From the NCBI GenBank assembly GCA_947561585.1, contig CANNZV010001060.1, forward strand, positions 62,001 through 126,000: a DNA stretch of 64,000 nucleotides. The letters run 5' to 3'. Below are positions 1-64,000 of the stretch, piece by piece (within the stretch, counting starts at the first letter, position 1; the number at the start of each line of letters is the position of its first letter). Both the position numbers and the translations under genes were made by a program. The stretch comes from Caprella mutica (Eukaryota > Arthropoda > Malacostraca > Amphipoda > Caprellidae). Below the pieces are notes generated by a model, which was given only the letters and a program-made list of their open reading frames with translations, was not told the DNA's origin and ran no database searches.

Positions 1-280
1 TACTCGTTATTTTAATTGGTATCCCTGATACTTGCAAGTAATCATGGATACCAATTAAAATGTCTACTTAAATATTTCTTTTTGATCTAATATGTGGAAC
101 TGTCCGATAACTTAGAATGTGCTGTAATTGGGTAGCTATTGGCTGTTAATTAATTTCAAATTTATTAAGTAGTCAAGAATGTACATTATGTAAATAGTTC
201 CTAATTGACGGTGGCAATATTGTGTATAATTTTATTAGCAACTATGAGGCAAAAATCAGCAGTAAATGATTTCGTAAATA

Positions 281-440
281 GGGGAAGTTATGAATTATTG
301 GACGGTTACTAATTTACGCGTGAGGGAAAAAATAAATTAATATTATTTACCTTTCAAAGAAAATAGCCAACTTGCTAGTTAGTAAGTTTTTATTATATGA
401 CAGAGGATGTGAAACCGTCCAATAACTCGTAACTTACCCC
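281..440. mobile_element. Family A palindromic element (GGGTAAGTTACGAATTATCGG termini class)
   Basis: Left arm GGGGAAGTTATGAATTATTG and right arm CCAATAACTCGTAACTTACC are inverted copies. No coding capacity. Non-autonomous TIR (MITE-like) element. Confidence 0.7.
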
Positions 441-568
441 ATGTGATACAGACTATTAAAGGAAAAGTGTTAATTTTATTCTAGTGAATTTTGTTGTGTA
501 GATTTGTTTTAACTGTCCAGTCATATCTTGTGACACTTCGCTGTTGATTTTAGGAAAGTCTTGGCTAA

Positions 569-845
569 TGGGGCAAGCTCCGAGTTATCGGACAGTTGCA
601 CATTTTCGATCATAAAAAATAGGATCATTTTGGTATCCATGATACCAATTGAAATAACAATCTGAATAATGTATATTTCAATTGGTATCATGGATACCAA
701 TTGAAATAAAAATCTGAATAATGTATATTTCAAATGGTATCATGGATACCAATTGAAATAACAAGCTGAAAACAGTGTATTTTTATTAGTATCCATATCA
801 AATAATCGAAAAAGAGGAACCGTCCGTTAACTTGGAACTTACCCT
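569..845. mobile_element. Family A palindromic element with tripled core
   Basis: Arms: TCCGAGTTATCGGACAGTTG on the left and GTCCGTTAACTTGGAACTTA on the right. Between them the core palindrome (ATTGGTATCATGGATACCAAT type) recurs about three times at 630-780, suggesting local duplication or repeated insertion. Confidence 0.7.
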
Positions 846-1310
846 ATTCTTGTAGCAGAAATTTGTTGTAATGAATAAGACTATTGAATTATGTTGAAGA
901 GGAATAAATATTTTATAGCATTGTATAAATTTTATTTACATTAATACTTCAAGACTAGAAATATGGAACTGGAACAATGGATATCTTAAAAGAATAAACT
1001 AAAAGTTTTATAAGTTACGTAATTTGGTCTATTGGCTTATAATATGATTTCTAAATATATTGACTGTTTAGTAGAACGGGTTAAATAAAATGTAACCATG
1101 AAAACGATATGTTCCATAAAACTTGCCAGTACATTTTTAATTTCATATTATTAGTAAAAAATGTACGAAATAGCGTAACTGGAATAACATTTTATATCAA
1201 AATGATTTATTTGAAGAGTTATTTATTTAATGAACTCATTTTGTATCATGTAAAAAGAGAGACAATTGAGGTTATGTCAATATGGCAGTGAATTACTTTT
1301 AAATAGTGCT

Positions 1311-1465
1311 AGGGATAGTTACGAATTATCGGTCAATAGTACATCTTCAGACATAGCGATAAGAAAAACAATACAAAAATTGTTAATATTACACATTGCT
1401 ATCTAATACATCTGCAAACCCGGGTTTGCAGATGTAGTACTGACCGATAATTCGGAACTTACCCT
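1311..1465. mobile_element. Family A palindromic element
   Basis: Arms AGTTACGAATTATCGGTCAA and CTGACCGATAATTCGGAACT are inverted. The centre is a different palindrome, TGCAAACCCGGGTTTGCA. Confidence 0.7.
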
Positions 1466-1557
1466 ACAGTTAAAGAAGTATTAGTACTATCAGAAAAATT
1501 AATTTACTCTCATTAGCTATAGTAACGGAGTCAATCATTAAAAATGAAGTAGGTGAT

Positions 1558-1644
1558 GTAAGTTCCGAAATACCTGATGATTCCACATTTTCGATAGCTA
1601 TAATCGAAAATGTGGAACCGTACAATAATTCAGGACTTTGCCTA
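1558..1644. mobile_element. Short family A derivative
   Basis: An 87-bp minimal version with arms CCACATTTTCGATAGCTATA and its complement and no central core, probably an internal deletion of the family. Confidence 0.55.
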
Positions 1645-1667
1645 ATGTTCAACTAACCATTAAACAC

Positions 1668-1933
1668 AAAGGGCCGTACACACGTGGGTTTTTAAAAGTT
1701 TTCCACCAGACTTTTTGTTAAGCTCCTCCTACTTTTTCCACGAGAATAATAAGAAAAAAACGATAGTATTTATTTTAGTTGGCATCCATGATACCTGCAG
1801 GTTTCTTGGATACCAACTAAAATAAATATTAATTATATAGTTTTTCCTTATATTCTCGTGGAAAAAGTAGGAGGAGCTTAGCAAAAAGTCTGGCGGAACG
1901 ACTTAAAAAAACCCTACGTGTGTACGGCCCTTT
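1668..1933. mobile_element. Family B palindromic element (AAAGGGCCGTACACAC termini)
   Basis: Arms begin AAAGGGCCGTACACACGTGG and end CTACGTGTGTACGGCCCTTT. Subterminal inverted blocks AGCTCCTCCTACTTTTTCCA face each other around the core palindrome with TACCTGCAGGT. No coding capacity. Confidence 0.8.
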
Positions 1934-2172
1934 AGAATGTTTCGTGACTGAACAAAGTAGTTTAAAATATAGTTGGTCAATTGTCGGTAATATGAACCTT
2001 GTCGGTGATTTAGAGAATACTCTAATAAAAAAAGAAACATTAATCCACCTTATCCTCACAAAAAATTTCTAAATTATACAAATAATGTATTAACTAAAAC
2101 CTATAATAATAAATACTTAAAAATATCTACTTAACTTATAAAATATATTTCATTTGGCATTTTAGGAGAAGT

Positions 2173-2297
2173 GGGGTAAGTTATGAATTATCGGACAGTT
2201 CCACATTATCAGGCATTTAAGAAAAAAATAAAATCTAAATAATTACCTATATTATTTATTTCATGACCGAAACTGACCGATAATTCGTAACTTACTC
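2173..2297. mobile_element. Family A palindromic element
   Basis: Arms GGGTAAGTTATGAATTATCG and CCGATAATTCGTAACTTACT are inverted; the core is lost. Confidence 0.65.
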
Positions 2298-2576
2298 AAA
2301 GCAAGATTCACACGGTCAGCAGAGTAAAAAGTTATAACAATTTTCGTATTAGTGAAGACAAAATGATAAATATTTTTACCATATTAAAATTCTATTCAAC
2401 AGTTCAATTTGGCAAAACAGACATTGTAGAGTTTTAACCCTGACGCAATTATGACGTGTTTGGTGTAAGAAACTTTCGAAATGTAGTCTTTGAGATTCTT
2501 TTTTTGAGACTAATGATTGCATAACGTACCATCAGTTGCATAAAGTACCATCAGTACTTTATGCGAAGATAGGTAT

Positions 2577-2827
2577 AAAGGGCCGTACACACATAGGGTT
2601 TTAAAAATCTTTCCACCAGACTTTTTGCTAAGCTCCTCCTACTTTTTCCACGAGAATATAAGAAAAAATGATACAATTGTTATTCATTTCAGTTGGTATC
2701 CATGGATACCAACTGAAATAAATATTAATATAATATTTTTTCTTATATTCTCGTGGAAAAAGTAGGAGGAGCTTAGCAAAAAATCTGGTGGAAAGACTTA
2801 AAAAACTCTGCGTGTGTACGACCCTTA
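2577..2827. mobile_element. Family B palindromic element
   Basis: Same termini as the element at 1668 (AAAGGGCCGTACACACATAG; GCGTGTGTACGACCCTTA), with a shorter core GGTATCCATGGATACC lacking the CTGCAG centre. Confidence 0.8.
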
Positions 2828-3339
2828 AGTACCGTAATCGTCAGTTATATCTCAGTAAACCTAGAAAACTTTGGATGCTTCTAATATTTAGTAAATGTGA
2901 CACAGACCATTCCTCCACCAAACGAGTCATACAGGGTAATAAATTTAGCTTAAACTGACCATGTGAAAGTTGCCTTCTAAGAAGAAGAAATCACAGTAAA
3001 AGTAAGAAAAAGACTACTCATCAATTTCAGTAACATCAAAGCTGAACAGTATTGTGTAACGTATAACACCTTGTTCAGAAATTGGGGAAAAATCCATACC
3101 GTTAGTATGTCAACTGTATGGATTGGGGATAAACTTTAGCGATATTCCAAAAATACCCTGAAAAATGAATGACAGATGAGGACAACATTGATACCTACCT
3201 CAATTATTTAAAAACGATAACTATACAAGAAAGGACATCTTTAACAATTAGCCTATTTCGTTAATTTGTACCATACACATTCATCACAAATATTAAAGCA
3301 GTAGAAAATTGAGCAAGATTTTATTGCTAAAGAGAGAAT

Positions 3340-3562
3340 TAAGTTACCCTAACTTCCCGACAGAAAGTTACCCTAACTTCCAACAGAAAGTTACCCTAAC
3401 TTCCAACAGAAAGTTACCCTAACTTCCAACAGAAAGTTACCCTAACTTCCAACAGAAAGTTACCCTAACTTCCAACAGGAAGTTACCCTAACTTTTTACA
3501 GACAGTTAACCCTAAATTTTTAAATAAAGTTACCCTAACTTTTTAAACAAAGTTACCCTAAC
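3340..3562. repeat. 23-bp tandem repeat
   Basis: About nine copies of a 23-bp unit containing AGTTACCCTAACTTCCAACA. Later copies diverge (TTTTTACAGACAG, TTTAAACAAAG). Each unit holds one CCCTAA, but it is not telomeric because the spacing and flanks are those of a minisatellite. Confidence 0.85.
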
Positions 3563-3720
3563 ATTTCAATAATGGATACCAGTGAAGAACTATAAAAGAA
3601 GACATCTTGACATTGGATAAATATCTATTATTTAGAGGAAAAAAACCTATGCAATAATTTGATCACTAATGAGTTTTAGCATGCAATTAGTATTTACAGT
3701 ATACAGGAAAAATACTAACT

Positions 3721-3892
3721 AGGGTAAGTTACGAATTATCGAACAGTATCATATCTTCGGTCATATAAGAAAAAACAATATAATAATTGTTATTATTACA
3801 CAGTGCATAGCTATGTCATAATAATAATTTTTATATATTTTTTTTTATATGACCGAAGATGTAGTACTGACCGATAATTCGTAACTTACCCT
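3721..3892. mobile_element. Family A palindromic element
   Basis: Near-perfect arms AGGGTAAGTTACGAATTATC and GATAATTCGTAACTTACCCT with TCTTCGGTCATATAAGAAAA inside. Confidence 0.75.
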
Positions 3893-4071
3893 AGTCTCCA
3901 TAATAAAAAAAAAACTATTGGTAACCTGTAGGCATGAACCTAAAACTTGTATTTCTTTAATTTGATCTAAAATGTTCATATTTTAAACGTTCTGACAGGA
4001 ACTTTTCTGTCTGGAATCAATATCAGTTAAAGTCTTTTAGATCAAATGTAGCCAATGTTTTTGACAACAAA

Positions 4072-4271
4072 AGGGTAAATTACGAATTATTGGTCAGTTT
4101 CACATCTTCGGTCATATATAAAAAACAATATTATAATAGTTATTTTATTTTAATTGGCATCCATGATACCTGCAGGTATCATGGATACCAATTAAAATAA
4201 AATAACTATTATAATATAGTTCTTTCTTATATGACCGAAGATGTGAAACTGACCAATAATTCGTAATTTAC
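4072..4271. mobile_element. Family A palindromic element with intact core
   Basis: Arms AGGGTAAATTACGAATTATT and CCAATAATTCGTAATTTA. The centre carries the full core palindrome ATCCATGATACCTGCAGGTA, shared with family B. Confidence 0.75.
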
Positions 4272-4291
4272 AGTAACTAGTGTTAGTTTCA

Positions 4292-4442
4292 AGGGAAACT
4301 TCAGAGTTATTGGCTGGTTTCCCATTATCGATCAAATAGCTATGAAAAAATATACAATAATTAAAATATAAAGTTGAAACGTTATTGTACTTTTATTTTA
4401 TGATCGAAATTGAGGAACCATTCGATAACTCGGAACTTCCCT
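4292..4442. mobile_element. Family A palindromic element, diverged
   Basis: Arms AGGGAAACTTCAGAGTTATT and CGATAACTCGGAACTTCCCT. It directly abuts the preceding element. Confidence 0.65.
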
Positions 4443-4537
4443 AGAGATGTGGACACCAGTGTCCGTAAAACTGCCAGGCAGAAAATTACCAAATCGGAAA
4501 ACTTGTTTCATTTGAGTATTTTTTTAGTAGCTACAGG

Positions 4538-4574
4538 TTTATTTTATTTCCTAACTTATTTAATAAAATTTATT
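4538..4574 (-). terminator. DCAF15 polyadenylation signal candidates
   Basis: Two AATAAA hexamers lie on the minus strand at about 4574-4569 and 4543-4538, roughly 280-315 nt beyond the DCAF15 stop. They sit before the first palindromic element of the flank. The region is A+T-rich, so chance occurrence is possible. Confidence 0.4.
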
Positions 4575-4853
4575 TGATAAAATAAACACGTAATGTAGTT
4601 TGTTGCGTCCGCCAGTTTGTTGTAGCTAATGCACAAGTCCTGATTGTTTAATGAACCGGCATGTTACGTCAGATATAAAATTGTCTTAGAACGTGTTTAG
4701 AACAAGATAATGTTTTAAAAAATGACTGGCATTTTCCGTCTCGCAGTTTTCCAATTTGTCAGTTTTTCCTCCGTCAATTTTCCGCATACCGTTACCAACC
4801 CTTCCTCAGGAGTTAGGAACTAGTCAGGGTAAGGTGATTCTGAAAGAGAATCC

Positions 4854-4936
4854 TCAAGGTGAAGAAGCTTCTGGTAGGGGACCAAAGACAACAGCCATCA
4901 GGTGTTGCCCCTCCATGATACACCGTAAAGACGTGC
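4854..4936 (-). CDS. DCAF15: DCAF15 coding exon 11 (stop codon)
   Basis: Acceptor CTTTTCACAG|GCACG. Reading across the junction gives RGTSLRCIMEGQHLMAVVFG, then PLPEASSP and TGA. Human ends [20 protein letters not shown], so this copy has about eight extra C-terminal residues. A plus-strand frame at 4756-4953 is antisense noise. Confidence 0.88.
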
Positions 4937-7900
4937 CTGTGAAAAGAATGTAAACATAAGAGAGAGAAAAAAGTACAACATATTGAATATATTTTGCAAA
5001 CTTCTTCGTAACCAAAGGCTCTATATTTAACTAAACCTACACCTCCTTTAGTGTACTTACAACTACTTTAGTGTACTTACACCTCCTTTAGTGTACTTAC
5101 ACCTCCTTTAGTGTACTTACACCTCCTTTAGTGTACTTACACCTCCTTTAGTGTACTTACACCTCCTTTAGTGTACTTACACCTCCTTTAGTGTACTTAC
5201 ACCTCCTTTAGTGTACTTACACCTCCTTTAGTGTACTTACAACTACTTTAGTGTACCTACACCTCCTTTAGTGTACCTACACCTCCTTTAGTGTACTTAC
5301 ACCTCCTTTAGTGTACTTACACCTCCTTTAGTGTACTTACACCTCCTTTAGTGTACTTACACCTCCTTTAGTGTACTTACACCTCCTTTAGTGTACTTAC
5401 ACCTCCTTTAGTGTACTTACACCTCCTTTAGTGTACTTACAACTACTTTAGTGTACCTACACCTCCTTTAGTGTACCTACACCTCCTTTAGTGTACTTAC
5501 AACTACTTTAGTGTACCTACACCTCCTTTAGTGTACCTACACCTCCTTTAGTGTACTTACAACTACTTTAGTGTACCTACACCTACTTTAGTGTACCTAC
5601 ACCTCCTGTAGTGTACCTACACCTACTTTAGTGTACCTACACCTACTTTAGTGTACCTACACCTCCTTTAGTGTACCTACACCTACTTTAGTGTACCTAC
5701 ACCTCCTTTAGTGTACCTACACCTCCTTTAGTGTACCTACACCTCCTGTAGTGTACCTACACCTCCTTTAGTGTACCTACACCTACTTTAGTGTACCTAC
5801 ACCTCCTTTAGTGTACCTACACCTCCTTTAGTGTACCTACACCTCCTTTAGTGTACCTACACCTACTTTAGTGTACCTACACCTCCTTTAGTGTACCTAC
5901 ACCTCCTTTAGTGTACCTACACCTCCTTTAGTGTACCTACACCTACTTTAGTGTACCTACACCTCCTTTAGTGTACCTACACCTCCTTTAGTGTACCTAC
6001 ACCTCCTTTAGTGTACCTACACCTACTTTAGTGTACCTACACCTCCTTTAGTGTACCTACACCTCCTTTAGTGTACCTACACCTCCTTTAGTGTACCTAC
6101 ACCTACTTTAGTGTACCTACACCTCCTTTAGTGTACCTACACCTCCTTTAGTGTACCTACACCTACTTTAGTGTACCTACACCTCCTTTAGTGTACCTAC
6201 AACTACTTTAGTGTACCTACACCTCCTTTAGTGTACCTACACCTACTTTAGTGTACCAACACCTCCTTTAGTGTACCTACACCTACTTTAGTGTACCTAC
6301 ACCTACTTGAGTGTACCTACACCTACTTTAGTGTACCTACACCTCCTTTAGTGTACCTACACCTCCTTTAGTGTACCTACACCTCCTTTAGTGTACCTAC
6401 AACTCCTTTAGTGTACCTACACCTCCTTTAGTGTACCTATACCTCCTTTAGTGTACCTACACCTCCTTTAGTGTATCTATACCTCCATTAGTGTACCTAC
6501 ACCTCCTTTAGTGTACCTACACCTACTTTAGTGTACCTACACCTCCTTTAGTGTACCTATACCTACTTTAGTGTACCTATACCTACTTTAGTGTACCTAC
6601 ACCTACTTTAGTGTACCAACACCTCCTTTAGTGTACCTACACCTACTTTAGTGTACCTACACCTACTTTAGTGTACCTACACCTACTTTAGTGTACCTAC
6701 ACCTACTTTAGTGTACCTACACCTACTTTAGTGCACCAACACCTACTTTAGTGCACCTACATCTACTTTAGTGTACCTACACCTACTTTAGTGTACCTAC
6801 ACCTACTTTAGTGTACCTACACCTCCTTTAGTGTACCTACACCTCCTTTAGTGTACCTACACCTACTTTAGTGTACCTACACCTCCTTTAGTGTACCTAC
6901 ACCTCCTTTAGTGTACATACACCTACTTTAGTGTACCTACACCTCCTTTAGTGTACCTACACCTCCTTTAGTGTACTTACACCTACTTTAGTGTTCCTAC
7001 ACCTCCTTTAGTGTACCAACACCTCCTTTATTGTACCTACACCTCCTTTAGTGTACCTACACTTCTTTTAGTGTACTTAAGTCGTTCTTACGCCATTTTT
7101 GTATTTACGTTGGTAGTGTACCTAAGTCGTGTGCAACCTACAGAAGGTTAACTTGTTACCTCTGCATATGGCGTCATTGGTGAGGACCTTAACGCTGCCG
7201 TAGTAAGAGGAAGGTCTCGACACCAGTGTCCGTAACTGCTGTGCCAGTCTAGTACCGGTCTTCCACCAGTTTCTCTCCTCGCAGTCGGTAGAGCAAACTT
7301 CATGACGAGTTAATCTGAAAAAACAAAACACTGTAGCTAATATGAACAGTACACACAATTTTATCAAGAACCTCTTCATTGAGTGTTTAATAAACGAGAA
7401 GATGTTAGGATATCACTACGAGAAAAAGATCACAATTTCTATACGAGAAATAATGGAGTGAGCCTCGCATTTAAAGCGCTAATAAATTTTACTTAGATAA
7501 AATATCCTTTTTTACTATGAAACGTAAGTTTATACTACAAGTCTAAGGACTTAACTGTTGTCTAAAGGGCCGTACACACATGCGGTTTTTTAAAGTCTTT
7601 CCACCAGACTTTCTGCTAAGCTCCTCCTACTTTTCCCACGAGAATATAAGAAAAAACGATATTATTATTATTTATTTCAGTTGGTATCCATGATACCTGC
7701 AGGTATCATGGATACCAACTACAATAATTAATAATTAAATCTTTTTTTCTTATATTCTCGTGGGAAAAGTAGGAGGAGCTCGCAAAAAGTCTGGCGGAAA
7801 GACTTAAAAACCCTACGTGTGTACGGCTCTTTATAGTTAGCTACTCACAAGAAAGGGTCTTCCTCTTTCAAAGGCTGTCTGTCTATCACATAGTACTCTT

Positions 7901-10900
7901 TAGTGTGAATACTAAACACGAAGGTAGCAGTTGTTTTGTAGAGCTTCCTCGTCCTACCTGTAAGATAGAATTAACTTAGCAGAAACAATGGAAAGGATGG
8001 TCTTCGCTGAAGGATATTCTAACGAGTTAACTTAGGGGTATGTCAGACACTCACAGTACTCTGAAAGTGGAGGTTAGCACAGGACATGAACCAGTCTGAC
8101 CGTTAGCAATGCCTGATAGACTTAGGGTAAGTTCTTAATTATCGGTCAGATCCACATTTTCGGACACGTAAGAAAAAACGATATAATAATAATTGATTAA
8201 TATTTTTTATATCTTTCCTTCTTACATGTCCGAAAATGTGGAACTGACCGATAATTAAGAACTTACTCAATGTTAACATTCACATTTTTGAGTAGCTACT
8301 GTATACGGCCATTAGCTAATTGCCCTCCTAAAATTGCAGAAGGTTATGTTCTGGTCAGCACTAAATATTTATTATTTATAATCTTGTTATTCGCTTAACT
8401 CAAAAAATAGTCAACCAAATTGCCTGATGTTTGGTGGGACAATTGGTCATCATCCAGCAACCAGTTAATTAGAATTAAGGAAGAGATAGGGTCAAAGGTC
8501 AAGGTCATTTACAGCTCAATAAGAACAAAAAAAGTAGAGACGGTGAAGGCATGCACGCTATTAAATGACAAATATTCTAGCCATTTAAAATTTCATACTT
8601 CAAACAAATTAAGGTAAAAACTTTTGTGTCTAGCTAACCACATTGCTATCTTACCCATACTAACCACATTGCTATCTTACCCATACTAACCACATTGCTA
8701 TCTTACCTATACTAACCACATTGCTATCTTACCCATACTAACCACATTGCTATCTTACCCATACTAACCACATTGCTATCTTACCCATACTAGCCACATT
8801 GCTATCTTACCCATACTAACCACATTGCTATCTTACCTATACTAGCCACATTGCTATCTTACCCATACTAACCACATTGCTATCTTACCCATACTAACCA
8901 CATTGCTATCTTACCCATACGAACCACATTGCTATCTTACCCATACTAACCACATTGCTATCTTACCTATACTAGCCACATTGCTATCTTACCCATACTA
9001 GCCACATTGCTATCTTACCCATACTAACCACATTGCTATCTTACCCATACTAACCACATTGCTATCTTACCTATACTAACCACATTGCTATCTTACCCAT
9101 ACTAACCACATTGCTATCTTACCCATACTAGCCACATTGCTATCTTACCCATACTAACCACATTGCTATCTTACCTATACTAACCACATTGCTATCTTAC
9201 CCATACTAACCACATTGCTATCTTACCCATACTAACCACATTGCTATCTTACCCATACTAACCACATTGCTATCTTACCCATACTAACCACATTGCTATC
9301 TTACCCATACTAGCCACATTGCTATCTTACCCATACTAGCCACATTGCTATCTTACCCATACTAACCACATTGCTATCTTACCCATACTAACCACATTGC
9401 TATCTTACCCATACTAGCCACATTGCTATCTTACCCATACTAACCACATTGCTATCTTACCCATACTAACCACATTGCTATCTTACCCATACTAACCACA
9501 TTGCTATCTTACCCATACTAACCACATTGCTATCTTACCCATACTAACCACATTGCTATCTTACCCATACTAACCACATTGCTATCTTACCCATACTAAC
9601 CACATTGCTATCTTACCCATACTAACCACATTGCTATCTTACCCATACTAACCACATTGCTATCTTACCCATACTAACCACATTGCTATCTTACCCATAC
9701 TAACCACATTGCTATCTTACCCATACTAACCACATTGCTATCTTACCCATACTAGCCACATTGCTATCTTACCTATACTAACCACATTGCTATCTTACCC
9801 ATACTAACCACATTGCTATCTTACCCATACTAACCACATTGCTATCTTACCCATACTAACCACATTGCTATCTTACCCATACTAGCCACATTGCTATCTT
9901 ACCCATACTAACCACATTGCTATCTTACCCATACTAACCACATTGCTATCTTACCCATACTAACCACATTGCTATCTTACCCATACTAGCCACATTGCTA
10001 TCTTACCCATACTAACCACATTGCTATCTTACCTATACTAACCACATTGCTATCTTACCCATACTAGCCACATTGCTATCTTACCCATACTAACCACATT
10101 GCTATCTTACCCATACTAACCACATTGCTATCTTACCCATACTAACCACATTGCTATCTTACCCATACTAACCACATTGCTATCTTACCCATACTAGCCA
10201 CATTGCTATCTTACCCATACTAGCCACATTGCTATCTTACCCATACTAACCACATTGCTATCTTACCCATACTAGCCACATTGCTATCTTACCCATACTA
10301 ACCACATTGCTATCTTACCCATACTAACCACATTGCTATCTTACCCATACTAACCACATTGCTATCTTACCCATACTAGCCACATTGCTATCTTACCCAT
10401 ACTAGCCACATTGCTATCTTACCCATACTAACCACATTGCTATCTTACCCATACTAACCACATTGCTATCTTACCCATACTAACCACATTGCTATCTTAC
10501 CCATACTAACCACATTGCTATCTTACCCATACTAACCACATTGCTATCTTACCTATACTAGCCACATTGCTATCTTACCCATACTAGCCACATTGCTATC
10601 TTACCCATACTAACCACATTGCTATCTTACCTATACTAGCCACATTGCTATCTTACCCATACTAGCCACATTGCTATCTTACCCATACTAACCACATTGC
10701 TATCTTACCTATACTAGCCACATTGCTATCTTACCCATACTAACCACATTGCTATCTTACCCATACTAACCACATTGCTATCTTACCCATACTAACCACA
10801 TTGCTATCTTACCCATACTAACCACATTGCTATCTTACCTATACTAGCCACATTGCTATCTTACCCATACTAGCCACATTGCTATCTTACCCATACTAAC

Positions 10901-13900
10901 CACATTGCTATCTTACCTATACTAGCCACATTGCTATCTTACCCATACTAGCCACATTGCTATCTTACCCATACTAGCCACATTGCTATCTTACCCATAC
11001 TAACCACATTGCTATCTTACCTATACTAGCCACATTGCTATCTTACCCATACTAACCACATTGCTATCTTACCTATACTAACCACATTGCTATCTTACCT
11101 ATACTAACCACATTGCTATCTTACCTATACTAACCACATTGCTATCTTACCTATACTAACCACATTGCTATCTTACCCATACTAACCACATTGCTATCTT
11201 ACCTATACTAACCACATTGCTATCTTACCTATACTAACCACATTGCTATCTTACCCATACTAACCACATTGCTATCTTACCTATACTAACCACATTGCTA
11301 TCTTACCTATACTAACCACATTGCTATCTTACCTATACTAACCACATTGCTATCTTACCTATACTAACCACATTGCTATCTTACCCATACTAACCACATT
11401 GCTATCTTACCCATACTAACCACATTGCTATCTTACCTATACTAACCACATTGCTATCTTACCCATACTAACCACATTGCTATCTTACCCATACTAACCA
11501 CATTGCTATCTTACCTATACTAGCCACATTGCTATCTTACCCATACTAACCACATTGCTATCTTACCTATACTAACCACATTGCTATCTTACCCATACTA
11601 ACCACATTGCTATCTTACCTATACTAACCACATTGCTATCTTACCTATACTAACCACATTGCTATCTTACCTATACTAACCACATTGCTATCTTACCCAT
11701 ACTAACCACATTGCTATCTTACCTATACTAACCACATTGCTATCTTACCTATACTAACCACATTGCTATCTTACCTATACTAACCACATTGCTATCTTAC
11801 CTATACTAACCACATTGCTATCTTACCCATACTAACCACATTGCTATCTTACCCATACTAACCACATTGCTATCTTACCTATACTAACCACATTGCTATC
11901 TTACCCATACTAACCACATTGCTATCTTACCCATACTAACCACATTGCTATCTTACCTATACTAACCACATTGCTATCTTACCCATACTAACCACATTGC
12001 TATCTTACCCATACTAACCACATTGCTATCTTACCTATACTAACCACATTGCTATCTTACCCATACTAACCACATTGCTATCTTACCCATACTAGCCACA
12101 TTGCTATCTTACCCATACTAACCACATTGCTATCTTACCCATACTAACCACATTGCTATCTTACCCACACTAACCACATTGCTATCTTACCCATACTAAC
12201 CACATTGCTATCTTACCTATACTAACCACATTGCTATCTTACCCATACTAACCACATTGCTATCTTACCCATACTAACCACATTGCTATCTTACCCATAC
12301 TAACCACATTGCTATCTTACCCATACTAACCACATTGCTATCTTACCCATACTAACCACATTGCTATCTTACCCATACTAGCCACATTGCTATCTTACCC
12401 ATACTAACCACATTGCTATCTTACCCATACTAACCACATTGCTATCTTACCCATACTAGAACAGTCCTCAGCATTGCTGGTGGTCTGATGGCTGGTAGAT
12501 CTGGTGGTTCGAGTCCTGACAGAACTGCTGCCAGCCTGTCCGTTAATGTCAGCCTGTACCATAAAAGAGGCAACGGCTACAATGTTACCAGCATCTGGAC
12601 AGACCTGAAATGTAGGTACAATGATTATTGTTATGAATTATTGGACACTTTCACATTTTGATCATACGAGTAGAGTTTGCAGTGGAACTCCTCTATAGTG
12701 AATGATTTAGGATGCAGCTACCCTGAATAGTGAACAAATTTTCTTTGGTCTGTGAGGGATTTCCCTCAGTTTTAGAAAACTGAAGACTATTAAATGGCGG
12801 ACTAAAGAAAATATGTTCACAATACAGGCTACATCCTAACTCATCACTATACAAGAGTTCACTAAAGAGGAGTTCTTCTTTATATAATTAACCTTTTAAC
12901 TATTTATTTTAATTGGTAGCTATCTTGAATACGAATTTTAAAAACCTGGAATAGCTACCTAAATATTATGTTCTTTTTTCTTATATGATCGCAAAAGTGA
13001 AACAAACCTAGATATAGTTTCATATATTATAAGTCAAAGAATTACTTTATGGCACTTTTCTCACATCAACTATCTCCACATTGTAGTCACAGCAGCACGA
13101 GTACACCAAGTCAGCTTCCATGCATAGAGAATGGGCAGTGGAGTGGCAGAACTGCTCCACATCGAGACTCAGTTGACGCACTCTCAAACCCGGCATTGAC
13201 AGTTTCTCCGCCTTTGTACTGGATATCATGTGCATCTGCGTGTAACCTGCACCGTGCACTTCTAGTGGTAGGGCACTGTGGTAACCTGTACTGGAACTTA
13301 ACTCGTCATCTGCGAAAAAGAAATATACAAAAAATTGTAATGGAAAAACCATACACCTTTCCATAGATGGATATTGAAATGAGATATCTAGCTAGCTAGC
13401 TACCTATATTATATTTTGAAAACAATATTGTAAAAATAAAATATAGCTACCTATTAGACAATAGGTACATAGTTATTGAAGATGGATTATAATATTGATG
13501 GAATATTTTCAAACTAGTTACTGATTTTTCAAATTTGACCAATACCATCACCGACCAAATTAAAATGTAACCAAAATTTATAGCTAGCTACTAGTGAATA
13601 AAAGGAAATAACTGTGCTTCAGAAAATAGCTACCTTCTTTCCCTAATGTTTGACTAATAAGTACCTTCTATATCAGTGATAATAGACACCAGTTCATCAT
13701 CGACTTCAATGTAGTGCCTATTGATCTGTACCACACAGGTCATATTCTGCGCAACGTCTGCCGATGTTCTTGTGTTGGGTAAGGCGAGCATATCAAGAGA
13801 GCCTAGCAAGTAGAAACCACTTTTCTCGTACCTATCCAGATCGTAATTGAGCCTATCGTAATTATCATAATTGAGTCTGTCATCGTAATTGAGATCTCTA

Positions 13901-16900
13901 GGAGAGAGAAGGGGACTGGAAATGTTCTGATTGATAGGTCGCAGAACATCTCCTGCTGATGAACTGCCCGGGCTTAAAAGTCGTTCATAGACACTTCTAC
14001 GTAAACCATCACTGGCCGGGTGCGGGGAATTGGGGTCAGGGGCGTAATTTCGGGGGGACACGGCAGGACTGGGTACAATTAATACGGATTGGCACCGCTG
14101 AGTGCGGTAGCTGCGATAATTAGCTGGAAGGTTCTCAGAATTCTCATCGGAAAATTCATATTTTTTATCGGCCAGACGTCGTTTTCGGTAGACACTAAGT
14201 TTTTCATGTCTCGAACCTGATATCTCGTCTATAAATTCATATTCGCTTTCAGCAGATGTGTTGGTGGGAGAATGCTGATCTTCAAGAATATCAGGTAATG
14301 GTCTATTATAAGGTCTGTGGTTACGGTTATAAAGTATCCTGAGTTCTGCTGGCAAACTTTCAATAGGGGTGGATCGGGTGACTCTTCTATTGCTAGGAAC
14401 ATTTGTACTTTGCTCTAATTCATCACTGCTATTGAGTTGATAACCCAATTCACTTCTTTGGAAGCCTGAAGGACCTGCTCTTTGAGAAGGTGATAATTGG
14501 TACTTCCTCCGTATTTTTCTATTTTTAGGTGACAGCATATTTCTAGATGTTTCAAAACTGCCGCTCTGAGAGCTTCCACTCTGTCTCAAGATGTCAAATT
14601 TAACAGATGCGGATAAAAAAGCTGCAGAAGAGTCACTCAAACCAGAACTGTCATTGGCACATATCTCAGCTTCACTGTCGGTATCTATCATATTACTATT
14701 CAAACTTTCCACATCATTACGGTTTGGCACCGTGGTTCTACTCGTTGGGACACTGCTGATAAATGTTTCCCATTCTCTATCTTTGTCCTCCACCGTCAAT
14801 CTCCGTCTCCGATCAGTTTCAGACACTTCATTTCCTCTCTCATACTCCGTATCGCTGCTGCTGCTGCTCTCACCGTTGTCCGGCGGCAGATCATTGTCGA
14901 TGCTATTGGAAGGGGTCTGCGCTCTCAAGTTATCACTGATGTTTCTGTTGCGGAGGGAGGCTCGGGTTACAGGCCCGTTGTTAAAATCATTGGAAGGGGC
15001 GGGTCTAGGAAGCCGCACTTCAATTTCTCTATCTTCTTCCATTTCCTCAGGTTCACTTTCTCTATTTGCGGCCATTGCCATACGGTTCTGATAGAGAGCC
15101 GCTAATCCGGATGTTTCAGTCATACCGGTGTTGTTTTCATGGTTCTCAAGAGACACGTTGATCACATGAATGAAGTTGCCGGTGTTGAGCACCACCCAAT
15201 TTCTGTATTTCAGCTGAACTGTGGGCAAGAAGGGCGGGTACGGAGGCACCATTTCATAACTGGTGTGAACCGTGTAACCGTGCTTGAGGCAGCTAAAGCG
15301 GATACAGCTGTTCCATCTTTCAGCAACCTCTGAAAATGGACAAAAAATTACATGGCTAGAGATCAACAATTAGGGTGAGTTATGGATGACGGTCTGTTTC
15401 ACATCTTCAGTCATATAAGAAAAAAAACTATAGCTATAATAATTACTATTTAATGGTCATTTTAATTGGTATACATGATATCTGCAGGTAACATAGAGAC
15501 CAATTAAAATAAAGATTATATAATAATTATCCTATTGTTTTTTCTTCTATAAATGAAGATGTGAAACCGACCACTAATTATTATCTTACCCTTCAATGAA
15601 TATTATGTAGCATTTAAGATACAATTATTTTCTTTGTGCTGAAATTACCAATAGAAAACAAAAGATAATAAGCAAAGCAAGGTAGAATTTGAATTAACTA
15701 CTTCATAAATTTCTTTTAAACTGATCACTGAATATCAAGAAAACCATTCAAATAGCTAGAAAACTATTCAAATAGCTAGCACAATGAAATTATGTTTTTC
15801 TCACCTTCTTCTTCATAAGAAGTTGCTACTTTGAGACAAGCCTTACAACCATCTAAAGATGGCACAGCTGTGATTGTGAGGTAACACCTCCTGCTGTTAG
15901 CACTGCCTTCTACATCCTCCATGATGCTAAAAATAAAACATGTTGAATTGGGTGAAAAGATGAAGATATTTTTCCACCAAATTCATCACACAATGATGAG
16001 GGTGAGAGGATATACTTAAAATTTGTGAATGAAGGGTCTATTGTTTAAGAGATCCTTCTTAACTTGATTAGGTATTCACATAAATTAAATCTAAAATTAT
16101 TCTTCACACTAAAGACCTATTTATGAAGAGTTAGCTAGTACAGTAGAGCCGATATGACGAAATCAAAAGTTAAATACATTATAATATAGCTATCTAATAA
16201 TATTTGAATAGCTAGCCATGTAGCTAACATGTAGATGTTACAAATCCAAGGTAGCTACACCAATGAACTAAGTAGCTAGCTAAAGAACAATCTGCACTAT
16301 TCTATTAATCTGCCAAGAATTGATAGCTACCTTGTTGCGTATACTAGTATCTTAGTGAGGTCGTTAGGCCATTGGCAAATGGTGATGGAGAGGTTCTCGT
16401 GATAGCCTTGAATGTCTTGCTCGCCAAAGAGCAGAACCTCGGCAACTTTCCTGAGAGGCGCATAAGGGACCATCAGCCACCAGTGAAGACGATACCTGAT
16501 AAAAGAAAAGAGATCTTAATAAAAAACTTATTCAATATTGGAATGATGATTATATTTCAATTAACTACAAGATAGCTAAATCAAGCATTATAAATAATAA
16601 CAAACAGAAAGCAGGCATTAGCTATAAAATGTGGGGGCGTCAGATTGCTCGAGAAAGGTGACAAAATCTTTTAACCCTGAATTAATTTGAGTTAAAAAGA
16701 AATTCTTGTGATATATATCTACTAAGCAAATAAAACATTAAACAATAAAATAATCACAATTGTGCTTAGCTAATGTAACATGCACATGTTTAGCCAGTCG
16801 TTTAAGAGAAAAATCTAAAAAAAAATAGTAAAATACATCATTTGAGACATAGCTAACTAGATTGCATGCACTCGGTAGAGCGCATTCCTTTGCCGCCGCT

Positions 16901-19900
16901 TTGACTCGTTCTCTCCCAAAATCTAATTAACTGGTGACTGGATAACGACCAATCGTCCCACCAAGTTTCATGCAATATGGTTCAATACTTTGAGTTATTG
17001 AGTTACAAATGGCCTTGATCTTCGACCCAATCGCTCCCAAAATCTAACAAAATGATTCCTGTATATTGGCCAATCTCAACTTTTTGAGTTATAAATGACC
17101 ATGACCTTGGACTGGGTCGCTCCCAAAATTCTACCAGCAGGTCACTGGACATTGACCAATCGTTTCATCAAATTTTAAATAATTTGGTTGAACACTTTCA
17201 GTTAGCTACTTAAAATTTGAAATAAATAAATGCAGGGTAAAATATAACCTTCCACAAATTTGTGAGGGTAAAAGCTGACTCAACATTGGAATAATGGATA
17301 ACTATATTTTTAGTAACTAAAGGGCTTTCTATATGTTATTATTTATAACATTTCTCTTTCGAGGGCCGTACACACGTAGGGTTTTTTAAGTCTTTCAACC
17401 AGACTTTTTTGCTAAGCTCCTCCTACTTTTTCCATGAGAATATAAGAAAAAATGATAAAATTATTATTTATTTCACTTGGTATCCATGATACCTGCAGGT
17501 ACCAACTACAATAAATAATATCAATTTTTCTTATATTCTTATGGAAAAAGTAGGAGGAGCTTAGCAACAAGACTGGCGGAGACTTACAAAACCCTACGTG
17601 TATACGGCCCTTGAAAGAGAAATGTTATAAATAATAACATATAGAAGCAGGCATTATATGAGTGGAAATGAGAATCTGTCTGATAACACAGAACTTGCCT
17701 TAGATAGTTAGGTAGGTACAAGGTTTGTTTTCTCAATAATTCAAATTCCTATTTAACACTGGAACACAAAAAAGGTTACAATATTAATTACCTGTTGGTG
17801 ACAAACACAGGCAAGGCTGCTCCATCCGAATCAAAAGAATGTGTGTAAGAGAGAAGGAACTGTCCACATTTAGTGAAGCCGAGGAAAATGTGTCTGCAAT
17901 TATAGATCAGTTGAATGTGAAATAGTTACATATATCTATAGAATAAAAATGAATAATGCAATTGAAGCTGTTGCTTGTAATAATACAAATACTTAAGAAA
18001 TTGACACATAAAAAGGTAAACATGAATTTTACTACTAAATTTCATTCAAACTATAGATGCACCGATACTCTCAGTATCGGATAAAGTATCTTATAGTATC
18101 AGTATTTTTATGAGTATCTGGTATCGAATTCCAAAATTAGTTAAAATATTACCAATAGCAAATATTACCGATACCAATCCATGATACCTGCTCGATATTT
18201 TAATTGGCATCCATGATACCAGTTTGACATTTTAATTGGTATTTTATGATACATGCAGGTATCATAAATACCAATTAAACTAAAAGCAAAATAGCTAATA
18301 ATTGTAATATATTTTCTTCCGTGTTGGAGAATGTTGAACTGACCAATAATTAAGAGCTTACCATAGTAATATAAACTAGAATGCGTTTCTATCTAGCAGT
18401 ATAAAATAGAATGTATACATTATTTATTATAATCACTCTCACCCTGCAATCAAAGCCGAGTGTGGGGCTAGTAGAGGGAGGGGGAAAGCAAGACGAGAAG
18501 GGAGCTGATGGAAGAGTGGCAACTGCGGAGAATGACTGTGCTCACTGATACGGCCATTTAACTGAAAATAAATGATAGTACATTAATAAGCAGAGTAGCT
18601 ATAAGTCAATTCAGCTATTTATGAAATGACAAAAGTTGTGGTTTAGCTAATAACTAAGTTTAGTAACAAGTCTATAGTTATCCAGTCTGAAAAGTATGAC
18701 AGGATGCGAGGATCAATCCTAGATCCAAATCCTATTTTGTTTCCATGTTATTAGCTGCACCCAAATCCCAATTTCTGTAAAAAAATCCTAGGTCTGAGCA
18801 GACCTTATTATCAGACAAGATGGTTATAATGATTAAGCTTATCAACTTCAATCAAGTTATCTATCAGTCTGCAAAAACTGGTAAAGTGTCAAGTATAATA
18901 GTTTCCACTCGTCTCTCTCCAAAAATAACCAAACTCTCTCTTATTCTGTTTGTAGCTAAATTAATGTTAATGCAGGAATTAATTCAAAATTGTTCGGAAA
19001 GAATATCCCAAATATCTCCCATATTCTGCAGACTGGACACATTCATCAGTCATGAAGCATAAGCTAGGTAATGAAGTATATCCAAATTCACCATTTTAAT
19101 GGCAAGTTTGAGACAGTTATTTTAAGCCCTTCAATTGCATATGGCGAGAAATATCTAATTTTCTCCTATGCTACAATGTTATTTTGAAGAGAATTTATGA
19201 TAATTTGATCATTTTGGAGATAAATTTGGTGATTTTTAGAGAGAGCTGGAGAGTTTATGAGCCATACCATTTTACTTGGAGCATAAGGAGGTTTTCAAGT
19301 GCAAAATCTTCACTAGGAGGTCAAATTTTTTCTTAAAGGTGTCTTAAACGTGGTGACCTGGCTCCCTTTTCTCACTAAACTGGCGACTTTCCTGCCACAC
19401 GGCACACTTGAAAACATGGTTAGTTCACTTAGTTGCAACAATTAGGTAGCGTCAACAGAGGTAATTTGGCGCAAGGCTATAACCAGGGGGTTAACTGGGA
19501 CTCTTTTCTGATGCCAGTCTGTATTTGGTGCACAAAATCCAACTGACTTTTTCAAAAAGCTGAAAAAAATCCACCATAAATTTCCAGTAATTTGGCTGAT
19601 CCACCAACATTTTTCCCATTTATCCACCGAAAATTGATGGTAACATAGGAATAAATAGCTAAAAATCCACTGACTTTGCCAGAATATTATTTTCAAAGAG
19701 GCCACGTTTTAGAAGCTGGAAAATTGTAAGCCAATTTTTGAGCCAAAATTTCACAAAAAATCTGAGCCAAGCCAATTGGGCTCATTTTTTGAAGATTTCA
19801 AGTCAAAATTAACATGGGAACATAGGAATTAATTCAAAATTTAAAGCCAATTAGACATATCTGAGATTTGACCATTTCTAATCTAAGCCAATTAATTGGC

Positions 19901-21366
19901 TTTAACTGACATACTCTTATACATGGCAAAAAGGAAGAAATTCCACAGACATGTCGGTGGAATTTACCACAAAATACAGACTGGTTCTGAACTTCTGATG
20001 GATTAATAACTCTGTTCAAGTTGGAGTTTAGCAAACCTTTAAATACAGTAATAAATTAATGGGAACTGTATAATCAGCAGCATTTAGCCTCTATAATTCA
20101 TCTGTTAGCCCCAGATTGTATTTGGTGGTACCTAAATTCCAATGATATATTGGGAGCCAGTCTGGAAAACTGCTTAGGCTAACAGATGAACTCTACCAGA
20201 CTGCAGGAAGTGGTTAAGTGTTCTCCAAGAAATCCTCTATTTTTGTCATTTGTTCACAGTAAAATTAATGTAAATATAGGAGGAAATTAAGGATTGTTCG
20301 CACAGAAAATGTTAAAAATGTCCCATATTATGCAGACTGGGAACTCTATATGCTAAATGCTGCGGATTATACAATTTTTAACAATTTACCATTAATTTTT
20401 GAAGTCTGTAAAACTCCAACAGAGTAATTAATTCATCAGAAAGCACCTATTTTAGTATTTTTTCAGACTGGATCGGGAGACCAGTCTGCAGAATATGTGA
20501 GATATTTGGGATATTCTCTCCGAACAATTTTGAATTAATTCCTATATTTACATTAATTTTGCTACGAACACTTCTGAATTAATCCCTATATTTACATTGA
20601 TTTTGCTACGAACAGAATAAGAGATCTCTACGAACACTTTACCAGTTTCTGCAGACTGGTCGGGAGATAGGTATTCAATTTCTCTAATAAAAAAATTCCT
20701 GTAATGTTGGAGGATATTTTGCTATTAATTCCTATATTACCATTAATCTAAGAACTTAGAAGGAGAAACTGGAAAAATATTGGAGGACTAGACAAATTGA
20801 TGAAAAATGTTGGCAGCTATTTCTACGATTCTTGAAAAAGTCAGAGGAGTAACGGAGTTCAGTGCACCAAATACAAACTGGTGTTTCACTGTTAGCCTAA
20901 GGTATTTTCCAGAGAGGATGGAATTTACCATGAAATACAGACTGGGCTAGATAGAGAGCACTGAGTCAGAGCTTAAATTTGCTGAACATTATTATTATAG
21001 GTATTAGTACCTATTCTGCCCTAAAATAAGAAGTTTATATGATTTCTACTTCCCACTGAAAAGCATAGTTCGCGGCTGAGTGCGCTGAATAATTGAATTT
21101 AATTACCCCGGTTGACGCTAATGTCCGATGGCAGGGACGCTATGGCCTATGAACAATACAAACCAGAGGAAGAAAATAGAAAATGGTTAAAATCAAATAA
21201 TAGGTAGCCAAGATAGACAGAATAAAATTTTACTCAATAGTAAAATAGATAGGTATTAGTAGCTAACTTGCTAAGTAAAAATTCTTACCTGACGAAATCG
21301 TAGCTTCTGAAGAAAATTATATTTCTTACCAACATCATTAGGATTCTTCCTATCATTGTCACACAT
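4854..21366 (-). CDS. DCAF15: DCAF15, CUL4-DDB1 ubiquitin-ligase substrate receptor (complete, 11 exons)
   Basis: Coding exons in transcript order: 21366-21289, 18561-18443, 17893-17792, 16495-16331, 15926-15805, 15329-13665, 13309-13065, 12604-12451, 7957-7849, 7314-7160, 4936-4854. I derived every boundary from an AG acceptor and GT donor, and all phases agree, giving 2997 nt including TGA (998 residues). Family knowledge: DCAF15 couples substrates to DDB1-DDA1-CUL4. Recognisable blocks include GHIFLGFTKCGQF (exon 3), HWW and ICQWPND (exon 4), CLKHGYTVHTSYE (exon 6), RQLSLDVEQF (exon 7), VCPDAGN (exon 8) and VKVLTNDAICRGTSL (exons 10-11). All are collinear with human DCAF15 as I remember it. 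The protein is longer than human because of a Ser/Arg/Glu-rich low-complexity insert in exon 6. The gene is head to head with SRPK. Confidence 0.93.
5038..7078. repeat. 20-bp minisatellite in the last DCAF15 intron
   Basis: About 102 copies of acctcctttagtgtacctac, with very few indels: the phase holds across 34 consecutive 60-base rows. Copies from 5041 to about 5450 mostly read gtgtacttac, later copies gtgtacctac, so two subfamilies are spatially separated. A point variant acctacttta alternates through the second part. In DCAF15 sense the unit reads GTAGGTACACTAAAGGAGGT. A lone relative, CTTAGGTACACTA, lies near the exon-10 donor. Confidence 0.97.
7160..7314 (-). CDS. DCAF15: DCAF15 coding exon 10
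   Basis: Acceptor TTTTTTCAG|ATTAAC, donor GCAGAG|GTAACA. It encodes LTRHEVCSTDCEERNWWKTG, then LAQQLRTLVSRPSSYYGSVK and VLTNDAICR. The end matches human [21 protein letters not shown]. An open frame continues upstream of the acceptor, but the phase and the conserved junction favour this start. Confidence 0.9.
7564..7833. mobile_element. Family B palindromic element in DCAF15 intron 9
   Basis: Termini AAAGGGCCGTACACACATGC and ACGTGTGTACGGCTCTTTA with a full core GGTATCCATGATACCTGCAG. It lies between exons 9 and 10 and ends 16 bp from the exon-9 donor. Confidence 0.8.
7849..7957 (-). CDS. DCAF15: DCAF15 coding exon 9
   Basis: Acceptor ATCTTACAG|GTAGGAC, donor TTCTT|GTGAGT. It encodes RTRKLYKTTATFVFSIHTKE and YYVIDRQPLKEEDPF. 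Human has [21 protein letters not shown] here. It is needed to link the phase-1 end of exon 8 to the phase-2 start of exon 10, and it does so exactly. Confidence 0.87.
8124..8270. mobile_element. Family A palindromic element in DCAF15 intron 8
   Basis: Arms AGGGTAAGTTCTTAATTATC and CCGATAATTAAGAACTTACT, with inner arms CACATTTTCGGACACGTAAG and complement. Confidence 0.75.
8425..8545 (-). repeat. Dispersed repeat related to 16880-17200
   Basis: Contains GGTGGGACAATTGGTCAT and ACCAGTTAATTAGA, the complement of ACCAATCGTCCCACC and CTAATTAACTGGT at 16920-16965, plus GGGTCAAAGGTCAAGGTCAT. A short dispersed repeat in opposite orientation in two DCAF15 introns. Confidence 0.55.
8631..12459. repeat. 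26-bp minisatellite made of a DCAF15 5' splice site
   Basis: About 147 copies of a 26-bp unit; the plus strand reads ACATTGCTATCTTACCCATA within each. In DCAF15 sense each unit reads TAGTATGG|GTAAGATAGC, the exon-8/intron-8 junction itself. The array starts inside the last nine bases of exon 8 (12451-12459) and runs into intron 8 for 3.8 kb. Two variants (ACCCATAC and ACCTATAC on the plus strand) give the sense donors ATGG|GTAAGA and ATAG|GTAAGA; both keep GTAAGA. Units with CTAGCC versus CTAACC intermix. Indels are almost absent. Confidence 0.97.
12451..12604 (-). CDS. DCAF15: DCAF15 coding exon 8, ending at the edge of the 26-mer array
   Basis: Acceptor ATTTCAG|GTCTGTC, donor TAGTATGG|GTAAGAT. 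The start, VCPDAGNIVAVASFMVQADI, continues exon 7 exactly as human [20 protein letters not shown] does. The last 30 or so residues are Ser/Thr-rich and not conserved. The final nine bases of the exon (12451-12459) are identical to the end of the tandem unit that begins at its donor, so the exon end is itself the outermost array unit. Confidence 0.9.
12630..13010. mobile_element. Family A element interrupted by a second palindromic element
   Basis: Outer arms TTATGAATTATTGGACACTT (left) and TATGATCGCAAAAGTGAAAC (right) are decayed. Inside, 12668-12885 is another inverted repeat (GGAACTCCTCTATAGTGAAT against CACTATACAAGAGTTCACTA). It lies in intron 7 of DCAF15. Confidence 0.55.
13065..13309 (-). 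CDS. DCAF15: DCAF15 coding exon 7
   Basis: Acceptor TTTCGCAG|ATGACG, donor GTTGAT|GTGAGA. It encodes DELSSSTGYHSALPLEVHGA and LRVRQLSLDVEQFCHSTAHS, ending DYNVEIVD. Human has LPFVVTDLRG, YLTVEQLTLDFEYVINEV and DYDIVILEV in the same order. It exits in phase 0. Confidence 0.92.
13665..15329 (-). CDS. DCAF15: DCAF15 coding exon 6 (large, low-complexity insert)
   Basis: Acceptor TTTTCAG|AGGTTGC, donor GAAG|GTACTT; 1665 nt, about 555 residues. The first 60 or so residues carry the conserved CLKHGYTVHTSYEMVPPYPP and QLKYRNWVVLNTGNFIHV. The rest is a disordered Ser/Arg/Asp/Glu-rich stretch (for example SSSSDTEYERG) far longer than the linker in human DCAF15. Near the end, SGFYLLGSLDML and IEVDDELVSIITDIE rejoin the conserved fold, comparable to human KLYYVLE and EPEDELEDD. 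The open antisense frame at 14591-15091 is a shadow of this exon. Confidence 0.93.
15372..15592. mobile_element. Family A palindromic element in DCAF15 intron 5
   Basis: Arms AGGGTGAGTTATGGATGACG and CACTAATTATTATCTTACCC around a diverged core (GGTATACATGATATCTGCAG). It lies about 40 bp upstream of the exon-6 acceptor. Confidence 0.7.
15805..15926 (-). CDS. DCAF15: DCAF15 coding exon 5
   Basis: Acceptor ATTTTTAG|CATCATG, donor GAAG|GTGAGA. It encodes SIMEDVEGSANSRRCYLTIT followed by AVPSLDGCKACLKVATSYEEE. The ITAVP...CKAC pattern matches human STVAVPPPGRCAAC, including the paired cysteines. Confidence 0.9.
16331..16495 (-). CDS. DCAF15: DCAF15 coding exon 4
   Basis: Acceptor TTATCAG|GTATCG, donor ACAAG|GTAGCT. 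It encodes YRLHWWLMVPYAPLRKVAEV, then LLFGEQDIQGYHENLSITIC and QWPNDLTKILVYATR. Human has [28 protein letters not shown] and KVIVFGFNTR at the same places. Confidence 0.93.
16880..17210 (+). repeat. Internally repetitive dispersed repeat
   Basis: Three degenerate copies of a roughly 110-bp unit containing TCTCCCAAAATCTA, GGACATTGACCAATCGTTTC and TTGAGTTATTGAGTTACAAA. No coding capacity. A related copy lies inverted at 8425. The GACCTTGGAC / GACCCAATCG wording is typical of dispersed repeats in marine invertebrate genomes (general recollection). Confidence 0.55.
17361..17612. mobile_element. Family B palindromic element inside a further inverted flank
   Basis: Termini GAGGGCCGTACACACGTAGG and CTACGTGTATACGGCCCTTG. 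The flanks are also inverted (TATAACATTTCTCTTTC before, GAAAGAGAAATGTTATAAAT after), extending the palindrome to about 17327-17645. The element either inserted in the centre of an older palindrome or has longer arms here. Confidence 0.75.
17792..17893 (-). CDS. DCAF15: DCAF15 coding exon 3
   Basis: Acceptor ATTGCAG|ACACATT, donor AACAG|GTAATTA. It encodes HIFLGFTKCGQFLLSYTHSF, nearly identical in pattern to human [20 protein letters not shown], the first blade of the WD40-like DCAF15 N-domain. Confidence 0.93.
18160..18366. mobile_element. Partial family A element with repeated core
   Basis: The right arm GACCAATAATTAAGAGCTTA is present. The left arm is missing and replaced by two or three copies of the GGCATCCATGATACC core. 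Confidence 0.5.
18443..18561 (-). CDS. DCAF15: DCAF15 coding exon 2
   Basis: Acceptor TATTTTCAG|TTAAATG, donor GCAGG|GTGAGAG. It encodes LNGRISEHSHSPQLPLF, then QLPSRLAFPLP and ALIAG. The pattern follows human ISGQLSPRLFRKLPPRV and the YAGHIF junction. It ends in phase 2. Confidence 0.88.
18820..21240. repeat. Mosaic of dispersed repeats in DCAF15 intron 1
   Basis: No exon is recognised between 18562 and 21288. The stretch is a patchwork of modules that recur, mostly inverted, at 22.0-24.8 kb: the AGGAATTAATTCAAAATTG module with CATATTCTGCAGACTGG, the AGGATTGTTCGCACAGAAAA module, and the ATGAAAAATGTTGGCAGCTA module. 18880-19045 is also inverted at 20490-20650. Confidence 0.65.
19078..19290 (+). 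repeat. Dispersed ~200-bp repeat, copy 1
   Basis: Contains CACCATTTTAATGGCAAGTT, TTCTCCTATGCTACAATGTT and TGATAATTTGATCATTTTGG. Two more direct copies lie at 22623-22845 and 26410-26635. Confidence 0.7.
21289..21366 (-). CDS. DCAF15: DCAF15 coding exon 1 (start codon)
   Basis: This exon encodes 26 residues beginning MCDNDRKNPND and ending NFLQKLRFRQ, followed by the donor CAG|GTAAGA. It ends in phase 0 and matches the phase-0 acceptor of exon 2. The basic Leu-rich helix resembles the EHVLKQLERV stretch just before the conserved body of human DCAF15, which supports this ATG. Most of its upstream sequence is the presumed promoter shared with SRPK. Confidence 0.85.
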
Positions 21367-21868
21367 ATTGATAATGCGAGTCACTTTTTAAACAAATAAT
21401 TTAAGTGCAATAAATATTAGTTAGGTCGATTCATCATTCTGATAAACAGTAGCCACCAATAACGAAAATAATAAGCCAATAGACAGTAATTATCAGTTAC
21501 AGGCGTAGCGATCGGAAAACGAGAGCCGCTTGTATTTGTTTTGTTATTGTTTTGTAGAATTCAATCCTACTCTATACTGCAGTATAAATTCCATGAATCT
21601 ATTAAATCATACTTCTTAATTTTGATATATCAATATTTTTATGCATATTTTCACAATTTTACATGTAATCTGAACAATTATATCAAGATGATACTAATTA
21701 CTAAATAATATAGATGAATGTTTATTAAGAGTATAAATACTTTAATAGAATCCAGTTCTATATGTTGGTTGTTTCCTGTATTCTTTTGTTTACGTTTTTT
21801 TGTCGTGAGAGAAGCAATGTTCTTCTCGCAGTAACTATTTTAAGTCACGGAACAACATTTAGCTCAAA
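21367..21868. promoter_or_regulatory. Bidirectional promoter between DCAF15 and SRPK
   Basis: The two initiator ATGs, on opposite strands, are 502 bp apart, so the 5' UTRs and promoters must share this interval. Two CCAAT boxes lie 20 bp apart at 21456-21460 and 21476-21480. There is no clear TATA box for either gene and no CpG island. The transcription start sites cannot be fixed from sequence. Confidence 0.6.
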
Positions 21869-21899
21869 ATGAGTGGCAAAGCAGATATGAATCCAAAAG
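21869..21899 (+). CDS. SRPK: SRPK coding exon 1
   Basis: ATG followed by SGKADMNPK, then donor AAAAG|GTGAGA, phase 1. Both the 26691 and the 40547 exons have acceptors in the matching phase. It is short, but supported by the resemblance of the joined product to SRPK N-termini. Confidence 0.72.
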
Positions 21900-24800
21900 G
21901 TGAGATTTTATATTATATTAGTTAGTTTCTTTACTTATTAGAAGCATAATTAGCTTTGATATCAAGTGAAATATCTCTCCTGAGGTACTACTTACTTGGT
22001 CCGATGTAGCATGATTGTCATTGTTGTTCTGATAGGTATCATAACATTCATTCAAAAATAATTTTTTTAATTCAAATTTCAAGCCCTTCTCCAAAAACTG
22101 GCGAAGTGTTCTCCTAGAATTCTTCTATTTTTAATTTTTTTCTCAGCAAGATTAATTCTAGCCTGAAAATATTCAAAATAACTGCCAACCTGCTGAAACA
22201 GGTAAAGTGCCAGTCTGCAGGAAGCAGTCTGCAGAAACGGGTAACATTTTTGTAGAAATCTCTTAATCTGTTCACAGTAAAAATGTAAAATTAATGTAAA
22301 TACCTAATAATTAGGTATTTACATTAATTTTACATTTTTACTGAGTGGAATAATAACTCATTTCAGATTGACTAGTAACTCTGTTAGGAATTTAGAATGA
22401 ACAAAAATTACTCATTTTAACCCTAAAAAATGCAGAAATCAGAAAATTATTTTATAAATTTCAACTCTGCAGTGAAAACTAATATAAAATAAGTCATTTA
22501 TGCTTCACAATTGGGCTTGTTGTGATGATAAACATCACTAATGGGAATGCATGAAGTTAGGAGTAACTCTGTTAGAATTTATGTTTTCCAGTCTGTCTGG
22601 ATACCTATGACCCAAGTAATAAAGCATGTCCAAACTCGCCATTTTAATGGCGAGTTTTTGATAGTTATTTTGAGCACTTCAAATGCAAATGGCGAGTTTT
22701 ATCTATTTTTCTCCTATGCTACAATGTTATTTTGGAGAGAATTTATGAAAATTTGATCATTTTGGAGAGAATTTGTTGAATTTTGGAGAGAGCTGGAGAG
22801 ACAAATGGCGATTTTATGAGACATACTATTTTACTTGGCCTATGACGCTACAAGTCTGCTAAGCATGCACAATCAGTCTCCAGATATATTTAGTTTTTGG
22901 AGCAATTTCTCTCCAAAGATTTTCAAATTTCTCTCCAGAGTCCAAAATGGCCAAAAATCTTCAAATACTCTCCAATAATTACATGTTAACATAGGAATTA
23001 ATTAGAAAATTGTCACCGGATAATTCAGGAGACTAATTCCAAGGTCTGAATAGGTAGTCGCCGGATAAACTTCACAACTTCATGCATCTTTTGCAGACTG
23101 GAATACCTATAGGCCAGTCTGCAGACTGCAGGGTATGGCCCATGGGCCAGTCTGAAAAGCCAGTCTGCAGAAAATGGGACATTTTTAACATTTTCTGTGC
23201 GAACAATCCTTAATTTCCTCCTATATTTTATATTTACATGTAATTTACTGAGAACAGAAGGCAAAGTAGAAGATTTCTTGGAGAACACTTAACCAGTTCC
23301 TGCAGTCTGGCTGAAAAGTAGAGCAGGACTTGTGGATTAACCAGTTTGTATTTGGTGCACTGAACTCCTCTGACTTTTTCAAAAATCTCCAGTCTGCAGA
23401 ATGTGTCTCTTCTCCCGCAGAGATTTTATTTTGAGAGAGAGCTATTCTCTGACTCGCAGTAGCAGATTCAGAATCTCCTGCATCTAAATTAATGGTAACA
23501 TAGGATTTAATTCAAAATCTCCCGCAGCAAAATTAATGGTAACATAGGAATTAATTCAAGATCTCCCGCAGAGATCTCCAATTTCTAAAATTCAATCAAA
23601 AACTCCCGCAGAGAGTCTTGGAAAAATGTTCCATATTCTGCAGACTGGAATTTTAAAATCTGAGAAATAGCTGCCCACTGACTAGCTGCCAACATTTTTC
23701 ATCAATTTGTCTAGTCTTTCAGCATTTTTCCAGTTTCTCCTCTAAAAATTAATGGTAATATAGGAATTAATAACTAAATATCCTCCGACATTGCAGGAAT
23801 TCTTTTATTAGAGAAAATGAATATCTCCCCGAGATGTCATTGGAATTTACCACCAAATACAATCTAGCCTATATTTACATTAATTTTGCTTCGAACACCT
23901 CTGAATTAATCTCTATAGCTATATATATGTCACGCGCGTTTGAGTGTTCTGCAATATTGACCGATTTTGCTGCGCAATCTGAGTTGAATCTGTTGATCAA
24001 TAGTTTGCGCATCAATGATCAATCGATCGATAGTGCAACCATTGATCGATTCCTGCGCGTTCGAATGATATGATTTTTTAAATTTTTTATATCAAATTGG
24101 CACATTTGATCGCATATAGCAATCGATAGCGCAACCATCGATCGATTTCTGCGTGTCCGAATGATGCAGGTTTTCTCTGTTTATGCATTTAATTAATTGT
24201 TTTGTTTTTATTGGCAAAATACTTTTCCAACATTTTTTTATATTTAATCCATGTTTCAAAGTATGAACAAAGTCGCCAGTATATTGGCGACTTTTAGGGG
24301 TGAAATCATTCAAACGCGCAACAATCTACTGATGGTTGCTCTATTTAATGTAACAATTAGATGCATAAACTAACAAAATCCATATCATTCAAACGCGTAA
24401 CAATTGACTGATGGTAGCTATTAAATTTAAAAAAAGTATTGAAAAGTATTTTTTCCAATAAAAAGAAACCATTAATTAAATGCATGAACAAAGAAAACCT
24501 GTAGCTATCATTCGAACGCGCAGAAATCGATCGATGGTTGCGCTATCGATCGATGGCTGCGCAAACTATTGATCAAAAGATTGCGCAGCGAAATCGGTTG
24601 ATATCGCAGATCACTCAAACGCGCATGACATTTACATTAATTTTGCTACAATCAGAATAAGAGGTTTCTACGAACACTTTACCAGTTTCAGCAGACTGGG
24701 ATCATATTTCTTACCATTTGTAAAATATTAATTGAATGGCTCAAAATAACTGTCGCAAACTCTCCATTAAAATGGCTAGTTTGGACATCAGGACATGCAA

Positions 24801-27800
24801 TATTACCTAGCACAAATTCACTTATCTCTTAAAGTTCAGATAATACACAGATTCCACCGTAAAATGGTTGAAAATTACAAATCATTCCTTAGAATTTGAC
24901 TTCAATATATGGTGAAAACCAATCTACCTACATATAATTATGTTGTATGCCTTCATATTGCATCCTTGTTCTAAAACTATAGCAGCCTATAGGAGCAATT
25001 AAATCTGTTTTTTTGTGATATTTTTTATAGAACTCTGAATAGGAACATCATAATTGTTATATTACTAAGCCACTATCTGCTGATAGATTTAACAAACTAG
25101 TTACCTTAATTGGAATGAATCTGTATAACTTGTGTGAGGAGATTGTTATATTTATAGTCACACTTAGTTATTTATTTATATTCATATTTGTGTCTATAGC
25201 TAATTGTTTTAAACCACATCAGCATTATAATATTAGCTACATTTAAAATTTCCTGTTTATGTTACTTCCTGGTTCATAGACCAAATGGTTTCCTGGTTGG
25301 TTATTATATAACTGCTTGTTTCAGCAATTGAGAGCCAGTTGACTTCAGATAACTTTAAGAGAGTACACTTGGTATTACTCACTCTGTTGATCACTTAACC
25401 TGTACATGGAGGCAATTGGAGGGTGTCCTTATTTTGGGACAGCAATCTGTAGATGTGGCACATCAGCAAAGTTAAAGTTGAGCAACCGTTTACTAGTTAA
25501 TAAACTCTACTATTAACTTGTTTTTGGGCTTACATTTTAACCCTAATTAGACTGATAAAATTTAAAAGGACTCTTTACCAAACTGATATTAGGAAACAAG
25601 CAGCTTGAATTATATGATTTATATGATCGTCAGAGAGAATACAGTAAGTGGGATTATGACTAAAAATTGGTTACCCCAAAGTTATAATGCTATTACCAAA
25701 ACAATTCAGAATGGGATAAATTCATAACCACAAAAAAATTAATTAACTCTTAGTGATTCATTTAAGTAGTTAAACACAAAGCTATTAATATCAAAACTAT
25801 CCAATTCCAGACTTAGTGTCTCTGCTTATAACACGGGACCCCTTGAGGCACTGAGATCCCATCTTTCGGCACTGAAAAGCACAACGTGTGCCCACCCCTG
25901 CTTTAGCGGGCAAGCATCCCTTACGGGCTGCATCTCTATTTTCAATTCATTATTTTGGATACATGCTTAGTTTCAGTTATACTCTATAAATACATCACAG
26001 AAAAGAGCAGACATTGTTGTCTTTCAAATAATCCATGAAAAATACAATAAAAATATGAATTTCCAAAGAAGAAATATTTTATTTCAAAATATGAAAAAAA
26101 TACACAAGAATAAAAATGTCAGGAAAAAAGTTGAATCTAGACCAATTCAATGAGTTTATCTGGGAGTGTCACCTAAAGGGCTATTTCAAACAGTTGGCAG
26201 TCAAATAATCTGTTGAGGCCCTCGAGAATGACACTAATATGTAATTATTATTGTACTCAAGACCCGTTTATCAGTTATTGAATGGATATAGAGTTACATT
26301 ACTATTTCTTGGGACATGGGTAATGCAAGAACAGCTTTGACCTCACTGTCACAAACTTGCCATTTAATTAGTGATTTTTATCTGGTGATTAGTAGAGAAG
26401 AATAATCATTCAGTTATTAAAGCATGTTCCTTTCTTGCCATTTTATTGTTGAGTTAATGACAGTTATTTTAAGTCCTTTAATTGCAAATGGAGAGAAATA
26501 TCTAATTTTCTCTTATGCTACAATGTTATTTTGGCAAGAATTAATGATAATTTGATCATTTTGTATAGAAATTTAGCTTCTTTTGGGAATAGCTGGAGAG
26601 ACAAATGTAAAGTTTGAGCTATTCTATTTTACACGGCCAGTTATTGATTCATTAACTCTAACATCTCTCATTATTTTTTCCTCATTTCAGTTGCGGCTAT
26701 TGCCAAGAAAAAGCGGAAAAGAAATAAGAACAAAGCGTCCCAGAGAGCCAAGAATGCACTGAACAGCAAAGGAGATGGAGTCCAAAAAGAAAACAAACAA
26801 CCTCCTCAGGAACAACAAATGTCCAACAAACGACCCCTCAGTCCACCTCACGACCAATTGGAACGACTGGACATCAACGATGAATATCATTCACCTGACA
26901 GGTATGTCCCTATAAATATTTCTACAAATGTTGGGACTTAAAAATCATGAATGTTGTCACAATGAAAATTGATACAATATTGTATGCAGCCTATTAGTAT
27001 AAATAGTTTGAAAAATTCCAAATTACATAATTTTTATATAGTCAGTCAGTGCTATAATATTATTGTCATTATTCAATTAAGGGGACTGTACTTGGTTTTT
27101 GAAAATATATTTTATTAATGAAGCTACAGTTCTGAAACTTGGTACCCTAATATAAAATTGAATTCTCTATCGTTTTTGTTCCTGGCATTTTTTTCGATTA
27201 GACCCATAGAAATTGAGTTATTCAAATTTTGAACAGTTTCCCAAAAAGCTTGAGGCTTCTACAATTTTGAAGCTACAGCATTGTTTTTTTTTTGCATCAG
27301 ATTCTCCAAAATATTTTCTACAGCTGTAGGACACTGTTTTTATGATGTTTGCATTGGTTTTCGAAAAATTGATTTTTTTGTGAAAAATAAATCCTTTTTT
27401 TTTTTTCAAAATTTAATATTCAAAAATCACAAAAACAAGGTCCTACAGCTGTAGAGAATTTCTTGAAAAACTGAATGAAAAAAAAAGCTATGGGATAGCT
27501 TCAAATTTGTAAAAGCCTTAGGCTTTTGAATACCAAAATTTCTCTGTTTTGAGAAGTGCCAGAAAAACGCATTCAAAGTTGTCGTGTACCTAGCTGCGCA
27601 TACACTCTGACACACAACATCATCCCCTTATGAGATATGAAGTGCGACTGATGGTGATTGTAACCAATAGCTTTTGTGTGTGCTCTCAGTAGCAAGAACT
27701 ATACCAGATATGGCGAGATAATTAAGTATTACGAATTATTAGTGGCTGATAGGGAGTGTGTAAAGCATCTAGCGACACCCCAATCCTCCCCTCGCCCCTC

Positions 27801-30800
27801 CTTTTTTCTCTCTCCCCCTCCCTTTTTCTCCCTCTCCCTCCCTTTTTTTCTCTCCCCAGTGGGTTATAGTGACTCTAGAGCTCTGATATTTCACTCAAAT
27901 ATCTGGAAGGGTACAAAGTAGCTATTTACGAAATATAGAAAATGATAAAATTATGAGATTTTCACAAGTATGGTGCCCTTAATTACTTTAGCTAAAACAG
28001 AGGAACCAGCAGTGTGTGTGTAGTTAAATTACATTCTATTGATTAGTTAATTAATTTCAGTTTTAATAACTATTGACTGGTATGACATTAGAATTGATAG
28101 TTCCTCTTTTGGTATTAATTGTGTTCTATCTTTGCAGGTAAGATTGTAAAAGAGGTAACCTGAGATATTCAGGTAAGTAACTGGTTAGAATGTTTATTCA
28201 GTTAGTTTCTCTAATTGATTTAGATACTGTATCTATGATACTCTGTGTATTATTTCCTTATTTATTACATGCAAAGTTCAAACTGCATCTATGATACTCT
28301 TTTCTGTTCATTATTTCCTTATTTATTACATGCAAAGTTCAAACTGCATCTATGATACTCTTTTCTGTTCATTATTTCCTTATTTATTATAATGCAAAGT
28401 TCAAACTGTATCTATGATACTCTTTTCTGTTCATTATTTCCTTATTTATTACATGCAAAGTTCAAACTGCATCTATGATACTCTTTTCTGTTCATTATTT
28501 CCTTATTTATTATAATGCAAAGTTCAAACTGCATCTACGATACTCTTTTCTGTTCATTATTTCCTTATTTATTATAATGCAAAGTTCAAACTGTATCTAT
28601 GATACTCTTTTCTGTTCATTATTTCCTTATTTATTATAATGCAAAGTTCAAACTGTATCTATGATACTCTTTTCTGTTCATTATTTCCTCATTTATTACA
28701 TGCAAAGTTCAAACTGTATCTATGATACTCTTTCCAGCATATTATTTTTAGCTATTTATTTTTACTCCATATCCACATCTTCTTATGAATCTAGCAAATT
28801 TCAAACTGGATTTTTTGAGTTTTACCAGATTTGTTCATGGCAATTTATTTCTTAACTCATTGTTATTTCACATTATTTTTATGCATAAGTATAATTTTCG
28901 ACAGCATTTTACCATTCCATTATGAGCAACAGATAGCACAGTACACAGAATTCTATCAGTAATGATTTGTGTAAGTTAGTGCAGATAGCTCACTAATACC
29001 TTCATTAGGCATTCATTAGGCCCTAATTGTCTCGGTAATTAGGCCATTAGCATTTAAATTAATTCACAGCAATGTGCGGCTATTAATTACTAACATTTTA
29101 ATACAGACTAATTGTCTAACACTATTTGACTTGTGATAACAGTGAGTTATAGTGAGTGTGAGTGAGTTATAGTGAGTGTGAGTGAGTTATAGTGAGAGTG
29201 AGTGAGTTATAGTGAGAGTGAGTGAGTTGAAGTGAGAGTGAGTGAGTTAAAGTGAGAGTGAGTGAGTTAAAGTGAGAGTGACAGAGTTAAAGTGAGAGTG
29301 ACAGAGTTATAGTGAGAGTGACAGAGTTATAGTGAGAGTGACAGAGTTATAGTGAGAGTGACAGAGTTATAGTGAGAGTGACAGAGTTATAGTGAGAGTG
29401 ACAGAGTTATAGTGAGAGTGACAGGGTTATAGTGAGAGTGACAGAGTTATAGTGAGAGTGACAGAGTTATAGTGAGAGTGACAGAGTTATAGTGAGAGTG
29501 ACAGAGTTATAGTGAGAGTGACAGAGTTATAGTGAGAGTGACAGAGTTATAGTGAGAGTGACAGAGTTATAGTGAGAGTGACAGAGTTATAGTGAGAGTG
29601 ACAGAGTTATAGTGAGAGTGACAGAGTTATAGTGAGAGTGACAGAGTTATAGTGAGAGTGACAGAGTTATGTAGTGAGTAAAAGTGACCTGTAGTGTCAC
29701 AAGGGACATTACGAGAAGGGCCTCTATGAACAGTCAGCTGTGTGCTTGACGATGGTTAACAACGGAGCATAGACTCACTCACTCACTCCTCACTTGGAGC
29801 TTTTGCACTCCATACCATATTCCAAAATCTGACAAAGGATGAACCTCCACCAGGGATAGGAAGACAGTTTGGGTGCAATCGTTGGCTCAGAGATTTATCC
29901 TTGACTTGGTCAGTCACAACCGCCAATCACTGGCCCCCTCACAGGGACTGCCTGAAGGCAGTCCCTGAGACGGTGACAGAACGCAGGGTGTGACCGAATC
30001 TCTTTCGCCACGGAAAGGCGCAAGTTTTTCTCTTAGCTAGTTGGTTTGAGTTAAAATGAGAGTGATGTCAGAGACTCGAGAAGCGCTTGACAGCTCAGTT
30101 GGTCAGCTCACTGAGTATCATGTCAAGTCGCCTTAAAATGTGTCAACAGTCAGGCTGCTGACAACATTTTCTGGTGCAGTCTGTTCCACACATTACAGAT
30201 CTTTACCAGCATGAAGTTCTCCAGCTGAGCAGTGGTGAAACTAGGAGGAACCACCTTCCACCCGTGGTTATGGGTGGGGTTCACACACAGATAAAAGTAG
30301 TCTTTGGTATAAACTCGACTTATCCCTTGAAAGATCTTAAAAATCTCAATGAGTTGACCCCTCAAATGTTGTTTCTCAAGCGTGAAGAGGACCAGGTTTT
30401 CTAAACGACGTGCGTGTTCCTTGTATCGGATTTCAGGTACAAGTTTAGTCGCCCTCGCTTGCACCCGTTCCAACCGCTGGACATCCGCTCGCAACGTCGG
30501 TAACTAGAACTGGACTGCAAACTCCATAAGAGTTCGGTCTCTCTGTATCGGGTATCTGAATTGCCTCTTGATGTACCCTAGGATCTTGTTTGCTCTCTTC
30601 TCAGCTTCCAGGCACCTGAGATCCCTGGTGATCATCACTCAGAGATCCTTCTGTACATCAGTGGGTCCTATTTGGGGCTCCAAGTAGCGTGTAGTCAGCT
30701 TCAGCGTTTCTACAACCAGCATGAAGTACTCTACAGTTGTCCACGTTGAAGGGAATCTGCCAATTTTCAGACCATTCTCCTATCTTGAAAAAATCACGTT

Positions 30801-33800
30801 GGAGTTGTCCGATTTCCTCTGGATCTTTGTGTCGTCAGCAAACTTTGTCAGATGAGTCCTACATCAAGGTCACTTTTGTAAATAAAAATGAGAACCGAAA
30901 ACTGAATCCTGGGGAACCTTAGACATGACCTGATCCTTTGTAGGACTCGACCACCCACTCCAATAGCTACTATTTTCGCCATTAGCCTTTTGTGAAGTTC
31001 CTTGTCAAAGGCCTTCTTGAAATCAAGGTGTACGATGTCATAGCTTCGAATTTGTCATGCTCCTGTAGAACGTAGTAGAAGAACGGTTGTAAGTTTGCCA
31101 GGCATTACTTCCTGCGAAGAAAGCCATAAAGATTCTTTCCTATGAGCTGGTGTTGTTCCAGGTGATCAACAATCCTATCCTTGATGATAGATTCAAGCAG
31201 CTTTCCAGGTACCGATGTCAAACTAATCGGCCTGTAGTTACTGCTGTTAGTGGTCTCACCTGTCTTGAAGATTGGAGTTACATCCGCGATCCTCATGTCG
31301 TCGGCGACCTCGCTCGACTCCAAAGAGACATTGAAGATCTGTTGCAGATGTGCCGCCAAACCATCCTTCACGTTCCTCATCACTGTTGATAAGAATCCAT
31401 CAGGACCAGCTGCCTTGTTAGGGTCCAGCTTGCTATGTTTGTCCACTACCTCTTCAACAGTTCAAACAATCTCAGTCAGTGGCATTCGTCCCTCGTAGTG
31501 GACTACGGGGTCAGGGGTGCCAAGCGCATCCTCCCTGGTGAAGACACTGACGAAATAACAGTTGAGTTCGACCACGTTGTCGGCATCCGAAATTGCCTAC
31601 ACACCTTGGGTTGTCCTGATTGGTCCGATGGAGCTTCTGGAGGGCTTTCTGCTATTAACATAAGCGAAGAACTCCTTAGGGTTGCCCTTACAGGCCAATG
31701 CAACCCTGTGTTCCTCCACTACTCTAGCTTGCCGCTCCATTCTTTTGACCAATCTCTGTTGGTCTGTGAGAAGTCTCTCAGTTTCTGGTGAAGAGTGAGT
31801 CTTGGCTGAGAAGTAGAGTCGTTTCCTTCTCTTTATCTCTCTGCCAAGCTCGTTGTGAAACCAATTAGGACGAACCTTCATGCAACCACCTACCCTTTTC
31901 CTAGGTATGCGTCGGTCCTAGATCGAGATGTAGTTTGCCTTAAAGCCCCGCCACATCTGATCAGGTGAAGTTGGAAGTTGAGGCCGTAATGCCTGCAGAT
32001 CACGAGTGAAACTGTCGTAATCAGCTCTTCTCAGATTCAGCATATTTCTATGAGAGATCTTCTCTTGTTCCACTTTGACTCCCACTATAAAAGAAACGGC
32101 ATTATGGTCACTGGTACCCAGACATTCACCAACCGAGACCTGAGAAACCAGATCTTCGTCGGTAGTGAATATGAGGTCCAGTGCATTTTCGCCTCTAGTG
32201 GGAGTTCTTACCATCTGGGAGAGGAAGTTGTCGTTCGAAAAACCAATCAACCTACCTCCCTCCCCATCCGAGACTCTTGTGCTCCAATCCACTCTGCAGT
32301 TGAAATCTCCCAACACAATGGCCGTTTCATCCTGCAGAAGTCAGTGAGAGCAGCGTAGAGATCTCGGTCGTGGTCTCTCGTCTAGTGGGGTGGTCTGTAG
32401 AGCAAGTAAAGGTTGAGTGTGACTTCCGCTCGGACCTCTATCCCTAGTAACTCATACGGTGAGTCGATGGATATGAGGGCCGCGTCAATGTGACAGCGAA
32501 CATAGATCATCACTCCTCCACCTGCTCTGTTGCTACGATCTCTGTGGAATGTCTTATACCCGTACAGGTGATACTCTCCCTCAAAATCTCGTCTATCAAC
32601 TGACACAATACACCTAAACTGCTGTAGCTTTTTTCTGGTAGACCGAGCATTGAAGAGTATAATTCGAAGGTCCTTCACTGGCCTCTGAGTCCTAGCCCGT
32701 TTCCCTGGTTTTCTTCATAGGCGCAGTCTTCATATCCTAAGCCGTCGTCGAAGTCGTCTACGGTAGAGTAAGGGGGTGTTCTGGGATGGGTGAGAGTGAG
32801 TTACAGTGGTATCACTGATACCACTGCTCTCTCTTTCTGTGTATCACTGATACCACAGCTCTCTCTCAGTATCACTGATACCACAGCTCCCTCAGTATCT
32901 CTTCAGCTCTCGCCCAGTGCGGACGTGTCCCTCTCTCTCCTCCCTCCCCATCATTCCAGTTTCACTCTAGCTTGCCCTCACTCTAGCGTGATCCTAAAGG
33001 GGCTCACTCCATTTCATTCTAATATTAGCCACTGCCCCGCAATAGGCCCCCACCGCTACCCTATCTGGTCTGGAGGGAGCACCACCTCCACCCTTGGGGC
33101 TACACTCACCACCATCACATTACGTCACTCTATTAAATAACTTTAATCTATTTGGTTCATTCACACTCGTTATCGTAGGCAGGATACCAAGTGATTAGTC
33201 ACTTATTAGATGGTGGGAATTGTAGCATGGATACAGATGCGTGTGTTGTAGATACAGAAGTGTTGTATCTATGATGCAGAAGAGTTGTATCTATGATGCA
33301 GAAGTGTTGTATCTATGATGCAGAAGTGTTGTATCTATGATGCAGAAGTGTTGTCTATGATGCAGAAGTGTTGTGTCTATGATGCAGAAGTGTTGTGTCT
33401 ATGATGCAGAAGTGTTGTGTCTATGATGCAGAAGTGTTGTGTCTATGATGCAGAAGTGTTGTGTCTATGATGCAGAAGTGTTGTGTCTATGATGCAGAAG
33501 TGTTGTGTCTATGATGCAGAAGTGTTGTATCTATGATGCAGAAGTGTTGTATCTATGATGCAGAAGTGTTGTATCTATGATGCAGAAGTGTTGTATCTAT
33601 GATGCAGAAGTATTTCATGAGTGTGTTTGATGTTTTCACACTATCTCTCCAATGTTACTTAGAGAGGGTACAGTATCTAACTGTTAGAGAGGGATCTCGT
33701 CAAACTGTAGAGAGGGTACAGTATCTCGTCAAACTGTTAGAGAGGGTACAGTATCTAACTGTTAGAGAGGGTACAGTATCTCGTCAAACTGTTAGAGAGG

Positions 33801-36800
33801 GTACAGTATCTCGTCAAACTGTTAGAGAGGGTACAGTATCTCGTCAAACTGTTAGAGAGGGTACAGTATCTCGTCAAACTGTTAGAGAGGGTACAGTATC
33901 TCGTCAAACTGTAGAGAGGGTACAGTATCTCGTCAAACTGTAGAGAGGGTACAGTATCTCGTCAAACTGTTAGAGAGGGTACAGTATCTCTTCAAACTGT
34001 TAGAGAGGGTACAGTATCTCGTCAAACTGTTAGAGAGGGTACAGTATCTCGTCAAACTGTTAGAGAGGGTACAGTATCTCTTCAAACTGTTAGAGAGGGT
34101 ACAGTATCTCGTCAAACTGTTAGAGAGGGTACAGTATCTCGTCAAACTGTTAGAGAGGGTACAGTATCTCGTCAAACTGTTAGAGAGGGTACAGTATCTC
34201 GTCAAACTGTAGAGAGGGTACAGTATCTCGTCAAACTGTTAGAGAGGGTACAGTATCTCGTCAAACTGTTAGAGAGGGTACAGTATCTCGTCAAACTGTT
34301 ATTGTCATTCACAAGTAGCTGACAAAATTCTCCTAATGTTACCAATTCCTTTTGTAAGATGTCCCTATAATTATTTTAAAGCAAATCTTTGGTTCTGTGA
34401 ATGACAGTACTATAGTCACTGTATGCAGTTACCATTCAAAGTGGTAATTGTCTTTATTTGTCATTACTTTATTTGTTACTATAGGCACTGTATGTCAGTT
34501 AAGCGAGTGATGTTTGCCTTTATTTGTTATGTCTTGAATAACTATAGCTAGCTACAGTTTTTATTGAAACTGTTATCCTTTGTGTCTCTTCATTGAAAGA
34601 GTTATTATTAGTTATTAAAGATATTACTGTTATCTTTAATATTTGTCATTAGAAATAACTACATCCCAGGGATACTATACTGTGGTTCAAAGTATCCCCT
34701 AGGATACTAGTATAATTTAAACGAAGCAATTCGTAATTTGAACAGCAACCATCTCGTCCTCTACTGTGTACATGTATTTGACGTGAACATGACGCTAAGG
34801 AAACAACGAAAAAATAGATTCTCTGACCAGAAGCTTAAAGATGCGCGTATCCTAGATACAAGTACGTATCCTAGATACAAGTACGCATCCTAGATACAAG
34901 TACGTATCCTAGATACAAGTATCCAAATGTGGGGATATTCAAGCGACAAATACCCATTTTTCTGTTCATAATAGTGATCTAATATTAGCATCTCAGTTTG
35001 CACATTGAGGTATGAATGGCTTTAGGGGTAAACTCCTAGTTATTGGACAGTTCCACATTTCCGATAATTTAAGAGAATATGATTTAACATTTTTAATAAC
35101 TATTTTATTTGGTATCATGGATACAAAATAAAATAATTATTGTAAAGTTTTTTCTTATTTGATTGAATATGTGACACCGACCGACAATTCGTAACTTACT
35201 CTGCCTAAACATAGGTAGTTACCTACAGGTACCTATTTAGGTAGCTACCTACATGTACCCATTTAGGTAGCTACTTACAGGTACCCATTTAGGTAGCTAC
35301 CTACAGGTACCTATTTAGGTAGCTACCTACATGTACCCATTTAGGTAGCTACCTACAGGTACCCATTTAGGTAGCTACCTACACGTTCCCATATAGGTAG
35401 CTACCTACAGGTACCCATTTAGGTAGCTACCTACACGTTCCCATTTAGGTAGCTACCTACAGGTACCCATTTAGGTAGCTACCTACACGTTCCCATTTAG
35501 GTAGCTACCTACACGTTCCCATTTAGGTAGCTACCTACAGGTACCCATTTAGGTAGCTACCTACACGTTCCCATTTAGGTAGCTACCTACACGTTCCCAT
35601 TTAGGTAGCTACCTACAGGTACCCATTTAGGTAGCTGTATCATATCTGCCCAATTCCTGGTAACTATTTTTACCCTTCTTCTGTCCCCTGTCAAAGGCAT
35701 TACCTGGCGCCGCTACTCTTTCTCCTACCTGCTCATTAGGGCTCAAATATCAGGTAGAAATGAAGAGAAACGGTAAACTACCCTACAGTGACAATGCAAT
35801 GGTCCATGCTGTTGTCTCAAGCTCTATGCTGCATTTTCAAGGTCCACGTACTGTTGGTCCTAGGACCACTTAACCTCCCAATTCCCAAACATCTCTCGTA
35901 TTCTGTGTCTCCATTTTCAAGGTTGACGAAACCCTCCTCCTCCCCCCCCCCCTAGCCTTCGAATCCCCTTCCCCTCTTCATATTTTTACCTACCTTCCAT
36001 TGCTGTTCATTAGGAAGATTTAATAAAGATGCCTTTTATTAATTTAATTGGAGTGAATCTCAACTGATAAGAAAAAACTAGCCCCCACCCATCCCTATCT
36101 CATGGGCACACACCCCCCCCCCCTACCTCCCTTTGCTTGTATGAGACTGGTCGATATGCCTCAGCCCCCCAATTGCTCCCCTACCCACGGGGGGACTGGA
36201 TACCCCCAACAGGGAGTATTTAGATATCTAAAGAAATACCAAAAAGAGTGTGGCAAGTTTATATCAAGAGTGCTAATTTGACAGCATCTGTGATGTGTGT
36301 CTAAACAACGCACTCAGTTGCCTAGTGTGTCAAATTAGCTCATGTCATGTGTGCCAGGGTAACACACCTCTGTGTGTCAATATAACGCTATGCAACCACG
36401 TGTGTCGATATAGCACATCAGTCAAGTGTGTCGTCGTAACACCATGAAATGAGTTATAGCATAAAATGTTGACGAACAAGTCCATCTAACACACTAAGAA
36501 GATGAGTCAGTTTACCACAGCACAGTATACAAGTACATCATTTCTCTGTTTTTCAACCACTGCCTACTTTCACTCTCAACTTCTGCTGGAGAAGTTTCAG
36601 GGAAAAACTTTAGATGTTTTCTCACCCTAGAGACTGGGACTCGTTCAACATTTTTCTGTTGGTAGTCGAGTGACGTTTCGCCGATAACTTACTATCGTAC
36701 CTACAAGGTTAAACATTCGCTCAAAGATTGAAAGTCCTAGTTTGATAACATTTTCAATGTGCGAGATGCAACATCACTTTCTTGCAATCTGCAATGCATG

Positions 36801-39800
36801 TCTGATATCATATTAGGGTGTGCAGACTGCAGACCTTTTCGTAAAGGGAATATTAACATGCTCGACTTAAATGGCTATCATGTAGTTTTTGTATCCGCTA
36901 GTTTGTTGTACTGCACATTTCATGATTGTCTAATTACTTTGCAAGGGGGTGGGTTTCACATGCATCAGTGTGTTACTATCCTCTTAACGAAAATTAATGG
37001 ACGACACGTATGGAAAAACAGATATTAGAATATTAGAATTCACACAGGTGACAGTCCAAGAGGAGCATTTATAGCTCTACTATAAACATTATTGTGACTT
37101 TATCTCCTACTCATCATTAGCCGTCTCCCCAGTGTCCGGTGATGTGTCCTAAATGTTATGTCCTGACAGCTAATGGTCCCTATATCCGGACCATATCGAT
37201 CACTGCTAACTCTAAATCAACTCTACGCACTCTGTCCATCCTACTCATTGTAGCTGTGGCAAAAATAAAAATAAACATTGTATCAGTATCTCGCATACGT
37301 ACTTGTGATGCGTACTTGTATCTAGGATGCGTACTTGTGATGCGTACTTGTGATGCGTATTTGTATCTAGGATGCGTACTTGTGATGCGTACTTGTATCT
37401 AGGATACGTACTTGTATCTAGGATACGTACTTGTATCTAGGATACGTACTTGTATCTAGGATACGTACTTGTATCTAGGATACGTACTTGTATCTAGGAT
37501 ACGTACTTGTATCTAGGATACGTACTTGTATCTAGGATACGTACTTGTATCTAGGATACGTACTTGTATCTAGGATACGTACTTGTATCTAGGATACGTA
37601 CTTGTATCTAGGATACGTACTTGTATCTAGGATACGTACTTGTATCTAGGATACGTACTTGTATCTAGGATACGTACTTGTATCTAGGATACGTACTTGT
37701 ATCTAGGATACGTACTTGTATCTAGGATACGTACTTGTATCTAGGATACGTACTTGTATCTAGGATACGTACTTGTATCTAGGATACGTACTTGTATCTA
37801 GGATACGTACTTGTATCTAGGATACGTACTTGTATCTAGGATACGTACTTGTATCTAGGATACGTACTTGTATCTAGGATACGTACTTGTATCTAGGATA
37901 CGTACTTGTATCTAGGATACGTACTTGTATCTAGGATACGTACTTGTATCTAGGATACGTACTTGTATCTAGGATACGTACTTGTATCTAGGGTACGTAC
38001 TTTTATCTAGGGTACGTACTTTTATCTAGGGTACGTACTTGTATCTAGGGTACGTACTTGTATCTAGGGTACGTACTTGTATCTAGGATACGTACTTGTA
38101 TCTAGGATACGTACTTGTATCTAGGATACGTACTTGTATCTAGGATATGTACTTGTATCTAGGATATGTACTTGTATCTAGGATATGTACTTGTATCTAG
38201 GATATGTACTTGTATCTAGGATACGTACTTGTATCTAGGATACGTACTTGTATCTAGGATACGTACTTGTATCTAGGATACGTACTTGTATCTAGGATAC
38301 GTACTTGTATCTAGGATACGTACTTGTATCTAGGGTACGTACTTGTATCTAGGGTACGTACTTGTATCTAGGGTACGTACTTGTATTTAGGATATGTACT
38401 TGTATTTAGGATATGTACTTGTATCTAGGATATGTACTTGTATCTAGGATATGTACTTGTATCTAGGATACGTACTTGTATCTAGGATACGTACTTGTAT
38501 CTAGGATACGTTCTTGTGTCTAGGATACGTTCTTGTGTCTAGGATACGTTCTTGTATCTAGGATACGTACTTGTATCTAGGATACGTACTTGTATCTAGG
38601 ATACGTACTTGTATCTAGGATACGTACTTGTATCTAGGATACGTACTTGTATCTAGGATACGTACTTGTATCTAGGATACGTACTTGTATCTAGGATACG
38701 TACTTGTATCTAGGATACGTACTTGTATCTAGGATACGTACTTGTATCTAGGATACGTACTTGTATCTAGGATACGTACTTGTATCTAGGATACGTACTT
38801 GTATCTAGGATACGTACTTGTATCTAGGATACGTACTTGTATCTAGGATACGTACTTGTATCTAGGATACGTACTTGTATCTAGGATACGTACTTGTATC
38901 TAGGATACGTACTTGTATCTAGGATACGTACTTGTATCTAGGATACGTACTTGTATCTAGGATACGTACTTGTATCTAGGATACGTTTTTGTATCTAGGA
39001 CGCATACTTGTATCTAGGACGCATACTTGTATCTAGGATACGCGTATCTTTAGGCCTCTGGTGAGATAATCTATTTTTTCGTTGTTTCCTTAGCGTCATG
39101 TTCACGTCAAATACATGTACACTATAGAGGACAAGATGGTTGCTGTTCAAATTACGAATTGCTTCGTTTAAATACGCTTATTACCTGCAATTTGTATTAG
39201 TTAATTAATTGCCACCACATTGTGACTAGCAATGGATGTCGTTTGTGACATCTTGTTGCTAGTTTATCCAAGCAGATGAAATCTATTTTCAGAACACTCT
39301 TGCTTAATGAGTAGTGTTAGAAAAAAACGTTTTTTTTAATTCAATAAAAAACATGTTTTTTTTTCTGCCTATCACTAATATTGAGTAGCTACATTACCAT
39401 TGTTCCTCCAAAAACTTCATGCGAGATGTCTATCAATATATAAATATTCTTAAGCATTTTCCAAAATGTATCGTAATTTTTTATAGACAATATTTTTCCA
39501 TTAAAAACAATACTTATGAAGATTTAAATACGATATTGTCCATTATAATCCGTCAATTCGTTCTACACTGGTAATTTTTTATCCTTTTTTCTACTTGCCG
39601 GTAGGTAGTCCCTTTGATTTGCGATGCGTTTGTGACATTGTGATGTTACACCGTGTCCCACACCCTACAGGCCTTTTCACGGCTTTTCATTGAGGTGTTT
39701 GGCTACAGTAGGCGTGACTACATTGTGCCTGTAGTCAGCGCTCCATTAGCTTATTGCTTGTAGGTAGAACTCAGTGAAAGCATTGCATGTCACTTTGCTC

Positions 39801-42800
39801 TGTTTGCAGAATGAAGTGTAAACTCACAGGTCCTAGCATTGCTCCCTGAGGTATCAGCTGCTATTTCTTTAATATCTTCGTATACATGATACATTGTTAT
39901 ACAGTAATGTTAATAGTAACGTATACAGGATACGGTATTGATAATATTCTCTGTATACATTTCCAGCCAGTACAAATTTTGACTAGTCAAAATAATAATA
40001 TTATTATTAAAAATAATGAACCACAAGTTCTGTGTGTTGTTTGAAAAGGTCAAGCGTGTCCATATGTAGTTTAAGTTCCGAATTATCGAACGGTTTCTCA
40101 TTTTCGATCATATGAATATTTTATTCTAATTGGTAACCGTGATACTTGCAGGTATCATGGTTACCAATTAGAATAATAATTTTAGAACAGTACGATAATT
40201 TGGAATTTATTCCAGTATGACTTAGGTTTAATATGTTGTCATCTTTTCTGGAACACATCCAGTATTTTTCCGATTAAGCTTTCTGTTTTTACTGGAATTA
40301 AGGACTGGCTTCAAAACAATAACAGCATCGCCATCTCTGATTCATCAAAATAACCCCCTCCCTTCTTTTGCAGAATGGCTTGACTGTATTTATATGTGAT
40401 TTTAGATAATAAGATGCCGAATAATAGTTTAGGCGTGCTGCGTAAGCTATACAAAATATGCAAAAGAAGCAACGAAGATGTTCAGTGTTTTGAAATAAGT
40501 TTTTGAAAGATGTTGTCGTGTGTGTGTGTTTTGTAAACGTTTTTAGGAACTGCCGTTCTGATGATAGGAATAAGAGATACTGAGAAACGAATCGAGCCTG
40601 ATGTCAAAATTGGTCTAGGAAGGGACGTCAATTTGGAAGAATTTAAATCGCAAAATATCGCCACACCTGATCTCCAAACTGGAAAAATCGTCACTGATGA
40701 AATTGAATATGATGACTTCAGAGAGAACGAATGTAATAATTTTAAAGAAACTATTTTAGTAAACATCGAAACGAAACCTGAAACTGTTTGCGAAAATTTG
40801 GAACTCCGGCCAACCCGTGACAATGCTGATGATTTGAATTCGCACAATATGGTGAACGATAATCAGTGCAACACATACTCGCCAGTTGTCGTACAGAAGT
40901 CCTATGACAACCCAGCTTCGACTGATCTAACCACTGATGAATATGGCACTGATGTCCCTAAAATTTGCAATAAAGGTTTCAACGAAACAGATGACGCTAA
41001 TCTGATAAACAGCATGAAACTGGATGACAACAGAGTCTGTTCTGACGAGCCCAACAGAAACGAAATCCTCGAATCTACGGGTGCTATCCCAAAACGATCA
41101 AAAATCATTCATCAGAGAGCAGACGATTACTCTCCAGATATAGATGACTTTTCAATACTCAAACAATGTTCACTAGATCACCAAAGACCTAAACTAGAAA
41201 AACCCAAGCAACAAACCTCCCTAGATCTTAAGCAAACCCCTGTGATAAAAATCAAACACCTGTCTTCGTCTTTCGAGCTGCCTCTCGAGTCCCTTAGCAT
41301 CAAAGACCTAAAACCAATTGGGCAATATGATCACTCTAGTGGATCCTCTAAACATTCCGAAATGGACGTCTCTAGTAAAACGAGTGATCCGCCTGCGTCC
41401 GCTTGTGTCCAAAGACTCTTTCCCAAACAAGCTCACAGACAAATATCAGCTTCGTTAACGGACTTGAGCCCCCGTAAGTCCGAGGGCGATGATTTCCCTT
41501 CTTCCTCCACTTCGAGCAGTTCCTCCGCATCAAGTTTCGACAGTGGCGAAGCTTCTCCAGGCCCCAACAATAACTCCTCCGAAGTTAGGTACCTACCTTA
41601 CCTCTGTGTGGACAACAGTGGGGTTGATAGCGAGGGCGAGCTGGCGGAACCACCGGTGTCAGTGTACATTCCGTGGCAAGAACCTAAGGAGGACGATCAG
41701 GATTCTGATGATAGATCTCAGCCTATAGTATCTAGAGGTGCCTGGACACCTAGAAGTTTAGAAGATCTTCCCTGTATATCATCCAGTGAACTTCTACAAC
41801 ATCACTCATCTCACGAGTTCCCGGCGCTCAGACGGAAATTCACTGCGTGTTCACTCGGTAATTCAAGCGAGGGTTTCACAAAGATTAAGAATAACGGACG
41901 GGGGAAGTTGAAGGCTCGGTGTTCTCTTCCTCTGTCTCTTCCACCGGATCAGTTCGTACCCTTCACCACCACCTGCCCGGGGGTTATGGTCGCCTACCCC
42001 CACAGGGTGAACATCGTCCATAATCTGTAAGTAATGCTTCTTCTTTCTTAAAATTTGTGTCCTAGTGTAACTTACGAATTATTGGTCATTTCCACATTTT
42101 TGGTCCTAAAAGAAAAATCGGATCAAGTGTAGTTTATGGACCCCAGCTCAATCTGGGGTCCTCAAACTACACTTGGGTTAACACTGGACCCTTCAACTAC
42201 ACTTGGGGTATAGTTTTAAAATTTGGGGTTCTTCAAGTATCCTTATTTTCTTATAATGATTTTATTTCCTTGTGATTTTATTTCCTTATGATTTTATTTC
42301 CTTATGATTTTATTTCCTTGTGATTTTATTTCCTTATGATTTTATTTCCTTGTGATTTTATTTCCTTATGATTTTATTTCCTTATGATTTTATTTCCTTA
42401 TGATTTTATTTCCTTGTGATTTTATTTCCTTATGATTTTATTTCCTTATGATTTTATTTCCTTGTGATTTTATTTCCTTGTGATTTTATTTCCTTGTGAT
42501 TTTATTTCCTTGTGATTTTATTTCCTTGTGATTTTATTTCCTTATGATTTTATTTCCTTATGATTTTATTTCCTTATGATTTTATTTCCTTATGATTTTA
42601 TTTCCTTGTGATTTTATTTCCTTGTGATTTTATTTCCTTGTGATTTTATTTCCTTATGATTTTATTTCCTTATGATTTTATTTCCTTGTGAATTTATTTC
42701 CTTGTGATTTTATTTCCTTGTGATTTTATTTCCTTGTGATTTTATTTCCTTGTGATTTTATTTCCTTGTGATTTTATTTCCTTGTGATTTTATTTCCTTG

Positions 42801-45800
42801 TGATTTTATTTCCTTGTGATTTTATTTCCTTGTGATTTTATTTCCTTGTGATTTTATTTCCTTGTGATTTTATTTCCTTATGATTTTATTTCCTTGTGAT
42901 TTTATTTCCTTGTGATTTTATTTCCTTGTGATTTTATTTCCTTGTGATTTTATTTCCTTGTGATTTTATTTCCTTGTGATTTTATTTCCTTGTGATTTTA
43001 TTTCCTTGTGATTTTATTTCCTTGTGATTTTATTTCCTTGTGATTTTATTTCCTTGTGATTTTATTTCCTTGTGATTTTATTTCCTTGTGATTTTATTTC
43101 CTTGTGATTTTATTTCCTTGTGATTTTATTTCCTTGTGATTTTATTTCCTTATGATTTTATTTCCTTGTGATTTTATTTCCTTGTGATTTTATTTCCTTG
43201 TGATTTTATTTCCTTGTGATTTTATTTCCTTGTGATTTTATTTCATTAAAATGATTATTATATATTCATATGTTAGTTACGATTCCCTTATATTGAGTAG
43301 GTAACATTTTGTTATTATTTCTCAATATTGCTATCATTTTAACTAAATAGTTGTCTTGCTTCATCCATTCAATGGCCGGTAGTAGATCTTCACCAAGTAG
43401 AGGTAGAATTTCTGTTTTAAATGTTGCTCTGTCCATTTTGATTTCATTGCAGGCAGGACATGCAGAACGCCGTAGCATTGATATATTCAAAAATTCACTT
43501 GGGTTAACACTGGGGTCTTTAAACTACACTTGTGGTATAGTTTGAAAATGTAGTGTCCTTAAAGTACACTTGATCCGAAAAAACAAATAATAAAATTAAG
43601 ACTATTTTTTTCTTATAGGATCGAAGATGTGTAACTGACCAATAATTCGTAACTCACCCTATGGGCCTATATAATGTCCTGGATATCGCCAGCCATGTAG
43701 ATTCATAAAAATAAACATGAATAGTTTCAATTTTATTGTTGATTATCGTAACTCATGGACAAATTGTTCCTTCTTTGCATTGGCTTCAATTCTATTAACT
43801 ATTTTTTCATCAACTAAATTTGAAACATGAAATAGCTACAGTATATGGTTATTCACATCAATATGTACAAGGTGCGTTACTTCTGGGACACCCTTCATAT
43901 TTAGCTAGAAAGTGTGTACCTATCAATGCCCTAAAGAAAAGTAGAAGCATATTCTCTTTAACTGTTATTTATAGTATGTATTTAGCCTCTCTGCTCCTCT
44001 TTACAGACGGTATAAATAGCATTTAAGGTGCTGGAATAACGTCTGGCTACGAACATGAAGTCAATGTCTTCACAGACGGTCACATTAGACGAGGGTGAAT
44101 TGTATCATGGCTACACATACGTTTATTGTATAATGGATACAGTAGTGTGTTGTATCATAGATACAGAAGTGTTTCATGCGTATGTTTGTTTGTGTTCAGA
44201 CTTTTTCTTCAACGTTTGTAACTTTGTACGTGTCTTCTATTCACACTTAACTCTTGAGAAGCGATGTTTTTCTATTCATGAGCAAACTTCACCTGTGACA
44301 ACGTCTAAAGGACTCACCTTTAAGACCCACACCCTCTCCCAAATCTACAGGTTGCTCCTTTAAAAATCACAAAACTGTACACCCCAATTGCTCTGTCGTC
44401 ATGTTGGCGCACGGTACTGCCTATTATCGCTAACAAAAATTCAGATCAATTCGATTAGATGTTTTTATGTTCCTAAAATAAACTCTATTTTCCTCTAACA
44501 ATGATTCTATAATTCTGTTTGGTAGCATAGTTACTTTTCTACCTATGCTGTATCCTAGATTTCAGTATCCTAGATAGTCTATCCCTATTGTATCCCAATG
44601 AACAATGGTTCAATTCCAGCTGGGCTGGAGGATTAACCAAAGCTTAATTTCCACTCTCTTGTGACCATAGCAGATGATTTTGTTTGTAAATACCCTGCAC
44701 CCGTTGTACTTACGGTATCCTCTGAACTTTGTACTTACGGTATCCTCTGAACTTTGTACTTACGGTATCCTCTGAACTTTGTACTTACGGTATTCTCTGT
44801 ACTTTGTACTTACGGTATCCTCTGAACTTTGTACTTACGGTATCCTCTGAACTTTGTACTTACGGTATTCTCTGTACTTTGTACTTACGGTATCCTCTGA
44901 ACTTTGTACTTACGGTATCCTCTGTACTTTGTACTTACGGTATCCTCTGAACTTTGTACTTACGGTATCCTCTGAACTTTGTACTTACGGTATCCTCTGA
45001 ACTTTGTACTTATGGTATCCTCTGTACTTTGTACTTACGGTATCCTCTGAACTTTGTACTTACGGTATCCTCTGAACTTTGTACTTACGGTATCCTCTGA
45101 ACTTTGTACTTATGGTATCCTCTGAACTTTGTACTTACGGTATCCTTTGAACTTTGTACTTACGGTATTCTCTGTACTTTGTACTTACTGTATCCTCTGA
45201 ACTTTGTACTTATGGTATCCTCTGAACTTTGTACTTACGGTATCCTCTGAACTTTGTACTTATGGTATCCTCTGTACTTTGTACTTACGGTATCCTCTGA
45301 ACTTTGTACTTACGGTATCCTCTGAACTTTGTACTTACGGTATCCTCTGAACTTTGTACTTATGGTATCCTCTGAACTTTGTACTTACGGTATCCTTTGA
45401 ACTTTGTACTTACGGTATTCTCTGTACTTTGTACTTACTGTATCCTCTGAACTTTGTAGCACTAAGGCTTAATTCACACTGGGCATTTTTTTCAGCAAAA
45501 ACGCACCATGAAAAAGCGCTCAATCTAAGTGTACATACCAAACACATACGTTTACTCAGTCGTAGCGTTTTGCATGCACAGTTTTATTTTCTGCTGCATG
45601 AAAAAAACTCCCTTGTGGAAGGGGTCTAAGCGTATCACCTGCCGAAATGCTCCAGTCAGGTGATAGATACCTCACTCACAATCTCCGCCAATTGATTGGA
45701 AATTTGTCAGACTGCCTCCGTTTCAGTAGAGGCAGCACTACATCATAGGTACCATTTCTAGTGGGGTGTGCGAGGCGCTACTCTAACTGACCAATAAGAG

Positions 45801-48800
45801 TGAAGCTATGAGCTGCTCGCATGACGTCATCTTTTGCTACCCAGCTAACGGACCAATGAGAGACCTGCACTGGTCAGCACGCATGACGTGTAAATACTTT
45901 ATCCAATCAGAGAGGAGTATTGCAAAATGGGCGGGGCTTTTGCCCTCATTATTTATTATTTGCCCTCATTATATCCGGGTAAGAATTTGTAATGATGCGT
46001 AAATTTCCCCTTGGATATTTTGATGGCTTATAAATAGATCCTTCATATTACGCGGTTTCTTGATAATTTCCTCGTTTCTAATTATTTAAGCACTATTAAA
46101 AAGAATAGTATTATTCTTCATAAATACTAATTGAGAGATTAAGAAAAGAAATGATAAAACTAAAATATGAAAGAAGTTTTCGGAGATATTTTAGCTATAT
46201 CGTGTTTGGAACTCGAAAACCATCGATGTGATAATTGAGAATTGAGATGAAGTGATATAAGGTATCCTTGATGCTATCATTGATGCTATGGGTATCCTTG
46301 ATGCTATCATTTATGTCATGGGTATCCTTGATGCCATTGGTATCCTTGATACTATCATTTATGCCATGAGTATCCTTGATGCTATCATTTATGCCATTGG
46401 TATCCTTGATACTATCATTTATGCCATGGGTATCCTTGATGCTATCATTTATGCCATTGGTATCCTTGATGCTATCATTTATGCCATTGGTATCCTTGAT
46501 ACTATCATTGATGCCCTTGGTATCCTTGATGCTATCATTTATGCCATTGGTATCCTTGATACTATCATTTATGCCATGGGTATCCTTGATGCTATCATTT
46601 ATGCCATTGGTATCCTTGATGCTATCATTTATGCCATTGGTATCCTTGATACTATCATTGATGCCCTTGGTATCCTTGATACTATCATTGATGCCCTTGG
46701 TATCCTTGATACTATCATTTATGCCAAGGGTATCCTTGATGCTATCATTTATGCCATGGGTATCCTTGATACTATCATTTATGCCATTGGTATCCTTGAT
46801 ACTATCATTTATGCCATGGGTATCCTTGATGCTATCATTTATGCCATTGGTATCCTTGATGCTATCATTTATGCCATTGGTATCCTTGATACTATCATTG
46901 ATGCCCTTGGTATCCTTGATACTATCATTGATGCCCTTGGTATCCTTGATACTATCATTTATGCCAAGGGTATCCTTGATGCTATCATTTATGCCATGGG
47001 TATCCTTGATGCTGTCATTTATGCCATTGGTATCCTTGATGCTATCATTGATGCCATTGGTATCCTTGATACTATCATTTATGCCATGAGTATCCTTGAT
47101 GCTATCATTTATGCCATGGGTATCCTTGATGCTATCATTTATGCCATGGGTATCCTTGATGCTATCATTTATGCCATTGGTATCCTTGATACTATCATTT
47201 ATGCCATTGGTATCCTTGATGCTATCATTTATGCCATTGGTATCCTTGATACTATCATTGATGCCCTTGGTATCCTTGATACTATCATTGATGCCCTTGG
47301 TATCCTTGATACTATCATTTATGCCATGAGTATCCTTGATGCTATCATTTATGCCATGGGTATCCTTGATACTATCATTTATGCCATGGGTATCCTTGAT
47401 GCTATCATTTATGCCATTGGTATCCTTGATGCTATCATTTATGCCATTGGTATCCTTGATGCTATCATTTATGCCATGGGTATCCTTGATACCATTGTTG
47501 ATGCCAATCTTCTCTCCTTCTTTTTGGAATCCGAGGGACCGAGATGTGGTCAGATATCGTATCCATGCTACCATTAAAAGTACTTAAAATAGCTATTGAT
47601 TCATGGTAGACTCTTTACCACTGAAGCCAAATGATACACAGTAGTTTGTATCATTAATATACACGCTAATGTGTGTTGTTTATACACAATATTGTGTGTC
47701 TATTAACTACACACCAAAGTGTGTAGTTCTCTCTCTGTTTTGAGGTGTGCTATGCCCTATTGATTATTGTGACGTCATCACAGTGGGTCAACATGACTCA
47801 CAGTCATGACTTACTGGTGACTGAGTCTCGTGACTTACTGGTGACTGAGTCTCGTGACTTACTGGTGACTGAGTCTCGTGACTTACTGGTGACTGAGTCT
47901 CGTGACTTACTGGTGACTGAGTCTCGTGACTTACTGGTGACTGAGTCTCGTGACTTACTGGTGACTGAGTCTCGTGACTTACTGGTGACTGAGTCTCGTG
48001 ACTTACTGGTGACTGAGTCTCGTGACTTACTGGTGACTGAGTCTCGTGACTTACTGGTGACTGAAAGTGACTATATTGACCAAAATAGGAAGTTGGTGAA
48101 ACTTATGGTTTCTGTAGTCACATTATGCTTGCTCTGAGTAGCTTTTCTGCTGCCATGAACATTAACTTAGGCCATGAAAACATTTCATGTTTAATCCTTG
48201 AAATCATTGCTTGTACAGTGCTGTACGTTTGTGCAGTATTGAACGTTTGTGCAGTATTGAACGTTTGTGCAGTATTGAACGTTTGTGCAGTATTGAACGT
48301 TTGTGCAGTATTGAACGTTTGTGCAGTATTGAACGTTTGTGCAGTATTGAACGTTTGTGCAGTATTGAACGTTTGTGCAGTGCTGTACGTTTGTGCAGTA
48401 TTGAACGTTTGTGCAGTGCTGTACGTTTGTGCAGTGCTGTACGTTTGTGCAGTATTGAACGTTTGTGCAGTATTGAACGTTTGTGCAGTATTGAACGTTT
48501 GTGCAGTATTGAACGTTTGTGCAGTATTGAACGTTTGTGCAGTATTGAACGTTTGTGCAGCATTGAACGTTTGTGCAGCATTGAACGTTTGTGCAGTATT
48601 GAACGTTTGTGCAGTATTGAACGTTTGTGCAGTATTGAACGTTTGTGCAGTATTGAACGATTGTGCAGTATTGAACGTTTGTGCAGTGGTGAACGTTCAT
48701 TTTTATTTTTATGTCACTCCTGAACTCTGTTTTCTTTCTCAAATAATTTAAATATAATAAATTCTTTCCTATTAATTGACTTCTTGAATATTTTTCTCTT

Positions 48801-51800
48801 TTTGAAAGAGTCTGGACTGAAATAATAGAAAAATGCATAGAAAACTACAGTTGTTTTGAAGAAAATATTTGTTGCCCCTACTGAATTAGAATATTTTCTT
48901 TCAGTATCATAAGTAAGCCTACTTTTATTTCTCTTATATTTATAACCAAATAATTTAAAATATTAAGAAGTTAAAATTATTTGCATCTTTCATATGTTTT
49001 ATCTTTATATACTCAGGGTAATTTCCTAGTTATCGGCCAGTTCCACATTTTCGATCATAAGAAAAGAGTTAAATTAAATTAAAAGTTTAATAATATTTTC
49101 TTTTTTCCCATGATCGGAAATGTGAAACTGTCCGATAATTCGTAACTTAACCCTGGTTATGTATTCCATTTTGTTGTCAATGCCTTTTAGAGTAAAAAGA
49201 ATATTTAAACTGCCTCTATTCGTGATTAATGATTCAACATTTAATCATTTTAATCTCTTCCAATGTGTATGCAAAAGGATTAATTTATTAAATTATTATA
49301 AATATTATTCATAAGTGCACTCAGGTAGAGGCAGAGTGAAGTCACGTACTCGTACAGTGTACTCACGTACTCGTAGTGTAGTCACGTACTTGTACAGTGT
49401 ACTCACGTACTTGTACAGTGTACTCACGTACTCGTAGTGTAGTCACGTACTCGTATACAGTGCACTCACGTACTCGTATACAGTGCACTCACGTACTCGT
49501 ACAGTGCACTCACGTACTCGTACAGTGCACTCACGTACTCGCAAAGTGCAGCTATGACATCCCCATTGACATTTCGCATCGATTGACTGATAATGTCAGT
49601 AACTCACAGCTTAATTATAGGACCATTAGTCCATTAAGTGAAGACCAGTTATTCTAAAAGATATTATGCAGCATGGTACAATGATTAAAAACAAGATAGG
49701 AGTCTAGTTGGCTAAAGTCTCAAATGCAAATTATATACCTATCGCTGATGTGGTACTGTCCGATAACTCGGAACTTACCCTATTAATGATACAAATTATT
49801 GAAATTATTACTTTTTACTTTATAATTACCTAGAAGCTTCGGGACAGCTTTTTTTTGTTGGTGGCGTCTGAGTCAGGAGTCGAAAATTTGTTCCAACTCC
49901 AAGCTACAGATATAAGCCACATAATTTTAGATCAATTTCATTCGATGTTCATCATGTTAAGTATCTCATAAGAACTATTAACTGCTCATAGATATAAATT
50001 AAATCAATGTTTATAGTCTAAAGACTCAATAGTACTTATAAAATTACTATAAAACTGCTTGTCGGAGTCGAGGAGTCGGCAAACTTCAAAATGAAGGAGT
50101 CTGAATTGTACATTTTATGTACCAACTGCACAGCCCTGCTTCGGACAGACAGACTTAACTGTAGTGTCATCATAGTATAGATATGCATTATATGCTAGTT
50201 ATCTATTTTGAAGTGTGCTATCTGCCTCGTGTCCATACATTAATTAATTAAGAGTTAACTCCCGTTTTACGGTAGATAGGCACTAACCACTTCTCGTAAA
50301 AAGCCAATTGCGCCAAACTGATGGTATGGTAAGCGAGAAAGAGTGTTCGTAAGTTTAGAGATACGTGAAACGCGAGAGTTAACTGATACGATAAGTTACG
50401 AATTATCGGTCAGTTCCACATCTTCGGTCATATATGGAAAAACAATATAATAGTGATTTTTTTTACAATTTTTAATTGGTATCATTGATGAAACCCTATA
50501 TTGTTTTTTCTTGTATGACCGAAGATATGGAACTGACCGACAAATCATAACTTCTCCTAGGTCTAACCTACCTTACTCACGATGAAGAAACTTGCAACAC
50601 ACAGTTTTAAACTTTATCATTATGAATTAATGACTAGAGTTGTGACAATATGCTTTTAAAATCATAGATCCCCAAAATATTATAGACGGAGAGAATTAAA
50701 GAGTATTGAATGGTTCTACACCAGCGGTATATAGTATTCGATACCATTTCATTTCGTCTGTGATATTCTTAATATCTATGATTTATAAAGCATAATGTCA
50801 CAACCTTATTAATTACTAACATGTGTACGAAATTGCATAACGGTCGGAATAAGGTAACTTAACTAGTTGTTTTTTCTATACGAAATACTCTCTTGCTTTA
50901 ATGATACGAATAATAATAAAATAATCTACTTAATATTTTTCCTTCCCTCACATCAATGAATACAATTTCTAGATGACGTCAGAGTTCGTATCCAATAAGA
51001 ATATTGTCCGAAATTCGATGCTGTTTTCACTCTCCTTTTGTTTATGTGACAACAAACAAATTCGAACAAAAACTTACAGCGCCGTAAGATGGGAGGGACT
51101 TTATTTTTGTTTGTGCGAATTCCGACTGTTTGTATTTAGGCCACTGTTTCTATTGTTGGTGCTCTTGAGAAACTGTTGGTGCTCTTGGGAACTGTTGGTG
51201 CTCTTGAGAAACTGTTGGTGCTCTTGAGAAACTGTTGGTGCTCTTGAGAAACTGTTGGTGCTCTTGAGAAACTGTTGGTGCTCTTGAGAAACTGTTGGTG
51301 CTCTTGGGAACTGTTGGTGCTCTTGAGAAACTGTTGGTGCTCTTGAGAAACTGTTGGTGCTCTTGAGAAACTGTTGGTGCTCTTGAGAAACTGTTGGTGC
51401 TCTTGAGAAACTGTTGGTGCTCTTGGGAAACTGTTGGTGCTCTTGGGAAACTGTTGGTGCTCTTGAGAAACTGTTGGTGCTCTTGAGAAACTGTTGGTGC
51501 TCTTGAGAAACTGTTGGTACGGTTGAGAAACTGTTGGTACTGTTCTCTTCTCTCTCCTTGCTTCTCTCACCTCTTGTCTCTCCTTGCTTCTCTCACCTCT
51601 TGTGTCTCCTTGCTTCCCTCACCTCTTGTCTCTCCTTGCTTCCCTCACCTCTTGTCTCTCCTTGCTTCCCTCACCTCTTTTCTCTCCTTGCTTCCCTCAC
51701 CTCTTGTCTCTCCTTGCTTCCCTCACCTCTTGTCTCTCCTTGCTTCCCTCACCTCTTGTCTCTCCTTGCTTCCCTCACCTCTTGTCTCTCCTTGCTTCCC

Positions 51801-54800
51801 TCACCTCTTGTCTCTCCTTGCTTCCCTCACCTCTTGTCTCTCCTTGCTTCCCTCACCTCTTGTCTCTCCTTGCTTCCCTCACCTCTTGTCTCTCCTTGCT
51901 TCCCTCACCTCTTGTCTCTCCTTGCTTCCCTCACCTCTTCTCTCTCCTTGCTTCCCTCACCTCTTCTCTCTCCTTGCTTCCCTCACCTCTTCTCTCTCCT
52001 TGCTTCCCTCACCTCTTCTCTCTCCTTGCTTCCCTCACCTCTTCTCTCTCCTTTCTCCCCTCATTCCAGCTCAGTGTGCGTTTAGTTCCAGTGTTGTGAG
52101 GGTGTGTACGTGCCTTTCTCTGCCCTCTCTTCCATAACATTGCTACTCTCCCCTCTTCCTTGCCTCTCTTCTCCCTTTCCTCATCTCCCCTCTTCCGTCC
52201 TATCTTTCTTTTCCCTCTTCTATTCTACCTATGCTTTATTTTCTAAATGTCACTTCTATCTACTGTCGTTTCATTTGTTCAAAGTTACAACAACGGCACT
52301 GAAATCTGTCCAAAAGAACCTGCTAACCTCTATCCCATTCGAACTATAGTGCTATATATTCACGCTTCAATTAGTAATAAAGCATTAATATCCTCTATAA
52401 GTATAGAACAATCACCTGACCATTGTGTTTCTCTGGAAGAAGATTTGTTAATGTGTTTGGTGTATCTCTCATTTTTCATTCTAGATGTACCTAGTGCATA
52501 GACACTTAATTGGTGTTGTACGTAGTGAAGTGTCTGGAAACACTGAACGCCTTAGTAGCTAGCAAGCTAGACATTTGTGTCGGGACCTCTTTTTTTTACA
52601 TTATCTCCTTTAATGTTGCACCTGACACGCAAAACTGGAGCATGGACGAGATAAACGAGAAGGAACTGCGAAACACCTTAGATATCAAAACAGTGGTCTG
52701 AGATAACAACGTCTCCCCGAGGGCCTACATCCTATCCCCTTGAAAGAGGAGTCCTACCCATGTGCCTGCGAAGCAATTAGATCTTCTACGAGCCTCACCA
52801 CGCCCCTTCCCTTACCCCAGGGGCAGCACCATGGTTCTCACCATGGGCATTCACACAGTAGACCTGTTGTCTTACGTCTGAGGCTCTATTGATTAGGTGC
52901 CTGACTGTGTCTCGCATGAAATATGCACCACTCCAGTGCGTGCTGGAACACCAATCAGATGAGCTGCTAACTACCTAATCTCGACACTGAGGGATAGTTA
53001 GCAGATACTACCTAGGCATTAGAAAGAACAGGGATAGTTAACAGATACTACCTAGGCATTAGAAAGAACAGGGATAGTTAGCAGGTACTACCTAGGCATT
53101 AGAAAGAACAGGGATAGTTAACAGATACTACCTAGGCATTAGAAAGAACAGGGATAGTTAGCAGGTACTATCTAGGCATTAGAAAGAACAGGGATATTAG
53201 CAGATACTACCTAGGCATTAGAAAGAACAGGGATAGTTAGCAGATACTACCTAGGCATTAGAAAGAACAGGGATAGTTAGCAGGTACTACCTAGGCATTA
53301 GAAAGAACAGGGATAGTTAGCAGATACTACCTAGGCATTAGAAAGAACAGGGATAGTTAGCAGATACTACCTAGGCATTAGAAAGAACAGGGATAGTTAG
53401 CAGGTACTACCTAGGCATTAGAAAGAACAGGGATAGTTAGCAGATACTACCTAGGCATTAGAAAGAACAGGGATAGTTAGCAGATACTATCTAGGCATTA
53501 GAGAGAACAGGGATAGTTAGCAGATACTACCTAGGCATTAGAAAGAACAGGGATAATTAACAGATACTACCTAGGCATTAGAAAGAACAGGGATAATTAA
53601 CAGATACTATATGAACATTAGACATTAGCAAAAATACATTGCTATTTGATGCGGATACCATACGTACAGTAATTACATGCATACTATGATAATTAATTAG
53701 ACCATCCAATAGAAGGTAAATAAAGATGCCAAAACAATAAAAAATGGAAATCTGACAAATGGGTAGGAATCAAATTATACATGAGGATCTGATATAAAGG
53801 TACTAATTTTTTATGAATATTAGAAATATGAATTATAATTGAAAATACTCAGGGTATAGAAAGTAGAGGTAGGATAGACAATTCTGTGAATGCCCATGAA
53901 TAAGTAAGTAGCATCGTCAAAGCGTGGGAGTAGGTATTATAAAGCTCTAGATGCAGAGATACTCGTGATGCTTAAGGGTTCTTCAGAGATGAGGGTACTG
54001 AACATTGCAAGAATAAACATGTTAGGTTAGATATAAGAAAACAAGAGCTATAGTTACGTAAACTTAATAATGAATACTCTTCAGTGATACTCAGACAGTT
54101 CTGTGATAGGCAATGGAACATAATAGCATTATATAGAATCAATGGAACATAATAGCATTATATAGAATCAATGGAACATGTTTAGCATAATAAAGAACAA
54201 TGAAACATACTTAGAATAATTAAAAAAAGCAATAGAACATACTTAGCATAATAATGAGGCAATGTAACACAAAATAGTAAACTAGAAAATCAAATTAGTT
54301 TAGTAGAGATAACTCTCAGCTTAGGATAAGTACCATAGTACATAAAGATTAATCAGCATATTATCACGGGATTATAGTCTAGAGTAGTAAATAAAACCAA
54401 ATCGGGATAACTGAGGATAGCGTAGCATCTCTTTTCTGACGTACCTGCTCATCTTCTCTACATCTTATTGTTAGAAGTTAAGGCCTTCACATATCTAAGA
54501 GATATTAACTCTGACCATTTCTCTCGTCACTGTGATTTCTATGTTAGTTCATTCACTAGCTTTTTGATAGATCTATTTATAAGTGTTGGTAATTTGGATG
54601 ATATATTGGTATCATATGTATTTATTAGTAATTTCTAATCTTCACATTTAGACTAGAGAGTTAGTTTAGAAGATAATGATGCGTAGGCATTCTTTAAGAT
54701 ACCCGTCAGGGCACCCAACAAATAGAACCTCACCCACTCCCCCACTACACAAAGCCTGCTCTACTTTACCCACTTCGCCAATTCACACCAATGCGCCGTC

Positions 54801-57800
54801 TCCATCTCTACTTGCTCCCAATTTACCGTCGTCTGGAAACCCAAATAGAAGGCAATTGGTTGCATCCAAGTCTCTAGGTTCGTCTTCAGCTTATCCACCC
54901 CCTGCTCCACCTACCCAGTCTTATTTGATACCCACGTGTCTGCCGTCACACCAACATCACGCCAGATTACCTGCCACACCAGTCTGTGGTGTTGTAAACC
55001 AGTCTCCCTCATCGGGATGTCGATCATTACCCGCTATGCTCCATCCGAATCAATGCATTCAGGATACTCCTCCGCCGAGCAACACACATCTCCATCCTCA
55101 CGACTCGTCATTTTTGCAGCATGTTCCACCCCAGTCTTCACCATCAAAGACTCATCCATCCCCCGGTCACTTCTCTCATGCTGCGGCAATGATGAGATCT
55201 GATTCCCACCAGTATCACCGTCAGCTACCAGGAGTTCCCAGTAGACATCTTACTGTTGGTGGTGGAGGAAGACTTCTTCCTTATGCTCCTGTTACCACTT
55301 CACCTTCTCCCCCACTAAATTCTTCCTGCTCGGTCCACATGCCATCTTCACCATGCTTAGCAGGTCGTCCTACACATGCTCTTTATTCTGCGAACTACAA
55401 ATACAGCCTGGATGTTCCAAGGGTTGCTCTGAGGGACCTAAGGAGCAACACGTACCCTCCTCCAGGATGTGATACTTCACCGGACTCCTCTCCTGCTACA
55501 TCTTCTTCCTCAACAACAGAGGGTCCTTCCACGGGGACCTCCAATGGTTCCTCTCTTGAAGACGATATGTACGAGCCTGTCATTTCTACCATCATTGTGG
55601 CGGTACCTCCTCTTTCTTCTAGAGTGTGTCCTCGTACTCTCAACGTTCATCGCAGATCTTCCGCGTCTTCTTCCACCACTATCAGGCTCTCTCCCACCTT
55701 TTCTCCTGTGCCTATGAAATCACCTGTGCCTAGATCTCCTATTCACCCTTCTAGATCTCCAGCTGCTCACTGTAGGTCACAAATGCCTTCTAGATCTCCT
55801 ATTCCGCCCTCTAGGTCACCAATTCCCTCAAGATCGCCCATGCCTTCTAGGTCACCGAATATTTCTTCAAAGTCCCCTGTTCCACCTTCTAGGTCACCTA
55901 TTCCTCCATCTAGGTCTCCAATTTCTTCAAGATCTCCAATACCTCCAACTAGATCGCCCATTCCATCGTCTAGATCTCAAATACCGTCATCTAGATCTCC
56001 AATACCGCCTTCTAGATCTCCAATACCGCCTTCTAGATCTCCAATACCGCCTTCTAGATCTCCAATACCGCCTTCTAGATCTCCAATACCGCCTTCTAGA
56101 TCTCCGATACCGCCATCTAGATCTCCGATACCGCCATCTAGATCTCCTATACTGCCATCTAGATCTCCGATACCGCCATCCAGGTCTCCGATACCGCCAT
56201 CCAGGTCTCCAATTCCACCTAGATTGTGTATTCCTCCGCCAGACGCGAGTTTGATCCCTTTTAAATCCCCCGTTTTTCCGTCAAGATCTCCCATTCCTCC
56301 ACCGAAATCACCATCACACTCCAGATCATTATTTATGGCTCCTCAGTCACCTAATCCGCCACCGATATCTTCCACTCCTCCGAAGTCTCCGCATCCCTGG
56401 ACTTCTCGTCCTCATCAATGGTCCTCTCAACCATCATGGGGCTCTCCACCCACCACAACTCCTCCTGTACTTTCTCCAATCCCTCCTAGATCTCCTCTTG
56501 GGATTATCACCAACTCTCCCCACCCGTGGCTCTCTATCGACGATAATACTTTATTCATACCAATTGAGATGTCGTCACCGCCTACTCTGCGGAGCACACC
56601 TCTCTTCTCCTTCCATCATAGCTCTTCTGAAGATTCATCTCCTCCTCCACCACCCTCCACAAACCCTCCTGTCACTAGTATCCATCGGAGGAGCTTTGGA
56701 GGGGTTCACAACAGACCCCCATTGCTGCGAAGTCATGCCACCGCTGAGTGGACCACTCGGGGCAGGTAACTATGTATATTACGTCTACGGTGAAATGGCT
56801 ACCGACCTAAATTACCAAAACATTTGTTTCTAACATGTCTGGTTACAAATTGCATATTCATGAGAAGCTCATATGTGGTACTTATTATTATGCTTACCGG
56901 AAAATTTCGTATCAAAGATACTTATTATGCTTACCCTGGAGATTTCGTATCATAGATACTTATTATGCTTACCCTTGAAATTCCGTATCAAAGATACTTA
57001 TTATGCTTACCCTGGAAATTCCGTATCAAAGATACTTATTATGCTTACCCTGGAGATTTCGTACCAAAGATACTTATTATGCTTACCCTGGAGATTTCGT
57101 ATCAAAGATACTTATTATGCTTACCCTGGAAATTCCGTATCAAAGATACTTATTATGCTTACCCAGGAAAGTTCGTTTCTGAGATACTTATTGTTATACC
57201 TTTCCTGGGAATTTCTATTTGTGTTACATTGATGCCTTTTACTATGCTTAATCTGTGTAATTCGTATCTGCAATACTGCTTGTTGTTCTCGGCATAAATG
57301 AAATATTAATTAGCTGCCAGTCGTCTAATTGTAGAATGAAACTATATCCAGTGCTGTAAGCAAATACTTTATATTTAATGTTCGGTTTATAGGTTTCTGT
57401 TTTATCAAGAGGATATTATAATCTCATCGTTGAAGGTATTTTTAGTGTTCTCTTAAAGATTTAGAACCCTGAAGATACCTTCAACGATAAGATTTTAATA
57501 TTCACTTGATAACATGCAAATTCCGTTGAGTTTAAATCTTTTCAATCGTTACATATCTCCACCATTTTGCAAGGTTACATTAGAGCGTACGTACTATCAC
57601 GCGACCTCCCTCCCTTTCCAGTGATTTGAGCTTTTCATCCTAATTACTGGCGGGAATGTTCGCACCTTACCAAAGGCAGGTGACTCTGACTAAGTGGAGT
57701 CCATTAGCTGTTAGAGTGCCTGCCCCACTGACTACAATCGATAGCCTCCTAAGAATCACTCTCTCTATATACCTTCCTACAAAAGAGAAAAATCACACCA

Positions 57801-60800
57801 CGCTTCCGGAAGCCCTGAAAATGAACCAGAAAAGAAGTCACGAAGTGCGGTTTTAACATTTGTAGTCTACGTTTCATGGAGAATATTTCTTAGGCCCCTT
57901 TCATACGGGTGTTTTTCTCATGCCGCAGCAAATAAAATTGTGCATGAAAAAAGCTACGACTGAATAAACGTTCCGGTTTGTTTTTTTGTTGAAAAACACG
58001 CCCCGTATGAAATAGGCCTTACAGATTGAACTGCTCTATTTTGGAATAGTAGGGTCACATCGACCTGTAAATAAATCAGAGATTCCCAATAAAACTGGGA
58101 CTCTGTCGCTACTTTGTGATTTGATATTCTCTCAAGTGGCCAAATAAACCTCACGAGATATCAGAGACTGATATTTCAGAGGTAGCTATGATACCTCCAG
58201 AAATAGACTCAGTCTGTCTGTTATGCAAAGAAAGAGGCCTTAAAATGCCATTCTTCTCGGATGTAGCTAAAGAAGTATCCATGATACCGATGTAAAAATG
58301 TTGAGAATGAAATAAAAATAGCTTTCATTCCTCTGTTACGCCGACGGCACAAATGGAAATGAATTCCTCTTCTATTAACTACTGCTGAAATATTATTTCT
58401 TTTCTCTGCCCCATTTAGTTGTGAATGAACTTGAGGAAATAAAAAGAACTATTTTTTCTATCTTCCATTCGTGATTCATCGTTAACAAAATATAACCTGG
58501 AACTACAAATATAAGAGAGGATTTTTGTTATGCGTAATGCCACTATCACTATCCGTGCAAGCTCTGCTTGTATTGTGATGTTCGTGCAAGTACTGCTCGT
58601 TTATGAAGTTCGTGCAAGCACTGCCGCTTATGAAGTTTGTGCAAGCATTGCTCGTTTATGAAGTTTGTGCAAGCATTGCTCGTTTATGAAGTTCGTGCAA
58701 GCATTGCTCGTTTATGAAGTTCGTGCACGCATTGCTCGTTTATGAAGTTCGTGCAAGCATTGCTCGTTTATGAAGTTCGTGCAAGCATTGTTCGTTTATG
58801 AAGTTCGTGCACGCATTGCTCATTTATGAAGTTCTTGCAAGCACTGTTCAATTACGAAGTTCGTGCAAGCACTGTTCAATTACGAAAGTTCGTGCAAGCA
58901 CTGTTCAAAATGAAGTTCGTGCAAGCTCTTCAATTATGATGTTCGTGCAAGCACTGCTCGCTTATGATGTTCGTGCAAGCACTGCTCGCTTATGATGTTC
59001 GTGTGCTCGTTTATGATACTCTGTTCTTCACCTGTGTGTCTCCATTAATCAGCTGGACAGTCGAATCGATGACTGAGGTGAGTGCGTAAGTGCGTGTGTG
59101 TGATTCTCTCCTCCTGACGAAGCTTCTGTGCGAAAATTTAGCTGTGAAATATTCGACTGGGGGTTTTGTTTCACCCACTTCACCGTCCAGATTTATCGAT
59201 TGATGTCGCCACTCATAGGGTGAATAATTGATGAACGAGAAGGCAATACCCGTTTAGAGCTCTATTACATCACTTATTTAACTCCGCTAATGGCTCTTTA
59301 TTGTAGTCTTCGATATTTGCTCTTCTTATTTGATGGAAGGATGGACTCACTAATATTTTATAGCTGCCCAGGATACGATATGGGTCATTGTGAGCCATAA
59401 TTTGATGAGTCGTGGCATGATTCGCTCTTCATTTATCAATGGTTAAAGGGTTTCTCTTATTCCTGATGGATAGAATATTGTATCAGAGATACGATAGATG
59501 AATATATTTTATCCGTGATACCATAAGTGAATATATTGTATCCATGATACGGTAGATGAACGTATCATATCAAAGATTGTGGTATGAATTATATAATAAA
59601 AGGTGATATCGTGTTTTAAGCGTATCATAGATACCACAAAAGTTCTATGTAAGGTAAACTCTACCAAAATTATTTATCATACTATCGCTAGAAAATATTT
59701 CGGTAGCACTGTTATATTTTTTAGTGTTCCTAGCGCCCAAAATACTTTTTCATCATATTCAAACTTTTTTTCTGGTAAATACATATCTATGATGATAGTA
59801 CCTAAATGCTATGCTATTTTTTATATGAAAACTGTTATCAAATATCAATCCATTCAATTTTCTTAGTGGTATCGAAGTCCTTTTTTGATTTGTGAATGAA
59901 ATTTGATAAAGATGAACCCCGTGTCCCGTACAGTCGCTGCCATTCCTCATCTTCTCATGAAAGACTGTTCTTTTTCTTTGGCTTCAATCCAGCCCTCATT
60001 CTCTCACTCGGACAATTCAGAACAGGAGACTACGTCAGCTGCTTTGTAGTTAATGATGTTGGGGAGGTGGAGGGGGGGGGGGGGAGTATATAAATTGGCG
60101 AAGGAAGCTCCTGATTATTATACCACGATATGAACTAGCATTGCTTTCTATACCTTGGCTCTCTTGAAACTTCTCGGGTAATGGTAGCAATAGTTTCTTT
60201 CTTTTTTCTCGCGTGCACCTCTCCTCTTCTAAAAGCTTTCTGCAATATTCCATAAAATAGATTTAATCTCAGGAGCAGACTCTAATGGAGTGGCTGTTAA
60301 CTTCTACTCGCAACTTGAACGCTCGATAGATTAGCTTATTAACACCACTGTTGTTATATTTTAAAAGCTGTGTGTATCAACTGAAGTTAGTTTGGAGACT
60401 GCCTGTCTACTCTAAAACAAACTAAAGAACTCGCAATGTCTTTACTGAAATACTGAGAGGGATTTAACTTCTAGTGGTTAAGGAAAATTACAGAACTAAA
60501 TCAAAACTCTTTCTATTGATGGTACTGTCAATCTGATGTTTTTAAACTTCTGTGTCTGACGGTATGTTACTGAAAGACATCATCTACTCAATCAAGATAA
60601 CAAGTAACATCAGTATACTGTATGCAGTGCTAGCGTGAGCCAGTGCGTGCTTCCACTCTTCGGTACATACCCTCGGAAGATGAGGGTCACCACATCTCTC
60701 TCCACTTCTATCAATTATCCTAAATTGTATCCTTTATCTACCAGAAACATCAGATAAAAGTTGCTGAAAGTTGGCATTTATAGCTCATGAGCTATGAACG

Positions 60801-63800
60801 TGAAAATAACTTCGCAATATGTGTAGTCTATAAATACTTGTGTGTTTATGTCCTTACACAAGTCGTGAACTGAAGGAATTTACCCCCATTTGAGGCACCT
60901 TTGATAAATATTAAGTGATGAATGTGGCGGATAATCGTGGTTCACCAGAGTCTCCTTCGCGGATTCATCGTTCGTACGAAAGACCCCCGAACATAGAGGA
61001 TGTAACTATACGAAAAGAGAGACAGGAAATACGCAGAAACAGAACATTTAAGGAGGTAGGCGCGCGGAGACGACCTTATCCTAATGTAGGATACCGTGCC
61101 AACCGCCATACCAACTGTATGGCGGATTGGTTGATGTGGACTTCCGACTTTTTCTGGGGCTGGTGGACTTGGGCTGTCTCGACAACTGGGGGAATATTTT
61201 ATTTTTCTGATGCTAATAAGAAAGAGAGAAGTGCAACTTACGTTCCTCTTGAAGAAGGAGAAGCTCCCGAAACAGTTCTTGATATATATGACGAAGATCC
61301 TCCGCCAACAAACAACAATTGTGTTGTTGATATCCAACCAAAAGAACATTCATCACCTTTTGTGAACGCTTCAGTGTTCCTCGAATTACCTCCTTGTGAT
61401 GACGGAGAAAATAGTTCAATTTCAGAAGCATTTTATTCAACAGACACTTTCTTGATATTGTCTGAGAAAACAGGATCGCCAACAGTCGAGAAAACTCACA
61501 GCGATCCGTGTCTCCTGAGACCCACAGTAGAGTTCACTTCTGATAAACGACCTAGAAGTTCATGTCCATCTTTAACCCATCTATTCGACCAAAATAATGA
61601 ATTAAGTGAAACTAAGGAGGTTTTAGGTAGCCATGACGTGATAAATATTTCCGCTGATGAGGAAATTGTCAAATCAGAAGAACAAAGTATCCCCAATATA
61701 TTCAATACTGAAATTATTAATAAGAAGGGTTTAAATGATACTACCAATATTACTCATGAAGATATGGTGGATTTTAAAAATTCAGATAAGGAACAACCGG
61801 ACGAAAGTAAATCTGATCCTATGACACTCTTTTCCAATTTAGACATAAATCAGGAAAAAACAAATCTATTGGAAACTAATAGTGAATATATCACGGGGAA
61901 TATAATCCTTGAACCTATAGATGATGGCTCGAATTATATCGAAAAACAATCTTGTAATTGTAATCTCGATAGTTTGGAGAAATCTGGCAGTTCTCATGTC
62001 GAGGACAAAAATGATGATAACCCAGAAACTGTTGATGAGGAGTATTCAGAAACGTGTAACACAGACCAGCGAAAAATGGAAGATATTGTTTTAGTCAAAA
62101 ATGAAATGGTGAAACAACGTCCAACTTCACTAAATCTCTCGCTGGACAAATCTCTTCTTGAACAAATTTTTTCATCAGCTTCTGAGAACAATTTTATTGA
62201 TAGTGGAATAGCTACACTAACTTCTGCCGATAGACCTCGGGAAACTATTGTAAAGTTTGAAGATTCTTCTCATAGTGGAACCAGCACAAAACCTAAATCC
62301 TACATTGATAAATTATTTCAGGCTAAGAGTGAAAGTAGTAGCGGATCTGGGGAAGGTGGGCGAACCTGGCATGATTTGTCATCTGGTAGCGCTTCCGATG
62401 TCCAAACTACTCCTCTTTCATCTCCTACAACGTCTGTCCCGGTCACGCCAGTAGATGCTTTGAAAAAATTAGGTGCCGGTGAAAAAGGAAAACTGCAAAA
62501 TGAAATGTCAAAAAAATACAATGAAGCTTCTGGTTCGGAAGTGGTACGAGAATTAGGTTGTCTAAAAAAATATTCCGTGAATGAAAACACGAAAAATCTC
62601 GCCATATTCCCGGAGTGTAGACTGTCACTTGAACCAAACATCGCAGATATTGCGGGAAAATCGGAAGAGCTGTTCAAAAAAGTTCCTTCTTTGGATCGTT
62701 TCATTACATCTAAGAATCCCAGCAAATCGCATATACTTCTCAAAAGTAAATGGGCTTCTGAAAACTTATTATCCTCTTCCAAAAAAGTCTGGCATAAACT
62801 GAAACATTTGAAGACTACCAAATCTCATCAGGACGAAAAGAAAGTAGTCCTAGAGCCTACTTTAGTAGCAATACCTCTTCCTCCAATATCAGCCCTCTAC
62901 CTAAATTTACCAACAACCCACACCAAAGTCACACGTCCGAAACACAGATCATTCAGTGTTTCATTATTGAAAGATTTATCTAAATTTCAATTTCTCGAAA
63001 ATGAAGATTACAAATCCTTACCTGTTGACGACCACAGCGTGTCGAGCAATGATGACATACCTAGTGATGAACGAGGAGTCAGTGATATCGAGATATCAAG
63101 TGATGAAGTTAGTGATGTAGAGTACAGTGAAGATAACAGCGCCAGTGATGTCGAACTACCATGCAGCGTAGAAAGAATATTATATGGTTTGGAGAGAACT
63201 CCTAAATCATACTTGATTTGCGAAACTCCTAGGTTCGTTACAAACTCTCTACCTAACACCAAATGAGCTTTCTTTCATACTATTCATTTAACTTTAGACA
63301 TAGCCTTCAAGCTCGTGTCTATATTTATCATTTTACATGACTAAAAGGATAACTGTCATCCACAGCACTCTTAATACCTGCATTGCTAAGACTTGTCTCA
63401 TTTTTTCATTCATGAGCTACCTAGTACCTACCTACCTACCGTTTATCTCTCGCTATTGCTAAGCGTGTTCCCTTCAGGCGGTAGAGGGTTACTGTGACGT
63501 CTGTTGGCAGCGTTCCCCTGCTGTCATTATTCAACCTGTTACTGCCTCTAGAATATGTAGCACTCATACCCATGTTTATCAAGTAAAATTTAAATAAAAA
63601 AAAACATTTGAAACGTGATGAAAATATCAAAACTCTTCCGTTTGAAATCAAGCCACTCATTACGACCAAGTCATTATATTAATTCTATTTTTAATTCCTT
63701 ATTATATTAAAAAAAGTATTTTCTAAAATCCTGTACCGAACGAATATAGCTATATATATATAATCTAATTAATTCTGCAAACCTTTCCCGATTACCTGTG

Positions 63801-64000
63801 ATAAATTAATAATATATTTATTTCGTATGTGCTTTTGGCAATTTGGATTTATTTTTAATTTACAGTGTCGTCTTCTAACTGAAGTCTTTTGTTTTTCAGA
63901 GCTGACTCCAGGGACCGGGAGCCCCCTCTGGGAGGAGAATTTAGAGGAGACCTGGAGGAGGAAGAAGAGGAGGAGGCTCTTGGCAGTGACGAAGAGGAGC
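21869..64000 (+). CDS. SRPK: SR-protein kinase (SRPK), N-terminal part with alternative N-terminal exons; continues past window
   Basis: Coding segments seen: 21869-21899, 26691-26901, 40547-42026, 54676-56765, 60918-63232, and the shared exon from 63900. SRPKs phosphorylate Arg-Ser dipeptides of SR splicing factors in cytoplasm and nucleus. Joining 21869 and 26691 gives MSGKADMNPK, then VAAIAKKKRKRNKNKASQRA, close to human SRPK1 KVLALQARKKRTKAKKDKAQ. The shared exon has LEEEEEEEALGSDEEE, matching the LGSDDDEQEDP block that precedes the SRPK kinase domain. The kinase domain itself lies beyond 64000. All four upstream exons end in phase 2 and fit the shared exon, so they look mutually exclusive. 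Which paralogue this is cannot be told. Confidence 0.8.
22623..22845 (+). repeat. Dispersed ~200-bp repeat, copy 2
   Basis: Same order of blocks as 19078 (CGCCATTTTAATGGCGAGTT, TCTCCTATGCTACAATGTTA, TTTTGGAGAGAGCTGGAGAG). Confidence 0.7.
23927..24631. mobile_element. 705-bp TIR element rich in ATCGAT and GCGC motifs
   Basis: Termini ATGTCACGCGCGTTTGAGTG and CACTCAAACGCGCATGACAT are inverted. Subterminal zones are dense in GATCGAT, TTGCGC and CGAACGCGCA, and nested inverted segments give an overall hairpin. Open frames are short, so it is non-autonomous. It is inserted in the dispersed-repeat mosaic of SRPK intron 1. Confidence 0.75.
24640..26400. other. SRPK intron 1, no gene seen
   Basis: A+T-rich intron. 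Ends of the dispersed mosaic reach about 24800. A G+C-richer island at 25830-25930 (GGGACCCCTTGAGGCACTGA, TTTAGCGGGCAAGCATCCCT) has no match I recognise. Confidence 0.5.
26410..26635 (+). repeat. Dispersed ~200-bp repeat, copy 3
   Basis: More diverged copy (TTCTTGCCATTTTATTGTTG, TCTTATGCTACAATGTTATT, GGAATAGCTGGAGAGACAAA), ending about 55 bp before SRPK exon 2. Confidence 0.65.
26691..26901 (+). CDS. SRPK: SRPK exon 2 (basic N-terminal segment)
   Basis: Acceptor CTCATTTCAG|TTGCGG, donor GACAG|GTATGT; 211 nt, phase 1 in and phase 2 out. It encodes a Lys/Arg-rich run (AIAKKKRKRNKNKASQRAKN), then a polar Gln-rich linker ending LERLDINDEYHSPD. The basic run resembles the SRPK1 N-terminus and could act in nuclear targeting (inference). 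Confidence 0.82.
27074..27985. mobile_element. ~910-bp TIR element in SRPK intron
   Basis: Ends AATTAAGGGGACTGTACTTG and TATGGTGCCCTTAATT are imperfect inverted repeats. Inner inverted blocks include CTACAGCTGTAGGACACTG and GTCCTACAGCTGTAGAGAAT. A CT-rich patch sits at 27780-27860. No conserved coding sequence. Confidence 0.55.
28118..28178 (+). promoter_or_regulatory. Candidate recursive splice site with short poison exon
   Basis: GTGTTCTATCTTTGCAG|GTAAGA fuses a good 3' splice site directly to a 5' splice site at 28137/28138. A second CAG|GTAAGT follows 35 nt later (28172/28173). This is the layout of a recursive-splicing exon. If the 35-nt exon were retained after exon 2 the reading frame would hit TAA at once; after exon 1 it would hit TGA. 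It lies in a very long intron of SRPK in sense orientation. Confidence 0.6.
28205..28735. repeat. ~61-63-bp tandem repeat
   Basis: About eight copies of a unit containing CATCTATGATACTCTTTTCT and TTACATGCAAAGTTCAAACT, with an ATAATGC/ACATGC length variant. Confidence 0.9.
29141..29672. repeat. 20-bp minisatellite agtgagagtgacagagttat
   Basis: About 26 copies in perfect 20-bp register. The first seven or so read agtgagttat instead of acagagttat, so the array has an older edge and a homogenised body. In SRPK sense each unit holds ATA|GTGAGA, a donor-like string. Confidence 0.93.
29700..30132. other. Intron stretch between array and LINE 3' end
   Basis: Includes a hairpin GGGACTGCCTGAAGGCAGTCCC at 29944-29967 and a tRNA-like fragment (GACAGCTCAGTTGGTCAGCT) near 30090 with no matching B box. 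Possibly a SINE tail or the LINE's 3' untranslated end. No gene. Confidence 0.4.
30133..32735 (-). mobile_element. Decayed CR1-like non-LTR retrotransposon (LINE)
   Basis: Minus-strand fragments in order: endonuclease (ILFNARSTRKKLQQF, GGGVMIYVR, LLYRPPH, then LGDFNCRVDW, ALDLIFTT and SDHNAVSF), reverse transcriptase (LDPNKAAGPDGF, VTPIFKTG, SNYRPISLTS, then HLDFKKAFDK, and a catalytic KFADDTK at about 30847-30826), and the C-terminal region (RLERVQARATKLVPEIRYKE). Frames are broken by several stops and frameshifts, and no ORF1 is seen, so it is 5'-truncated and dead. CR1/L2-type assignment is by motif wording from memory. It lies antisense to SRPK within its intron. A C-rich stretch with CACTGATACCAC repeats follows at 32790-32890. 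Confidence 0.88.
33250..33612. repeat. 22-bp tandem repeat (gatgcagaagtgttgtatct type)
   Basis: About 16 copies, with GTGTCTAT or GTATCTAT variants clustered. Flanks (GGTGGGAATTGTAGCATGGA before, AAGTATTTCATGAGTGTGTT after) match an unamplified relative at 44088-44200. Confidence 0.92.
33662..34300. repeat. 30-bp tandem repeat
   Basis: About 21 copies of a 30-bp unit containing GTTAGAGAGGGTACAGTATC and TCGTCAAACT. Several copies lack one T (GTAGAG), and a few are 17 bp because the TCGTCAAACT block is missing. Confidence 0.93.
35023..35202. mobile_element. Family A palindromic element
   Basis: Arms AGGGGTAAACTCCTAGTTAT and CGACAATTCGTAACTTACTC around a short GGTATCATGGATAC core. Nested in the 34.7-39.2 kb element. 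Confidence 0.65.
35206..35636. repeat. 26-bp tandem repeat
   Basis: About 16 copies containing AGGTAGCTACCTAC followed by AGGTACCCATTT, ACGTTCCCATTT or ATGTACCCATTT variants. Each unit is itself partly palindromic (GTAGCTAC). Confidence 0.92.
35640..37265. other. Interior of the 4.4-kb inverted-repeat element, no gene seen
   Basis: C-rich tracts at 35930-35960 and 36100-36125 flank ordinary sequence. A loose set of short repeats (GTGTGTCGATATAGCACATC type) lies at 36290-36450. Frames at 36759-37028 and 37139-37402 resemble no known family, and the latter runs into the array. Confidence 0.5.
37272..39035. repeat. 19-bp minisatellite gtacttgtatctaggatac
   Basis: About 92 copies. Variants cluster in blocks (GGGTAC at 37988-38085 and 38330-38380, GATATG at 38140-38220 and 38390-38460, TTCTTG at 38510-38560), showing regional duplication. 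The unit contains the interrupted palindrome GTATCTAGGATAC. Confidence 0.96.
39180..40060. other. SRPK intron, no gene seen
   Basis: A+T-rich single-copy sequence with no credible open frame or RNA gene. Confidence 0.5.
40069..40212. mobile_element. Family A palindromic element
   Basis: Arms AAGTTCCGAATTATCGAACG and TACGATAATTTGGAATTTAT with a full core (GGTAACCGTGATACTTGCAG and its complement). Confidence 0.7.
40547..42026 (+). CDS. SRPK: SRPK alternative N-terminal exon (acidic, Ser-rich, ~490 residues)
   Basis: Acceptor CGTTTTTAG|GAACTG, donor AATCT|GTAAGT. It opens in the phase left by exon 1 (reading GTAVLMIGIRDTEKR) and closes in phase 2. Translation could also start at the ATG at 40561. 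The protein is acidic and disordered, with a Ser-rich block (SSSTSSSSSASSFDSGEASP) and a more ordered-looking tail containing AWTPRSLEDLPCISSSELLQ. I do not recognise a domain. It could belong to a separate nested gene, but phase agreement on both sides argues for an SRPK isoform. Confidence 0.65.
42238..43247. repeat. 16-bp minisatellite gtgattttatttcctt
   Basis: About 63 copies with only a G/A variant (gtgatttt or atgatttt). The G form dominates the right half. Confidence 0.95.
43266..43490 (-). CDS. Unrecognised 74-residue open frame inside a TIR element
   Basis: Starts MNISMLRRSACPACNEIKMD and continues with TEILPLLGEDLLPAIEWMKQ. Composition looks protein-like (mixed, with a CxxC) rather than A+T noise. 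It could be a captured gene or transposon fragment. No start-context or splice evidence, so coding is doubtful. Confidence 0.25.
   Translation of the reverse strand: MNISMLRRSACPACNEIKMDRATFKTEILPLLGEDLLPAIEWMKQDNYLVKMIAILRNNNKMLPTQYKGIVTNI
43661..44700. other. SRPK intron, includes an unamplified relative of the 33.25-kb array
   Basis: 44088-44200 (GTGAATTGTATCATGGCTAC, TGTATCATAGATACAGAAGT, TTCATGCGTATGTTTG) matches the flanks and single unit of the 22-bp array at 33.2-33.6 kb. Otherwise no gene is seen. Confidence 0.5.
44702..45459. repeat. 25-bp tandem repeat
   Basis: About 30 copies of a unit containing TTTGTACTTACGGTATCCTC, with variants TCTGAACT/TCTGTACT and TATGGTATCC. A higher-order block of about 8 units recurs (compare 45000-45200 with 45250-45440). 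Confidence 0.94.
45466..45634 (-). mobile_element. Family D MITE-like element
   Basis: Contains CAGTCGTAGCGTTTTGCATG and ATTTTCTGCTGCATGAAAAA, with ends AAGGCTTAATTCACACTGGG and GGAAGGGGTCTAAGCG. A second copy in opposite orientation is at 57893-58021. Confidence 0.55.
45785..45978 (+). promoter_or_regulatory. Candidate internal SRPK promoter with first non-coding exon donor
   Basis: Three CCAAT boxes (45791-45795, 45853-45857, 45903-45907), a full CRE TGACGTCA (45822-45829), a CRE half-site TGACGTG (45884-45890) and a GC box GGGCGGGGC (45929-45937) lie within 150 bp. A good donor CCGG|GTAAGA follows at 45978/45979. The dense cluster of classic promoter motifs in an A+T-rich intron is unusual. 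It could supply the leader exon that the 54652 acceptor requires. Confidence 0.5.
46260..47510. repeat. 30-bp minisatellite, open on both strands
   Basis: About 42 copies of a 30-bp unit with GGTATCCTTGATGCTATCAT and variants (GATACTATC, ATGCCCTTGG, ATGCCATGGG). Because 30 is a multiple of three, long frames of decapeptides stay open on both strands (46195-47574 minus, 46288-47577 plus). I treat them as non-coding. Blocks of about 8 units recur, showing segmental expansion. Confidence 0.95.
47796..48063. repeat. 24-bp tandem repeat
   Basis: Eleven near-identical copies containing GTGACTGAGTCTCGTGACTT. Period divisible by three, so a spurious frame stays open. Confidence 0.93.
48216..48700. 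repeat. 18-bp minisatellite gtgcagtattgaacgttt
   Basis: About 27 copies, with variants CAGTGCTGTACG and CAGCATTGAACG. In SRPK sense each unit holds GTTTGTGCAG|T, a weak 3'-splice-like string. Open frames on both strands are due to the period. Confidence 0.94.
49014..49155. mobile_element. Family A palindromic element
   Basis: Arms AGGGTAATTTCCTAGTTATC and CGATAATTCGTAACTTAACC with inner CACATTTTCGATCATAAGAA. A lone right arm of the family also lies at 49744-49783. Confidence 0.7.
49340..49548. repeat. ~20-bp degenerate repeat (cacgtactcgtacagtg type)
   Basis: About ten copies with length variation (inserted TATA, missing ACA). Contains CACGTAC motifs. Confidence 0.85.
49790..50390. other. 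SRPK intron, no gene seen
   Basis: A+T-rich. GGCGTCTGAGTCAGGAGTCG and CGGAGTCGAGGAGTCGGCAA suggest another decayed dispersed repeat. No coding sequence. Confidence 0.45.
50391..50559. mobile_element. Family A palindromic element
   Basis: Arms AAGTTACGAATTATCGGTCA and TGACCGACAAATCATAACTT, with inner ATCTTCGGTCATATATGGAA. Confidence 0.7.
50971..50996 (+). promoter_or_regulatory. CRE plus CCAAT pair
   Basis: TGACGTCA at 50974-50981 and CCAAT at 50992-50996, upstream of sequence with CGCCGTAAGATGG. A weaker echo of the 45.8-kb cluster; possibly a second internal promoter. Confidence 0.25.
51150..51538. repeat. 20-bp minisatellite gagaaactgttggtgctctt
   Basis: About 19 copies, some one base shorter (GGGAACTG). 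It abuts the polypyrimidine array. Confidence 0.93.
51545..52069 (+). repeat. 26-bp polypyrimidine minisatellite ending in a 3' splice site
   Basis: About 19 copies of a unit containing CTCACCTCTTGTCTCTCCTT, almost purely pyrimidine on the plus (SRPK sense) strand. It ends CTTTCTCCCCTCATTCCAG at 52069, an excellent acceptor. A left GT, a middle mixed zone, and a right TCTTCTCTC variant block show directional homogenisation. Overlapping frames of Ser/Leu/Pro are compositional artefacts. Confidence 0.94.
52070..52980. other. SRPK intron between arrays, no gene seen
   Basis: CT-rich to about 52250, then ordinary sequence. GTGAGG|GTGTGT at about 52100 could close a 31-nt cryptic exon after the acceptor at 52069. 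G+C-richer 52700-52960 has no recognised content. Confidence 0.4.
52989..53612. repeat. 40-bp tandem repeat
   Basis: About 15 copies of a 40-bp unit containing GGGATAGTTAGCAGATACTA and CCTAGGCATTAGAAAGAACA, with GCAGGTACTA and AACAGATACT variants. Confidence 0.94.
53613..54651. other. SRPK intron leading to the 54652 exon, no gene seen
   Basis: A+T-rich. A small degenerate repeat (CAATGGAACATAATAGCATT) occurs about four times at 54110-54260. Confidence 0.5.
54652..56765 (+). CDS. SRPK: SRPK alternative N-terminal exon with SRSPIPP heptads (CDS from 54676)
   Basis: Acceptor CTTCACATTTAG at 54651, then 24 nt with stops in all frames, then ATG at 54676: a coding start exon with an upstream non-coding exon elsewhere. 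The donor GGGGCAG|GTAACT leaves phase 2. The 696-residue product is Pro/Ser-rich. Residues about 350-515 are 20 or so imperfect heptads of the type SRSPIPP, encoded by a 21-bp repeat near TCTAGATCTCCAATACCGCC. RS and SP dipeptides are the kind of site SR kinases phosphorylate. The conserved-looking HALYSANYKYSLDVPRVALR lies before the repeats. The frame stays open through divergent copies, with Pro/Ser codon use across the whole exon, which supports real coding. Confidence 0.68.
56885..57180. repeat. 38-bp tandem repeat
   Basis: About eight copies containing GATACTTATTATGCTTACCC and GTATCAAA; each junction forms GTATCAAAGATAC. Confidence 0.9.
57181..57890. other. SRPK intron, no gene seen
   Basis: An inverted pair (ATAATCTCATCGTTGAAGGT against ACCTTCAACGATAAGATTTT) lies at about 57417-57496, a small hairpin element. 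Otherwise single-copy A+T-rich sequence. Confidence 0.45.
57893..58021 (+). mobile_element. Family D MITE-like element
   Basis: Ends TTTCATACGGGTGTTTTTCT and AAAACACGCCCCGTATGAAA are inverted. The interior GCATGAAAAAAGCTACGACT matches the inverted copy at 45466-45634. Confidence 0.65.
58557..59000. repeat. ~28-bp tandem repeat
   Basis: About 15 copies of a unit containing GAAGTTCGTGCAAGCATTGC and TCGTTTAT. Degenerates to the right (TTCAATTACGAAG, TTATGATGTTCG). Confidence 0.92.
59001..60820. other. SRPK intron, no gene seen
   Basis: A cluster of GTATCxxxGATAC motifs without tandem order lies at 59480-59640 (GTATCAGAGATACGATAG, GTATCCATGATACGGTAG). A short poly-G run sits at 60072-60084. No coding sequence. 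Confidence 0.5.
60829..60836 (+). promoter_or_regulatory. TATA box candidate for the 60918 SRPK exon
   Basis: TATAAATA 82 bp upstream of the first ATG at 60918. A start about 30 bp downstream would give a 55-60 nt leader without any intron, consistent with this exon being a true first exon. Confidence 0.4.
60918..63232 (+). CDS. SRPK: SRPK alternative N-terminal exon with Trp-rich hydrophobic segment
   Basis: The first ATG is at 60918 (MNVADNRGSPESP). The frame runs to TGA at 63264, but a donor CCTAG|GTTCGT at 63232/63233 leaves phase 2 and fits the shared exon. Residues 28-66 are strongly basic. Residues 68-96 form one hydrophobic Trp-rich segment (ADWLMWTSDFFWGWWTWAVS), long enough for a membrane helix or hairpin. 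The remaining 670 residues are acidic, Ser-rich and disordered, then a basic patch (KVWHKLKHLKTTKSHQDEKK). The donor lacks a purine at +3, so usage is less certain. If unspliced the protein would end ETPRFVTNSLPNTK. No domain recognised. Confidence 0.62.
63900..64000 (+). CDS. SRPK: SRPK shared exon, acidic LGSD block before the kinase domain (cut by window end)
   Basis: Acceptor TTTGTTTTTCAG at 63899. It encodes ADSRDREPPLGGEFRGD followed by LEEEEEEEALGSDEEE up to the edge. In human SRPK1 and SRPK2 the matching EEEILGSDDDEQEDP is followed at once by DYCKGGYH and the kinase domain, which should begin just past 64000. Confidence 0.82.

Follow-up and report, generated by a model that had tools for sequence, protein, structure and literature searches.

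The window analysed here, a stretch of 64,000 nucleotides from the Caprella mutica assembly, carries a minus-strand gene which, judged by its predicted protein, is DCAF15 (DDB1- and CUL4-associated factor 15). Thirty-four homologues of this protein were found, the best being that of the amphipod Hyalella with 65% identity over 98% of the C-terminal query, and four distinct PDB sequences named DCAF15 match it with E values of 2.1e-9 to 2.2e-7. Homologues and PDB matches thus agree with the assignment made in an earlier, sequence-only reading of the locus. Pfam PF14939 is the precomputed annotation of the homologues. The gene is single-copy in the 903-Mb assembly. Ten exons were located by tblastn with the Hyalella protein, and the number 8 given to the exon of interest is consistent with the homologue-guided model when one unseen N-terminal exon is counted. 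The features of the locus are as follows.

18442..18564, minus strand: DCAF15 exon 2 (tblastn; first exon not located)
17806..17892, minus strand: exon 3 (tblastn)
16336..16497, minus strand: exon 4 (tblastn with the Hyalella protein)
15805..15922, minus strand: exon 5 (gene model and tblastn; 5′ limit approximate)
13665..15329, minus strand: exon 6, large (gene model and tblastn)
13065..13309, minus strand: exon 7 (gene model and tblastn)
12451..12604, minus strand: exon 8, 154 nt, which shares its last nine bases (12451-12459) with the start of array unit 1 (gene model, homologue alignment, tblastn)
12442..12450, minus strand: predicted authentic exon-8 donor, ATGG|GTAAGATAG, intron positions +1 to +9 (highest score of the GTs listed for exon 8, and correctly phased)
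7958..12450, minus strand: intron 8, 4493 nt long and including about 3817 nt of array (gene model)
8634..12459, minus strand: donor array, 147 units of 26 bp and a 4-nt partial unit (TRF, spacing, unit alignment)
8368..8373, minus strand: the single AATAAA of intron 8, some 260 nt beyond the end of the array (hexamer scan)
7849..7957, minus strand: exon 9, which gives G-RTRKLYKTTATF when joined to the unit-1 donor (gene model, homologue alignment, tblastn)
7160..7314, minus strand: exon 10 (gene model and tblastn)
5035..7076, minus strand: second array, in the last DCAF15 intron, 102 units of 20 bp (repeat search)
4854..4936, minus strand: exon 11, terminating in TGA (gene model and tblastn)

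Among the neighbouring plus-strand genes, none of nine frames reaches the Pfam cut-off, and a joined query of two open reading frames is without a homologue. The four introns between modelled exons that lack a large array measure 355, 460, 475 and 534 nt; stripped of its array, intron 8 would shrink to about 680 nt, near this range.

The array has the form of a minisatellite, with head-to-tail units in the range of about 10–100 bp and many copies. Tandem Repeats Finder (TRF) reports 147.1 copies of 26 bp with a score of 7160, which leaves no room for a chance product. In transcript sense the consensus is (T/C)TAGTAT(G/A)G|GTAAGATAGCAATGTGG. There are 147 GTAAGA sites and all 146 spacings between them are exactly 26 bp, with no indels, just as had been read from the letters: some 147 sense donors with GTAAGA kept throughout. 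The +1 G of donor 1 lies at 12450 and the last donor at 8654. The unit takes in nine exon bases and seventeen intron bases of the exon-8/intron-8 boundary. The match to the unit ends nine bases into exon 8, and the 26 bases before that agree with the unit at only 5 of 26 positions. TAG stands at the start of the unit and again directly past the end of the array.

Six unit types occur, with the junction forms ATGG|GTAAGA (109 units), ATAG|GTAAGA (37) and GTGG|GTAAGA (one). Only four of the 26 positions vary (−9, −7, −4 and −2). All four fall within the nine exon-derived bases, while none of the seventeen intron-derived bases varies; by counting, such clustering has a chance of 0.008 in a test that was chosen post hoc. 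The invariance may be a hint that the donor half is constrained. There is a modest excess of higher-order periodicity at lags of 3, 8 and 11 units (0.53, 0.51 and 0.49 against 0.40). The exact 25-bp core of the unit has 108 matches in the 903-Mb assembly, and 108 lie inside the DCAF15 array itself; by exact matching the core therefore occurs nowhere else in the assembly. Searches of the rest of the window with two rotations of the unit gave no related copy with fewer than eight mismatches in 26, and a scan of the window against Rfam gave no family above cut-off. A designed stem-loop was also considered. The predicted fold of six units, at −15.7 kcal/mol, is weaker than that of shuffled-unit arrays (mean −27.4, s.d. 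7.6), so that there is no sign of such a structure.

On the gene model, unit 1 of the array is the authentic exon-8 donor. When this donor is joined to exon 9, the model reads through 842 codons without a stop. For Hyalella and decapods, DCAF15 was compared as protein sequence: at the exon-8/exon-9 junction the decapod ...SSL-TRKQYK aligns with ...SSM-GRTRKLYK in Caprella, and 34 residues separate VQAD from TRKL in the Caprella protein compared with 33 in Hyalella. Gene model and homologues are thus in accord with the earlier claim that places the real donor in the outermost unit and the last nine exon bases in the array.

Scoring of every unit, as that reading had proposed, identifies all 147 as donors in transcript sense. 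Relative to donor 1, 109 of the decoys score equally and 37 score higher. A donor scoring as high as an array unit is found in about 7.5% of random 26-bp stretches of non-array window sequence, both strands taken; the motif alone is unremarkable, and it is the match to the authentic donor that is remarkable. Donor 1 is the only frame-preserving donor in the model. The predicted shift of frame and gain of stops at further units holds for donors 2–8, those that were computed: each leads to a premature stop, with one first stop shared from donor 3 onward, and exon junctions still lie downstream of these stops. The AG|GT of the 37 ATAG units also raised the possibility of recursive (zero-length exon) splice sites. 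This was rejected for want of a polypyrimidine tract, pyrimidines making up 7 of 16 bases upstream of ATAG units against 10–13 of 16 for six true acceptors in DCAF15.

We consider it probable, at roughly three chances in four, that the array is a young minisatellite seeded across the exon-8/intron-8 boundary, that the extra donors are passengers and that unit 1 is spliced to exon 9. The high homogeneity of the array makes it probably young. A seed copy would have happened to span the boundary, and slippage or unequal exchange between the flanking TAG repeats may have produced the first duplication. Later exchange would then have added copies on the intron side alone, presumably because coding constraint fixes unit 1. 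Exon definition and the priority of exon-adjacent, first-transcribed donors are established features of donor choice. Through these, the 146 passengers would mostly be ignored and unit 1, the sole frame-keeping choice in the model, would be joined to exon 9. A small leak of products longer by 26, 52 and more nucleotides, bearing stop codons, is to be expected, and these would pass to mRNA decay. Very probably, then, only the first donor copy is used by the cell, and the array looks less like a new device than like a chance product of a genome full of repeats.

The sequence-only reading had instead offered donor choice as an NMD switch. Such a poison-donor switch, in which use of decoys would give frameshifted, stop-containing forms of exon 8 in 26-nt steps and a regulated balance would tune DCAF15 output, could draw on the 146 decoys that score equal to or above the real donor, on the invariant donor half of the unit, and on the premature stops from donors 2–8 with exon junctions remaining downstream. 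Repeat-unit donors of human IFI6 are described as used (PMC4526556), and human tandem repeats at exon boundaries as giving alternative splicing (PMC2812944). The 26-nt step nevertheless destroys the frame. Moreover, the weaker donor form is carried by every one of the first nine units counted from the exon, including unit 1. This points away from strong decoys nearby, although random placement would produce it in about 7% of cases and the clustering of variants along the array weakens the argument still further. Nothing tested favours a switch, and we regard it as unlikely. The corresponding prediction of a donor ladder, with U1 on many units, a measurable set of exon-8 products of +26n nucleotides being decayed, and inherited copy number together with the positions of the stronger ATAG units setting DCAF15 dose, is doubtful to the same degree; if it is true, we know of no larger natural competition among multiple donors.

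Also proposed was a U1 platform, in which U1 bound along the array would suppress premature polyadenylation in a long intron (telescripting) or be soaked up by it. The unit pairs with the 5′ end of U1 at a computed ΔG of −9.2 to −9.4 kcal/mol, and the U1 RNA of the Caprella genome has the standard 5′ end in all three loci read. An AATAAA does follow the array, but a single hexamer of this kind in the roughly 680 nt of intron outside the array is close to the background rate of 1.5 per kb, and most of the length in need of protection is made by the array itself. At least 42 U1 matches in the assembly make titration by one gene implausible. With no positive support for either the platform or the sink, we think this role very improbable.

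Alternatively, the array might have originated within the intron, from unrelated sequence, and only afterwards have overrun the exon edge, so that the present donor would be array-derived. DCAF15's other large array is indeed intronic and begins 84 nt clear of the exon-10 edge, which places the exon-10 donor outside it. The nine exon bases at the donor array, however, supply the end of a Ser-Ser-Met that corresponds to Ser-Ser-Leu in many decapods; the exon end thus looks ancestral, on the strength of three residues in a gap-rich stretch at which Hyalella differs, and a late overrun seems highly unlikely. Finally, although long near-identical tandem arrays are prone to assembly error, a collapsed or inflated repeat with an unreal copy number is scarcely credible, given 3.8 kb with no indel, variants spread unevenly along the array, a contig continuous through both flanks and an intact gene.

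The minisatellite of human IFI6 reportedly has a 12-nt, in-frame unit, and its array is said to overlap the exon end, with the first unit as the authentic donor. The nine exon bases within unit 1 place the DCAF15 array in a like position. According to PMC4526556, which cites the 1995 publication of the IFI6 minisatellite, two of its downstream units act as donors to give three mRNA species. The likeness extends to tandem units that each carry a donor (147 of 147 in DCAF15); the amphipod array differs in its 147 units of 26 bp, in a step that breaks the frame and in further donors that are predicted only. The earlier reading knew of no description of splice-site birth by minisatellite expansion at such a scale; in view of the 1995 publication this has to be corrected. 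Internal tandem repeats in human segmental duplications, as described in PMC2812944, can cause alternative splicing and novel introns through repeats at boundaries. They have long units in recent human paralogues and are reported to form novel introns, whereas in the single-copy DCAF15 gene an existing donor has been multiplied, 26 bp at a time, into its own intron. CeRep25B of C. elegans is likewise an intronic minisatellite, of about 24 bases, tied to alternative splicing and lying near alternative splice decisions; it carries regulatory heptamers, and the accessible part of PMC4039745 does not mention donors. Tandem alternative 5′ splice sites, as presented in PMC2423196, are neighbouring donors of one exon and, unlike the DCAF15 sites, apparently not a large repeat array. 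No donor array of DCAF15 scale was found in a literature search to which subscription journals were mostly closed. We judge the array to be a known sort of donor-providing repeat that is unusual in its size and homogeneity; the earlier claim of novelty at such scale stands as regards scale, which exceeds the precedents found, and falls as regards kind.

Rules of donor choice (exon proximity, transcription order, affinity and U1 crowding) derive largely from constructs with few competing sites. Experimentally duplicated 5′ splice sites are reported to have been used by Lang and Spritz in 1983 and by Reed and Maniatis in 1986. There, as in DCAF15, identical tandem donors compete for one acceptor, but the copies are few, whereas the DCAF15 array is natural and 147-fold. 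With 147 near-identical donors in one animal gene, a quarter of them outscoring the real one and the gene apparently intact, the intron is a natural experiment on splice-site choice. If unit 1 alone were used, this would argue strongly, in vivo, for commitment to the exon-proximal donor; were further units used, copy number would be a tuning knob.

The Caprella genome is rich in minisatellites. The window holds 22 arrays, and 26 sampled stretches outside it (256 kb) hold 52, covering 12.2% of bases. Since arrays take up about 12% of the sampled bases, some exon boundaries should fall inside them, and the DCAF15 array suggests what a heavy minisatellite load can do to splice signals. In the window, 4 of the 22 arrays carry a donor with a score of at least 6.9 against 1.6 expected (P 0.08). 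Among 70 arrays (window plus 20 stretches), 18, 13, 9 and 6 do so at scores 6, 7, 8 and 9. Non-array segments give means of 6.7, 4.1, 2.6 and 1.4 (the array counts are reached in no more than 1 of 300 draws, and in 0 of 300 at score 7, with 13 against 4.1), shuffled units 9.4, 5.9, 3.5 and 1.8 (P 0.003 or less) and reversed units 12, 8, 1 and 1. At both score 7 (13 arrays) and score 8 (9 arrays), five come from a single 10-kb stretch, L011. In the 26 stretches outside the window, which give 51 arrays after collapsing, the counts are 12, 8, 6 and 3, compared with 4.7, 3.0, 1.7 and 0.9 for non-array DNA (P 0.000, 0.010, 0.007 and 0.083), 6.5, 4.0, 2.3 and 1.3 for shuffled units (P 0.017, 0.057, 0.027 and 0.153) and 13, 8, 1 and 1 for reversed units. 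Genome-wide, tandem GTAAGT triplets number at least 61,995 against at least 81,880 for the backwards-read control, both being lower bounds that count positions and not independent arrays. Donor enrichment as a genome-wide rule was rejected, and we conclude that no donor-specific enrichment in arrays is reliable. There may be an excess of the strongest sites, which at score 8 rests largely on L011. Two observations point against the extra donors being passengers: the invariant donor half of the unit, and the larger number of donor-like sites in sampled arrays than in non-array DNA. The second DCAF15 array carries weaker donor-like sense sites, for example GAG|GTGTAG and GGT|GTAAGT.

The sequence-only reading had described about 147 tandem sense donors at a 26-nt step, each keeping GTAAGA, in the intron that follows DCAF15 exon 8. 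Unit counting confirmed this description:

8634-12459, minus strand, array of 147 26-bp donor units followed by a 4-nt partial unit

The spacing is exactly 26 bp in all 146 intervals, with no indel. Read as transcript, the units follow the consensus (T/C)TAGTAT(G/A)G|GTAAGATAGCAATGTGG and fall into six types, with 85, 28, 23, 9, 1 and 1 copies. These types differ only at positions -9, -7, -4 and -2, counted from the donor, all within the nine exon-derived bases, while the seventeen intron-derived bases, GTAAGA included, are invariant in 147 of 147 units. Confinement of four variable positions to nine of 26 has a chance probability of 0.008, a value tempered by the pattern having been seen before the test and by two of the four positions being single changes.

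The gene model consists of seven joined exons running from 15922 down to 4854, with GT-AG introns; the joined frame stays open for 842 codons up to a TGA stop. The C-terminal 283 residues retrieved 34 homologues, the best being an uncharacterised Hyalella azteca (amphipod) protein, at 65% over 98%, and including proteins named DCAF15 from several crustaceans and insects; the N-terminal part of the query was matched by PDB sequences of DCAF15. The Hyalella protein, used in tblastn, recovered all seven modelled exons and three further upstream exons:

18442-18564, minus strand, upstream DCAF15 exon
17806-17892, minus strand, upstream DCAF15 exon
16336-16497, minus strand, upstream DCAF15 exon

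The numbering of the array exon as exon 8 agrees with this model if one unseen first exon is counted. All five DCAF15 exon matches in the 903-Mb assembly fall at the array locus, which leaves neither a second copy nor an alternative allele for comparison.

Score, phase and homologue alignment support the identification of the outermost unit as the real exon-8 donor. Of the eleven GTs listed within exon 8 or at its end, this donor, at 12450, scores highest, and it has the required phase. None of the five other in-phase GTs scores above 4.95; the highest-scoring of these, 16 nt into the exon, lies within the conserved VCPDAGN stretch. The protein across donor 1 and the exon-9 acceptor reads ...SSM-G-RTRKLYKTTATF, compared with ...SSL-TRKQYKTTATF in many decapods, and 34 residues separate VQAD from TRKL, against 33 in Hyalella and fewer in decapods. 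The exon end is therefore likely to be ancestral, with the array descending from it, although the comparison is short at the exact residues, where Hyalella differs.

On a donor matrix of standard type, every one of the 147 units could be scored: the real donor and 109 others give 7.08, and 37 ATAG units, the stronger form, give 8.69. The five other modelled DCAF15 donors range from 4.36 to 10.74. Pairing of the units with the U1 5' end yields -9.2 and -9.4 kcal/mol. The assembly holds at least 42 U1 matches on four contigs, and the 5' end is normal, ATACTTACCTG, in all three loci read. U1 snRNA genes recur at steps of about 2.6 kb in two contigs (G000 C1453 and C2340).

We consider it about three-in-four probable that the extra donors are an accident of minisatellite expansion. 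TAG stands at the start of the first unit, and TTAGCTAG immediately follows the last full unit; slippage between short TAG repeats 26 bases apart may have duplicated the junction, which unequal exchange would later have expanded. Unit 1 would have been retained because its exon bases encode protein. A working gene would require the decoys, the remaining donors, to be mostly ignored, likely through exon definition over the 154-nt exon together with the advantage of an upstream duplicate. In constructs, the upstream copy of duplicated donors has such an advantage.

It is unlikely, by comparison, that the decoys act as poison donors regulating DCAF15 output. As had been proposed, donor 2 would add 26 nt and shift the frame, and further units would add stops: stop codons lie inside the array from donor 3 onward, and early termination follows for all donors computed (2 to 8). 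None of the nine exon-nearest units, among them the real donor, is of the stronger form, which first appears at unit 10. Random placement of the 37 strong units gives such a run with a probability of about 7%, a figure that overstates its weight as the ATAG units are clustered; for both reasons this departure from random placement is only suggestive. Still more doubtful is a platform on which array-bound U1 would protect the intron; one AATAAA downstream of the array speaks for it, at the background rate. Recursive splicing is ruled out, the array sites having no pyrimidine tracts. The array itself stands as first described and its interpretation in part; a switch or platform is unproven and less likely than accident.

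Minisatellites are abundant in this genome. With arrays defined as at least five copies of a 12-70 bp period, 52 arrays cover 12.2% of bases in 26 sampled 10-kb stretches that lie outside the window and amount to 256 kb once N is removed; in the window, 22 arrays cover 16,887 bp, or 26%, compared with 12% in those stretches. Given this density, some exon edges should fall within arrays. Counted over both strands of the assembly, the perfect donor hexamer stands in tandem triplets at 61,995 positions and the backwards-read pattern at 81,880; repeated donor hexamers are therefore common without being specially favoured. Donor-like sites are more frequent in arrays than in non-array DNA, both in the 70-array sample including the window and outside the window. 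Tests of actual against reversed units are mixed: at rising scores they give 18 to 12, 13 to 8, 9 to 1 and 6 to 1 in the 70-array sample, and 12 to 13, 8 to 8, 6 to 1 and 3 to 1 outside the window, where the excess is confined to the higher scores. Of the nine arrays that reach score 8, five belong to a single sampled stretch, L011. Strong donors occur in these arrays:

L011, 1246-9999 (one 10-kb stretch), five arrays, four on the same strand, with AAG|GTGAGT, GAG|GTGAGT and GAG|GTAGGT
51545-52063, array with strong minus-strand donor GAG|GTGAGG, 11.69
56885-57192, array with strong minus-strand donor AGG|GTAAGC, 9.58

Open reading frames in L011 resemble retrotransposon and repeat frames, and the other two arrays sit among long plus-strand frames. 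What distinguishes the DCAF15 array is that the repeated donor is the gene's own.

The sequence-only reading knew of no description of splice-site birth by minisatellite expansion at this scale; the kind of phenomenon is known from human precedents. The title of a 1995 report on a human donor-providing minisatellite (IFI6) is cited in PMC2915984, PMC3618361, PMC4526556 and PMC2572611; according to PMC4526556, two downstream repeat units supply donors, giving three mRNA species, and PMC2812944 describes human internal tandem repeats at exon-intron boundaries as able to produce alternative splicing by way of novel introns. The DCAF15 array is set apart by its scale and unit length, by its effect on the frame, and by its host and gene, and the literature searched, which covered few subscription papers, yielded no crustacean case or array of such size. 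It constitutes a natural experiment on donor choice.

Further features of the window are as follows:

5035-7076, minus strand, second large minisatellite (102 x 20 bp), in the last DCAF15 intron, with weaker donor-like sites in sense
55747-56220, plus strand, 21/42-bp array within a 699-codon frame, with SRSPIPP-type repeats
30153-32714, minus strand, fragments resembling a non-LTR retrotransposon, one frame of which matches reverse transcriptase but falls short of the Pfam cut-off
7600-7800, 4050-4280 and 3750-3900, near-palindromic stretches resembling, by eye, small inverted-repeat transposons

The 5035-7076 array begins 84 nt from the exon-10 edge, leaving the exon-10 donor outside it. The 55747-56220 minisatellite probably lies within coding sequence. 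An endonuclease-like frame was noticed by eye at 30153-32714, and two of the three near-palindromic stretches carry TGATACC..GGTATCA cores.
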